Source of the DNA: Hericium rajendrae
Taxonomy: Eukaryota; Basidiomycota; Agaricomycetes; Russulales; Hericiaceae
Length of the DNA stretch: 64,000 bases
Direction of reading: 5' to 3'
NCBI GenBank assembly: GCA_033439255.1
Contig: CM065891.1
Coordinates: forward strand, 1,364,001-1,428,000
The notes below the pieces were generated by a model. The model saw nothing but the letters and a program-made list of their open reading frames with translations, searched no databases and had not been told where the DNA came from. Of the stretch, positions 1 to 64,000 are shown in pieces. The translations under genes and the position numbers were made by a program. Every line of letters starts with the position of its first letter. Within the stretch, counting starts at the first letter, position 1.

Positions 1-1641
1 TCGTTTCGCCGTACACCGTAGACAACGGCTCCCATGCCGTCCGACCTTGACATCGGATTGCTGGTCAGCGCGAGGCAAATACATATGTAGTACGTCCTCG
101 TCTCGCCCGGTCGAAACTATGTATCGAAGTGTACTCGACATCTTCAGTCGCGACTCATCGGCACCAGAAATAGACTTACTTGTGTATGCAATAAGGTGTG
201 CAATCCCACCCGAGCCCTAGTTTCGTGCGGCCATGCCAATCTGCCGGGCCGACGTTATGGACGGGCGGAGACGAAGTTGCGGCGGAGGCATCTTGTTTTG
301 CGTGAGTACGATCTCCGAGCACCGTTTTCTGCCCATTGCACGACTGCATTCCCTGACAGTTCGTCTCGAACGGAGCGCGGCCCAAAAGACACTTTATCTT
401 GAATCAAGCTGACACACGTATGCAGGCACTGATGTACGGTGGCATTGAACTGACAATGAAAAACCGGTCTCTGGATGGACGTTTGTGTTCTATACGATTC
501 AACCGACGCGCCGATTTGATGCGCTGCACTATGCAGTGTGCAGGCGCTCAGACGAGACGGTCCTGGCACGACGGTTGTGCTGTCGTCTACGCTGCCTCCG
601 GGAGATGATGCAGTGGTCTTACGAACGTGCTCGTATTGCATGTCGGTGCTGGGGTGCCAATGGGAGGACAAAAGCTATCGGCACACACCATCTCTCCTTT
701 GAATTGATCCATGCAGTTCGCCGGCATCATTTGGCTCATGCTTTCGACGGCAGATCTGGACTTGGAACTCGAAGACGCAGTTCGCTGCCTCCGACGTACA
801 TCTTTCTCCAGACCCAGGCCATGTGGCTCCACCAGTCTGAAGAAAACAGAAAACAATTCAGATCTTCTCTATGACTTCATGCACCGATCCACCGGGTCAC
901 GTCATCTTTTTGTCCTATTCAGCCGCCATCTCTGACCATCTCTTCCTGTGCAGCTCCTTATGCGAAGCAGCCTATCGTCACTACTTCGAGTTCGATCGAC
1001 AACTTTCACTGGTCATGGCGTGCTTTGCATCCGCGTCGTCTACGATTGAAGGCTTAAGTTGAAATTCTTCTTTGCTGGAAATATCAACAGCGGCGTCTTT
1101 ACGGTGGCTGCATGCCGTTGATGTTTGTAGGTCAGTCCAACATGATAAGGCGTCGCCTGACTCTTCCCCACCTCGTTATGACGTTCAGGCACTTCTCTAT
1201 GACTTCAAGCGGTCAGCTGACTTTATATGACGATTAGCTATGCAGGTTCAGAGTCATTCAGATACAGACTTGCACGTTTTACGCCGTCGTACCGCGGCGA
1301 TGGGCTTAGTACGCACCTGGCATGTGTTTCCATAAGTTCATACTCTCCCGAGCGTGCGGCGTGTGGGGCCTGCACTCGCACGCCTTCACGAGAGTACAGT
1401 GGAGCAAGTGCGCAAAGATCTCCTGAGTTCCACAGTTCTTGGACATCTCAATGGGAGAAGAGGCGCTGGATGCGTGGCCTGTCAAAAATGGCAATCTTGC
1501 TTTTCACTGGGTTATCTACAGTGCCGGCACTAGCATTAGCAGCCTTCAGAGTGGCTTGCTGACCTTAGCGGAAAACATATAAGATTCCCTCCCCATCCTG
1601 ACCGTGGCGCAACAAGCTGACTTTTCTCTAGTGAACGTGTT
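1..1641. other. No gene recognised
   Basis: Short open frames exist on both strands but none shows a recognisable domain, a consistent exon chain or a convincing start. The stretch ends in the P450 promoter. It may hold decayed coding sequence that I cannot identify. Confidence 0.5.
1576..1583 (+). promoter_or_regulatory. TATA box of the P450 gene
   Basis: CATATAAG lies about 60 bases upstream of the P450 ATG at 1642. The spacing matches other TATA-ATG pairs in this window. Confidence 0.5.
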
Positions 1642-3804
1642 ATGCCTTTCATCCGCGCCGACCACTGCGCCGCTATACTTGCCCTGATTTGCACGGTGCT
1701 GCTGATCCGTCTGCAGAAGCGCAAATTCCGGGAGCCTTATCCGCCTAGTCGCCCCCGCCTCCCGTTCTTCGGCAACTTTTTCGAAATCCCGAAGCAGACA
1801 CCGTGGAAGACGTACCACACGTGGTCGCGCGAGCTCAATTGTAGATCGCCCATAGAGGCCAGACTATTTTATTGGAGTGGGCCGAGCTGATCACTGCCAG
1901 GCGACCTGCTGTCCATCTGGGCCTTCGGGCAGCTGTCGATCATTGTTGACTCGGAGAGGGTCGCGCACGACCTGTTCGAGCGGAACTCCGCTATCTATTC
2001 GGAGAAGCCGCAGACAATGATGCTCACGCTGTAGGATCCTCACTGATAGCCTTTCCCAAAGAGTGACTGACTTGCTGTGAACAGGATGGGATGGGACTTC
2101 TTCACGGGCTTCAAGCCGTATGCGGAGAAGTGGCGTACTCAGCGGCGCGCGTTCCATCAGCACTTCCGTGAGGCAGTCGTGCCGGAATACGAGCCCGTGC
2201 AATATGCAAGCGCGGAAAGGCTGGTGAAGCGATTGTATAATCTATCGGGAGATATCACTGGGGCTATCCAAACGCAAGTATTTGCGGACCCGCCCAATAT
2301 CATACACGCTGAACCGACGGTTCAATTTAGGAATGTCGCCACCCTTGTCATGGATATTGCCTATGGCTACGAGGTCGCGCCCAAGAACGATCCCATCGTG
2401 CATATCATGGAGGAGGCCGCTGACATGATCAGCAACGCGATTTTCCCGGGTGCGATGGCGGTGGATGCTATCCCTGCTTGTGCGCATACCATTGCCTGGA
2501 TACGATTGCGGTTCTGATGGTCTCTCCAGTGCAACATTTTCCCGAATGGCTCCCAGGGACATACTTCAAGACGTATGGTCGTAAATGTCGGCACCTGATA
2601 GGCGAGATGCTGCAGGCGCCTCTCACAATTGTACAGCGCAGCATGGTTCGTCCAGTTTTCTTACTAGAGCAGAAGGTATGCTGATGGATTTTTTGTAGGC
2701 TGAAGGGATTGCAAAGCCATCCGTTGTGAGATCTATGCTTCAAGAGAATGAAGCAATCGAAAATGGTTCGGATGGCCTAGCTCTGGTGAAAGAAGTGGGC
2801 GGCTCCATCTATACAGGTGATCTTCTGCCATTCATCGTGTGCGACTTCATTATGGATGATTCCGAGCCATAGCTGGAACACACACAGTAAGTCAGTTGCT
2901 TTCGCGGATTCATCAACTACTCAAACCGCCAAACCAGACCTCTATATCCCTAAACGTCGCGATACACGCTCTCTTCTTGCACGCGGATGTGCAGCGGTGG
3001 GTGCAGAATGAACTCGATATCGTGGTCGGCCGTGACCGCTTGCCAAGTTTTGCTGATCGCCAGGACCTCCGCTATGTCAGCGCGATCTGCAGAGAGGTTC
3101 TACGATGGAAGCTTGTCGCCCCATTGGGTCTCCCGAGAACGACGCGCCAGGATGATGTGTACGATGGCTTGTTTATCCCGAAAGGTGAGTCCCTGCCATC
3201 CCTGGCTGCCCTTGTCGAATTGTTGAGGATTTCTTCCGCAGGGACCATCCTACTCCCAAACGCATGGTGAGCATGACTTTCATGGGTCCAGTGATGGCGA
3301 ATGACGGCGGCGTGAACTAGGGCGATGCTTCACGACCCGGAGAAGTACCCCGACCCGGAAGCATTCAAGCCGGAACGCTTCCTCGACAAGAACGGAGAGC
3401 TCAACGATGATGACGTCTCTGCAGCATTCGGCTTCGGCAGACGGTGGGTATCAGAGCACTTGATCCATGGACACTCAGCGACGACCCTGCTAGGATTTGC
3501 CCGGGACAACATCTCGTGTTATCGACGCTGTTCATCAACATCGCATGCATGCTTTCCATCTTCAATATCGGGCACAAGAAGGATGAAAACGGAAATGATG
3601 TTCCTGTCAATGTCGTTTATGCCGATGGCCTGACGAGGTAAGCCTGTTGTTGTACCATGATCGTGGTAAATGGACCTGCGACGCTCATCCCGATTCTGCA
3701 GTACTCCGTCACCATGGGAGTGCGCTTTCACACTAAGGGATGAGCAGGCGACGAGACTGCTTGAGACTCTGATGCAGGATGGTCGTCAGCCCGAGTCCAA
3801 ATAG
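1642..3804 (+). CDS. Cytochrome P450 monooxygenase
   Basis: This is a heme-thiolate monooxygenase, probably ER-anchored. The N-terminus has a hydrophobic helix followed by a proline hinge (YPPSRPRLPFFGN). The first exon is 1642-1840 and the second 1901-2030. Later exons carry a C-helix WRTQRR motif, the ExxR motif (EVLRW, about 3100), the PERF motif (about 3370) and a heme loop FGFGRR-ICPGQ split by an intron at about 3443-3492. At least eight short introns restore the frame and the end is TAG at 3802-3804, so the gene could be whole. The I-helix oxygen-activation motif, normally AGxDTT, reads AGTHTT at 2872-2886 and across the splice, so the acidic residue is His. One stretch (about 2240-2330) has some 20-30 residues more than usual and may hide an intron I could not place. 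The overall pattern resembles the large Agaricomycete CYP64-like/CYP5xxx group; subfamily and substrate are unknown. Confidence 0.9.
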
Positions 3805-4639
3805 TCCGTACCGCCTGGAAGCCATGTAATCAAATCTGTACTGATGGTATGTTGAACCTTGTCGGGATACGGGCGGGTGGTTATTCGTACAAAGTTGTGC
3901 TTTGAATGTAGACATGCTTAGTTTGCTAGTGCACATATCGTATCCGTCGCATTGCAGCAACAGCCAAGGAGTTCATTTGACGAGGTTCGAGTCGTGTAGT
4001 TCAAATTGGGGACGGTCATCACCATTTTACACAAGCACCCACCTGCACCCACCGACTCGCCGGGCCGGTTGCACCGGAGCTGCCATTTTCAACGTCCAAA
4101 TGTTCAACTCCAACTTTGTCGTCGGTGACTCCAGTACTACCATATCCGAACGCATCTCCGAGCTCCTTCTTCTATTACTGCGTTTGCTTGCCCCTCTTCA
4201 ATGAAACCGATGTGCGATTTAGTGTAACATCTAGTCCACAGTGGCGGGAGACATTCCCATGCTCGATCCTGGACCACCGGCTATCACTCATAAACTCGTT
4301 CAGGGCCGACTCCAACCTCAGTCTCGGTCTGCTTCCAGTTCTTGATGCCCTACATCCGTGTTCGTCGTTCGCGATAGGTTCGACGTTACATGAAGTCCTT
4401 GCGGCACCCTGCTGCTCAGATGAAACGATCCTGAGGCACGATGGTTGAGTCATCATCTACTCTGCCTTAGGGAGACTACCTGCTGCGTTCGGGGCACCGT
4501 TTTGCTGCGCTTGGGCGCTGCCATCTCATGACCACGCTGTCTCTCGGGTAATTCTCTCCAGCCGCGCTTATCATTGGTCATTTGAGAATATGTTATATAG
4601 CTGGCGATAGGTTTGTGGGTGTTGTTCGAAGCATTCAGG
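3805..4639. other. Intergenic, nothing recognised
   Basis: No domain or exon chain is seen. A TATA-like TTATATAG near 4591-4600 sits about 45 bases before the next gene relic. Confidence 0.5.
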
Positions 4640-6748
4640 ATGAAGCTCATAGTCCGCTTTTAGCTCTCGTCACTCTTGCTTTGATCAGCCCGCGTGTCGT
4701 CTTTGTGACTTCCTCCCAAGCCGGTCCTCAGACTTTTTAGCGTCGATGTTAGGAGATGCAGCAAGTGACTCGAAAAAAGCGATCACCCCAGAGCTTTCGC
4801 AGTGGATCGAAAATACGCTGCGGAGTGAGAGCGTGCCCGGTTTGACTGTCGGCGTCATACGGTTGAATGGCGAGAGTGAGCTCGGTGCTTGGGGAAATAG
4901 GACAGAGGATGGCGTTCCGATGACTACCAATGTGTGTATCATTTTCACTCTGAGAGTACCCGAAAGGTGCTGAACGACCGCCATGTCGTAAACCCTGTTC
5001 GCTCTTGGTTCATGTGGAAAGGCATTCCTGTCCACCTCTATGGGGATTCTCATCGACGACTACGCTACTCGGTGAGATGCTACGTCTCTGCCTGAGGGAG
5101 TGGACGCGTTCAATTGGGACACGAAGGTGGCGAGTCTGTTACTGAGTAGAAGCTCATGAACAAATGGGCCCAGTCGAAGGCCTCCGTGAGGGACATATTG
5201 GCACATGTTTCTGGTGTCGCTGCGTACGGTCTCTCGAATGTAGCCATAGATTCGGGCAGACGGTCTCATCGGATTTTTCTGGGCAGGCACGACTTTTCGT
5301 ATGGTTCAAATGACCTCCCGGCCGATGTCGTACGGAATTTGAGGAACCTGCATCCTGCCTATGAGCTACGGGAGGCCTGGCTCTATAACAACATGGTGCG
5401 TGAAAAAAATGGCTACGCATGCTGCTTCTGAGTCAAAATTTCACCTCGATCAGATGTACAGAACTGGAGCTCATATCATCGCAACGTACAGCGGCATGGA
5501 ATATACCGAATTCGTCGAGGAGCGTATCTTCACACCGCTGAATATGACGGCTACGACCTTCTCTCCAACCCAGGCCGCGCGATTAGGAAAACTGACGCAG
5601 AATTGGACGAGCTTCGGAAGACGAATTCCGATGTCACTGAACGAGAACAATGTACGAATGATCGCAGGTGCTGGTGGAGCGATCTCTAGTGTCGAAGACC
5701 TCGTAAGATTCTTTTCTGATTCTGATTGCAAGCTCCCTGTTAACTTCAACTTTCAATTGACACTTTCATGTTCTAGAATAGGTGGGTTCGCGTGCTCCTG
5801 AACGGTGGCGTGGACCCGCGCACAAACACCACCATTATTCCGCGGAGTGCCTTCAGCAAGACCACAACTGCTCAAAGCGTCATGTATAGAAGCCCGACGT
5901 CGCCCGAAACCTCCATCATAGGTTATAGCATGGGTTGGTGGCGAGCTTCGTTCGCTGGCCATGATGTGAGTGTTGATGATATTCCTCTTCACCTTCTGTG
6001 GTCGAACTTGTGTCCTCCAGATCGTCCAGCACAATGGATCTGTGCCAGGATTCTCGGCGCAGATTTCTTTCTTTCCGGATGACGGGTCTGGGGTAGTAAC
6101 CCTAGTCAATACTCACTCGCAATCCATCACTATCGGCCACATTTTGGAGAGAGTCATGAGGAACGTCCTCGGATTGAATGCGACTCACCTGGAGGAGGAT
6201 TCAGGCATTGCCGATGGAAAACCTGACACAACTTGTCTGATTCCGTCAGTGACCGAGCCGCCGTTCTCCCTTGACTTCTACGCCGGAACGTACCGCGACG
6301 TGTCTGGAGGCTATCCCGCTGTAACTTTCTGTCATTCCTTCAGCACTTCCTATCACTGCCTTCAGGTCCTCACTGATTTTGAGATTGTCTATTCTCATGA
6401 ACCACATGCTGCCCAGCTGTTCGCTGCCTGGCCACGCTTCTGGAGTACCCATCTACGCTTCATTCATATTGAAGGCCATCGATTCTATGTGGCCCCCCTA
6501 CCCTTTTCACTGCCGGCTACGACCAGGACATGACACCCTTCGATGCCTGGCCTGGATCGGCAGAAGGAAGACTTACTGGCAGTCCTTGGCCAGAAGCGGA
6601 ATTCGGGGTTGAAAACGGTACAGTCACTGGTGTTGCTTTTCAGCGGCCTTCTGGAATGAAGGATCCTTTGGATACGGGGAGCGGCATCAAGAAGGCGGCA
6701 TCGATGTGGTTTGAGAAAGTATCGTCGGGGGTTGAGAGCTTCTCATGA
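4640..6748 (+). pseudogene. Beta-lactamase-related serine hydrolase, frameshifted
   Basis: The protein belongs to the class-C beta-lactamase/penicillin-binding-like serine hydrolases, usually secreted in fungi; substrates of fungal members are mostly unknown. An SxxK nucleophile motif (SCGK) is at about 5009-5020, followed by SMGILIDDYA. Further family segments are VRDILAHVSG (about 5190), PAYELREAWLYNN (5355-5395), a GRRIP loop, LLNGGVDPRTN (about 5795), IIGYSMGW and a QHNGSVPGFSA block (about 6025). Introns with normal GT-AG ends separate these. A hydrophobic leader (about 4657-4700) is out of frame with the ATG at 4640 and with the first conserved exon at 4746. Another shift lies near 5150 before the KLMNKWA segment, and a third near 6510. 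These breaks suggest a recent pseudogene. Sequencing errors could explain single shifts but hardly all of them. Confidence 0.75.
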
Positions 6749-7194
6749 TTCTTCGGGAATTTCTTCCGTTGATCTCGCCTATTGTCCACGCATTCCTTTC
6801 AGTTCTTTCCATGTAATACGCTGATATACCTGGTCTACTTGCTTATGCTCAGGTACTCTCAGCTTTGCATCTGATGAGGCTTTGACAGCTACTTATATCG
6901 CGTGCCAGCTTCTATTCTCGCTGGTTGACATATTGACCCATGCTGGCCATGTTTCGGTAAACACACGTAACTCCTTGTGTTTCAACCCTTCAGATCCCAG
7001 AGGCTTCTTGCTCGGAGCTACTTTTCCGTCTGTTTTCCGAACATTAACAATGGGCTTCCAAATTATCCACCCTAGCCACAGGATGGTTTATCGTGTCGGA
7101 AGTCGCAAGCTGTCCTTGTCAAGAAATGCTGCGGAACTACTACCGAAACCTCATCAACGACTCTGCATTTTCCCAGCAGCAGTACTGATTTTCA
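6749..7194. other. Intergenic, promoter-side of DUF5648 gene
   Basis: No gene is recognised. The region leads into the conserved core promoter at 7195-7210. Confidence 0.5.
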
Positions 7195-7210
7195 CGAGGA
7201 TATAAGGCCT
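7195..7210 (+). promoter_or_regulatory. Core promoter shared by DUF5648 paralogs
   Basis: The sequence GAGGATATAAGGCCT contains a TATA box 77 bases before the ATG at 7278. An AGGATATAAGGCCT block recurs 84 bases before the ATG of the paralog at 10645, although most of the remaining upstream sequence does not look alike. Confidence 0.6.
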
Positions 7211-7277
7211 GTCTCGAAAAACGTGAACAGCAGGAGCCGTCTTTGGATCCCCCAACTCGAACACTACAGTCACTAAC

Positions 7278-7882
7278 ATGAAGGGTTTGCTCGCCATCGT
7301 CGCTCTCGCATTCTACGCCTGCCAGTCGTCTGCCTCGGCTGTTGTCGGGACGAATGTCCAGGTTAGACTTGCTCATCCTTTTCTCATGGCGAATCTAACT
7401 GTGTTTGGCAGGCTCGCGCCCGTCCAGATTGTGCAAACCCAAAGGATGCTGTTACCCTGCTGAGGGGAGTCAGACCGAACAGTCAGGCCCACTCTTATTC
7501 TACAAATGCCACAGCGATGGAACGGTGGATCGCTCTGAACAAGGGCCGCTCTGAGGGAGATGCCGCTCGCGTATTCGCGTCTCAGGAGGGGTCGACCGTT
7601 CCTGTTTACGGGGCCAACAATCCGGCCGATTTCGACAACGTCTACACCACCGACTCGAACGAGATAGTCACATTAGTAGCGCAAGGGTGGACCAATGTCG
7701 GCATCACCTGGTACGCGTACACATCGCAGATCTGCGATAGTGTTCCGTTCTATGTCGTGGACAACCCTGACTTGACCGACCACATCTACACGACGAATAT
7801 CACGGAGAGGGACGCGCTGGTTAGCAGCGAGAATTATGTCGATGAGGGCATTGCGATGTATGTGCTGCCCTTTACGGGATGA
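7278..7882 (+). CDS. Small secreted DUF5648-like protein, copy 1
   Basis: The start at 7278 gives a signal peptide (MKGLLAIVALAFYACQSSAS). One intron (about 7363-7411, GTTAGA to GGCAG) joins to a mature domain of about 160 residues ending at TGA 7882. The mature part contains three imperfect repeats typical of DUF5648: YSTNATAMERW with SEGDAARVF, then FDNVYTTDSNE with WTNVGITWYAY, then DHIYTTNITERD with YVDEGIAMYVLPF. In fungi these are cysteine-poor secreted proteins of unknown role; bacterial relatives are often attached to cell-wall hydrolases. It is a paralog of the gene at 10645. Secretion and family are well supported, function is not. Confidence 0.85.
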
Positions 7883-8483
7883 TCGTCTAGTGTGGCAGAG
7901 AAAGTAAGTCATCGATGATTCTTTGCTTAAAGCACAATTAAGCACGTACTGACGGTTGATACTCTGTTGCAGCACGTGAGGCTTAAGGCGTTGCTTTGGC
8001 GGATTGGCGGTAGATTGTTCGACCTCGCTTCCTTCGTTCATATGTCGCTGTCCGGGTAGAACATGATAAGCATCTTTATTGGATCACCATGTTTACACAG
8101 TTTCAGAGATAATTCGCCACACTGATGGACCAAGCTTGAACAGAGACACGGATCGTCGGTCGGCGGCCCTGTTCTGCGACCACTGAAAAAAGCCAGCCAG
8201 AGAGCAGAGCGTGAAAGTAGCATATGTTGCCGCGGCTTTATACACCTTGAACGTGGTCTGGTAGGCTGAGTCGTATTCTCCTGTGGTTGGTTCTGCCATG
8301 CTCAGAGGACCGAGGCAATGAAGGCGTGCAAGATTACCAGATTGCAAATGCAATACCTAGTGATTGTACGCGCGGCGTTTGAAATTCACATAGGGTCACG
8401 GGATCAAGCGTTGTCTTCTGAATCTCAGTGGCAGAAATTCAGAATCTCACTCGACTCTCGCTCTCTCATAAACGACCACAGCA
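7883..8483. other. Intergenic, nothing recognised
   Basis: This includes the 3' flank of the DUF5648 gene, with an intron-like GTAAGT to GCAG segment (7903-7972) that may be a spliced 3' UTR. No other gene is seen. Confidence 0.4.
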
Positions 8484-9740
8484 ATGCCTCTTCGCGCTCT
8501 GTCCGTCCCTTCTTCTTCAACTATTACTGGCGGTCTCAGAACTCGAGAATGCAAGAACACTGAAGTCATCGAAATATCTTCTGACGAGGAAGATGAGTTG
8601 CCTCGACCAACGCGCTCTCGCAAGATCGATAGCAGACCTTCGCCTCTCTCTAAGGGGAAGGGTCGAATGATCATTGATCTGTCGAAGGATCCCGAACACA
8701 CGTTGAAGAGGAAAGCCTCCAGTGGAGAGGGGTCTTCAATCGACGTGAATCCCAAGAAGCTCAAGCGCGTATGTTGCATGTGTCTTGCTTCGACCTTCGA
8801 TCTGACTCGGTTCTGTTCAGGAGCGTGATCAAGTTCGAGAGTTGAAGGCTCAGCTTGCAGCGGCGCGAAAGGAAGCAGACGAATCGAAAAATGAGCTGCA
8901 GCTTCTGAAAGCAAGTGGGACCCGGCGCGCTGCTAGTGGCAAAGTGATCTGTCCTGCTCCCGCGAGGAAATCTTTGAAGATCGTCCGTCCCTATCCGTAT
9001 TCTCTCCGATACGCTTTCTAATTTTGTTTTTTCTAGGTAACTGCCGAAGATGCTCGCCGCCACGGTGTCCCCAGTGACTGGACATTCGGTCTTCCAGAGC
9101 AAACCCATCTCGACCTTCAGGCATGGATGCAGTTTTTGTTGGATAATCGCGACGACGAGCCCGGCGATGACATCGACGAGATGACCGAGATCATCAAGGA
9201 CAAGGCGCTCAACGGTACGGATCCCATCATATATGGCGTATGTTTCTATCTCTTTCTCTCGTTTCCTGATTCCGAAGTTCAACTTTCCCTTGTCGCTGTT
9301 AGGCGCACCCTGAGCCAAACGATCCAAGTGTGCGTTACACATTCGTCGACAATCCGCCAGGTCAGCCGTGGTTGACACTTCGTTGGTGGTCCGGTCGAGA
9401 TATGGGCTATTACTTCGACCTTGTCGACCTCGATACCCGTGCCGTACTCCTTCCCCCGAAAGACCTCATCATTGAGGTCGAGACTGTGATGATGAGGAAT
9501 GTACTCATCACCGTCGAGGAAGGGACTCGTCGTGCGCGCCGCCTTGCTCAGCTCGAGGGCACAGGTGAAGAGCGCTATTTGACGCCACACGGCTCTCAGT
9601 TGTTTTTCTATAGGATTCGGAAGGCCGGAAGGGGGAGACAGACTCACCGGGAGCTTGTTGCGGAGGTTATCGCTCCTTACCCTCCAGCAGGCGCGGGTCA
9701 GGCACCACGGTTAGACTTGCTCACCGCCGTCCTAGGGTGA
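8484..9740 (+). CDS. Hypothetical nuclear-type protein with acidic/basic N-terminus and coiled coil
   Basis: I do not recognise the family. Four exons join with clean GT-AG introns (about 8770-8820, 8983-9036 and 9239-9301). The N-terminal 95 residues are Ser/Lys/Arg rich with an acidic SSDEEDE tract and a KRKAS-type basic cluster, suggesting nuclear localisation. A short coiled coil follows (RELKAQLAAARKEADESKNE). The C-terminal two thirds form an ordered domain with VPSDWTFGLPEQ, PGQPWLTLRWWSGRDMGYY and LFFYRIRKAGRGRQTHRE. The gene lies between two DUF5648 paralogs but shares nothing visible with them, so it was either inserted or kept during their duplication. Confidence 0.75.
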
Positions 9741-10554
9741 ATTTGCTCCATCTATCCTTCAGTGTGCAGATCGCGCTGGCACGCGCGTTCGAAGTCGTCG
9801 TTGAGCTCTTCCGCAATAGGCTGCGCCACCCAGTCTTACGACGCGAGCGGCCCAGGTGCGGAAGGCGAGGTCTGGTGTGCAGTGACGCGATCGACGAACG
9901 CATGGACCGGCGCGCAGATGAACTCAGCGCAGTACAGTATGCGATGACGGCCTCGCAGGCCACGGCGAATGTCGATCGTGTGCGATATGGCACAATATTT
10001 GGTCATTGGTGCACGAATACTGGCCAAGTAAGCGCAGTGTGAAAGGCTGGATGAACGACAGGTTGTTTGAGAGTCGGGGGCCAGGCTGAAGGCAGCTGTT
10101 CTCTCACGATTCGCCACCAAAGGCCTGCCTCGGGTCATGCCCAGATTCAGTCTGAAAAAGACTGGCACCTTTCCTTGTCTCTGACCGGCCGTTAAAATCT
10201 TCCAATCCAACCACATGTTCAGGTACGAGGGTTGCAGTTTGAAACATGTATCAGGCGATGACAGGCATTTTCCCATTGTGCCAGCTTCCATTCATGATCA
10301 ACGACATTTTTTGTTGAGGTGTACAGATCCTCGTGCACATAATTTTTATCGTATATATCTTCGTTCCGAGACACTTCTTAGGAGTTGTGCATCCCCGGCC
10401 TTTCCGTTTGTGTTCCGAGCAAGACGGATGGACTTCCTAACCTTCGGTTATCCTAGCATGTCTAGTTTCGCTCCTCTGCTCCCGTCAAGAATAGTATCTT
10501 CGGACCTTGCTGCTCATGGAAACATCAACGAGGCATGAATTCTGAGTCTCTTTG
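9741..10554. other. Intergenic; possible unrecognised decayed coding
   Basis: The segment 9760-10050 is GC-rich with overlapping open frames on both strands, but none has a recognisable domain or a consistent exon chain. Nothing else is seen up to the promoter at 10555. Confidence 0.35.
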
Positions 10555-10570
10555 CCAGGATATAAGGCCT
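10555..10570 (+). promoter_or_regulatory. Core promoter of DUF5648 copy 2
   Basis: CCAGGATATAAGGCCT matches the element at 7195-7210 over 14 consecutive bases and lies 84 bases upstream of the ATG at 10645. Confidence 0.6.
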
Positions 10571-10644
10571 ATTCTTGGGGGATAATGATATACAGAAGCG
10601 ACGTGTAGAACATCCCCAGTCAGACTCGCAAATACCGCAGCACC

Positions 10645-11267
10645 ATGAAGGTTTTCTTAGCCATCCTCGCTTTCGCCATTTACACCGGCCGGTCGTTGGC
10701 ATCAACCATCTTGAAGAACAATGTTCAAGACGTGCAGGTTCGCTGACATGAACCTTTTTCATATTTGACGAGACGTCTAATCGAGTTTGGCAGACCCGTC
10801 AGTCTCCGCTTTGCGGGGATCCGAGAGATGCTGTGACCCTCCTCCGAGCTGCCAGGTCTAACACAGCAACGGCACATTACTACTCTACCAATGCCACAAC
10901 GCTGGAAACTTGGATTACACAGGTGGGGGGCTACTCTGAGGGAGACGCCGCTCGAGTGTTCGAGACGCAGCAACCCTCAACTACGGCCGTCCAGCTGCTC
11001 AACAACCACAGCGACAAGGACAACGTCTACACCACCTCTGACGACGAGGTCAGCACATTGGAAGCAGAGGGCTGGACATATCATGGCATCGCTTGGTATG
11101 CGTATACGTCACAGATATGCGGAAGCGTTCCGTTCTACGTCGTGAATAATCCCACCACGACGGATCACATCTACACGACGAATCTCACGGAGCGGGACAC
11201 GTTGATTAACGGTCAGGGATATGTTGACGAGGGAATCGCAATGTATGTGCTTCCGTTCACGGGATAA
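10645..11267 (+). CDS. Small secreted DUF5648-like protein, copy 2
   Basis: The start gives a signal peptide (MKVFLAILAFAIYTGRSLAS). One intron (about 10738-10793) lies at the same place as in the copy at 7278, just before the mature domain. The three DUF5648-type repeats are again visible (YSTNATTLETW/SEGDAARVF, KDNVYTTSDDE, DHIYTTNLTERD/YVDEGIAMYVLPF), and the C-terminus YVLPFTG is identical in both copies. The N-terminal and loop regions differ more, so the duplication is not very recent. The stop is TAA at 11265-11267. Function is unknown. Confidence 0.85.
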
Positions 11268-11707
11268 TTTTCGAGCAAGTGTCGACTAGGTACAAGTGAA
11301 CTCTTCGCTCGCAATGGCCACATACTGATCAACTTTTTCCAGACTTCCGAGCACGGAGTTGTCGCTTGCCATGGTCTGACTGTCAAATTCCTTTCCCTTT
11401 CCTCTCCCTTATAAGTATGTACTTGTCTTAGTTATACTCGTTGTTGTTTTGTTTCATTAGCGGCAATTATTGACTGTTACTATTGTAATGGACGACGGAC
11501 GACTGAAGTTTACAACTGCATGGCATTGGGGTACAGTATTAGCTAGGGAGAGGAAGGAGCGTACCACTGCGGAGGGGTGGGCATACACGACTACACATCA
11601 TCATACTAAACGACAGAGTCAAGAATAAGTATGAACGAATAAAGTACCAACCGTGCGGAAAGTCTCTCGGAAATGCTACATGAGATCAGCTAGCCTCGCA
11701 TCAACCC
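11268..11707. other. Intergenic between convergent genes
   Basis: It contains the 3' flanks of the DUF5648 gene (plus) and of the minus-strand gene ending at 11708. An intron-like segment (11290-11342) may be a spliced 3' UTR. No gene is seen. Confidence 0.45.
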
Positions 11708-14023
11708 TTACGACTCCTCCCAATCGACCTCCCACATCCGGTCCTTCCCCTCCCCATCTACATCGTGTTTATCCTTCCTCCTGCTGCGTGCTTTTCGCTC
11801 CGACGGCCCGGCCCGGCGCTCGGGGACGGCCATCCGCACGGGGCGCCAGTAATACTGCTTGTACTTCATCGTCTCCGCGCGTTTCGCCGGACGGGGAGCG
11901 AGAGCGCTCATGAGCGCGCCGCGCTCGCGATCGGGGTCGAGGGACGCGAGGTAGAAGTAGGACGGGGGAAGGGACTGCAAAATACGACATTCAGTACATA
12001 GTGTGGCTGCAAAGAGACTATAATATAGCACGCACCTCGCCGCTGCTTTTGATCTTGCCGAAGACCCCCCTCTGGACACCCCAGTCGAGAACCTCCTGGA
12101 CAAGCGCCCTCCCGTCGTCGCCGCTGTGCTCTTCATGAGCGAAGGCATTGGGATAAGCGGCTTTGACTTCGCGCCAGACAACCTCTGCAGCGCACGATGA
12201 TGCGCGCGCGAACGCGAGCGTCTCGATCAGACTGCCAAGCAGAGGCGGCTCCGGCTCCATCGACAGCTTATTCCTCGTGTCCTCCTTCAAAGGAACATCG
12301 TCTTCCGATTCGCTCTGCTGGTCCTCCACGATCGCCCGCTTGGTCCTAGATTTCCGTTTGGCCCTGGATTTGGACGTCGACTTCTTCGAATTGCGCTCAG
12401 GGTCTGCGCGCCTAGATGGTGCCGCAGCTGGAGGGATATCGTTCTCGTCATCACTTGTAAAGACAGCCCGGAGCTTCTTCCGCCGCTTCTTCGGCGGCAC
12501 TACAGGACTCGGCTTCTCGTCCTCCGATGCTGGAGTCGCTGCGTGCTGCGGGGTCGGAGCGCCTAATGAACTTTCGGTCTCCTCGGTTCTGGCCTTCTTG
12601 CGTCTCAAGAGGTCAAGGTCGACTGAGGCGGACCGTCGCCGCTTGGTCGCTGCTGAAGACCATGAGGATTTAATCTGGCGATCGGCCGAGATCACAGGCA
12701 ACTCGTCTTTGAGGAACACAGGCGATGAGGGAGGGGACGAAAGGGGGGACGATGCGTTTGGGAGCGTGAATGTCTATAGCAAATCCTGTCAGTATCCTTG
12801 CCTATGACAAGCAAATACAAGAGGCTGACCATGTCATCGTCAAGGGCAGCATCCGGTAGTTCACTTCCACCGCGCAGATCATCATCAAGCGAGACAAAGG
12901 AAATGCCGCTTCCTGCGGCGGCGAAGGCGTCGCACGCCATGTCTGCATCCGCGTCAGACTCCAAATCGACCACTTCTGAAAATGGTGACGACGGCGGTAG
13001 GACTGACAGCGGAGACGAACCACGTACATACGTGGATGTGTCCGCGCGCCCGCTCGTGTGATCATCACTCGGAAGCACAGGAAACTCCAGGTCATCCTCT
13101 CCCGCGACGTCGAAGTCCACATGTCTCAGCTCCGCCGTGCGCACAGGAGTCGCAGGGCGATCGATGAGATCAGACGCCCGCCGCAGGCCTGCCTTCGAAG
13201 AAGCCATCTCGGCGACAGGCTCGGTGTGAACCAGGACATGCGTCTGGGACGGCGGAACTAAAGGGGCCAGGAGCAGATGCAGCGAAGCCGACTTTGACGC
13301 GGTGAGAACCGGTGCCACAGCAGATACTGAGGCGCGCGTAGGAGGGATCTGTGAAGGAGCGGGCACGGTGAGGCGCGGCCCAGCGTGAAGCGCCAGGAGC
13401 GCGGCGGCAGCGTCTTCGGCGACATCATCGTGGACTAGGGTGAGCTCCGCCTGGGGACTGGTGCTGCTGTGGATCTCTTCGTGAACACGTGTCCGTGCAT
13501 CCCGAACCTTATCGTATCGTGTTTTGCGGCCGTAGCGCTCGGTTTCACATCGGAGGCTGCGTCCTGCTGATGCCGATACGGCGAACGCGGAATCGCGCGC
13601 AGGAGAGGAGGAAACGATGTCGACGTACACGTCTTCGGGATCGTTATCGCGGATGTGAGGCGAGGGGGGTGCAAGTGATGGCGAAGATGGCGAAGATTCG
13701 GTGGGAGCTGCGAAGCTGGTAGCATCATCGCTCATGCCAGGGGGCTCTAGGTCATCGTCGCTGAAAGCATGCGACCATTTCGGGGCGCGGTCATACTTGT
13801 ACGGTGAATACTGTTCGGCGTATCTGGAGGAAGAAGGATAGGGGCGGACAGGGGAGAGCGAGGGAGAGGGAGGTGCAGGAGATGAAGATAGGCTTTTGCG
13901 ACGGTATTTGAAGGGGAGCGTCGTCGGGGACGACGACGGGGACATGGATGGCGGAGATGGTGGTGGTTGATGTTGAAGAGACGATCCCCGGTTCTCTCCG
14001 AGGGAGAGACCGGGTTCTGTCAA
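11708..14023 (-). CDS. Large Ser/Pro-rich nuclear protein with basic tracts
   Basis: The family is not recognised. Three exons on the minus strand are joined by introns at about 12826-12777 and 12036-11976, giving roughly 700 residues. The first exon (about 400 residues) is low-complexity, rich in Ser, Pro and Asp (SSPAPPSPSLSPVRPYPSSS). The second has several lysine/arginine clusters (KKRRKKLRAVF, SKSRAKRKSRTKR) typical of nuclear localisation. The C-terminus is ordered: about 60 residues around SLIETLAFARAS and VLDWGVQRGVFGKIKSSGE could fold as a winged helix, followed by SLPPSYFYLASL and KYKQYYWRPVR. A role in transcription or chromatin is possible but is inference. Strong bias and clean splicing support a real gene. 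Confidence 0.8.
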
Positions 14024-14618
14024 GGTCGAAGCTCACGGAGTGGTCACATGACAGATTTATCACGTGCCGTCGTCCTGGTTATGCATCAGAGTCATGCAAC
14101 AAGGCAGCAATGATACAAGAAACGGTGGCGACGACGACAGCGAAGGCGAAGGCAGCGAGGGTTTCTTTACAAGTATTGTCAGAGCGCCAACGTCATGGAT
14201 GCGTACGTAGCTTCATTCATTCAATACAACGTCTGACTATGACTGAGACCTGTAGGTTTATCTAGATGAGACGCGCGCTTTGTCGTCCCCATCTGCCTGC
14301 TGTCTTCCTGGCTGTACATAAGTGAGTTCCCCTATGCTGGCGCACTCTCTTTCTCTCGTACGTCGGTTCCTCGACGTGGCCTTTCTGCATTGAATGCAGA
14401 TCCTGTGGGCTCCGGTCATTCCGACAACGCTCACGCTCGCGCGCGCCGGACGGGCGACATCCGTGAGCTCCCAGTAGATCTCCGCACGCGCCTGGGGTGG
14501 AAAAGACGTGGTGCGCTATGACCACCGAGTTGGGTGACGTCCACTTGCGCGTCGCCTTCCGCGGCGCTTGCAGTCAGGCCCTCCTACCGTAACGTTCTTC
14601 CTCTCTTTCTCTCAACGA
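14024..14618. other. Intergenic; short open frame only
   Basis: A short frame starting at about 14093 on the plus strand (MQQGSNDTRNGGDDDSEGEG) has a possible GT donor near 14201, but it cannot be extended convincingly. Nothing else is recognised. Confidence 0.35.
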
Positions 14619-14985
14619 ATGTCTCGCACGTCTTACGACAGGCTTGTTTAGAACTGATTCCCGATTTCTCGTGATCCTTATATTTTTTTCTCAGATATCT
14701 GACCGTATTCTCGCCGGATGGCCCTTTGTATCAAGTCGGTGCGTCTACACTACTAGCCTTCACCTTTCCAGCATCGGCAGCTGAGTTCGCGATGCATAGA
14801 ATATGCGTTCAAGGTGATCTCTGGCTCAGGCCACACTGCCATCTCTGTTCGGGGAAGGGTACCTCATCCATCCAGGACAAGTTCATTGACGCATCGAGGG
14901 TCACCATCTGCACAGTATCACGCCCACAATCGGATATGTGGTCGCATTGCCGGAGGCCGTTGAAGAGCGCCCGAGGGTATGACTG
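14619..14985 (+). pseudogene. Truncated proteasome alpha-6 (PSMA6/Scl1) relic
   Basis: The N-terminus of a 20S proteasome alpha subunit of the PSMA6/yeast Scl1 type is plain. MSRTSYDR (14619-14642) is followed, after an intron, by YLTVFSPDGPLYQV (about 14696-14737). After a second intron (14739-14799) comes EYAFKVISGSGHTAISVRG (14800-14855). Beyond that the frame shifts and residues are missing: a DKFIDASRVT piece and, in another frame, TPTIGYVVA at about 14925-14950 match the next part of the subunit. The remaining two thirds, including the later alpha-subunit helices, are absent. The first intron as read would start with GC rather than GT. This is a 5'-truncated-length, intron-bearing duplicate, not a retrocopy. 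Confidence 0.8.
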
Positions 14986-15544
14986 GCGGATTTGCTTGAT
15001 GCGGGCAAGGTGTATGTGAATGGCGGCGGGATGGATGTGTATGGCGACAGGATAGACGAGGACGGTGGCAGGGTAGAAGTGGCAGAGTGGACGTAGCAGG
15101 GTGCGTGGTGGCCGGTGGCATGTGTCCGGGCCCCGCGCCGACGCGTGACTGTCGCGATCGCATATATCTTGCATGCATAAGTCTTGCAGAATGCGGCTCT
15201 GCCTTTGGGTGGCCTATGGTACCGGAGACTGTAGGATACGTGATTAGATGATAGCATGTAGCCAAATACAATCACGAATGCCGAGATAGACAGACCGATT
15301 GTGTGCTGTCCTCCCAGTGTCAGAGACCTAGTTCTAGTATTATGACTAACGAAAAAACTGTCCTGCCGACGTTATACGAACAGCTAGCAAACATGCACGA
15401 GTCTCGTTATTTACTACGGCAGAGTAACAAAACAAATGAGCGAGAACGAATAATACCAGGGCACGACTGTGATATAAGTCAATAGATCTATCACTAGAAC
15501 AACGACACCAAGCCAATCTATCAAGAAAACTGCCCTTACCACCT
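14986..15544. other. Intergenic, GTGGCGG-rich degenerate repeats
   Basis: The segment 15000-15120 is built of short degenerate repeats (GGCAGGGTAGAAGTGG, GATGGATGTGTATGGCG and similar). No gene is recognised. Confidence 0.4.
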
Positions 15545-16071
15545 CTACTGCTCGCCGTGCTCAAAGGCGGCGAGCTCCTCCTCGGTCTCTTCCTCAATCG
15601 TCTGCAGGCCCCCGGGCGTCAGCATCACGCCCGGCTGCTGCTCTCCCCCACCTTCTTCGCCGTCTTGAATGACCACAACGGCCGCCTGCCCGAAGTCGCC
15701 GTCGTCAACGTGCCAATTGTTCCCCACGATGACCCCGTTCTCCACGTTGGCAGCGCTTTGAATGTCTTGCGCGCTCTGAACGTCTGCGGCGTTCTGCACG
15801 TCGGCCAAGTCGCCCATAAGCGGAGTGAATTGCCCCTCATCGACTTCTACCTCGAATCCCTGGACCTCAGCCCTACGCTCATCAGCATCAGTCCACGCGC
15901 TCAAGGCAAAGCAACGTACAGTAGTTCCAGAACGCCCCCAAATTCGGGCACAATCTGCAGCCTCACATCCCAGTCATTCGACTCCGCGTTCTCGTCGTTG
16001 AGTTGCACCTTTTTGTTACGCAAAGGCGATGTAAACCATGCTAGAATGGAGCACAGGGAGAATAGACACAT
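15545..16071 (-). CDS. Hypothetical acidic protein with short N-terminal hydrophobic segment
   Basis: On the minus strand, ATG at 16071 opens MCLFSLCSILAWFTSPL, a possible signal peptide or membrane anchor. NDWDVRLQIVPEFGGVLELL follows, then one intron (about 15917-15864). The final exon is very acidic and contains a short internal repeat (DVQNAADVQSAQDIQSAANVENG) and a C-terminus rich in Glu. The family is not recognised. The opposite strand also has a long open frame over this region (15557-16159), but it lacks splice logic and has an unlikely composition, so I prefer the minus reading. Upstream exons may be missing. Confidence 0.5.
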
Positions 16072-17512
16072 GGTTGTGTGGATGAAGGGTGACAGTAGAA
16101 GGTATAGAGAAGGCTATGGTTGGAGTTGGTACTGCGATAGGGAGTGTGAGCGGGTGTAGAGTTGAAAGCGCCCAAAACGGGCTTTTGCATACGATTAAGG
16201 ACGTAGGACGAAACGATCGTGTATAAACCACCTTGCTCACCCAGCTATTTCAGACCCCTCGCACGATGGTCGTCAGCATTCGTCAACGCGTCTGTATTCC
16301 ACGCTGCTGTTTCACTCCAACTACATTGTGTTGCCTTGGCTGCCGCATTAAGCAGATCTGTTCCGTCACTGCCATTCTCGAGCCTCGACCATCCGCGCGA
16401 CTTTTTGGCGATGGCAGAACAAGGTCAGGGAAAGCCGTGACCTCAAAGAAGAGTTCAGGTCGATGTCGACGACATTCCGACGTGAGGCAGTGCTATGTTC
16501 GACGTTGGAAGCTGCAACCTGAGCAGCTCACGCTTGACGCTGATAAACCTTCACCTTCTATGCATGAACAATTTCGTGCATTATGTTTTCCATCGTCGCC
16601 GCTGCAGGGCGCCGTTCTTCTGTTCGTGATTATCGCTCAACCACCCGCATAATGCTGTTTTCATACTGACATAAGCTCACACCCCGGTACACGCAAAGAT
16701 ACCTCGAAGGGAGCTCCAGACACCACGGAGCACACCACCTGTGCCATTGTCAATCCCTCGATGATGTACATCCGGCGCTCTAGCCAGCTTGCGGCAATAT
16801 TTGCCGTTGCATGTCAGAAGCCCTACTTCTCTGTGCATGATTATTCTCAGCGTATCTAGACCAGTGAAGCATATATTGCGACATACCACAGCCCTTAAGC
16901 CTATCCTTCTGCTCGCCGATGCGCAGGTGCACGCATGCAGTTCTGGCCGTGCGAGTGCTCGATCTTGGGCATGAATATCCAGACATCTGGACAAGAGATC
17001 AGGACCCTGGTGTCTGCTCTGTCATCCATGGAAAGACTGTCCATGGAGGCAGAGACTAATTCGATTGGGTTTATGCTGTTAAAAAAAATCTTTGGAGGCG
17101 GAGATGATGGAAATGTGGCGCAAGTCAACCGAGCGTGATACAGATGTTGATTTGATGTGGATGAAATATGCGCAACCACCTAGCATTACATCACTGAGCA
17201 CGGTGAGCATTTAAGAGGTACATGACCGTATCTTATGTCTTGAATGAGGCGCGCACGTAGATCGTCAACGAGACAATGTCTACGGCTGTATTGGATGGTG
17301 GCATGTCAACAAGACAATGCAGCCAGAAAGAAGCTTTGTGGAACATGGGCAATTAGAGATCAGGTGTAGTGAGGGAACAATCAATAAAGATAGACTTGAG
17401 ATGGTCCAAGTCGTGAATACTCTGAATAACGTTGAGAAGGACGGGAGGGTCTTCACCGGTTTCGAGTCGATTCGATTGATGGCTTTTTGTGTAAACGTTG
17501 TTCTGAGATAAC
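16072..17512. other. Intergenic, nothing recognised
   Basis: Several short frames on both strands have no domain, no conserved motif and no coherent exon chain. The end of the segment abuts the DUF6589 relic, whose usual N-terminal part I could not find here. Confidence 0.4.
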
Positions 17513-19160
17513 TTGTACGTAATCATGCTGTTCACCGAGGACCAATTGTCAATCGCGCGGTTGCGGGCAGTCGTGGCAGCTAGAGCGGGGAACCAGGGTG
17601 GCGCCGGCTCACTTCGTTGGGCGCTTTTCGTCCCTGGTCTCTTCCATTACAAGATGGCTGCGACGCACGGCCTATTGCTCGCACATCTCGGTCTACAGAA
17701 CCACGAAACCAGGGCCAGCCCCGCATCGCTCCTTGCGCATAATACTGCGCTTCAGCGGAAACCCATCGTCGCCACCTCTTTGCCACCATTTCGAACATGT
17801 CGTGATCTTATATTCGTCTCACTCTATGCGCGTGTCATGCATTGCCTACTCCTTGTCTCCGACAAAGCCTCCTTGGATGCCCTTGGCGAGGAGCTGACCT
17901 GGGAACAGCTTCAACAACACGCTAAGTCCGTCCATGAGCAATATACTGATGTTTCGCGGGTCGCGAGGTTACGACGAGCACGCGCACGGGATGGTGAGAA
18001 GCATGGCGACATGGTCCTAGAGAATGCCATCCTCTTCATGCGCGACGCTCTGCTTCTGACAGCGTTTTCGAACGCTATCAAGGCCGGCGACTCTGGCCGC
18101 ATTCTGGTTATCCTAAAAGTATGGGCTTCCAGTTTTCGAGGTCAAGGTCGTACCAAGTATGCGCACGAAGTTCTGTTCCTCATTCACAACATCCAGCATG
18201 TCTGGCCACCTGCAGTTGTGGTAAGTCATTTGTGTTCTGCTTAGATCATTCACTGATGCCCTAGTACCGTAGGGAAATAGTACTCAACAACTGGCTGGTC
18301 AACCCTACTGGCAAGCCGAGTGGGTGGGTTGAGGTGGACCTCATGCAGGAACATCTCAATTTCTGGATCAAGGTCCGTCGTATTCGTTTTACTCACGGTT
18401 ATCGACGTCACGTTTCACTATCGAAGTAGATTTTCTACGCAGCGCACGGCTGCGGCGCATCATGGGAATGGCTACATACAATCTCGCCCTGAATTCAACT
18501 TCTTCGAGACCTCGCAACTGAGGTGAACAACTCCCTCGGCGCGAAGCAGGGTAACCGCCACGCATGCCTCGATCTCACCGAAGATGTCGAGGAACTCATG
18601 GGGAGCCTTCAACACCACAAAGTCTACCATGAAGTCCTTGGTCGTGTCTTCGCACCCGATGACAAACCTGCAGCCGACGTCGTTGCTGAGGGTTTTAACG
18701 CGCTTACATGGGGCTCGAACTCCTCTTTATATCAATTTATTGCGACCTTCCGTAACCTACAGAGCCGACGCCGGATCCGTCCCTTAGTCGGATCACCCAC
18801 CTCGATGCCTTCATCTCTCCCACCGGCCGTCTTCTCATCGGGTAAGTACAAAGGTTTACGCTGCTATACAACCTGCTTATTCGGCTTTGATATTAGGGCC
18901 TGAGGACGATAGTGCACCCGCCCCCCCCCCCTCCCGAGACTGAAGGCGAAGCCGATTACGCTGATGAAGATGCTGACTTAGAAGAAGATCTCGATGTTGG
19001 AGTGAGCACCGAGCTGGACCTTGTGAACGAGGAAGATGTTGCTTTGGATATGGACACCGACCCACTCATTTTCGAAGAAAACACAGCAGAAGGGGATGAC
19101 GAAGTCGAATATTACTTTGATAGTGATTTTGACGACTTCGAGGATGCTGATATAGACTAA
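17513..19160 (+). pseudogene. DUF6589-family protein, N-terminally incomplete and interrupted
   Basis: The central and C-terminal parts match the DUF6589 family, which is abundant and often multi-copy in Agaricomycetes and of unknown function. Visible family blocks are EDQLSIARLRAVVAARAG, WALFVPGLFHYKMAATHG, PPFRTCRDLIFVSLYARV, NAILFMRDALLL, KAGDSGRILVILKVW, RGQGRTKYAHEVL and NWLVNPTGKPSGWVEVDLMQ. Introns lie at about 18223-18271 and 18373-18428. An in-frame TGA (18490-18492) interrupts the HTISP-IQLLRDLA segment. A frame change near 18770 precedes LDAFISPTGRLLI, and a very acidic tail ends at 19160. The usual N-terminal several hundred residues are missing. The relic is fairly young because most of the domain is still readable. 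It could be a dead host gene or cargo of a mobile element. Confidence 0.75.
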
Positions 19161-19544
19161 TATTTTGCTATTGTAGAGCAATGATCGATGAAAAATAGCT
19201 AGAGTTGCTGGACATGCGCTCTCACGTTGGTTTTGCACGACGCGCGAATTCACTAAGTCGAACGAGCACTTTGGCTGGTCTGCCAAAATCGGCCCGTTGT
19301 AGCCCAGCCGGTAATGGAACAGAGCCTGCGGAGTGTAAATTACCGGCTAGGTCCGAGCCTAACGCCTGGCATCCTCTGCTGACCTCCCTCGACTGCGATC
19401 GGCCGTCGCCCTCTCGCTCTTCAAAGCATTACTGTGACCAATATCTATCAATGTGAGTCAGTTTGAAGTCACTCGCACTCGCCTTCTACATCTTGCGTTC
19501 ACCCATTGACATTATATGGAATCTTCTGCCTAGGTGAAGGAACT

Positions 19545-19965
19545 CTGAAACCCGGACGACTCGACAACCCAAAGGACGATGGTCTCACCGCCGTGTTCAA
19601 GGTCCCTGGGTCCAGCAAGTGTATGGCACCGCAGAACGAACATCACCGAGCCCGACGCGCACTATGTGTCCTCGTACGGGCTGCTGCTGCGCTCGTTCCT
19701 CAAACCCCCACTCTACGCATGCCTGTTCGACCTCGACGACGCGGTGGCCGAGCTCACGCACGACGCGCCACCCTATGCGGGCTTCAACCTCCTGCTCCTC
19801 GTGCCCGAGTCCGTACCGCCGTCATATGCTGTGTGCTTGGTTACGAATGGCGGCGGCGGCGGTGTGGTACGCGCGCAGCCGCTGCGAATGCTCGAGCACA
19901 CCGGGGTGAGGGGATGTCGGAAGTTGCGTCGGGGTGGCCCAGAATCGTGTACAGGACGGCCTCAC
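19545..19965 (+). pseudogene. TANGO2/NRDE-like fragment
   Basis: The frame starting inside 19579-20130 contains NITEPDAHYVSSYGLLLRSFL and, after an acidic spacer, PPYAGFNLLLLVPESV. The NITEP and YAGFNLLLL motifs are those of the NRDE (TANGO2/DUF833) family, thought to act in Golgi or mitochondrial metabolism and heme handling. The NRDE motif and the RDxxAGGTW block that normally precede NITEP are missing; in their place are out-of-register residues. No complete exon chain is found on either side. I read it as a degraded internal piece. Confidence 0.5.
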
Positions 19966-20530
19966 GAGTCAGCGCACACGGTGAGTCCTACGGAATCCTC
20001 TATTGACCGTCTGACGCGACATCAGGACATGCCATCGTGTTGCCCACGCTCGCCGTTCAGTGTGACCGCCGCCGATGGCGTCCGATTGCGCAAGGGTCGA
20101 GCCTGGTGGCAAGGTAGTGTCCGGGCCTAACTCAAGTCTGATAGCTATAGCACTGTGTAGAGTACAATGTAATGGTATATACAATATAGTTGATGAATTG
20201 CTTGGATATAACGATAAGATCGATGTGGATCGGAATATTACAATCTACCCCGCGTACACGCTGTTGCAGCCGAGTCCTGCATAGTTCGATGTGGATTGAC
20301 ACGGATTTATGATTTGTGTCAAGTGCAACAGAAGTCGTCGATCTACGTCATGTATAGTGCCATTTTTCGAACCAGGTCGATCCTTAACCGAAGGATCGAC
20401 TCAAATCGTTGTAAATCGCCTTGGAACTAGGCGATTTTCACCGGGGGTCATGGACCACGGCTCCTGTAAACAATGAGTCAGATCATCTTACTCATCTTCT
20501 TGGTCATTGTCTATCAGTCTAGGCGCATCT
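19966..20530. other. Intergenic, nothing recognised
   Basis: No domain or repeat of note. A short hairpin-like pair around ACCTTAACCGAAGGATCGACT is near 20380. Confidence 0.35.
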
Positions 20531-20830
20531 TCATCTTCTCGTTCTCCTCAACTGACGCGCCGGGAAGCCGCCAGGCCCGGCGCTATACGAGTAGTCTGAG
20601 ATGCCCGAATAGATAAGTAAGATAGGCGCTAAGACGCGCGAAGGTGTGAACGGCGCGTGCCCAGCCTTGATGAGAGCGCAAATAATCCTGGACGGGTCGA
20701 TGTACTCTAGGTCATGGTGTTCATCGATGATAATGCCCTCTCGACTGATATCAATGAGAAGCAAGTGTTCGACGTCAGCCAAGATCCTCATCAGAGCAAA
20801 TTGAACACTCTCAATCGTAAGGTGCAGTCA
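20531..20830 (-). CDS. Possible exon of an unrecognised gene
   Basis: A minus-strand frame with protein-like composition reads QFALMRILADVEHLLLIDIS, then DEHHDLEYIDPSRIICALIK and PSRVLAPILLIYSG, ending at TGA near 20531. It has hydrophobic and charged periodicity and no low complexity. No start exon or family was identified; a stop lies upstream at about 20830. It may be the last exon of a decayed gene. Confidence 0.3.
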
Positions 20831-22117
20831 CACTTTTTGCACATGATTTCTGAGATTCCAGGGACCACTGGCATCATGTCACGAAAGCACGCTTAGACTC
20901 TTTACTCGGTTGGACACGTATCTTTATCGGATGTAAGTCTCCGAAAGCCTCTCAGTTTGCTCCGCATTAACCTGGGACCTTGACACTTAGTCACTCCGAG
21001 ATCGGTGCTATATTCCCGAGATATCCCAATCACGCTGTATCACCCTTGGCATCGTGAAAGATAGATCCCGCAAGGTCAATCGCTCAATGATCATGAGTTC
21101 TAGTGCATGCTGCACGAAAAATCGCAGTGTATCTCTCGTTGTGAATCACCATGAATCATTTACGTTGATGATCATAGTCAGCAGGAGCCTCAAGTATTTA
21201 AACAATCAATCACTCTTGTTCATGCACTGGCATAGATGCCACCTCTAACCCAACGCGTCCTAATAATCTGTGAGTTGCCACATTTCTGCTGATTTCAATG
21301 CACTGGCATTCCGAAATCTCGTGCTCTTCGCGCGCGCGCGTCGCTCAGCATGCAGCGCGCGTGTACCACATGCGTGCGCGCGCGTGTGCGGGCGGTTTAT
21401 GCATGCCGCAGCGCCCGCAGCGCATGCGCTCGCTCGCTGCGAGCGTGAACAGCGCATCGCCCGGTCATCTGATGCGCGTGTGCACACGGCGCGCAACTAG
21501 TTAATGTTCCACTCATGCTGAAATGTTTTCAATGCCGATCTCGTCCATCAATTCATATACAAATTCTATGTTCAGCTAATGATCCTAATTTGCCTATAAG
21601 ATATTCATTGTACAGTATATCCCAAATGGAAGAGATATGAGAGCAGACTTTCAGTAGGATTGTTTGTGTTCAATTATGGCAAGGCAACAAACCGGTGAGT
21701 TTTTGTTAACCTTCATCTGAAAATGTAACATGGTCTTAATGATACACAGATGCCAGGGATGGAAGTCTGTCAAGGTCGATACTTGCGTAACTTTATTTTT
21801 ACCATGTTTGCGTCAAGTGGTACAAGCTAACATGGACCGCTCTAGGCCTGGAGGTAAGCTTTAATGTGAAGTCCACATTGACGTACAGAGCTGACAGGTG
21901 GAGAACTTCCATGACGCCACTAATGTAATTGTTTCAAACACGACCTGTGATTACTCTCATTGCACCGGTCAAATTAGCTTTACGTTCCCATCATCATACC
22001 AGGTGACGTTACATCCTCCAACTATTTAATCCATGCTCATGACTAATTGTATTGTATACTCCTACGCTTTTCTCCCTCCATCCCTCCTCTCTTACTGCCC
22101 CTCAACCCACAAAACCA
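20831..22117. other. Intergenic with GC-alternating tract
   Basis: Apart from the alternating CG tract listed separately, a possible short exon series (VENFHDATNVIVSNTTCDYS at about 21897-21956) has clean GT-AG neighbours. It may be a small gene of its own or upstream exons of the gene at 22118. I cannot decide. Confidence 0.3.
21325..21500. repeat. Alternating purine-pyrimidine GC-rich tract
   Basis: Runs such as CGCGCGCGCG, GTGCGCGCGCGTGTGCG and GCATGCGC make up most of this 175-base stretch, which stands out from the AT-richer surroundings. Such alternation favours Z-DNA. No gene is supported. Confidence 0.6.
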
Positions 22118-25100
22118 ATGAACACTTTTGCGGTAAATTTTTTCCTTTTTCAATTAGTTCTTCAGTGCTAAAAATGAGGATATTGCGAACACATGTTCAT
22201 TTTTTTTAGAATGGAGCCAGAGTCTTCTTCTGGGACGGCAATGGCAAAACCACGTACGGTCGAGTTCTGTCAACATCCATCCAGGCAGACGTGCGCGGCA
22301 GAGTATGTTCAGTCACTTAGTGCATTGAGGGAATGCCAGACGAGCTTGACAAAGTGCCATTGTTGATTGGCCATCCTGCGCTGGCCCGTCTGTCACAATG
22401 TAGCAGTCATCCAATGACAGGCCTGCTCTTCCTATGTACCAATGGGTCATTGTCCGGCCTCTAGTCATTTAATCTGTAGTGTCCATTCATCATTGACCGG
22501 CCTGTCCTCTGACGTCCATTAGATCATTGGCTGGCCCACTTGATCCCGCGGGATATCAGTTGCTCGGCCCGTCCTCTACTGTCCATTGGGTCATTGGCTG
22601 GCCCATCCCCTTATAATGTCTACTGGTCATTCATCATTGACGGGCCCGTCCTCTGACGTCCGTTGGATCATTGGCTGGCCCTCTCAATCCTGCGGGATAT
22701 CAGTTGCTCGGCCCGTCCTCTACCGTCCATTGGGTCATTGGCTGGCCCGTCCTCTGATGTCCAATGGGTCATTGGCTGGCCCTCTCAATCCTGCGGAATA
22801 TCAGTTGCTTGGTCGGTTCTCTACCATCCATTGGGTCATTGACGGGCCTGTCCCCTTATAATGTCTACTGGTCATTCATCATTGACGGGCCCATCCTCTG
22901 ATGTCCAATGGGTCATTGGCTGGCCCTCTCGATCCCGCGGAATGTCAATTGCTCGGCCGGTTCTCTACCATTCATTGGGTCATCGACAGGCCTGTCCCCT
23001 TATAATGTCTACTGGTCATTCATCATTGACGGGCCCATCCTCTGATGTCCCATAGGTCATTGGCTGGCCTGCTCGATCTCGCAGGTTGTCAATTGCTCGG
23101 CCGATCCTCTACCATTCATTGGATCATTGACAGGCCCGTCCTCTTACAATTTCTACCGGTCATTGAGTCATTGGCTGGCCCATCCTCTTACAATACCACT
23201 GCATATTCATCATTGACTGGCCCGTCCTCTGACGTCCAATGGGTCATTGGCTGGCCTGTCCTTTAACAATGTCTACTGTACATTCATCATTGACGGGCCC
23301 ATTCTCCACTGTCTAATGGGTCATTGGCTGGTCCACTTGATCCTACAAGTTGTCAATTGCTCGGCCCATCCTCTACTATCCAATGGGATGTTATTGGATC
23401 TCATGGAATCCTGCCAGACTCTGTCTTAGACATTTTCAGATCCCATGTGATCCCACGGGATTCTGTTTTGGACATTTTCAGATCCTATGAGATCCTGTGG
23501 GATTCTATCTTAGACATTTTTGAATCCCATGAAATTCCACAGGATTCTGTTTTAGACATTTTTGGATCCCATGGAATCCTGCAGGATTCTGTTTTAGACA
23601 TTTTTGGGAATCCCGCGGGATTCTCTTTTGGACATTTTTGGATCCCATGGGATCCTATGGGATTTTGTTTTAGACATTTTTAGGGATCCTGTGGGATTCT
23701 GTCTTAGACATTTTCTGACTACATGAAATCCCGCGGGATTCAGTTTTAGACATTTTCTGACTGCATGAAATCCCGCGGGATTCAGTTTTAGACATTTTTG
23801 GAGATCCCACGGGATTCTGTCTTAGTAGACATTTTCTAACCACATGAAATCCCGCAGGATTTTGTTTTAGACATTTTTAGAGATCCCGCGGAATTCTCTT
23901 TTGGACATTTTTGGATCCCATGGGATCCCATGGGATTTTGTTTTAGACATTTTTAGGGATCCCACAGGATTCTGTCTTAGACATTTTCTGACTGTATGAA
24001 ATCCCGCAGGATTCAGTTTTAGACATTTTCTGACTGCATGAAATCCCGCGGGATTCAGTTTTAGACATTTTCAGAGATCCCGTAGGATTCTGTCTTAGTA
24101 GACATTTTCTAATCACATGAAATCCCACGGAATTCTGTCTTAGACATTTTTAGGTATCCCGTAGGATTCTATCTTAGACATTTTTCGACCACATGAAATT
24201 CTGCGGAATTCTGTTTTAGATGTTTTCAGATCCCATAGGATCTTGTGAGATTCTGTTTTAGACATTTTTAGATCCCATGAGATTCTGTCTTAGATATTTT
24301 CAGATTACATGAAATCTCACAGACTCTGTCTTAGACATTTTTGGATTCCATAAAATCTTGTCTTAGATGCTTTTAAATTTCATAGGATCAAATTATATGA
24401 GATGTTGTTTTAGACACTTTCAGATCCTATCATGGGATATTACAGGATTTTGTTTTGGATAATCCTGTGAAATCTCATCTTAGACACTTTTGGATCTTAT
24501 GGAATTCTGTAGAATTCTGTTATATAGACTTTTGCTTCTCACATTAGCAAACATGGTCATTTTTCTGACTCATTGACAGTGGTCTGACTCATCTGAAAGT
24601 AGTCTGACAAGTAGTCTGACTTATGCAAATCAGACCATTGTCAGTGAGTCAGAAAAATAGTCATCTTTGCCTATCTCAGATATATTTATTTAGAAATTCA
24701 ATCTGAGATACCAGAATAGCAAAGTAACAAGTGATATGTAAAAATAGTGATATGTGTCTTGAAGTGTAGTACAATGTCATCTGAGTGGTAGACAAGTAGT
24801 CTGACTGTCATAGCTGTCCTGGCTCACTTGCAAACTGCAAAATACTGGATAAAATGCTTTGTGTAAAACAAAAATTTGTAAATATCTCAGTTAATTCTGA
24901 TCCAATTGATATAAAAATGTTACTATATGAAAGGTCCTAAAAAACCTGCATCTAATCCAATATATTGCTAAACATATTCTCCAATTGAACCATAAAAAAC
25001 TGCAATATACTGATTTGTACAATTTTTAAGTATAATATTTGTATCATGACCTCAACCAGTCCTTATATAACTTAATGCATGTTATATTCAAATTGATTTT

Positions 25101-27614
25101 AAGGAATCATCTATCAAAGAATGCATATAGTTGTTTAAGCACACATTTTCATATTTGGTAGTTAATATAAGTAAAAAAGTGTTACATTTGAATTCAGCTC
25201 ACAAAATGAAGCAAATATATATAGATATATTGTATAGTTAAGTACTAAACTTGGCATAATTGCTTATAGAACAATTTGGATGTCAGATCTGAGCATAGCT
25301 TGAGATTCTTGGATAATTGCCAAATTGATAAATTACCATTGGATCTCATGAGATGACACTAAATCAGCATTTTGCAAAATATCATGGTAACTCAGGTGAA
25401 ACCTTATAAATTTCAAAAGTATCTAAGACAAAATCCTACAAGACTTGATCTCATGAAATCCAAAAGCATCTAAGACAAGATTTTATAAAATACAAAAAAT
25501 ATCTAACATAGAGTCCTACAAGATCTTATGAATCTAAAAACATCTAAAACATAATCTTGCAGGATTTTATGTAGTCTGAAAATGTCTAAAACAGAATCCC
25601 ATGGGATTTCATGTGGTTAGAAAATGTCTACTAAGACAGAATCCCACGGGATCTCTGAAAATGTCTAAAACCGAATCCCGCGGGATTTCATGCAGTCAGA
25701 AAATGTTTAAGACAGAATCCCGCAGGATCCCTAAAAATGTCTAAAACAAAATCCCGTGGGATTTCATGTGGTTAGAAAATGTCTAAAATCGAATCCTGCG
25801 GGATTTCATGTGGTTAAAAAATGTCTACTAAGACAGAATCCCGTGGGATCTCCAAAAATGTCTAAAACTGAATCCCGCGGGATTTCATGCAGTCAGAAAA
25901 TGTCTAAAACTGAATCCCGCGGGATTTCATGTAGTCAGAAAATGTCTAAGACAGAATCCCACAGGATCCCTAAAAATGTCTAAAACAAAATCCCATAGGA
26001 TCCCATGGGATCCAAAAATGTCCAAAAGAGAATCCCGCGGGATTCCCAAAAATGTCTAAAACAGAATCCTGCAGGATTCCATGGGATCCAAAAATGTCTA
26101 AAACAGAATCCTGTGGAATTTCATGGGATTCAAAAATGTCTAAGATAGAATCCCACAGGATCTCATAGGATCTGAAAATGTCCAAAACAGAATCCCGTGG
26201 GATCACATGGGATCTGAAAATGTCTAAGACAGAGTCTGGCAGGATTCCATGAGATCCAATAACATCCCATTGGATAGTAGAGGATGGGCCGAGCAATTGA
26301 CAACTTGTAGGATCAAGTGGACCAGCCAATGACCCATTAGACAGTGGAGAATGGGCCCGTCAATGATGAATGTACAGTAGACATTGTTAAAGGACAGGCC
26401 AGCCAATGACCCATTGGACGTCAGAGGACGGGCCAGTCAATGATGAATATGCAGTGGTATTGTAAGAGGATGGGCCAGCCAATGACTCAATGACCAGTAG
26501 AAATTGTAAGAGGACGGGCCTGTCAATGATCCAATGAATGGTAGAGGATCGGCCGAGCAATTGACAACCTGCGAGATCGAGCAGGCCAGCCAATGACCTA
26601 TGGGACATCAGAGGATGGGCCCGTCAATGATGAATGACCAGTAGACATTATAAGGGGACAGGCCTGTCGATGACCCAATGGATGGTAGAGAACCGGCCGA
26701 GCAATTGACATTCCGCGGGATCAAGAGGGCCAGCCAATGACCCATTGGACATCAGAGGACGGGCCCGTCAATGATGAATGACCAGTAGACATTATAAGGG
26801 GACAGGCCCGTCAATGACCCAATGGATGGTAGAGAACCGACCGAGCAATTGACATTCTGTGGGATCGAGAGGGCCAGCCAATGACCCATTGGACATCAGA
26901 GAACGGGCCCGTCAATGATGAATGACCAGTAGACATTATAAGGGGACAGGCCCGTCGATGACCCAATGGATGGTAGAGAACCGGCCGAGCAATTGACATT
27001 CCGCAGGATCAAGAGGGCCAGCCAATGACCCATTGGACATCAGAGGACAGGCCCGTCAATGATGAATGACCAGTAGACATTATAAGGGGATGGGCCAGCC
27101 AATGACCCAATGGACGGTAGAGGACGGGCCAAGTAACTGATATCCTGCGGGATCAAGTGGGCCAGCCAATGATCCAATGGACGTCAGAGGACAGGCCGGT
27201 CAATGATGAATGGACACTACAGATTAAATGACTAGAGGCCGGACAATGACCCATTGGTACATAGGAAGGGCAGGCCTGTCATTGGATGACTGCTACATTG
27301 TGACGGACGGGCCAGCACAGGATGACCAATCAACAATGGCACTTTGTCAGGTTCATCTGGCATTACCTCAATGCACTAAGTGACTGTTTCATGTGCGCGG
27401 CATTCTATGTCTACATATGTTTACCACGTGTCTGAGTAGCTTCCTTTATAGCATACCCAGATCGTTGCAATACGTCTTGAAGGGACACTAACAATTGTAC
27501 ACCTTCCGTAAGCATCAGTTATCAATGTCAGATTGCCGTCAGCTCATTGATCGTTTGTAACTTCTTAGGGCAGACCTCATCAATGCCGATCACGGACATC
27601 AACATGATGTTTAG
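22118..27614 (+). CDS. Small 62-residue protein split by a transposon-filled intron
   Basis: A pyrimidine-rich leader precedes ATG 22118. Exons are 22118-22132 (MNTFA), 22210-22290 (NGARVFFWDGNGKTTYGRVL, then STSIQAD), 27461-27507 (IVAIRLEGTLTIVHLP) and 27569-27614 (ADLINADHGHQHDV, stop TAG). Phases agree at every junction and the total is 189 nt. The protein looks like a small SH3-like beta-strand domain seen in short basidiomycete proteins; this family link is from memory and the function is unknown. Intron 2 (22291-27460) now holds the foldback element. Without it and one copy of the duplicated target the intron would be 68 nt, normal for this genome. The original 5' splice site is kept, so the gene may still be expressed if a 5.2-kb intron can be spliced. 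Earlier exons (21750-22002) may belong to it or to a separate gene. Confidence 0.65.
22291..22300 (+). repeat. Target-site duplication, left copy (also 5' splice site)
   Basis: GTGCGCGGCA is identical to 27393-27402 and differs from it immediately outside on both sides. It is also the first 10 bases of intron 2 of the gene at 22118. Confidence 0.8.
22301..24500 (+). repeat. Left inverted arm of foldback element
   Basis: Pairs in reverse complement with about 25380-27392. The segment 23324-23683 and its partner 25970-26329 translate to the same 119 residues, showing near identity. Similarity fades toward the centre beyond about 24400. Confidence 0.85.
24548..24669. repeat. Short palindrome within the element centre
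   Basis: TTTTTCTGACTCATTGACAG at 24560 pairs with CTGTC/TGAGTCAGAAAAA ending at 24657, with two mismatches over 28 bases and weaker pairing outward to 24548/24669. It forms a hairpin nested inside the large inverted repeat but not on its axis. Confidence 0.7.
25380..27392 (-). repeat. Right inverted arm of foldback element
   Basis: Reverse complement of the left arm with small indels. It contains the same ordered repeat classes mirrored: ATCCCGCGGGATTC units inside, GGCCAGCCAATGA units outside. Confidence 0.85.
27393..27402 (+). repeat. Target-site duplication, right copy
   Basis: GTGCGCGGCA repeats 22291-22300. The intron continues from here to the acceptor ATACCCAG ending at 27460, 68 nt in all. 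Confidence 0.8.
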
Positions 27615-27893
27615 TGGAGAAACGAAGTGCCAAGTGCAGTGCACAGAAGTTTGGAAGGACAATGCTGGTGTGGACGGAGATGCAAAATAGGAAACTGCAA
27701 GCGCGGTTAGAGTATGCGAAGCTTCACTGATAAATGTCTAAATTGATCTTATATGAGGAGCCGAAGATCGCAACACCCGAGTGATTCTGACTCATTTTAA
27801 AATGAGTTCTTCTAGTACATTTTGACACCGATTAGATATCTGAATTGATATATTTATGGCGGAGCATAGAATTAAGCGAAAAGCTTTATAGTG

Positions 27894-28616
27894 ATGAAGA
27901 GAGCGGGCGTTTACCGTAACAAATCCTACAGTCTTTCTCTCATGGACTCGATTGCACCAGACGATATTTCTTCTCCCTTGCCTCTCGACCTCCCGGATAT
28001 TCCAAACTACTCCACTGCCCATCTTCACCTTGAGCCTGACGCATATTATAAATCACTGGCAGAATCTCGCTTCAATCTAGTTCCCCAGGTTCCCCAAGTC
28101 CCTGATGCGAATGGAAAGCTTGGCGACGACTGTATCTCGCCAGGCTTCGTGGAGCTGATTGAAGTCATCCCGAATTCGAAGCCAGAGTGGGTCATGGTCG
28201 AGCCAAGCACTGTGTTCTTGAGTCTGGGAGGTGCTGTATACTGGACCTACAAGGACCGGCAGTACTTTGTCGAGATCCAGGAGGAGACATGGTTTGCAAA
28301 GGGGTATGTGAGGTTCATGATAGCAGGAATACCAGACAGGAGAGGCCACACATACGAGACATTCCTATGGTGCCCGGTCGTTTGGGCATACATCCGCACA
28401 TTCCCTCAACCATCGCTCGGATTCCTACAATTCGGTGGTGGATATCCGCAGTCAACGGCACCATCTGGATCAGCAAACTCGACGCTAGCAATAGAACGTT
28501 TAGAGGGGCTGGGGGAGAGAAAGGGTAGCTTCCTCACAATGAGTGAAGAAGATTCTGCTGCACCCCCACCGGCACTAACGGTGCGGGCGACGCGGCTAGA
28601 AGCCACGGCCCAGTGA
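27894..28616 (+). CDS. Hypothetical protein, family shared with the gene at 51807
   Basis: A single exon of about 240 residues; ATG at 27894 or 27942 could start it. The N-terminal third is Pro/Asp/Leu rich. The core contains WTYKDRQYFVEIQEETWFAK, GYVRFMIAGIP and YETFLWCPVVWAYI. The same pattern, YxxxVxEET..GYxRFxMIxG then YExxLWCPxVWA, occurs in the unrelated-looking protein at 51807-52490, so the two are paralogs. No known domain is recognised, and there is no signal peptide or membrane segment. The C-terminal 50 residues are low-complexity (EEDSAAPPPALTV). The open frame is intact. It lies between the foldback element and the Helitron. Confidence 0.65.
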   Translation: MKRAGVYRNKSYSLSLMDSIAPDDISSPLPLDLPDIPNYSTAHLHLEPDAYYKSLAESRFNLVPQVPQVPDANGKLGDDCISPGFVELIEVIPNSKPEWVMVEPSTVFLSLGGAVYWTYKDRQYFVEIQEETWFAKGYVRFMIAGIPDRRGHTYETFLWCPVVWAYIRTFPQPSLGFLQFGGGYPQSTAPSGSANSTLAIERLEGLGERKGSFLTMSEEDSAAPPPALTVRATRLEATAQ

Positions 28617-29450
28617 GGTCCCTCTTAAGGGCCCTCGTGAGTCGTTGGCACAACCTTTAGGGTGAGTCAAGGCGATACGTACCTTATAAACACTCGAGGC
28701 TGATGTTTATTCATCGATCACCAGCTAGGTCTTCAGAGGGTGCTAATTTTCTGAATGCCATGTCAGGATGCGGGGACGCTGATTTAGGCAGTTAGGAAGA
28801 GGTATGTCGGTGATCCATGTGGCCAGTCAACCATGTAGACCAATTGACTGCACATCTCTAGGTTGGCAGCTCGTCAAGCGGCCCGGGAGAGGCGGTGCTG
28901 GCACCACAGCTGACTTATGTGGAGGAGCATTAGTATTTCGCGCGAGTTGCGATGATGACGCCATGTCGTTGAAGCATCGTTCGCCTGTCATTCGTTATTC
29001 AGTTTTGCTGGTTCAAATTTACAACATCTTTAGCCAATGAGTTTGTGCGAATAAGATATAATTCGATTGGACGATGCACCAGAGTAAAGGCGGCGGGACA
29101 AGCCAGTCAAGGCAGCACATTAAAGGCGAGGTTTGAGAAGTTACATCGTGTTGCTGACCACTTTAAGAAAAAGAAGGCATGTCGTTCTTGATGTGGTGAT
29201 GTCTGTTTTTGCCTGATGACTGATTGTCCCGGGTGATTGACCTGACCTGACTCGATCTCTTTCAACGTCGGCTGAGCGTGAACGTTCGAATCCTGGGCCT
29301 GATGACTGAGTCCATCGAGAGTGAATTCGAATCAATGACCTCCATCTATCGCACCCGGGCATCTCCCACCGTAACGGCATAATTGAGCTATTCCGGACAC
29401 GCCCGCTAATCAGGTTACCATATGGATGATGGAGCTCCGTGGAGCGCAGC
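28617..29450. other. Intergenic before Helitron repeats
   Basis: No gene is recognised. The left terminus of the Helitron must lie here or slightly to the right, but no convincing TC or CTRR end with a hairpin could be fixed. Confidence 0.4.
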
Positions 29451-29545
29451 GTGAGGAAAGAAGAGAAGACAGAAGTGAGGAAAGAAGAGAAGACGGAGGT
29501 GAGGAAAGAAGAGAAGACGGAGGTGAGGAAAGAAGAGAAGACGGA
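29451..29545 (+). repeat. Tandem repeat, 24 bp x 4
   Basis: Four units of GTGAGGAAAGAAGAGAAGAC plus four variable bases, nearly identical. Purine-rich on the plus strand. Confidence 0.9.
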
Positions 29546-29720
29546 AAATTTCCCTGCCTTCTCATGATGCGTCATTCATATATATAGAGGAATATCCATG
29601 GTGGGGTATGCCCCATCGTGTTGGATGCATTCGCCCTTCGTGCCTGTTCCATCAACTATTCTAGACGTGCCTGCAGCATTATATCACTTACTTTCTGTGT
29701 TGGTCGGTTAGTTTTGCGGC

Positions 29721-29863
29721 TGAGAGGCAGATTTCCGGACCGAGAGGCAGATTTTCCGACCGAGAGGCAGATTTTCCGACCGAGAGGCAGATTTTCCGAC
29801 CGAGAGGCAGATTTTCCGACCGAGAGGCAGATTTTCCGATCGAGAGACAGATTTCCAGCCGAG
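29721..29863 (+). repeat. Iteron-like tandem repeat, 20 bp x 7, upstream of RepHel
   Basis: Seven head-to-tail units of CGAGAGGCAGATTTTCCGAC, the middle ones identical and the outer ones slightly diverged. The array ends about 30 bases before the RepHel ATG at 29895, which places it in the promoter or 5' leader. Confidence 0.9.
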
Positions 29864-29894
29864 CATACCAATTTCACCGTCGTAACGCTTAACC

Positions 29895-32800
29895 ATGTTT
29901 CTCATAAAGCAGCCTTGTACATATCCTCGTGTGGTAGACAATGATCATCATCCTCCGTCAGATGGTCAGCATGATTGGATGGACTACCTTGAGTACTACT
30001 CACCTCTCTATTACCCCGAGTTACATCCACAAATTTTCGGCGATGGTGCCAAATTATGTACGTGGTTCACTGAGATGGTAAAGGAGGCAAGTCCCGGCGA
30101 ATGGAATGTATGGGCTGAGAATCAGCAGTTCATTGTGATTCCGAGACAAAGACAGTGCAGACCTTTTGCAGTTGATTTTGCCGCAGTTTCGGATGCGACG
30201 TTTCGACCAGAAAGGATCCTTGGCGATTTGAAGAAGCCGATCGCGACACATAGTAGTAGGGATGGTAAAAATCCACTTTGGTTCAGGTCCTCGGAGGAGC
30301 ACTTTGTGAATTCGTTGATGGCGCTAAGCTACGAAAAATTGGAACAATGCCTAAAGCGCATTCAGCAAGCACGAAACCAGAAAATGGGGAAGCGTGACTG
30401 TTGTGCAATGATTGCTGCTCATGCGCAACGGTTGATAACAGATTTTTCTGGTACTGACACATATATTTTCCGCACTATGGCCTATATGATGGGAATGAAG
30501 GATGCAGAAAGATGTTCACGGGACAGTGTTATCTGCTTTTACTTCTGCTTTATGGTTGGACCGGAGATATGTGATAGATTGCGCACATCGGGATGTCATG
30601 ATCACCCAGAAAAGGGTGTATGCAGTGGGACACCAAGTATATTCGATGACGATGTGGGAGAGGCCGTGCAAACAAGGTTGTTGAAGACGGGTCTCGCTAT
30701 CAACACATTGCGAACGGCTCTTACCAGGATTGATCCGATGAACGAGCTTTGTAATGCACCGAAAGCCGATGTAGGTTGCCTTGCACAAGCCATTGTAGCC
30801 AATTTCAGAGTTAGAATTGCACGATTGCAGAGTTCACCGATCTCTCACCTGCTTGAGGATGTTCTATGCTGTAATCCACAGTTTATAGATGACGAGATGA
30901 GGATTTTCAGCGATGAGGATTGCATAGCTGCGATCTTGAAATGCGAATATGGTGATAAAGTTTCAGCCATCATGCTGAACGCGAGAACCAACATTGAGAA
31001 GTTACGAGCGAAGGATCGTGAGCGGCAACGGAGAGCAACTCGCAAAATTGCTGATGCGAGAAATGCCAAGGCCCTTGAAGAGGAGGATCACCTGCGATCA
31101 AAGATAGACAACTGGCCTCAAGTAGTGGATCCAGAAATCGTGTTTCGGCGACTGAACGACTACATGGAGAGGTCAAACTGGAAAGAGCCTCCTACGTGCT
31201 GTGTATGTTCTAGAGCAAAAGTAGGAATGAGGTATTCGTCAATCAAAAGCACGGATAAAGAGTTTCCGAACCAGATCTGGGATTCGCTGGAGGTTCGGGA
31301 CCCTCAAGTTCGAGTCGCTATGTCACTCTGTGGAGATGTGACACGAATGGTGACGGATATGGCCAAAGGTGATGAAAAAGATATTTTGCTCGATAAAAAA
31401 GGAGTGAACATCATATCCTCTGATGACAAGAAAGATGCATGTGAGTATGAGTACCTTATGTGTGCGGACTGCAAAAGAGAGCTCTCACGGGGGAAACTGC
31501 CAAAATTCGCTTTAGCCAATGGACTGTATCGTGGTCGCTTACCAGACGAATTTGCAGATTTGACGTGGATTGAAGAGATGGTATGCTGCATATATCGTAC
31601 TACCGCCATGGTGACTCGTTTGTATAGAGGTAGCAGTGATCGCGATCCGCGCGTAATGTATGGCAGCACATGCGCACATGAAATGAACACTGTTGATACT
31701 GCAGAGAAGCTTCCGCTCGCGCCGGCTGACGTGAACAACATGCTGTCCGTGGTCTTCGTGGGTCCTGGCACGGTAGAGACTGATAGTCTGAGGAACATTT
31801 TCTATATTCGTAAGCAAAAAACGATGAATTTCCTGAGATGGTTGAAGCGCAACAATCGGTTATATAAGGACGTGCTGGTCGATGAGGCTGTTTTTGATTT
31901 GTATCCTGAAGACGGTGCGCTACCAGGTGTAGATGGACGAGTGATTTATACAAACATGTCTGCAGAGGAGGCAGACGATGTTTTCAAGCGGGAAACAGCT
32001 GGCGTTAGTGAGCATCCATCAGAGCTAATGTTTGAGGATAAAAGCGGGGGACCGACCGTTGAGCAGACTCCTCCAGTGTACTTGGAACGCTGTGGGGTAG
32101 CGGATCCGGAGAATGTTGATGTGTCTGGGCGCACAATGCTAGCGGCAGGTTTGAGAAACTTACTACCAAGAAAGGAATCAGAGGATGTAGGCATGATTAT
32201 AGCGCGAGGTAGTCGAGCGATAAATGAATGGAATAACCCCGATTTGTACCATGGAATGTATCCGACTCTGTATCCCTTCGGCCTTGGTGGCTTTGAAGAT
32301 ACAAGACGAGATGTCAAAATCAGCTTTGGAACACAAGCTGAATATTACCTAGATTTATCTGATAGAAGCTTTCGCTATCATTACTCATTTATGTTTGTTG
32401 TGCTAAATATCATTCAGCGTAGAAAAGGGCAATTGCATACAAGCTTCATGGTAAAGAAGTCTCATTTCCGTTCGGTTATGAACGAATTGCGCGGATTGAA
32501 CAGAACATCAATTGAAGAATTTGCGAGTCTGCTCGAGAAGGAACGTACTTTGCCGTCATCATTTAATGCAGAGCAAAAAGTTCTGTGGTCATTGATGAAG
32601 GAATTTAATGCAATATCTGCCAAAGTACCGGGCTCTGAAGCGTCGAAGGTGTCAGTAAGAGCTAATATAAGGAATTATATGGGTGAATTCGGCTTACCTG
32701 CACTATTCCTGACGGTGAATTTTGCTCCACAACACAGCCCGATTTTTCAGGTCATGTTTGGAGACAAGGTTGTTGATTTATCCCGTCGGTTTCCACAAAT

Positions 32801-35800
32801 CGTCCCAGGCCCGGAACGGGCGAAGCGCTTGGCGAAAGATCCCGTGGCAGCTGCTGACTTCTTTGATTTTTGTTTACAGTGCTTATTTGAGGGTCTATTT
32901 GGATGGGATATGAAAAAACGACGCTCTACGCCAGACGGGGGCATTCTAGGACATCTGAAGGCGTACTTTGGAACTGCAGAATATAGCGAACGTGGGACAT
33001 TACATGGTCATTTTCTGCTTTGGCTGCTGGGCGCGTTAAACCCTTCCGACTTGCATGCTCGACTGAAGGTCGATGAGGCATTCCGGATTCGATTCTTTGA
33101 GTTCTTTGAAGATATAATCAAACACGATGTACCCGAGGTAGATTTCTCTACCGCCAAGTTGGCTGAATTTGAGCCAAGAGTTGAGAGACCTCCCACGCCT
33201 CCGTGTCCCATCGGTCCGGGAGAGACACGCCCGGAAGAGGTCATGAATAAATGGGAAACTGTAATGGCAACTGAAGTACGTATGATCGGTGAAAAATTAC
33301 AGAGACATACTTGTCAAAGGATCTGCCATAAATATGGAAATGAAGAGCGCTGTCGTTTCTTGTTCCCGCATGAGATCGTCGAGTCATCACGCTTTGATGC
33401 CGAGACAAACTCTGTTATCTTTGTGTGTAAGGATGCGACAATGAATTACTATAATCCATATATCCTGGTGTTTTCCCGGCACAATCATGATATAAAATGC
33501 ATACTATCGGGAAAAGCTGCGAAGTCAGCAATGATTTATATCACAGATTACATCACGAAGATGGAGACTAAATTCACCCAAATGTTGTCTATGCTTTGTG
33601 GTGCAGTCCTCAAACTACCGGAAGGGTTGGATGTAACTACAAAGGACGGATCCAAGAAGTTGTTATATAAATGCTTGTCCCAGTTCAGTAAGAAACAAAT
33701 CATCCAAGCACAACAAGCAGCACGATACCTACGAAATCGAGGGGATTCTATTGAATCGCATGAGAGGGTGCCTATGCTTTCTGGGTTGGTGTTCGAGTTT
33801 GCAAAACGGTGCTATGCGCAGATAGCCAAGAAAGATCCTGACGTGACCATGAAGGATGCCGATCATGCCTCTGATACAGACAATAGTGATGACGAAGAGG
33901 ATGATAGCGCAGGCATCCAGATGAATCCTAAGCAGGGCTCCGATGTCGAAAAAGGCAGAAGAGACAAAGCAGAAGACGAGGATCAGACGGAGGAAGAAGA
34001 GCATATCCAAGTTCAACTGCGAGTGGATCGTGAAGGGAGGCTTATTGATGCCACTCAGATTGATGACTACCTTTATAGAGATGTGCGTCTTGAACATATC
34101 AATTTCTGTGATTTCATCAAATTCTATCAGGTCTCTAAGAAACAACAGCTCAGCAAAGAGGAACGTGCCAAATTAAAGAGATACAAGTTGGAATCCCCTC
34201 ACCCTTGCGCTGACAGGCAGGAAATTGTTGAGCGATACGTTGGCACAGAATCTGCGGGAGACTTCCCTCGCGTTGTGGTCCGTGTAACAGGCATGACTAT
34301 CCCGCGATCCACAAAAGGAGAGATACATGCGTTATTCATGTTGGCGCATTTCAAACCTTTCAGTGCCAGACGTCCATTATTTGGGTCTAACGACTACGAT
34401 ATAGACGCACTGATGAAGTCATACCCTTTCTCCGAGAGAAGCCAACAGATCATGAGGAACTGGGAAGAAATCTACGAATGTGAAGATGAGCGCGATGCAG
34501 AACGGATGAAGCGACGTGACAAGTTGATGAAGGAAGCTGGGAAGTTGGAGAAAAAAAAGAAGCAACGGGATGAAAACGATGAGAACATACCGGAGATTGG
34601 CAAGGCGGCCTCAGGGAATGATGAAAATTTTGAAGATCCGGATGTAAAGGATATGTTGGACAAATTAACAGACGCGAGATTTCTTGATCCTGCGGTGTTT
34701 CTGGATCGTGGAGCAGTTTATCGTCCGCCAAAAGTCCCGATTTCCTCCCAAGGATTGTCCGCAGTGGATCCGAGGCAAGCACGTGACTGGGAGAAGGAAA
34801 TTAAGATCCAAGAAGCTGCGATACAGTCCGCAAGGTTGAATCTGCTTGATCCGGGAGCACAAAACATTAGGATGGAACCAGAATCTGTAGGAAGCACTGA
34901 TGTTAATCAACCAGTGAAGATAAGGGATAGAACGCCAGACTTTTCTGGTTATGTACCACCTGTACCACCTACATTGATTAATAACGGGGGACTGGACGTT
35001 CCATTAAGTACAGCAGATGAAGTTATACGGACTGTTGCGGAAAAACATACATTGAATAAAAAGCAGTTCTATGCATTTGAAATTATTGCACGAGCATGGA
35101 TCAAAGTTCACGAGCGACGCATTTCAGGAGAGGCAGTCGATGAAAGCAAAGATAATGATGACATACTTCGATTATTAATGACTGGTCCCGGTGGGACTGG
35201 AAAGACTCATTCTGTGATGGCAGTGAGGGAGGTCATGGAGTATTACGGTAGTGCGCACAGACTTAGGCTAACTGCTATGACGGGCTCCGCGGCTGCTCTG
35301 ATAGGTGGAACGACTTGCCATAAGGGTCTAGGTATCCGTGTTAGACAAAAAGTCAACCAGGAAGGAAAATCACGAACCGGATTGGATGAAAAGTACGAAA
35401 TCGATCTGCCCCCAAATGCTCGCGCGGCGTTGAGAGCTAATTGGAAGGATGTAGACATCATGCTAATAGATGAGGTCTCACTCGTTAGTCTGCAGATATT
35501 GTCAGACATTGATCATGCTTTGAGATATGCAAAAGAGAAGCCAAATACCTGGTTCGGAGGCATGATAGTAGTCTTCTCTGGGGACATGATGCAATTCCCA
35601 CCCGTTTGCGCTACAGCTTTGTGCCACATCGTGCGGGGTGCTAGGTCGAAATTGAATGGGAACCAGCTAAAGGTAAGCCTGGGGAGGCTCGCATGGAAGA
35701 CGGTGAACAAAGTGATTGAATTTGATGAGCAATTCAGGATGAAGGATGATCCCGCCTATGCGGCTGCGGTAGGCCGCTTGCGTCTTCATGAATGCGTCCA

Positions 35801-37852
35801 GGCCGACGTAGATCTTTTCAATTCACGAGTTATTTGATCAAGGCGAAAACCGAATGGAATCCTGTTGAGCGGGGAAGAGAATGCAAACGCGGTGACGATT
35901 GTTGACACGAACAAAGTCCGAGAAAAGATCAATTTGCGGAAGGCACAGAGTAACTCTATACCAGATACTGCACCAGAATTGGTATTGTGCGCAGCCCTAG
36001 ATTTCATCAACGGTAAGCTAGTGCCGGTGAATGATTCCCGCAATTTTAGAAGGGAAGCGTTAGCTTTACAGACTGCTGCACTCACAAAAGAAGGAGCTCT
36101 ACCTGGATATATACCATTGTATATCGGAATGCCGGTCATTCTGCGCAGAAAGCATGTATCCGTCGACCTGAAAATTGCCAATGGTTGCCAAGGCACGGTG
36201 AGACATATAGAGATGGGAGTCGATGAAACTGGCTTCAATTATGCGAAACTGGCGCTGGTTCACTTTCCTGGAAGTAAAGTCAAACTTACAGGTCTAGATC
36301 CAGAAGTATGTATAATCACCCCGGATTCCTGGTCATTCAGCACAACCCTTGAACTTGAGAAGGGAAATCCCAAGCGTTATACGATCAACCGAAAGCAACT
36401 CCCTATCCAGCCCGCCTTCGCTGTTACTGGGCAATCAGCACAAGGGAAGACGTTGCCAAAAGTGATAGCTGACCTATCCAAGGGCGGTGCGGCTGCTTAT
36501 GTGGCTGCTTCAAGGCCAAGGTGACGAGAGGACATCTATTTGATACAAGAAGTCCAGCTTCAGCAATTGAATAAACGCATGAGTGCAGATATGATGCTAG
36601 AACTAGCCAGATTTCGCGCTTTGGAACATAATACCTTGAGACGCCACGGATATTGTAAGGGCGATTTCGTTGATGTTCCGGACCCGGAAGAGCGCTACAT
36701 GAACACTTTATCTCAAGCAGAGAGGCAACCGAAATTCGAAATCACATGGACGGATGATCAGCCATCGAATAAGAGGAAGCGAAAGCTGGAAGAGGACGAT
36801 GCCGTATCGTCAGTAAAGACAGCAAAGCGGCGGAAAGACAAAACACAAACAGGACAGGAAGGCGCTTCCGTGGATGAATACCTCCCCGGATGCCAATGGT
36901 CGAGTCAGGACTATTCCTGTGCATACGACTCAGTATTTATGAGCATGTATATGATGTACAGATCAGCCAGGTTGCAATGGCAGCGCGGATGGACAGATGG
37001 CAACATCATCGCGACACGCCTGTCACAGTCGTTTAGTACTTTGGTAGGATTGGAGCAGATACGTCCTGTCCAGAGTGATGAATTGAATTGGCATCGGGAT
37101 CAGCTGCGAGACCTTTTGAGTGAAATAAATCCTACAAGATATCGTCGAAGGGGTTTGAATATGCGTCAGCTATGGACGTGATATACGACGCGTGGCGTTC
37201 AGATCATAAGGATCTGTGCTTGGTTCATGTGAATACGGCTGAGAATGTGTTCCCTGATGCTAGATTGTTCCTTGAGATATACGAAGATCCAAGAATGAGT
37301 ATAGAAAAGCATTCGATTCAATGTTGGGTAAACGCTTGCCTTAGCAACTGCTACGCCGCTCCTCCCAGTCTTCCAGAGTATCACACGGAGCAGTGTAACG
37401 ATATTATCCTGACCTGTCATGGTTTGACACAGGCACCAGCATGGCTATACTTCGAGTGCGCGTGTCAATTGGGAGGAACTATCGAACCGACGCGTTTCCT
37501 GAGCATCCCAGTTTGCGATGAGAGGAGAACATACATTTTGAGTTCTATTATTTACTTCGGTGGCGCGCATTATACAGCAAGAATCTGTACTGATTCTGCG
37601 ATTTATGCTTACGATGGTCAGAGAATGGGAGGCAAATGTGTGAAGCAATTTACTCACGATGCAGAAGAGTATGATGCTGAAATAAGGCATACACTTTTGA
37701 CACTGGATGGTCGAAACGCTCAGATTTTCATTTATGCACTGACTGAGAACGACCACTCATCTGGACTTCCTGCGGGAATGACGGGACCGGGCAGAGAAAT
37801 GAGAGACGTTCCACATTTGCGAGCGAGGATGTCTGCTCGAAGTGCCATATAG
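29895..37852 (+). pseudogene. Helitron RepHel polyprotein with C-terminal peptidase-like segment
   Basis: The main frame runs 1980 residues from ATG 29895. Order of parts: a Cys-containing DUF6570-like domain (LPKFALANGLYRG, residues 530-570); a Helitron-like N domain; the Rep HUH motif LHGHFLLW (about 1037) and the two-tyrosine motif YITDYITK (about 1214); an acidic linker; and a Pif1-type helicase with Walker A GPGGTGKT (about 1763), Walker B MLIDEVS (about 1855) and SGDMMQFPPV. A TGA at 35835 interrupts helicase motif IV-V, and another at 36522 follows AAYVAASRPR; reading continues in the same frame after both. A frame change near 37150 precedes the last 220 residues. The tail has a Cys box (SCAYDSVFMSMYMMYRS, about 36916) and a His box (YFGGAHYTARI, about 37555) followed by IYAYDGQRMGG, as in ubiquitin-specific-type cysteine peptidases. 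The copy is disabled but recent. Confidence 0.9.
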
Positions 37853-38121
37853 CCTTTCTTCAGTGGAGTGACATCCTTGATATATATGGCGTATTGTGCT
37901 ACAGCCACGCAGCCTATGCCCGAATGTGAACCCAAACCTATACACGTAAGGGGTAACACGACCTCGTGATGATCGCGTTGTTGCATTGAAATATGAAGCA
38001 ATGACGATTTTTGCTATACGTGAATAACAAATATGTAGGATAAGATGATACTGGTTCATATACATACAGCTTTGTCGTGATATCAAACATACATCTCCCT
38101 CTCGGTGATGCTGATCTGGCA

Positions 38122-41045
38122 TCAGCGTGCCAAAGTCGTATGCCGGCGTAACGACTGGGGCTCGACAAGAGGAATGGTTGGCAGACGTCCATTGCGGCTC
38201 AGAAACATTCGGCAGTAATATGCAATGAGATCCTGCTCCCAAGCGAGGAAGGTGTCACTATTCGTATCATGATGACTCGGCTCCTGTGGGAATACGAAGG
38301 TTGACGGCGGCCAGGCTTTCAAGAGAGAGAACAAGATTTTCATGCTTTCGACACGGTGTCGCCACAACGGCGATGAGAAGGGATCCACCACACCTGATTC
38401 TTGAGCGACGTTGCATGGACTTTCCCAACAGGGGATGTATTCCCCATGCCACATGCTTTTGATACCCTTCTCGCGTTGAAGCGTCGCGGCTGTATCTTGG
38501 TACACAGCCGGCAACATGTCCTGGTCAAATCGCATGAATTCCACTCTGAACCCTATGGCGTGCACCTCCCAAGCGACCTCAGCCCACAGCGTGCGATCAC
38601 TTTCGGCATCTTGGCGCGTGACTTCTTTCGATGCCCATTGCGGAAGCGGGTTTACATCCTCTGCGTAAGGTGCGATGCCAGCGTGAACACCAAAGCGCAC
38701 ATTGATGTCGAGACGATCAAGACTTCTTCTGATCTTTCGACGAAGTTCGGCCGTCAGTTTGCCCTCAGCATTGACCCGGAGAGATTTGGCATCGTCGTGA
38801 TTGGGAGCAAATTGTAATCGCTCTATGTCCGACAGTGATGACGTCGGTTTCAAGGGAACCGCAGGTAGACGAATGCGGTAATACCGGCCTTCCAACGCAA
38901 CCCTCCATTGCATGGCCGTCATAAGGATGCGCCAGTTTTTGGAAGGTGACATTATTTGAGAGATGCACCACAGGCGAATGCGAAGCCAGTGATGTATTTT
39001 TTGGCAAATGTAGTGCCATGCGCGGAAAACACGTGTAGAGGAGGGAATGCATAGTGGAATGCATTATGGGAATCAACATCAGCAACTTGAAGCTCCGGAT
39101 TCTTGGACAAGAAGGCCTTCCAAGATGGCTGATAATCAGGCGCCCATTCTGGTTTGAGGCGTACATCTGGACCCCTTGATCCGGCAACTGCATCAAGCGC
39201 TATTTTCTGTCTCTTTGCAGGCGGAGCTTCGGGACGGCGTGATGTGATTGACTTATTTGCCTTGCGACACGTAGAATCTTTGCCATGTAATCCAGAGGAA
39301 GTGGATGTTGCTATATAAGACATTAGCCAGCGCTCAACAAGACAGCGCACGCATTCAGCGTACCAGAACTTCCCAGCACAGACTTGTTTGATTGTCCTTC
39401 AGCGTGCTCCTCAGCATCCAGGACCGGTACCAGTTTGCGAATTGTGGGCTTGCTACTTAAGCTATAACGGCGCAGCTGCTCTCCCAAGCCGCCTGAGGTT
39501 TCATCAGCAATGGGCGCTTGAGCCCAAGTTGGTGTAGGCACAAGGCGATCACCGCGACGAATATTGCGCTCGGAAGAGAATACCATTGAACCTGGAATAT
39601 AAGGCCTGATTGAAACGACACGAGTGGAGGGCGTGAGAGATGCAATAGGACGGATGAACCAGACAGGCACTCCCAAGCGATACAGAGATGAACAGGTCCT
39701 CACATTCGCTGTGATAGCACCGCGGAGAGGTTGGACGCGGTGGCTATTGTCGAGGAGGGTGTACTGACTACGAGGACGCATGACTTTGGTATAGATGATC
39801 CATCCGCGCAGTTCGAGGAGGAGTCGCTGAGCTTCTCGTAGCCACATCATCGTATCAAAGGCCGACATCGGATGTCCGTGCATGATGGATACTGTGTGAT
39901 TAAGGCGGTTGACTAGGTCCCACATGAACATTCTGCGGCGTTGACGGAGTTGTTCTTCGTTGTCCGCTCCATCGACCTCCAAACCGTTGAACGGCACTGC
40001 CTCATTCAGTTCGTCACTTGGGCTCCCTCCAAATGCTGCATGAGCAACTTCTTCAGCAATTGTGGTAGTTTCGTCTATAGCCTTCTTCAGCCTCTCTACG
40101 AAAGTTGGCCTCAGGCGGCCAATGGGTGCTTCATTTCCGTGACTTAGAAGCTGTAAGTCCTTCTCGCCAAAATCGCACCAAGGGATGTCAAGATCGGTAA
40201 AAGCTGGGATATCCGCATGGCTAAAATGCTGGTTACTTAGAGCAAGCAATCTCGGATTTGCTGGCACGGCAAAGGTATGCGGTTCCATGCGGTCGAACAT
40301 CTGGGGCCACTTGGTGTGCTCGAAAAACCCGAGCATGCCATCAGCATAGTAGGAAAAGATTTGTTCAGGGGAGTGATGCGGAAGCTCTGGGATCCAAGGC
40401 ATATTCGGGGATGATATACACATGTCTTTGTTGCCGGGCAACAGAGTAATCGAAAGGCAGTCTGTGGCATTCTGCAAAACCTCGCCGGTGGCCAACGGAG
40501 CAAATGAACATTTTGTAGTGATTGCATCGAAAAAAGGCATTCTTTATGCACAAATGAGACTGGGTTGACGGGGGAACACCGAATGATATACTCACTGTGG
40601 GCATGTGCAAGGGGCTTGGCCATTGTTGCCACATTTACAACGACGCGTGTCCAAGCTGCTGCAATACAATGCAGTGGTGATTAGCTAGTTTGATGTACAG
40701 GACAGAGCGTACTTACCTTGATAGACGAGTATCTGCCATGACGACGAAATCGAGAGTGAGTTTCGTTGATATGAAGAGGTGACGTGTACGGAAGGAAAAC
40801 TGGTGACCAAAATGAAGAGTCCAGCATTTTCGATCAAAACAGGGCAGCAGAGGAAAGAGAAAAGGACGAGACATACCTCCGTTGGGTGGATGTGGCTCAA
40901 TGTCGTGGTTATAGACATCTGTCAGCAGGGTGACATTGAGAAAGTAACTATCACATACTGACGACCTGCGTAACGCAGTTGCTGCCGTTCGGGAGCAGGA
41001 TGAAGGACCCACGAGATACCAGGATGGAGCAGAGAACGTCAACAA
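38122..41045 (-). pseudogene. Helitron-companion gene, repeated in Agaricomycetes
   Basis: A long minus-strand gene with introns (for example about 39336-39291 between LNA and TSTSSG). Its segments include DVYNHDIEPHPPNG (about 40900), a Cys motif CKCGNNGQAPCTCPQ (about 40630), LPGNKDMCISSPNMPWIPEL (about 40420), the block FMWDLVNRLNHTVSIMHGHP (about 39900), WLREAQRLLLELRGWIIY and VRSIRPYIPG-like VSIRPYIPGSMVF. The C-terminal part (38122-38952) is helical with ARFGV/WEVHAIGFRVEFM. I recall similar proteins as multi-copy and unannotated in mushroom genomes; this is memory, not a search. A frame change near 40535 (poly-T before FFDAITTKC) and one near 38950 suggest it is inactive. No enzymatic motif is recognised. 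Part of it is duplicated at 54080-55254. Confidence 0.65.
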
Positions 41046-41487
41046 GACGAGACTCTGGTCAGCTTATCAACCCCGTCAACGAGACGGAGTTGCAGGATCC
41101 CAGGGCAGAAAAGACACAGCGTAAGGCCAAGGACTTGCTGCGGCAAGAATTCAGATATTCGTAGATCCAGGGCAAGAGATGACGATGGGAGACGTAGAGT
41201 TGTATGGGGACAGAGGCTGAGGACAACAATGAGAGTTGGAGTCGAGAGGAGAAGCGATGAATGTGGACGGTGGTCGACCCGCCAAGGTGCCGAAAACGCC
41301 GCTGGGCGAAGCGCCGGCAGGTCGCTGAGTCAGTAACACGCGGCCAACAGGTGGCTGGTGAGCCTAAGCAAGTTCACCGCTCAGTTAGTGACAGGTCAAG
41401 TCAACAAGTTTAGTTCTTGCTCTCCCCACCGTCCACCATCCATCCCCGTTATGTCCTACTGCGTGCATGCCATTGTCTTCACTGCGT

Positions 41488-41655
41488 CGCCTCGTTGACG
41501 CGCAGCGTGGAGTGGAAGACACCGTCTTGTTGCCGGGTCTATACACGCATTCTCCGGAGCCACAAGTTCCGCAAGGGATCGTTCTCGCTGTATCGTCTGG
41601 TTGATGCGCAGCGAGAAGTGTAAGACACCGTCTTGCTGATGGGTCTATGCACATG
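41488..41655 (+). repeat. Imperfect tandem duplication, about 110 bp
   Basis: The segment around GCGCAGCGTGGAGTGGAAGA (41500) recurs as GCGCAGCGAGAAGTGTAAGA (41607), each followed by CACCGTCTTG and a GGGTCTAT block. It lies just outside the Helitron boundary. The remainder of 41362-41751 shows nothing. Confidence 0.7.
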
Positions 41656-41751
41656 TCTGAGATATGTCCACTCCGCTGCGAAATTCTCAGTCATAGACGT
41701 TTAATGTTGTCACGTTGAAGGCTGGAATACATGCAGAAATTCTGTACGCTT

Positions 41752-42923
41752 CATTCCTCACATCTCTGGCCTGGTTCAAGGTCCAACTTCGACAGTTTTG
41801 CATTCAAGACATTTCCCATGGGCTCGACCTCTTGGAACTTTCGTTTCGGGAATGTGTTCGCGAGGGTGTGCGCCTCTTTCTGTGCATCGCCTCGACGTTT
41901 GTCTTCCTCGGCTTTCATCTGCGTCACCATCTGCTGCAGACCAAACAGTCAATAACGAGTCAATACCGCGATCGCATGTGGAGAGCGTACATACCCAAGA
42001 ACCAGTTCTGCTGAGCATCGTCACGCTACGGAGAACGGTGACCAACCGTTGTGAATCTCTCCCGCCCTCCCTCCTACCCCCCCGAGGCTGTTGAAGGGCA
42101 CGGAAAACAATTGTCATTTTGACCAGTTGGCCGTGACGTAGCTGGGCAGCATCCAACGGGACTACTGGGTCATAGAGTCTCTCATCTTGAGACTCTCTAC
42201 GATGAAGGCAATCAGCATCTGTCTATTTTCTATCATTCAGGGACTCACAACTCGTCGAACAGGCAGGGAATCTGCAAGACTTGCACGACATTGTCTTCGG
42301 TATGCTCGAAGCCTTCTCCACCACGCATATGTGATGTGCTAATGGGAAGGATATCACTGGGCGTAAGGCGGACCTCGGGCGATGAGTTTGGTCTCTTCGG
42401 ACTAAAGAGCGGGTTCGTTGCTTCTATGGCAGGAAGTCCATAGGCGTTTTTATTGGTGAGTGGTTGTAGCTCGCCTTGCGGCAGGTACTGATCAAAGAAC
42501 CTGTGGATGTTCGAGATAGCCTCTATGGCCCTCTGAAAGGTAGCGCAATCAGGTCCCATAATCTGCGCTCGCTGTACCAGTGCTTGAGGCCGGATGTTTG
42601 AGCTAGGGCAATTGTGAGTTCAAAGACAATCGGCGTAAGGAATCTCCTTACCGCATCATGTTCCGCGCTGACGGGAAAATGTAGTGGCTTAGAAGCCCCA
42701 TCACCTCAAATTCGAATTCCATCTCTCCATGTCGACTACCCTCCTTGCCAGTGAGATAGTAGAATCCTTGTCCCCGAGCGATGGACAGGCCTTGTCTGAC
42801 CGACAGGACAGAAGCATATGTGGTGAGTTGGTTTGTAGGACGTTCCCGCTTGTGGTCCTCTGATGCTGTGTTTAGCTCGGCGACACATGCGGGAGAAGAG
42901 AGAATGCTGAGTAGATCGGCCAT
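41752..42923 (-). CDS. Hypothetical multi-exon protein
   Basis: The family is not recognised. From ATG 42923 the exons read MADLLSILSSPACVAEL to SARNMMR, then after an intron (about 42651-42603) SNIRPQALVQRAQIMGPD to IPCLFDEL, after an intron (about 42250-42198) ESQDERLYDPVVPLD to SMTGSW-type TMLSRTGSW, and after a last intron (about 41996-41937) QQMVTQMKAEEDKRRGDAQK to LDLEPGQRCEE, stop at 41752-41754. All four exons join in phase with GT-AG signals, giving about 290 residues. The last exon is a charged helix, possibly coiled coil, with a basic PKRKF cluster. The overlapping plus-strand frames here are shadows. Confidence 0.75.
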
Positions 42924-42956
42924 CTTCGATATTGCTTGTCCAGGGGCCTTTCAGCG

Positions 42957-42966
42957 CATATATAAA
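42957..42966 (-). promoter_or_regulatory. TATA box of the gene starting at 42923
   Basis: On the minus strand TTTATATATG lies about 35-45 bases upstream of the ATG at 42923. Confidence 0.5.
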
Positions 42967-44233
42967 TGGTGGTAATCCGCCGTGCACGGGCCCTTCGTGT
43001 GTCTTACTGTTTCTTAGGCTCGTTCCCCGGACGGACGAAGGTTTTCGGGCCGCTCCGCTTTCAATGACTTCCTCTTCACAGATGTGTCTCGGCTGTCTAG
43101 TATGCGCTCATCAGGAGGTGGCAATTATATCCGATAAGGCTTTACATGCTGAATCTGGAATGGCATCGTGGTTTCGATCTCGTCTTCCCCAACGGCTGAC
43201 ATCTAGAAGAGCTTGCAAATTTGTCTTGCAAATCTTATTGCTTCTTGCATTCGAGCGCAGTATTAGGACGCGTCGGTAATGTTTCGTCCGTCAAAAAGAA
43301 TCCACCAATCGCCATCCGTCTAGACAGAGCTTCGGAGGGATGCTGGATATGCTTTGGTTACATCACCTGTGGTGCGTCGTTTGCGTTCTTCGCCGATTCG
43401 AGCCTGACGGGGTCGCCTAGGGATATTGGAGAACATTTATCAAGGGCCGCTTTGGAAATCTGACGGGCATCGGGACCCGTTACCACGCCCCGTTTCTTGC
43501 TCGGAGGTATGCGGTCTTTAGATTTGTCACGGGTTCACCGCACGACCGATGTAGACTCATTATTTTGCACATTTGCACGCGCACGGACGAGCGACACTTG
43601 TGCGGTGGTGCTTCTTAGGAGTTTATTCAAGGTCCAACAGTGGCTTCTTCCGTTGACCGTGGCAAAACCCGTCACTAAACTTCTTCTCTTGTTAGGCGTC
43701 CTTAGTGGCGTTATATATCATCATGATTAGGTGCACGCTCCACGTCGTCAAGATCCAGGGCGGGAGAGTCGCATATAGTTCGGAGTGCAATGGATCTCAT
43801 GAGTAAGAGGACATGGGTATTCTTGAGTTCTTTGGTTCCTGAATTTTTGTTGATTTTGCATGTGTGATTTCGCACGGTCTTGGCACTGAAGGCCCGCAGA
43901 CCATAGGGTATCCTTGGAGGTTGCCTCCTTCATCAACGAGAGGGCCCGCTACACCTGCCGTAAGGATTCACTCACGCGGCATAAAAGGCAATCTCGCACG
44001 ATGTGATGCCCGCATCGCTCTCACTTAACTCCCAAGTTTTCAAGTGGTGCGCCTTGTTTATTTCTGTGGGTGTCGCGATGTGCTCACGTTGCAGCCGTAG
44101 ATTTTTCGTCCTGTCGCTGGCTAATATTTACAAAATTCGTTAGACCTAATTGCAACCATTCGTATTCACGATGGGTACGTTGTGTTTGGTGTGTTCATGA
44201 GATGGTCCTCTGATGCTATTTGAAGACATCACT
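42967..44233. other. Intergenic, nothing recognised
   Basis: No domain or exon chain could be supported on either strand, despite several short frames. Confidence 0.45.
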
Positions 44234-45157
44234 ATGGCGTACGCGCAGAACGACAGACCGTCGCTTAACTTCGATTTATGGATGCAAGTATGCCGCTATG
44301 TAGGCTTTATGGACGTGATCGCTGTCAGCCAACTTGGACGGTGGTTTCGCTCTCTCGCTGAAGCCTACTTCGTCTCAGCATACCATATGGAGCTCCTCAA
44401 GTATGTGAAGAACCCGAAAGAATTTTGCGGGATTCTCCGTTCTCATCATGCCGTCATCTATGGAGTCTTCGCGGTCGACTTCGTCATCCGTCTCGTCAAT
44501 CCCTTGAATCCCCCTACCCTCTATATTTCCATTCCCCCCAACTCTCTTGAGGCCTTTTTCTGTCTTTTTCTGCGGGAGGGATATGCGACTATGGTGACGA
44601 AGAGGATTCTGAGCCAGTTTGGTTACAGGGCCAATCCTTCCGTATTTGACAAGATCGCCATGCGCAACTCTCAAGGATGTACCGTCGTGCTGGTTTGGGG
44701 TTGCCTGCCGTCGACACTGGCGCCGGTCGCTCATCAACCGTCTACCACCCCGATGACTTACATGACTGCTGACGGTATCTGCATTCCTTATCCTTTGGCA
44801 ACGACGCGCTACCATTGCCTGGAAAATATGGCCGAATGTCATGATGATGGAAGTGACAGGATGCCTTACAGAGCTAGGAGCTTCATGTATGCGACGTTTG
44901 GGTCTTGTCGTGTGTACATGCCGAGCACGACGAAGGCGGACAGTTGCAGTGGCAACGCATACTGTCCGAACACGCTGCGATCATTCGGAGATTGCATGTG
45001 TCTCCAGTTCATATTCAGCCCGGAGCATGCAACGTCAATGGTTACGCAGCACATCATGCCGTGTTGGCGTTGGGGCGGCGTCGAGTGTCGCGGGAGTTGC
45101 GGAAAGAAGACCGTCACCGAAGTTTCTCTGGTTCGCCGCCAGCTGGATGCTTGGTAA
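44234..45157 (+). CDS. F-box-like protein with nucleotidyltransferase-like fold pattern
   Basis: A single exon of about 305 residues from ATG 44234. The first 35 residues (LNFDLWMQVCRYVGFMDVIA) resemble an F-box-like helix pair. Then come ILRSHHAVIYGVFAVDFVIR and LYISIPPNSLEAFFCLFLREGYA, in the order seen in basidiomycete proteins with an 'LRxxxAVISGSxAL ... DLDIYVP' block, and later TTPMTYMTADGICIPYPLAT, matching their 'STPVMNYxxxDGxxxAYP' segment. In those proteins the GS and DxD residues suggest a nucleotidyltransferase-like fold; here YGVF and LYISIP replace them, so no catalysis is expected. The family link is from memory. The C-terminal third is Cys-rich (CWRWGGVECRGSCGKK). The open frame is intact. 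Confidence 0.55.
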   Translation: MAYAQNDRPSLNFDLWMQVCRYVGFMDVIAVSQLGRWFRSLAEAYFVSAYHMELLKYVKNPKEFCGILRSHHAVIYGVFAVDFVIRLVNPLNPPTLYISIPPNSLEAFFCLFLREGYATMVTKRILSQFGYRANPSVFDKIAMRNSQGCTVVLVWGCLPSTLAPVAHQPSTTPMTYMTADGICIPYPLATTRYHCLENMAECHDDGSDRMPYRARSFMYATFGSCRVYMPSTTKADSCSGNAYCPNTLRSFGDCMCLQFIFSPEHATSMVTQHIMPCWRWGGVECRGSCGKKTVTEVSLVRRQLDAW

Positions 45158-45594
45158 GCGTCTCCGCAGTTCCTGAATGGAGAGATCGTGGATGTTCAAT
45201 TCGTTCTTCAGATTTTTTTCTTTCAAATGTCGGATCTGAGGTCTTCTCCGTCCAGAATCTGTCGACCTCAATCAACTAGAATGAACAAGGTTGTCTTCCC
45301 TTCTTATTACATAAATTTGTTCAGACAGCGTTCTTTCCGTTCTTTTCAACCCTTCACTTACCCTTTCATACGTCCGTCAGTCTGGAAACTCCCGTCCGCA
45401 ATTCTTCGTCACCGCAGTTCTTCGTTACCGCGTCTTTCTTACTTTTTTTATTTATTTACGTATCTTTTATAAAAAATCAAAGGTCTGGTTACCTTGGATG
45501 CTGGATATATAAGAGTCAGCTGTCTTTCACGCAGCTCAGAGCAAGAACACGAAGCACCCTTGCCAATACCCTCGCGCTGCCATCGTTACGCAAG
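45158..45594. other. Intergenic with TATA box for next gene
   Basis: T-rich segment at 45400-45480. GATATATAAGAG at 45503-45514 lies about 85 bases upstream of the ATG at 45595. Nothing else is seen. Confidence 0.5.
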
Positions 45595-46158
45595 ATGTCT
45601 ATAAGGGTAGGCAAATCACTTTTTTCTGTCAGAAGTTACATTGAACATGCGTTTGGCAGACTCGTTCAATCCGTGCTTACCGCATTGGAGACGACATGGG
45701 AGAGGACAATCCGCTCGGCCGCTACATCAGTGTACCGACGTTGCATCAGGGTGTCAGTCGTGGTCTCAGTCTACCACGTGTCACTGCAGTCTTCGAGACA
45801 CGCGCCCACATCGTAATGGAATACTGGGAGTATAGCGTTGACTTCGCCGACCCGACGGAGAGCAGGGAGAGATTTGCGGTCTACTATACACGCGATATCC
45901 GTGCATATCCCCGCTACAACCGAGCCGTCCACCACAGAACACAAGGACTGCGTTGGTTCGGGGAGTTCTTAGTCTTCAAGTGTTCAGCAGCCCCCGGCCG
46001 TAGGCTTGTGAACATGCGAACCGGCGACGATGAACTCGCGTGGCAGATCGTTCTCCAGTAAGTGTATAAAGCTATGATTTTGGTTAACCGGGTCTAACAT
46101 GCTTGTGTGCGAGTCTAGAATCATGAGGGAGGAGATGGGGCTCGGGCTGCCGTTGTAA
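45595..46158 (+). CDS. Hypothetical 150-residue protein
   Basis: Exon 1 is only MSIR (45595-45606). After an intron (45607-45658) the main exon reads TRSIRAYRIGDDMGEDN, then VPTLHQGVSRGLSLPRVTAV, FETRAHIVMEYWEYSVDFAD, RFAVYYTRDIRAYPRYNRAV and LVNMRTGDDELAWQIVLQ. A last intron (46060-46119) leads to IMREEMGLGLPL and TAA at 46158. All junctions keep phase. No known domain is recognised; the central part looks like a compact beta-rich fold. The final exon and the following 300 bases have a diverged copy at 55315-55680. Confidence 0.7.
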
Positions 46159-46194
46159 TCACGATCCTATACTTTTGTCCGTACGATCAGTGTT

Positions 46195-46463
46195 ATGCGT
46201 GAGAGCGTTGGAGAACATTCTGATATATGTGCGAGGAAGCTGGATCGAGATATGCGCTTACTACGGGCGAAGGAATCGAGGATGCTATTGGGGCCGCTTG
46301 GGATTGGAGACGCGAGGGGCTCCGCAAATTCGCTTGGAAGGCCGCGTCGCGTAAATTGGCGAAAGAACGGGAGGAAGGAAGAAGTCGATGCTGAGTTTGG
46401 CCGTGCCTGCTCCGTCTAAAGCATCCGTCTCGCTGGAGAGCTAATTCTATATTGCAGAAGAGC
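46195..46463 (+). pseudogene. Decayed C-terminal exon of an unrecognised protein
   Basis: The frame ending near 46396 reads RYALTTGEGIEDAIGAAWDW then RREGLRKFAWKAASRKLAKE, a well-formed amphipathic helix ending in REEGRSRC and TGA. Upstream coding is lost: compared with the copy at 55376-55500, about 34 bases after DIC are missing here, while that copy has its own small insertion. Both derive from an older common source. Whether it was once part of the gene at 45595 is unclear. Confidence 0.45.
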
Positions 46464-46704
46464 ATGACGTTTATTGCCAAGGGCTATATTTTATGGAAAT
46501 CAAATCGTCGCCCTAGTCGAAGTTCGACGATGCCGTGCCGTCATCACTAAGTCAATGAATGGTTGAGGCATCACCTGATCCTGGGGCAAGCATGGTCCAT
46601 AAAAGGCTGGATGGACTGGATGGATGGAATCGTGAGTGGTCCAGTATATCTCTACTCGTCATTATCGTCGCCCTATCGCCCTTCATTTCATTGCAGGCGG
46701 TAAC
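46464..46704. other. Short intergenic segment
   Basis: Promoter side of the next gene; contains CATAAAAGGCTGG at 46597-46609 as a possible TATA-like element about 100 bases before the ATG. Confidence 0.35.
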
Positions 46705-49293
46705 ATGGTTTCAACCCGGTCAAAGCGACCAGCATCTCCTCCATTGCCACTTCCGACCAGGAAAAGAGCCCGGAAGAAGTACGTCCTTCATTTGACTCTG
46801 TCTACTTGTGTTAATCTTCCCGCTACGATCGTCACGCAGGATCCAGAATGTCCCGACGCTGGCCAGTACTGGCACGGCGGAGGATGATTCACGGTCGGGA
46901 GTGAAGGAAGAAGACGATGAGTTGTGTCTGATGTACCCGGAGGAGGACGAGCTGTGAGTTTTGCCGGTGCGGTGTTCCATGCTGGTGGCTAAGTATTATG
47001 GTATTCTTAGGCTAGGGGACGATATTCACCCTCCTGTACAAACGGGGTCTGCAGCGGATGATATCGAATCGTCCATGGTGCGGGAAAATGGGGTGTCCGG
47101 TATGTAAAGCTGATCCTTGTTATGGAAATGCACGCGATGCTGAGTTTATCTTCTCCTAAGGTCAAGCAGATGAGGCTTTGGGAACGGCCGTATCCGTCAT
47201 TTCTCGTGCCTCATCCCCTTCTCATTTGTGCGAGTCAGACGCTATGCCCCCATCTACTGCCCTGCCGGATATGCTCGACCAGAGCTCCTCCACGGTTTCG
47301 TCTAGGCCCATCCCACCGGCGAACTCTACGCCTATGCCGACTCGTGGTATCGATGATACTGTCTCCGCCCAGGCGAACCGTATGTCCCCGGGAACACAGA
47401 AATGGTTGGAGACCATCCTGGACAAGCGACCGGATATGGCGAACGAGGATCTTAGAGAGGATGGAACGAAGAGTGATACGACCGGGGAGACCACAGGCCA
47501 AGCGAACTCACCTAGGCCCACCCCACCTTTGAACTCGACGTCTACGCCGACTCGCCCGCACGAACATTCTGGCCCCAGTGAGACATATCTTATCGCGAAC
47601 GATGATACGACTGGCGCGACTACAGGCCAAACATGTCCACCCAGGCCCATCCCACCTGCGAACTCTACGCTTATGCCGACTCATGGTATCGATGATACTG
47701 TCTCCGCCCAGGCGAACTGTATGTCCCCGGGAACACAGAAATGGCTGGAGACTATCCTGGATAAGCAACCAGATAAGGCCAACGAGGGTCTTAGAGAGGG
47801 TGGAACGAAGAGCGATACGACCGGCGAGACCACAGGCCAAGTGAACCCACCTAGGACCACCCCACCTTTGAACTCGACGTCTACGCCGACCCGCCCGCAC
47901 GAACATTCTGGCCCCAGCGAGACGTATCCTATCTCTCCGGGAACGGCGGAGTGGTTTGCAGCTGCCTTGGACAATCCAGCAGATCTGACGGATGAGGATA
48001 TCGGAGGGGATCCGACGAATACCGGCGCGACCACAAACCAACCGAACGCGAGACAAGTGATAAATGCTCCGCGTATTGGATCGCCAGTGCCAGGAGAGTT
48101 TAACTGGGTTCGTCATTCTCACACTGCATTGAGCCGGTGGCGTGTTTGGATAGCGGCTCCATACCCCTGCATGTAAGCTCTCTGTTGCACTGTCTTCGTT
48201 TATTCGTGCTCACCAATTCGAATTAGTCGGCGGTGCATGGCGGAGATTCTGCCGTTACCGTGAGTATCCACTGTTTTTGCTTTACGGTCCTGAGTTTTGA
48301 TGTGATGTGGACACAGTGAAGCATTAGCTTATACCGAGGCGTTCGACCAGCAGATCTTAATCCCAGTGTCTTGCGTGGAAGTCTCGTTCACTCATGAAGC
48401 GATTCGAATGTGGGTCTCCAACTGACAGAAACGATGATACCACCAGTGCTAATGAGCCATTGACAGTCGCCTGGACAAGATCTGCGCGACATACGGCAAT
48501 GGTATCTATAATCTCGGCCTCATTCAGCCCGAAGACTTCGGAAGGAATAGACGCTATATTACGATGAAAGAGAACACTCAAATCCCCGCTCAGTTTTTCC
48601 TTCCGGGGATCGTGAGTGGTCCCTCAATGCTCTTCACACAGAGTGATCACGGTCGCCAAGTGAACGTCGCTCCCTTCAACACGCTTTGGCCCTGGGCAGC
48701 GGCAGCTGTGGCGAAGATATTTAAGCTTCGGGAGGTCCGTCTCAAGACATACCACAATGGTGTGACATTTGGGACGAAAAAGCGACTGCCAGGTAGGTCG
48801 TTTTGATAACCCCGCGACGTAGTTGTTTGTCACTGATATGCATGAAAGACGGGAATGGCAATTCAGTTGCGACGAACTCAAACGCCATGAACGGCGCATT
48901 AGAATATAATCAACCTGGTAAGTGAAATACTGTCCGTACAGAGCAAGCGCGTTCTCTGAGATCGTTACCCCCGCAGTCCCAGTCTATGACGGAAAACAAA
49001 GGTTCTCATTAAACGCCGTGAAGCAGCTGCCAATCATTGAGCAGGAGCTGCGCCCAGGGACTGCAGTAGCCGTGGTTTTCACGGTCAACTCGTGGAGCCC
49101 TAAAGGTTCGAAATTCGAACCGCAGCTGCCTTTTCACCAGCCAGATTCTGGGCAGATGATTTCGTTCAATGTCGTGAACGTGGTAGTGCTGGCAGACCCT
49201 GATGAGAAGGCGGAACCAAGCTCGTACGTGGAGAGGGACTCATGGGGGATAATGCAAAAACCTTCGATGCCACAGGAAGACATCTTCTTCTGA
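46705..49293 (+). CDS. Hypothetical multi-exon protein with duplicated Ser/Thr/Pro linker
   Basis: The ATG at 46705 opens a basic N-terminus (MVSTRSKRPASPPLPLPTRK). About ten exons follow with GT-AG introns of 50-65 nt. Acidic exons come first, then a 330-residue Thr/Pro/Asp-rich exon (47162-48173), then an ordered C-terminal region: EFNWVRHSHTALSRWRVWIA, AFDQQILIPVSCVEVSFTHE, RLDKICATYGNGIYNLGLIQ, FNTLWPWAAAAVAKIF, LKTYHNGVTFGTKKRLPG and, in the last exon, AVKQLPIIEQELRPGTAVAV followed by VVFTVNSW. It ends EDIFF at 49293. The family is not recognised. The linker exon carries an internal tandem duplication. A DNA- or protein-binding role is only inference from the basic N-terminus and long acidic linker. 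Confidence 0.75.
47270..47945 (+). repeat. In-frame tandem duplication, period 339 bp, within coding exon
   Basis: GTCTCCGCCCAGGCGAAC at 47361 recurs at 47700, and PPANST, GIDDTVSAQAN, MSPGTQKWLETILDK, GTKSDTTGETTGQ and TPTRPHEHSGPSETY appear in the same order in both units. The period of 113 codons keeps the frame. A third, diverged MSPGT-like start (ISPGTAEWFAAALDN) follows at 47932. Confidence 0.85.
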
Positions 49294-50252
49294 GCATAGC
49301 GCTGGACGTTCTTGTACTAGATAAAATTATATGCGGATTTGAGCGAACGAACATTGTGTTTCGATGAAAAAGGACTTGTAAGTCGTCATGACATCAACAC
49401 TGATGATGATGATGACGACGTTTCTAGTATATCCGCCTCTGAAACTTTCGCTGGACTTTCATCTGGCGACTCGGGCAAGTGATTTTCTCCACAAAATCTT
49501 GTGATATCTTCCGAGTCTCGTCAGTACTAGCAACGAACGAATCCATGTCCATGCCTGAAGACGCTGGTTTTGGTTATGTTACGAGGATGGGAATCCATCG
49601 ATACGTATATATCAACTTGACGGCGTAATTTCTCACTTCCGGATCATACAGTAGCCGGGAAAAAATTACACGGGGACCGAAGTGTACACGATACTGGCGT
49701 TGGACGTTATTTAGGGGTATGCCGCAACTGATTGGATTAGAAGCACTTCGCGAGAAGAATCGGCGGTACCACTAAGTATAACACTAGCCATTGCAGATCG
49801 CTGTCGATTCCAGTGGGCAGCAATTGTAATAACGTTAGCGACGGGAGTTCACCGCATGCATCTCTTCAGAAGAAGAAGCATTAATAAATGAGCATCAGCG
49901 CAAGCGATGGACCTCATTTTCAGGCGAAGGGGGAGGGGGAGCTCCATGCCGGGATATGTGGCCTCAAAATTTTTTCATTGGCTCCTACTCCTCCGTCTAC
50001 TATCGCAAAATCCCATGGCGCTGTAGCCAATATAGCAAAATGGAGCTGAGAAGACATGCGGCCGGGATCAACTTCTGAAGCGTAAGTCTCCGTCATCTAG
50101 GAGGGCGCACGCGGTTTCGATAGTTCATGCGGGCGTGGAGATGTGATCAGCGGCAGATTCAAGGATGGGATCCATACCACGGAGCGGCATTTCCCATGAC
50201 GTGAATACTATATAAAGGGCCCACACTGGAGAGTCACTGCTACATCTACACC
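49294..50252. other. Intergenic; TATA box at 50210-50217
   Basis: No gene is seen. Short GAT/GAC repeats lie near 49400. ACTATATAAAGGG ends about 35 bases before the ATG of the RING gene at 50253. Confidence 0.5.
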
Positions 50253-51220
50253 ATGTCGGAACTGCCAGTGGACGCGGTGAGTATTCTTTTTGTTTCTGAC
50301 GGAGGTCAATATTGATCGATCGCTCTGTGGGCGATGCTTGAACAGGCGCAGCTGCTGCAAACTCACGATCCCGACCTCGCGATCATGATCCAGGAGGGTG
50401 CTACTCCTGATGACTCGACCAATAATGCTCCTCCCGACTCGACCAATGATGCTCTTCCCGACTCGGTCATTGATGCTCGTAACATCGTTATGCCCCAGTT
50501 CAAGTATCATGGAGACGGTCGGGTTGAGTTCCAACCTAACGAATTCCAGATTTGGAACCACTGGATCCACGACGTACGCATACACCTTTCATTCATATTC
50601 TTGTTATCGTCGTATTCAGAGGCATCATCTGGATGCGCTATTTCAGGAACTCTGCAAGCAAGATCAAGCATCTAATTCTCTCACCATTGAGCTTGAGAAG
50701 ACGAAGGTGCGCTTTCAAGAGTGCAAAAGGGTACGCTGGGTCCTTTGTTGTAATGATACATGGACTGAACTGTATCTCCGCTCTTCCATCAGGTTCTGCG
50801 ATCATTCGACGAACATATTCTGTGCGCAATCTGCAAGGAGATTGTCACTATGCCTTGGCTGTAGGTAACTCATTTTCTTGCTGGGGATTCATTGGTTTTA
50901 AGGATGTCGTACTCTTATCTAGCTTGGCATGTGGTGATCATGCGTGCGAAGATTGCCTGTTCCGCAACCTACCAACTCGCGGGTCGTGGAAATGTGTGAA
51001 GTGCGGAAGCAAGGTCTCGAGCGTACCGATCTTTTCGTACGCGTTCCGCCACCTAGTTTTCAAGATAAGGGAGATCAACGACACCTTTACCGTCAGCCAC
51101 ACAAAGGAGGCCGAGTGGTTTATGGAACCCGACCAGGACATGTGGGACGAGTACCTGAATGACCCATTGCCGCCGTGTGACTTCGAGGAGTCGGAGGTCG
51201 GTTCTTGGCGTGGTGCGTAG
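50253..51220 (+). CDS. RING-finger protein, copy 1
   Basis: Five or six exons start with MSELPVDA at 50253. The first half has a Thr/Asn/Asp-rich segment with a short triplicated unit (PDDSTNNAP, PDSTNDAL, PDSVIDAR) and a WNHWIHD motif. A short helix follows (ALFQELCKQDQASNSLTIEL). The C3HC4 RING reads CAICKEI, then, after an intron, ACGDHACEDC and CVKC (about 50795-51005), with all eight ligands present. A conserved tail (YAFRHLVFKIREI, FMEPDQDMWDEYLNDPLPP) ends at 51220. RING proteins usually act as E3 ubiquitin ligases; activity and substrate here are inferred, not shown. The gene at 56172 is a paralog with the same layout. Confidence 0.8.
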
Positions 51221-51806
51221 GCATCCGATCCGAGGCGGTTGTCCCGTAGCAATGGTTGGCCCCAATCGCAATGGGCCGGGCTTGGAATAATAGCCTGTTT
51301 TCGTTTTCTTGTATTTCGCATCGAGTACCTTCTTCATGAACTGAATGTGACCTCTTGAAGTGATGCTGGCTTACACGAAGTCGGGCTACTTGCTGTTATT
51401 TCTTCACGTTCACCGTCCATCTAAGTACTGCACTACAAATACAAAGCAAGGGCTCATACTAAGGGTCATGCGTGTACTCACGCATCACCCAAACCTCTGC
51501 CAGCTTCTTATTGAAGACATGGCCAAGCCGCTGAGAGTATGTGTGTGGATCAAGAGAGGAGCAGTGAGAGCGAAGGTAGCTGAACATGGTTGCAGTGAAG
51601 GTGCTATGTTGCCCTTCCAATATTGCTGTCACTTCTGGCTTCTGTGAGTAAATTCTCTGAATCTCAGATTGGGCGTCAATGATAGGGTTTTAAGTTCAGA
51701 ACATGCTTTGAGCGCCGCCAGGCGGAGATTCACATTAAGCGAGAGTTGATAAAAGGGGGGCGACAAGGGAGAGAGCATCTATCATCACTTCTACTAAACT
51801 CTCCCA
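51221..51806. other. Intergenic, nothing recognised
   Basis: A minor frame at 51360-51647 has no domain. The region ends in a T/C-rich leader before the ATG at 51807. Confidence 0.4.
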
Positions 51807-52490
51807 ATGTTCTGTCTCCTAGGATCACATCCAAAGAACCGGTCCCACTCTCGTTTTCCTTCTATTAATCTTTCTTTAACTCCCAAATTTCCGGAGCGAT
51901 CTGATGAATCATACGCAATGTTAGCAGGACCCATCGTCAAGCGGAGGAAGGAGGGGAAGGACAGCAAGTCCACAGTGAATATGTACCTGGACATCGCATT
52001 GCAGCCATGTGAGCTTGCTTATGGACAGGGGATAGCATGGGTCGTCAAGTGGCCTGCAGCAGAGCGCATCTACGAGGGCCTTCATATCACATGGATGTTC
52101 TGTGGGACAACCTATTATGGGTATGTGAAGGAGGAAACAGGCGAGGATTCGGGTTATACTCGTTTCAAGATGATCGTGGGCGAGGCTGTTCAATATGAGG
52201 CAACATTGTGGTGCCCGACGGTCTGGGCCAAAACTGGCCTGCAGCCCATACGTCAGGCATACTGGACCCCTCCTGCAGTGATTGAGCGGGAACGTCGTCG
52301 ACTGATATTCCTGACTTACCTTCGGGGAATGTTGCCGGACGAGTCCTCAGTTTGGATGACTCAGTCGTTCCGTCTTCCTTCGGACGTTTCTTCGCCGTTG
52401 TTCGTTAGTGTGGATGGGGTGGATGGGACTGAGGATGATAGCGAAAGGGGCTGGTGCAGTTTCATCTGCGACTGGGTTCTGGGGCATTAA
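51807..52490 (+). CDS. Hypothetical protein, paralog of the gene at 27894
   Basis: A single open exon of 227 residues. Residues 90-150 contain ITWMFCGTTYYGYVKEETGE, GYTRFKMIVGEAVQYEATLW and CPTVWAKTG. They align with EEx...GYVRFMIAG and YETFLWCPVVWA of the protein at 27894-28616. The N-terminal 50 residues are basic and Ser/Pro rich, and the C-terminus is acidic (SVDGVDGTEDDSERGW). No known domain, signal peptide or membrane helix is recognised. ATG 51807 is chosen as the first in-frame start after a pyrimidine-rich leader. Confidence 0.65.
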   Translation: MFCLLGSHPKNRSHSRFPSINLSLTPKFPERSDESYAMLAGPIVKRRKEGKDSKSTVNMYLDIALQPCELAYGQGIAWVVKWPAAERIYEGLHITWMFCGTTYYGYVKEETGEDSGYTRFKMIVGEAVQYEATLWCPTVWAKTGLQPIRQAYWTPPAVIERERRRLIFLTYLRGMLPDESSVWMTQSFRLPSDVSSPLFVSVDGVDGTEDDSERGWCSFICDWVLGH

Positions 52491-54079
52491 AGGGGTCGAG
52501 GTGAGCTTAAGTTACCTTCAGTTCTGGCGTGTAACGATATTGACAAGGCACTGTTTTAGACATCGCGATTGCCTTGTTGCTGGGATCATTCACGATGGTC
52601 TGATAAAGGACCTGATCTTGCTGGTGAGTTGCTATTTTGTGGCAGGATTCTCCTGACATCGACTGAGGATCAGGATAGGTTATGCTTCGTTCGGACCATA
52701 TTGCGGGTCGATATCGGCAAGTCATGTGACCTGTGTTGCGCTGGCAATCGTTCCTCATGTTTCGATGCAGGGGGAGAGTCGGATGATGGGCATATTGGCG
52801 CAAGCGGTATACCTGTCGTCAGGTCATTTTACCACATTCATTCCTTGGTTATTCAATCCATCATTCTTTTAATGTTTTCCTTCCTGCTAGAACATCGAGT
52901 AACGAGTCTGGAATCGAGGCTGAGTGGTAATGGTGTCATCCTTGCATGCGTTAGCATGTCGGTGAGGTTTCGACACACATTGTGTTGCCCTGGGTGATCA
53001 GGCCTAAAAATGCCATCGACTGTGGACGCATGAGAGCAGATGATGAATAGACATGCGCTGTCATGCTAGGGCAGTTGTCATCATTATTTTTTTTGAGACT
53101 AGATTGCGTGGCCTCACTCCAGTCGCATTGTGTCGAATGTAATTCTTGGCTTCGAGCTCATGCTACAGCATGCGACATAATTTGATGCGACCTGCAAGAA
53201 GCGAGTCTTCTGTCATCGCATGCCATCACATACCATCGAATAGGATTTATTCAAGAGGAATTCGAAAAATCACTTTATTACTTCCTGTCTATATTGCTTG
53301 TACATACAAACGTGCTACACAAATAGGTATGCTACTTGACCAAGAGTGTGCGCGTGTACATGCACTGCTGCAGCCGCGAGATCGTTGGCTCGCGTTCTGC
53401 GCGTTCTGCGCGTGTGTGCGAATATGCGGTCGGTGGCGGCCACCAGCCGTACGTACATGCTCTGGTCGTTGGTCGTACGGCACATTGTGCGGGCTCATGG
53501 ATGCGAAAAGCGACGCGGCCTCCAGCGAGCGACGCGGCTTGGATGGGGCGCGGCTTAGGCGTCGGGTGCGGCATGCGGTCAGGCGGTGCTGTCGCGCAGC
53601 TCGACGCTGAGATACGGTGCAGGCGGCGCAAGCATGGACGCAGCGGCGGGTCCAGAATCGTCAAGCTGCCGGATGGGACCGGAACGGGGGCGGGCTGGAG
53701 GGGCCATAGCAACCCTCAGAACCGAGACACTGCACACGGCGGTCGCGTCGTGAAAAGAAGTCGGACGCGTGCTGGTGAACCTCAACGGCGCGCTGGATGT
53801 CGCTGAAAGGACCCACAGTGTTCTGTAAGTATCGCGCTTGGGCGCGGCGGGAACCGTCCCATGGAGGGTGTATGATGGACTCCTGTCGTACTTCATTTGT
53901 TTGGTGCGAGCAAGTTCGCGTGGGCAGATGAGAAAGACACATACCTTGTGCCGAATATTGCTCATTTCACTCTCTGGGAGACTCTCCCTGCGATGGTAGC
54001 GGTATATAGTCAATAAGGCACGTAGCATAGGCAGCCACTGTGTACGGCTAATTTTCGTTAATTCATTCGTCAGGATTCG
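52491..54079. other. Intergenic; GC-rich island at 53340-53730 without supported gene
   Basis: Overlapping long frames occur on both strands of 53330-53810, but they are arginine- or proline-rich by composition and have no domain. No exon chain is supported. The right end borders the mosaic segment. Confidence 0.4.
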
Positions 54080-55690
54080 TCACCAGCCACCTGTTGGCCG
54101 CGTGTTACTGACTCAGCGACCTGCCGGCGCTTCGCCCAGCGGCGTTTTCGGCACCTTGGCGGGTCGACCACCGTCCACGTTCATCGCTTCTCCTCTCGAC
54201 TCCAACTCTCATTGTTGTCCTCAGCCTCTGTCCCCATACAACTCTACGTCTCCCATCGTCACCTCTTGCCCTGGATCTACGAATATCTGAATTCTTGCCG
54301 CAGCAAGTCCTTGGCCTTACGCTGTGTCTTTTCTGCCCTGGGATCCTGCAACTCCGTCTCGTTGACGGGGTTGATAAGCTGACCAGAGTCTCGTCTTGTT
54401 GACGTTCTCTGCTCCATCCTGGTATCTCGTGGGTCCTTCATCCTGCTCCCGAACGGCAGCAACTGCGTTACGCAGGTCGTCAGTATGTGATAGTTACTTT
54501 CTCAATGTCACCCTGCTGACAGATGTCTATAACCACGACATTGAGCCACATCCACCCAACGGAGGTATGTCTCGTCCTTTTCTCTTTCCTCTGCTGCCCT
54601 GTTTTGATCGAAAATGCTGGACTCTTCATTTTGGTCACCAGTTTTCCTTCCGTACACGTCACCTCTTCATATCAACGAAACTCACTCTCGATTTCGTCGT
54701 CATGGCAGATACTCGTCTATCAAGGTAAGTACGCTCTGTCCTGTACATCAAACTAGCTAATCACCACTGCATTGTATTGCAGCAGCTTGGACACGCGTCG
54801 TTGTAAATGTGGCAACAATGGCCAAGCCCCTTGCACATGCCCACAGTGAGTATATCATTCGGTGTTCCCCGTCAACCCAGTCTCATTTGTGCATAAAGAA
54901 TGTCTTTTTTCGATGCAATCACTACAAAATGTTCATTTGCTCCGTTGGCCACCGGCGAGGTTTTGCGGAATGCCACAGACTGCCTTTCGATTACTCTGTT
55001 GCTCGGCAACAAAGACATGTGTATATCATCCCCGAATATGTGAGCTTCCGCATCACTCCCCTGAACAAATCTCTTCCTACTATGCTGATGACATGCTCGG
55101 GTTTTTCGAGCACACCAAGTGGCCCCAGATGTTCGACCGCATGGAACCGCATACCTTTGCCGTGCCAGCAAATCCGAGATGCTTGCTCTAAGTAACCAGA
55201 ATTTTAGCCATGTTACCGATCTTAACATTCTGTGGTGCGATTTTGGCGAGAAGGATGTCATGGAGTATTATGGTAGCGCGCACTGACTGAGACTAACTGT
55301 GCTATGACGGGCTCGGAGATGGGGCTCAGGTTGGCATTGTAGTCACGATCCGATGCTTCCGTCCGTACGATCGGTGTGGCGCGTGAGAGCGTTGGAGAAC
55401 TCCATTCTGATATATGTAATAATGCGATAGATGATCTACTGTGTACGAAAGGCGAGGAAGATGCATCGAGATATGCGCTTGCTACTGGCGAAGGAAGCGA
55501 GGATGCTGTTTCTTTGGGGCCGCTTGGGATTGGAGACGCGAGGGACTCTGCAAATTCGCTTGGAAGGTCGCGTCGTGTAAATTGGCGGGAGGAAGGAAGA
55601 AGTCGATGCTGAATTTGGCCGTGCCCGCTCCGTCTAAAGCATCCGTCTCGCTGGAGAGCTGATTCTTTATTGCAGAAGGTTCTTTATTGC
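54080..55690 (+). repeat. Mosaic duplication: companion gene + Helitron helicase + 46-kb locus
   Basis: Block A (54080-55254) is a near-identical inverted copy of about 40158-41361, covering the 5' part of the companion gene, with two small internal deletions. Block B (55255-55314) matches 35230-35287, the Helitron helicase just after Walker A (GGTCATGGAGTATTA). Block C (55315-55680) is a diverged copy of 46132-46463 in the same orientation. The blocks abut without filler. Coding frames are broken throughout, so no protein is expected. A direct duplication of TTCTTTATTGCAGAAGG lies at its right end (55661-55697). Confidence 0.85.
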
Positions 55691-56171
55691 AGAAGGACAT
55701 ACTGCTCCAAGGATTGCTTCTACAATCGCTTCAAGTCTTAAATGGTTACGACAATCGCTCCACGTCTTCGGGATGAGCACAGAAGAATGATAGGCCAGCC
55801 ATATAGATCAAGGGCAAAATTTCCAAAGTATGATCACTTCTTTCCTGACTTCGTAGAATTCACGCATGCGCGAAACTAGGGAAGCAGGGAAGCCGGAAAG
55901 ATGCGACGCTAATCGAACGCATAGACGATGGTCAGAAGATCTCCCCCTCCTAAATTTTGGACGCGAGTTCAGGGTTCGAAAATCACATGCATGTCTACGT
56001 CCCTGGCCGCGATGGTATAAAACTGAGGTACCTTCCAGCGAAAACACTATCTGGGATTTCAACCTCTTAAGGAGACCTTCGTACGTGCTTCACTTCACTT
56101 CCCACCGGACTTGATTTGTACTGACCGTTCTGCTCTTGTATTACAGTTTCTCATCGTCACAAGTTCTGACC
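55691..56171. other. Intergenic, promoter side of RING copy 2
   Basis: A TATA-like GGTATAAAACTGAG lies at 56014-56027. A spliced leader is likely, since several GT-AG pairs occur before the ATG at 56172. No other gene is seen. Confidence 0.45.
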
Positions 56172-56852
56172 ATGTCGATGAGTAACAGTGCACACAGCAA
56201 CTCCGACGTGAGCTCGATTAGCTCAATCATGGGCATTCTCAGTCCATCCGGCATGGACAAGGATCTTGATGACATCGATATCCGTGTGACCGAAGGCGGT
56301 GAAATGGTATTCGGCCCCGGAGAACTTACCAAATTCCTGGGGAAAATCCGCGTCGTAAGTCTGAATCGTTCGAAGGTGGTATGACATACTCATGAACTTC
56401 GTTGTTATAGCAAACAAGTGTGCTTGCTACTGGCAACTTCCTCCTGCGGCTCAGGTATCAACAAGTTCTCGATGCGGAGAACGAAAATTCTAATGTACGT
56501 CCCTATTTGTTCTTTTGCTGACATTGAATATATGCTGATATCATCGTAGTTTGTATCGGCCCTTCGTTACATGTGCCGGTGTGTGATATGCGCCCATGTC
56601 TGCACTCTGCCGTGGTCGCTCGAATGTGGGCACCTTGCATGCGAGGAATGTCTCGCTGGGGCGCTGCCAAAACAGGGTTGCTGGACATGCCCATCTTTTT
56701 CTTGCCAACGTCTAATTGTAGAGAAGCCCACCGTCTTGTTTTTCTTGCGACGTGTCATCTTTCATCTCAAGGAAAAGGATGATGTGCAATCCCTCAGCCA
56801 TACATTGTGGTTCTCGGAGAAGGGGGATCGCTGGGCTGACTACCTGAATTGA
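56172..56852 (+). CDS. RING-finger protein, copy 2
   Basis: Three exons: 56172-56355 (MSMSNSAHSNSDVSSISSIM to FLGKIRV), about 56410-56494 (QTSVLATGNFLLRLRYQQVL, then DAENENSN) and about 56551-56852. The RING is in the last exon: CRCVICAHV, ECGHLACEEC, then CWTCPSFSC. The final cysteine pair spacing is unusual (CPSFSC instead of CPxC), so zinc ligand 8 is uncertain. The tail PTVLFFLRRVIFHLKEKDD and WADYLN corresponds to VPIFSYAFRHLVFKIREI and WDEYLN of the gene at 50253, marking them as paralogs. The presumed E3 ligase role is inference. Confidence 0.75.
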
Positions 56853-57848
56853 TGATTGCATGTACTTCATCTAATTGTCTTTTGATGCACATGTACGAGA
56901 TTCTATCACCGCTGCCGGCACTTAAGCTTAGCTCAATAATAGACAGAAATTTGTCTCAAATTTCTGGCCCTCGAAGAAAGAAAGAAGAGGATTTTGTGTA
57001 CATGTCGATGCATCTGTATACACATCAGAATAGCACAGTATCTCTGTATCGCGCATGTCACTGATCGTTCTGTACTGACGTCGCGCTGTGATTGTCACTG
57101 AACTCGCTCGAGTGATGTGCTCACTTTTTAGACGTAACGTCGCCTGAGCCGTGAAGTCCATCTCCAGGAAGATTTTGAGGCTCTTAGGAAGCAGATTGCC
57201 CACCGGACCTGCCAACCCCGTACACCCTAGTCGTTTTGGTTTTGTCACTCGCTCATACTACAGTAAGTGCCTTATTATGTCTTCTACCTTCGTCTTTGTT
57301 TTATATATACTACCATTTGTTGCGGCATGTCACTCAATGAAATCGTTGATCAAATCTCCACTAGCATCAGCGGCGTAGAAAGGCTTAGGAGGATGAGACC
57401 CAACAGCCTTTGGTTTCTGGCTCGGGACGGGACAGAGACCCAGAGGCGCAGGACGCGGGACATGGGATGCGGGATTAGTAGAATAAACAGGTTTAGAGTC
57501 GAACGCGGCACGACGTGTCCCGAGTCCCGCGAGATGGGATGTGTAAGTGGGATACGATGTTGAAGCAGGATACGATGTTGAAGCAGGACACGGCTTAAGC
57601 AGGACGGGGCACGCCTCACTTGAGTCTTGCTCATCTCACTAGCTGTGGACCCTCGAGCTGGTCAGCCGATTCCAAAAATTTTTATTTGAATGATCGAACA
57701 TTTGCATCATAACCATGGGCGCGACTATCCGTACCCCTCGCAATCTGCCTTTCAAGATACCATCAACATAGGGACCCATCTGAGGCTACAGTAGTAAGTT
57801 ACTGCAGACGAGTATAGTAGTAGCGATGATGAAATTGGTGGTGAAAGT
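56853..57848. other. Intergenic, GGGACGGGAC-type degenerate repeats
   Basis: The segment 57415-57610 contains degenerate GGGACGGGAC/GGACGCGGGAC units and two copies of GAAGCAGGATACGATGTT-like sequence. A short frame with helical composition (VHLQEDFEALRKQIAH, about 57150-57200) is not enough to call a gene. Confidence 0.4.
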
Positions 57849-58454
57849 CTACAAATGCCTGCCACGAAGCCTCCTCGCAAGTGCAAGATCCTTCTGCTGA
57901 ATGGTGACACGTTTCGCATGAATGGCAGCAAGGTTGGTGTCCTCGAAGAGGGAGACGAGGTAGGCCTCAGCAGCCTCCTGAAGGGCCATAATGGCCGACG
58001 ACTGGAAGCGCATGTCGGGCTGTCAATGAAGGTGAGTGACAAGAGATAGATAAAGGAGATTAAACATGCCTTGATGCCGTACGCAATCTCGCGAACGAGA
58101 CGCTGGAAAGGGAGCTTGCGGATGAGCAGCTCTGTCGACTTTTGGTAGCGACGAATTTCACGAAGGGCCACGGTACCCGGGCGGAAGCGATGAGGCTTTT
58201 TCACAAGTATCGGAGCAGGCCCCTTGTAATCAGCCTTGGATTTTGATGTATCAGTCAATCAAAAACAACTAAAACACGCTAAGGGGCGTACCCTTCTGGG
58301 ATCATGATAATTGCTGGCCGTAATCGCAGCAATATGCTTACGGGGTGCCTTGCCTAATGACGAAAATGCATCAGATTAAAAAATAATTCAACTGCACTGC
58401 GAAAAATCACTCACCACCAGTAGACTTGCGGGCAGTCTGCTTAGTGCGAGCCAT
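57849..58454 (-). CDS. Divergent histone H3 variant
   Basis: Exons on the minus strand are 58415-58454, 58292-58353, 58070-58234 and 57849-58019, giving 145 residues against the usual 136. The first 18 tail residues are canonical ([18 protein letters not shown]). After that the tail is rewritten: [15 protein letters not shown], then [17 protein letters not shown], with nine extra residues. Lys23 is Ile, and the ARKS motif around Lys27 is ASNY. Lys4, 9, 14 and 18 and a VKK pair remain. From [20 protein letters not shown] the fold domain is nearly canonical, with QDFKTDLRF changed to YGIKPDMRF, Cys110 to Ala and a GRHL end. It is not CENP-A-like, since the tail start is canonical and loop 1 is short. 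Intron 3 starts GC (GCATGT) instead of GT. The frame is open, so it is probably a functional variant, though a young dying copy cannot be excluded. Confidence 0.9.
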
Positions 58455-59606
58455 TTCTTCCTAGTAGAATAGCAGGAGGGTTGGGCGAAAGTGAAGAACT
58501 CACAGCTTAATGGCCTGACTTCATATAGGCCAACGGGACGCCGTCGTAGCTGGAACGCGATGCCAACATGTCCGCGACAACTGAAAGACCGGACAACAAA
58601 TATTAGACCGAACTCAATCAGGAAACGGCGAAGTTATAGAAGAAGTTGTCGAGTGCATGGGGCAATGCCGACATTGTTCATGACAATGGTCTGCAACAAC
58701 AGTCTGCAACAACAGTCTGCGACAATGGTACAGGCTACAACTGAGGCAACAATGCTTAGAAGCAGATCGGCGAACTTAACATGAAACGGCAAACTTAGGA
58801 AGTAATCTGGCAATGGTTCCTACAGTTTTGTAGGCCGCATGGACTACACTCACAGCCTCGAGATCACCACCTGGATGGTGGTATGAACGCTGGATCTGCG
58901 CCTGCCAAATGGCGTGTGGGGTGAACGGCGAACCACCGACTTGTGTTGATTATCAGTATCACTGTCATATCAGCGAGACGGGACGCATCATTGGGACGGG
59001 ACACGCATCGGGACGGGCCGACTCGAATCCAAATTTCGTTATTGCGGGACCTCAGACTCACTGGATTGTCTTTGGGTACATTGATACACTTCCTTCCTTC
59101 CTTTATCAATATTTCTACAAATTCATCTTGCTATTGCATCATACGGCAATGCCAATCTCTACTTCGCAGAGCCACACGCATACTTAGCAGTGTCGCGCGG
59201 ATCCACGTGTCAGGATCATTACACTATTTGAGTTCGTGGGAACACATCTTCGCAAGGACTAACATAGAGAACCGGGGACGGCGCCAGCCGCTATGGATAA
59301 CGGAGGAGGAAAACGGAAGAGGCACCACAGCGCGGAACGTATCACGTGTGGGCGGCGCGTGAATCAACAAACCGCGTCTCAATCAGCGCGTCTCTGGCAC
59401 GTGGCCCACGTCCCCCACGTCCGTGTCGTCGCGCAGCCAATATGATGTCACCCATTCCACGGGTCTATTTATCCTCGTCGTCTCCCTGCCATCGTGACAT
59501 CGATGTCGGATTTTCCAGATAATCTTTAGAATTCTTTATCATTTATCATGCCTTTTGCGCCTCCCCGCGGGATCCGCATCCGCAGACCGGGACCGTCATC
59601 GCTCCT
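58455..59606. other. Intergenic; GGGACGGGAC repeats at 58975-59030
   Basis: It holds CAACAACAGTCTGC repeats (58690-58730) and a GACGGGACGCATC/GGGACGGGACACGCATC cluster like that at 57415-57610. No gene is supported. Confidence 0.4.
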
Positions 59607-59616
59607 ATATAAGTAC
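59607..59616 (+). promoter_or_regulatory. TATA box of glyoxalase I gene
   Basis: CTATATAAGT lies about 100 bases upstream of the ATG at 59707 and argues against the earlier ATG at 59548. Confidence 0.55.
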
Positions 59617-59706
59617 CACCACCCGCTCCCACTTCACCATTTCTCGCCTGCAGGACCTCCCACTGCATATACCACCCGTCCATTTCGCAGCTTTGCTCCA
59701 GCCAAT

Positions 59707-60488
59707 ATGCCGCACACTCCCGAGACCGCCAGCTTTAGGGTACGTACTCGGGGGACGAAGAGAAGGGGTGAGTGTGTCGGGAATCTGAAGCGCTGACTTC
59801 ACCGTGTATCGCGAACCGCAGTTCAACCACACGATGCTTCGCATCAAGGATCCTAAGGTCTCCATCCCCTTCTACACAGAGGTAAGTGTTTTCTTTGCTT
59901 TGACCTTGATCGTAGTCCAATTGTCATAATCGTAGACCTTGGGCATGGATCTCATTCAAAGTCTGTGTTTTCACAAATAATAGACACCATGGGATCGAGT
60001 TGATGTCATCCCGCAGAGCATGATTTCAGTGACTTCACGCTCTACTTCCTCGCGTTCGACCACTCTGGCGGCGTTGACTCGCTCGAGACGAAGAAGAAAA
60101 CACAACTGTCGCGTGAAGGTTCGCAGTCACGCGTGAAACCCCTCGGGGTGCATACTGAGTCATAGCCTCACAGGCATTTTGGAATTGACGCACAACCATG
60201 GCACCGAGGACTTGAAAGAGACGCCCTACCACAGTGGCAATTCCGAGCCCAAGGGCTTTGGTCACATCGCCATCACCTGTGAGGATGTCGAGGAAGCTTG
60301 CGACCGTTTCGAGAAGCTCGGTGTTCCTTTCCAGAAACGTCTCACGGACGGAAAGATGAAGCACATCGCGTTCATTAAGGATCCCGATGGGTACTGGATC
60401 GAAGTCGTGAGTTGCTTCATCAATACGGACGGTCCCTCGCTTATGTCCGTTGCAGCTGCCCTACACCAGAGGACCCACTGGGGAGTGA
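59707..60488 (+). CDS. GLO1: Lactoylglutathione lyase (glyoxalase I)
   Basis: The enzyme isomerises the methylglyoxal-glutathione hemithioacetal to S-lactoylglutathione, in the cytosol. Short exons join in phase: [59 protein letters not shown] then [31 protein letters not shown] to PDGYWIEV, and [10 protein letters not shown] with stop TGA at 60488. Metal ligands expected for the family are present: His in FNHTM, Glu in LELTHNHG, His in FGHIAI and Glu in YWIEV. At about 150 residues it is a single-domain form, unlike the two-domain yeast Glo1. No defect is seen. Confidence 0.9.
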
Positions 60489-61801
60489 AGTGCTTAAATA
60501 TTTAATCAGGGGGTCGAGAGGGCAGTATGAGAAGCAATATATGTAACCAATAGTATCAATCCTATGCTTTTTCGTGATTAGGCCGTGTCCAACCTCACCA
60601 GGATCTCCAGGATCTCTTTCCCTGTGAACTTACCTATTGTGTACCACAAGTGTGTCATTGGCCTTTGTAAGTCACTCGCCGTGAGCACGCTTCCCGTGTA
60701 GGCCCGCGCAACGAGTACGCATGCCGGGTCGGCCCTGGTCTTTCTACTCGCGAGCATGATCATCCGCCGCCGGCGCCGTCTCTCATACGAATGGAGGAGC
60801 GGCCGCGTCCACCACCTCTGGAGCTCTCTATGATATCAAAGATTTGCACCCTGAGGTACCATGTTTATACAGTTATTGCATATGGTATTTTGAACATGCT
60901 GAAGTGCGCACGGATGTCTAAGAGAAGGTTCAAGCTAGTCAACTGCAGGTGTCCGGCCTTCGCCGACCAACAGTAGCTAATCGAAATTCTCAAAAAAAAA
61001 ATCGTTCGGTTCTCGTATTCTTTTCTTCATGACCTACGTCATCTCTTACCTTTGTAACCTACGCTCTCAAACCATACTCCTTGGTGCTCGTGGTTCGGTG
61101 GAAGTGTGTACGGCGGAACGTGCGGACGCCCGGCGGCTATTAGGGACCCGGAAAGGCAGCTGGATTACGTACAACAAACGTGAAGTGATTGGCGAATGGA
61201 CGCGTTGCTTCACTCTCCGAGTTTCGCCCATGTGCAGGTCATACTTATCGCTTTCCTTCGCGCCCTGTCCGCGTTGGCCTCCTCATAGGCTTTGCATATG
61301 CCATACTTGTATATCGCACGCCATGAAAGGATATCTCAGGGAGAAATGCGCACGATCGAGCTTAGGCGCGCAGCCTTGAAGCTCACGGCACTTCAAGCTA
61401 ACATCGTCAAGCCAAAACGCGCTAATGCAGAGCATCGCGCCTCACGCCGCAGCGTCGTAGCCACGGATTAAAGCTTTCTGAACGATCCTGTGCTAAAGAA
61501 TGGCCATCCGCAAGTATCTCTTCGATCTTCCTAACTGTGAAATGCCGCGAAGGAGGCTCTACGCGAGGTCAAGGGACATAGGAACGGGCCAGGTCACCGC
61601 CTGAATCAGCTCCGGCTGTTTGCTCACGCGTTCACGTTGGCGACCCGTGGGGCCGGCTGATTGCGTTTATTAACTCCAGAGGACGCAGGATTTCCCGTTC
61701 CGCACACGTTCAACTCGAACGTGCTCCGCATCCATTCGCGCGGACGCGTCGCAGCTCTCTCCGCGGCCATATATCAGCTCTCATCCCCCATTTCAGTAGA
61801 A
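60489..61801. other. Intergenic, nothing recognised
   Basis: Short frames on both strands have no domain. A poly-A run lies near 60992. The segment 61400-61660 is GC-rich but non-coding as far as I can see. Confidence 0.45.
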
Positions 61802-63303
61802 ATGCTCCGCCAGCTCAGCACCACCTCTTCCCGTCTGCGTCGTCCAGTTTCGCTAGCTACACGCCCCCGTCGCCGTCTGTCTACCTCAAGCGTCACTTTG
61901 GCGAACCCCATTGACATGTCGAATATCGTGACTCACGTTCTGCCTGGTGGGTTCTCTCTATTTTATCTAACTGTTTCTGCTGACCGTCGAATTATAGAGT
62001 GCTGGGGACACCGTGGTGTGAGCAAAAGCCGCCGCCACAGTCGCATCCTGCCCTGACGTGTCATTCACATTTCACCAGGCTTCTGCGGCTTTCCCAGAAA
62101 ACACTCTTACCAGCTTCGAGGCCGCCATACGCGATGGCGCAGAGGGCATCGAGACTGGTAATTTGCTCTGCTTGGCTTGCCGTTGTATCCCGTAACCGTC
62201 GCTGCCAGACGTCCACGTCTCATTGGATGATGTCGTTGTCATGTTCCATGACCCCAGTTAGTATTTTTATCGTTGCGATGTCAGAATAACCTATTCATTA
62301 ATATCCGCCGTAGGCCTGGAACGGACTACTAATGGGAAGGGTAAGTTATACACTACCTTGTCAGTATCAAAAGGCTGACTGTGTTTCTCAGGTCTGATCA
62401 GAGAGAATAACTGGCATGGAGAAGGGGGCATGGAGCACGCCGGACTATGAAGACCCCCAAGCAGCCAATCCCCACATTCGCAGAGACCGTTGCGCTCCTT
62501 ATGAAGGTTCGCATATCCACGTCGCAACCGAGACCGCATGCTCACGTGATCCACAGCCCGAGAACCAGCACGTCCGCATTGACGTCGACGTGAAGCCGGA
62601 GAACGACCCGCCGCGCCTCTTCGCGCTCATGAACAAGATCATCCGCGCGCATGACGACTGGGAGACGCTCCTCGCGCCGCGCATCATCCTTGGGCTGTGG
62701 CACCCGCGCTTCATCGGCCCCGCCAAAACGCACATGCCATACTGTCGCCGCTCGTACATCGGCGATAGCCCGAGCCTCGCGCGGCAGTATTTCTGGCACG
62801 CCTGTGAGATTTTCTCGATGTCGTTCCCGTCGCTGTCCACGATCGACGGCATCAAGTAAGAGCGCGTCTCATGTGTGTGCGCTGGCGCTTATGTGCTGGC
62901 AGGTTCCGCAGGGAGTGTAAGGCGGCGGGCAAGAGCCTCATGGTGTGGACGGTCAACGAGCCAGCGCAGATGATGGAGGCTGTGCGCTGGGGCGTCGACG
63001 TTATCCTGACCGACAGAACCAGGGCCTGGCTCGCGATGCGCGCCGCCCTCGCCGGTGCGCCATTCTCCCTCCCGCATCGCCGTTATTAATGCTGACGAGC
63101 CGACAGAGGACTACGACACGGTCAGCAGCCGGTACAAGCGCACGTTCCTCTGGACGACGCCGTCGTACTACTCCGCCGTGCAGTACGCGATGATGCTCAA
63201 CAGCAAGCGCCAGCTCGAGCGCGTCGCGGGCTCGTTCGACGCGCACCGCGCCTTGCAGGATGAGGCGCCGCTCGGCGCCGCGCCCAGCAAGGCGCTCGCC
63301 TGA
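61802..63303 (+). CDS. Glycerophosphodiester phosphodiesterase, with one apparent frameshift
   Basis: It is a GDPD of the fungal Pgc1-like type, hydrolysing glycerophosphodiesters or phosphatidylglycerol. About nine exons. ATG 61802 gives an Arg/Ser-rich presequence (MLRQLSTTSSRLRRPVSLAT) typical of mitochondrial import; a second ATG at 61916 (MSNIVTHVLP) would give the usual shorter form. Catalytic segments are ECWGHRG, AFPENTLTSFEAAIRDGAEG, IETDVHVSLDDVVVMFHDP and LERTTNGKG. Later parts are NQHVRIDVDVKPENDPPRLF, LAPRIILGLWHPRF, LMVWTVNEPAQMMEAVRWGV, DVILTDRTRAWL and a C-terminal RTFLWTTPSYYSAVQYAMM. In the exon after GLIRENNWHGEGGMEHA (62395-62441) the frame changes by one base before RTMKTPKQPIPTFAETVALL (about 62443-62505). 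No splice option removes it. Either the sequence lacks a base there or the gene is newly inactivated. Confidence 0.85.
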
Positions 63304-64000
63304 TTATCTCGACTGTCGCATTCATATGCATCGCATTTAGACTTATCATTGTACTTATTCGCACCGTATTCCCGTCTCCGTCCTCATTAGCATCGCATCC
63401 GCATCCACCGTCTTGTTCCCGTCGATCCGCATTGTACAGTAGAGTGATATGTTAGAGCCGCTTATACCTTGGATATACATAGACATTTTGACCCTCGACT
63501 GGACTGATCAGTGCTTGCTTGCAAGCAACTTGTTCTCGCGGGCATGTTTGGGCAGATAGCATTACAAGTTCGATTCAACATCGACCGCTTGTAATTTGTG
63601 GAGAATCCAGTCTTTTCGAAGCTTCAGCTTGTTTATTCAATTCGCCCGATGTCTCTGTGAGTACCAATGCCTTGCAGACTATTTCCGTCGTCCACGTTAG
63701 TGATCAGAATCTAGAAAACATAACAATAATAATTTGACGTGAACACAGTGGCCGCTACGTATACAAGGCACTAGATATAGAATGGCAGACGTGGGACATG
63801 CGATTAATGCACAGCGCTGTGGAGGTTTCAAAGGAATTTGCTTTGGAGTACTAGAGCCATACACGCACATGCTACAGGACTGACAGACGTAAACAAATGA
63901 AACAAACGACAGATACTAACAGGATCGTTTACAGTCCAAGAAAGGACTGCGATATGCAGGACGGGGGGGGAAGGGGAAAGGATAAAGACACAAAGGGTGG
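63304..64000. other. Intergenic, nothing recognised
   Basis: AT-richer flank downstream of the GDPD gene, ending in a purine-rich GGGGGGGG-containing stretch (63960-64000). No gene is seen. Confidence 0.45.

What the first reader, a model, noticed from the sequence alone, without database searches (positions are those of the whole stretch)
22118..27614. Foldback transposon inside an intron, with the target duplication copying the 5' splice site
The 10-bp duplication GTGCGCGGCA (22291-22300, 27393-27402) is also the first 10 bases of intron 2 of a tiny gene. Removing the element and one copy leaves a 68-nt intron joining STSIQAD to IVAIRLEG in phase. The insertion therefore enlarged the intron to 5.17 kb, kept a donor before the element and placed a second donor just after it. 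Because RNA of the arms can fold into a hairpin of about 2 kb, the two splice sites would be brought close together, which could let the intron be spliced despite its size. That last step is inference.
Basis: partly seen in the sequence, partly recalled or inferred. Interest (0 to 1): 0.85.

Follow-up and report, generated by a model that had tools for sequence, protein, structure and literature searches.

The report
Foldback transposon in a probable intron
A 5.1-kb hairpin-forming jumping element sits at the very start of what looks like a short intron in a tiny, probably fungal gene, leaving splice signals on both sides, so the gene might still work; this is a neat but fairly ordinary kind of insertion, and whether it is spliced is untested.

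Summary
The element is real: 5,092 bp (22301-27392), flanked by a perfect 10-bp duplication GTGCGCGGCA. Two ~2-kb arms (95.4% identical over aligned columns) are built of tandem arrays around an A+T-rich centre; no transposase was seen. The outermost 9 and 6 bases are not inverted copies of each other. The anatomy resembles Mutator/Foldback elements such as nematode Tm1; membership cannot be tested without a transposase or a second copy. The host gene is a plausible four-exon, 65-aa model, but no homolog was found in collections that hold no fungal genomes, so gene and ancestral intron remain inference. The likelier 3' splice site is 27451, not 27460 (ancestral intron 59 nt; adds HTQ). The element also brings a consensus donor, GTATGT at 22303, in phase (adds VRGR). 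In the predicted fold the donor is 44 steps from the acceptor instead of 5,160 nt, but 1 of 12 shuffled elements did as well, so closeness alone is weak evidence; the unusual feature is stability (-3,980 against about -1,500 kcal/mol). Clean splicing of a 5-kb intron is possible but not shown; a silenced or broken allele is at least as likely.

The parts
22118..22132 (+). exon 1 of the gene model (MNTFA)
   Evidence: ATG and in-phase joining; model only, no homolog found
22133..22209 (+). intron 1, 77 nt, GTAAAT...TTTTTTTTAG
22210..22290 (+). exon 2 (NGARVFFWDGNGKTTYGRVLSTSIQAD)
22291..22300 (+). left copy of the 10-bp duplication GTGCGCGGCA; also the presumed original donor GTGCGC
22301..27392 (.). 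whole foldback element, 5,092 bp
22301..22309 (+). outermost 9 bases of the element (GAGTATGTT), not mirrored at the other end; contain donor GTATGT at 22303-22308
22310..24343 (+). left arm: ~144-bp units (to about 23390), then 34/42-bp units
24344..25413 (.). A+T-rich centre without an open frame of 60 codons or more; holds a small nested hairpin (24559-24658)
25414..27386 (-). right arm, inverted copy of the left arm
27387..27392 (+). outermost 6 bases of the element at the right end (TTTCAT), not mirrored at the left
27393..27402 (+). right copy of the 10-bp duplication; second potential donor
27403..27451 (+). rest of the presumed ancestral 59-nt intron, ending CTTCCTTTATAG; imperfect branch-point candidate CTGAG at 27432-27436
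27508..27568 (+). intron 3, 61 nt, GTAAGC...CTTCTTAG
27569..27614 (+). exon 4 (end of P, then ADLINADHGHQHDV and stop)

Best explanation
A non-autonomous foldback DNA transposon, probably mobilised by a transposase encoded elsewhere, inserted with a 10-bp staggered cut at the first bases of a pre-existing ~59-nt spliceosomal intron of a tiny gene. Because the duplicated 10 bp contain the whole donor (positions +1 to +6), the copy next to exon 2 stayed intact. The branch-point region and acceptor lie beyond the right end and are untouched, so the insertion enlarged the intron to 5,161 nt without destroying a splice signal. The element also brought a consensus donor, GTATGT, at its left end, in phase, so transcripts could join 22290 or 22302 to 27452. 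Shown: element, duplication, phase, presence of the signals. Inferred: that the gene and intron are real, that transposition made the arrangement, and that splicing still occurs.
For: Duplication exact and not expected by chance. Arms 95.4% identical over aligned columns. No stop-to-stop frame of 150 codons or more overlaps the element; those of 60 codons or more in it lie in the repeat arrays. The model has three GT...TAG introns of 77, 59 (ancestral) and 61 nt, in phase. That is the size seen in a basidiomycete, Cryptococcus neoformans, median 55 nt (PMC2483917, passages). In a shortened construct (exons, flanks and arm ends) the acceptor stretch 27444-27451 is 75% unpaired against 25% for 27453-27460. 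One of only two GTRNGT motifs on the element's + strand lies at 22303.
Against: No homolog of the 65-aa product: Pfam (one hit at E 0.14 below its cut-off, none), PDB (best E 0.92), viral contigs (21 pattern stretches, none confirmed) and genome contigs (132 pattern stretches, none confirmed). The last two hold viral and prokaryote DNA; Pfam and PDB hold only part of fungal proteins. The empty-site sequence reads open for 32 codons past exon 2, so no stop forces an intron. The branch point is imperfect (CTGAG, not CTRAY). GTGCGC is not GTRNGT. In the fold of the whole stretch both acceptors and donor 22303 are paired, donor 22291 is not; in the shortened construct donors 22291 and 22303 are only 32% and 34% unpaired, CTGAG 20%. 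The intron would be about 90 times the usual length. No second copy of the element was seen in the window, so its ends rest on one copy.
Confidence: 0.68

Rival explanations
1. Zippered intron: the arms pair in the nascent RNA, the ~2-kb hairpin brings donor and acceptor within tens of nucleotides and hides most internal acceptor-like sites in duplex, so the intron is spliced nearly as if the element were absent.
For: Predicted fold: donor 22291 to acceptor 27451 44 steps instead of 5,160 nt, 39 to the branch candidate, 34 from donor 22303; empty site 46 steps. Energy -3,980 against -1,471 to -1,547 kcal/mol in 12 shuffles. 26 of 29 TTTTAG/TCTTAG sites in the element are paired. Zipper stems that shorten the branch-point distance favour efficient splicing of the yeast introns tested in PMC2536676 (abstract and passages).
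Against: 1 of 12 shuffles had a path as short or shorter, to the acceptor (34) and to the branch candidate (29). By a stricter rule (branch motif plus first AG) only 4 of 7 decoy acceptors are paired. In yeast RPS17B an average structural distance of 26.7 was efficient and 37.6 inhibited; 39 here (one minimum-energy fold only) is not clearly short. The hairpin can close only after most of the element is transcribed. No RNA data.
Confidence: 0.22
2. Null or silenced allele: the insertion blocks the gene. The intron is retained or mis-spliced, or the hairpin RNA feeds Dicer and silences the locus and the element family.
For: Retention gives ...QADVRGRVCSVT and a stop, 9 codons past exon 2. Fungal introns are short and thought to be recognised across the intron (PMC3925392, passages). 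The fold contains an uninterrupted helix of 678 bp. That Dicer would cut it is recalled general knowledge.
Against: The splice signals outside the element are intact and the model's exons carry no stop or frameshift, though a recent insertion would look the same. In PMC3925392 retained introns were not longer than spliced ones (89 against 93 nt, not significant), but that concerns ordinary lengths.
Confidence: 0.4
3. Intergenic insertion: the tiny gene is a chance reading and the element simply sits between genes.
For: No homolog; a 65-aa, four-exon model with short exons is easily assembled from many sequences; no stop forces the intron.
Against: Three short introns, in phase, with similar TAG ends. 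The product looks like a small beta-strand domain of a kind I recall from basidiomycete proteins (recalled, not tested).
Confidence: 0.25
4. Introner-like origin: the element created the intron, its duplication or first bases supplying the donor, rather than invading an existing intron.
For: Introners with TSDs can take a splice site from the TSD, and one in Aureococcus adds 12 nt (4 codons) to the transcript (PMC9860276, passages and legend), as use of donor 22303 would here.
Against: The acceptor lies 59 nt beyond the start of the right duplication, outside the element, and 59 is not a multiple of 3, so an intronless ancestor would have had a different C-terminus. The element is 5 kb, against Introner family median lengths of 30-654 nt.
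Confidence: 0.05

Closest known systems
Tm1, a Mutator/Foldback family of Meloidogyne (PMC3169594, abstract and passages)
   Same: Composite inverted arms made of tandem repeats; arms of one element on average 93.15% identical; target duplications of 8-10 bp in 45 of 53 elements; short asymmetric, non-inverted motifs (7 bp) outside the inverted repeat; members without coding potential
   Different: Nematode; units of ~14 bp (here ~144 and 34/42 bp); sequence similarity not tested; no transposase seen here
Drosophila Foldback and Galileo (search listing and starts of abstracts; papers not read)
   Same: Long, internally repetitive inverted arms
   Different: Galileo is placed in the P-element superfamily in the listed abstracts; no sequence comparison made
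Introners (PMC9860276, passages)
   Same: DNA transposon with TSD and inverted ends at a splice site; possible addition of four codons
   Different: Here probably an existing intron; one large copy; acceptor supplied by neither element nor duplication
Yeast introns with zipper stems (PMC2536676, abstract and passages)
   Same: A stem that starts shortly after the donor and ends before the branch point
   Different: Those are native stems in ordinary introns; here a ~2-kb transposon hairpin whose effect is untested

Membership tests
Foldback-type DNA transposon (structural class) | long inverted arms with internal tandem repeats | tested here: met
Foldback-type DNA transposon (structural class) | flanking target-site duplication | tested here: met
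   10 bp; an empty site in a relative was not available
Foldback-type DNA transposon (structural class) | dispersed copies in the genome | not testable with these tools
   no second copy in the window; the genome is not held
Mutator-like element, as in Tm1 | target duplication of about 8-10 bp | tested here: met
   10 bp; 8-10 bp in Tm1
Mutator-like element, as in Tm1 | Mutator-like transposase in the element or in a related autonomous copy | tested here: inconclusive
   frames of 60 codons or more in the element lie only in the arrays and were not scanned against Pfam; autonomous copies cannot be searched
Mutator-like element, as in Tm1 | asymmetric short ends outside the inverted repeat | tested here: met
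   GAGTATGTT against ATGAAA; compare
Introner | many similar copies acting as introns | not testable with these tools
   genome not held
Introner | splice sites supplied or recruited at the insertion | tested here: inconclusive
   donor possibly; acceptor outside element and duplication
Spliceosomal intron | GT-AG boundaries and in-phase exons | tested here: met
   on a gene model without homolog
Spliceosomal intron | branch point and proof by transcripts | tested here: inconclusive
   only CTGAG seen as branch candidate; no transcript data on hand

The most novel reading that the evidence does not exclude
A transposon that neutralises itself at the RNA level: the foldback arms zip the intron shut and bury internal acceptor-like sites, its duplication keeps the donor, and its own left end supplies a consensus donor in phase, so foldback elements of this family can sit in very short fungal introns with little harm and are over-represented there.
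Probability: 0.12. Interest if true: 0.65.

Novelty: new member of a known kind. Interest (0 to 1): 0.36.

Why it matters
If the intron is spliced, it gives a natural test of whether a kilobase hairpin rescues splicing in an organism whose introns are about 60 nt, and a route by which large transposons are tolerated in genes. If it is not spliced, it is an ordinary insertion mutation. Either way the element adds a probable fungal example to the foldback structural class.

Tried and rejected
An 18-bp imperfect duplication (GTGCGCGGCAnnnTATGT, 15 of 18) was considered: a run of 5 or more in register over 9 bases has a chance of about 0.4% in this window, but TATGT recurs a few bases further on in the right flank and the three mismatches are unexplained, so I keep 10 bp. 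A transposase inside the element: only frames within the repeat arrays. A paralog of the tiny gene in the window: none; tblastn hits other than its own exons had E 0.18 or worse. Relatives of the element by exact DNA pattern: none for the arm end in viral contigs; none for the inner-array pattern in viral contigs and two bacterial stretches in genome contigs (L002, L003); one stretch for the outer-array pattern in viral contigs (L001). Each of these three held a single match; they were not examined and I take them as chance. tRNA and Rfam scans (gathering scores) were empty. Structure prediction of the protein was not attempted, because a spliced product is not a letter-for-letter translation of the window. 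Donor- and acceptor-like motifs in the element are near the level of 200 shuffles: 2 against 5.1 +/- 2.4 donors and 7 against 5.5 +/- 2.5 acceptors, so I see no sign of selection on them. Papers: ten searches ran. For an earlier report of a foldback element in a mushroom-type fungus I looked only at titles and abstract starts in the listings (25 of 40 papers shown; 5 of 5; 15 of 219; 4 of 4; 15 of 41), and saw none; that is no proof of absence.
Full report
What is there. Between 22301 and 27392 lies a 5,092-bp element with two inverted arms. A gapped local alignment pairs 22310-24343 with 25414-27386: 1,833 of 1,922 aligned columns identical, gaps left out, 98.5% in the best block of 1,136 columns (ungapped blocks). 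The arms are tandem arrays: ~144-bp units outside and 34/42-bp units inside. The centre is A+T-rich and has no open frame of 60 codons or more; such frames in the element lie in the arrays, and no stop-to-stop frame of 150 codons or more overlaps the element. It is flanked by GTGCGCGGCA at 22291-22300 and 27393-27402, the only two places with this word on either strand of the window. Of up to 20,000 random 25-base pairs of the window, 4 shared 10 or more bases in a row (draws near or in the element were skipped and not counted apart).

The ends. The inverted repeat starts at CAGTCACTTAG on both sides, but outside it lie 9 bases on the left (GAGTATGTT) and 6 on the right (ATGAAA, read inward) that are not copies of each other. 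Tm1 Mutator/Foldback elements of nematodes have the same layout: asymmetric short motifs outside composite arms, duplications of 8-10 bp in 45 of 53 elements, and arms on average 93.15% identical (PMC3169594, abstract and passages). The element therefore looks like a non-autonomous foldback element. Membership in the Mutator superfamily cannot be decided without a transposase or further copies, and no genome is held for this window.

The gene. The model is exon 1 22118-22132, exon 2 22210-22290, exon 3 27452-27507, exon 4 27569-27614; product 65 aa. It gives an intron of 59 nt ending CTTCCTTTATAG, like the T-rich TAG ends of introns 1 and 3, and in a shortened construct it lies in a stretch 75% unpaired against 25% for the other. 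In the fold of the whole stretch, however, both acceptors are paired. The element also supplies GTATGT at 22303, one of only two GTRNGT motifs on its + strand; using it would add Val-Arg-Gly-Arg, though this donor is paired in the whole fold and 34% unpaired in the shortened one, against 32% for donor 22291. Against the gene: no match in Pfam (one hit at E 0.14 below its cut-off, none), PDB (best E 0.92), viral contigs (none of 21 pattern stretches confirmed) or genome contigs (none of 132). The last two hold viral and prokaryote DNA, so they say little about a fungal family. The empty site also reads open for 32 codons beyond exon 2. That the product resembles a small beta-rich domain of basidiomycetes is recall, not a test. 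That the window comes from a basidiomycete is likewise my inference from its look; no call named the organism.

The hairpin and splicing. The fold of 22211-27530 has energy -3,979.6 kcal/mol with 1,862 arm-to-arm pairs; donor 22291 is 44 steps from 27451, 35 from 27460 and 39 from the branch candidate. Twelve versions with the inverted-repeat part shuffled (dinucleotides kept) had -1,471 to -1,547 kcal/mol and donor-acceptor paths of 34 to 122; one of the twelve was as short as or shorter than 44. So closeness of the ends is partly what any long RNA does, and the special feature is stability, including one uninterrupted helix of 678 bp. 26 of 29 TTTTAG/TCTTAG sites inside the element are paired in this fold, but by a stricter rule only 4 of 7 decoy acceptors are. 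In yeast RPS17B, stems that shorten the branch-point distance go with efficient splicing, an average structural distance of 26.7 being efficient and 37.6 inhibited (PMC2536676, abstract and passages); 39 here, from a single minimum-energy fold, is not clearly on the good side. Introns of Cryptococcus neoformans have a median of 55 nt (PMC2483917, passages), so a 5.16-kb intron is extreme. Retention would end the protein after ...QADVRGRVCSVT.

Judgement. That the duplication begins exactly at the donor is a matter of where the insertion fell; a site elsewhere in the intron, clear of branch point and acceptor, would have left the signals intact as well. A 10-bp duplication is long enough to keep a whole donor on both sides, a tidy but expected consequence. 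The finding is a real foldback insertion, probably in an intron, with an untested effect on the gene. Closest parallels are Tm1 for the element, and Introners (PMC9860276, passages) and zipper stems for the possible effect on RNA.

Noticed in passing
24559-24658: Small hairpin (14-bp perfect outer arms) nested in the centre of the element, possibly a MITE-like insertion or a remnant of the original middle.
   Followed up: partly
29886-37181: Helitron-like chain of frames: the first piece matches DUF6570, Helitron_like_N and PIF1 helicase; in-frame TGA stops at 35835 and 36522 divide it. Probably a decayed copy, starting about 2.3 kb downstream of the tiny gene.
   Followed up: partly
40158-41361 and 54080-55255: 1.2-kb inverted pair, 96.6% identical, a dispersed repeat.
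   Followed up: partly
46131-46460 and 55315-55678; 35225-35287 and 55250-55314: Further repeats shared with the stretch near 55.3 kb, 79% and 86% identical; that stretch may be a nest of mobile elements.
   Followed up: no
47304-47933: Two 291-bp copies, 92% identical, starting 339 bp apart, in a frame whose translation is repetitive.
   Followed up: no
7445-7883 and 10827-11268: Two copies in the same orientation about 70% identical in DNA, probably paralogous genes.
   Followed up: no
27900-28616 and 51798-52487: Two frames share a 68-column stretch with 37% identity, E 2e-9 for the single comparison, and have no Pfam match up to E 1.
   Followed up: partly
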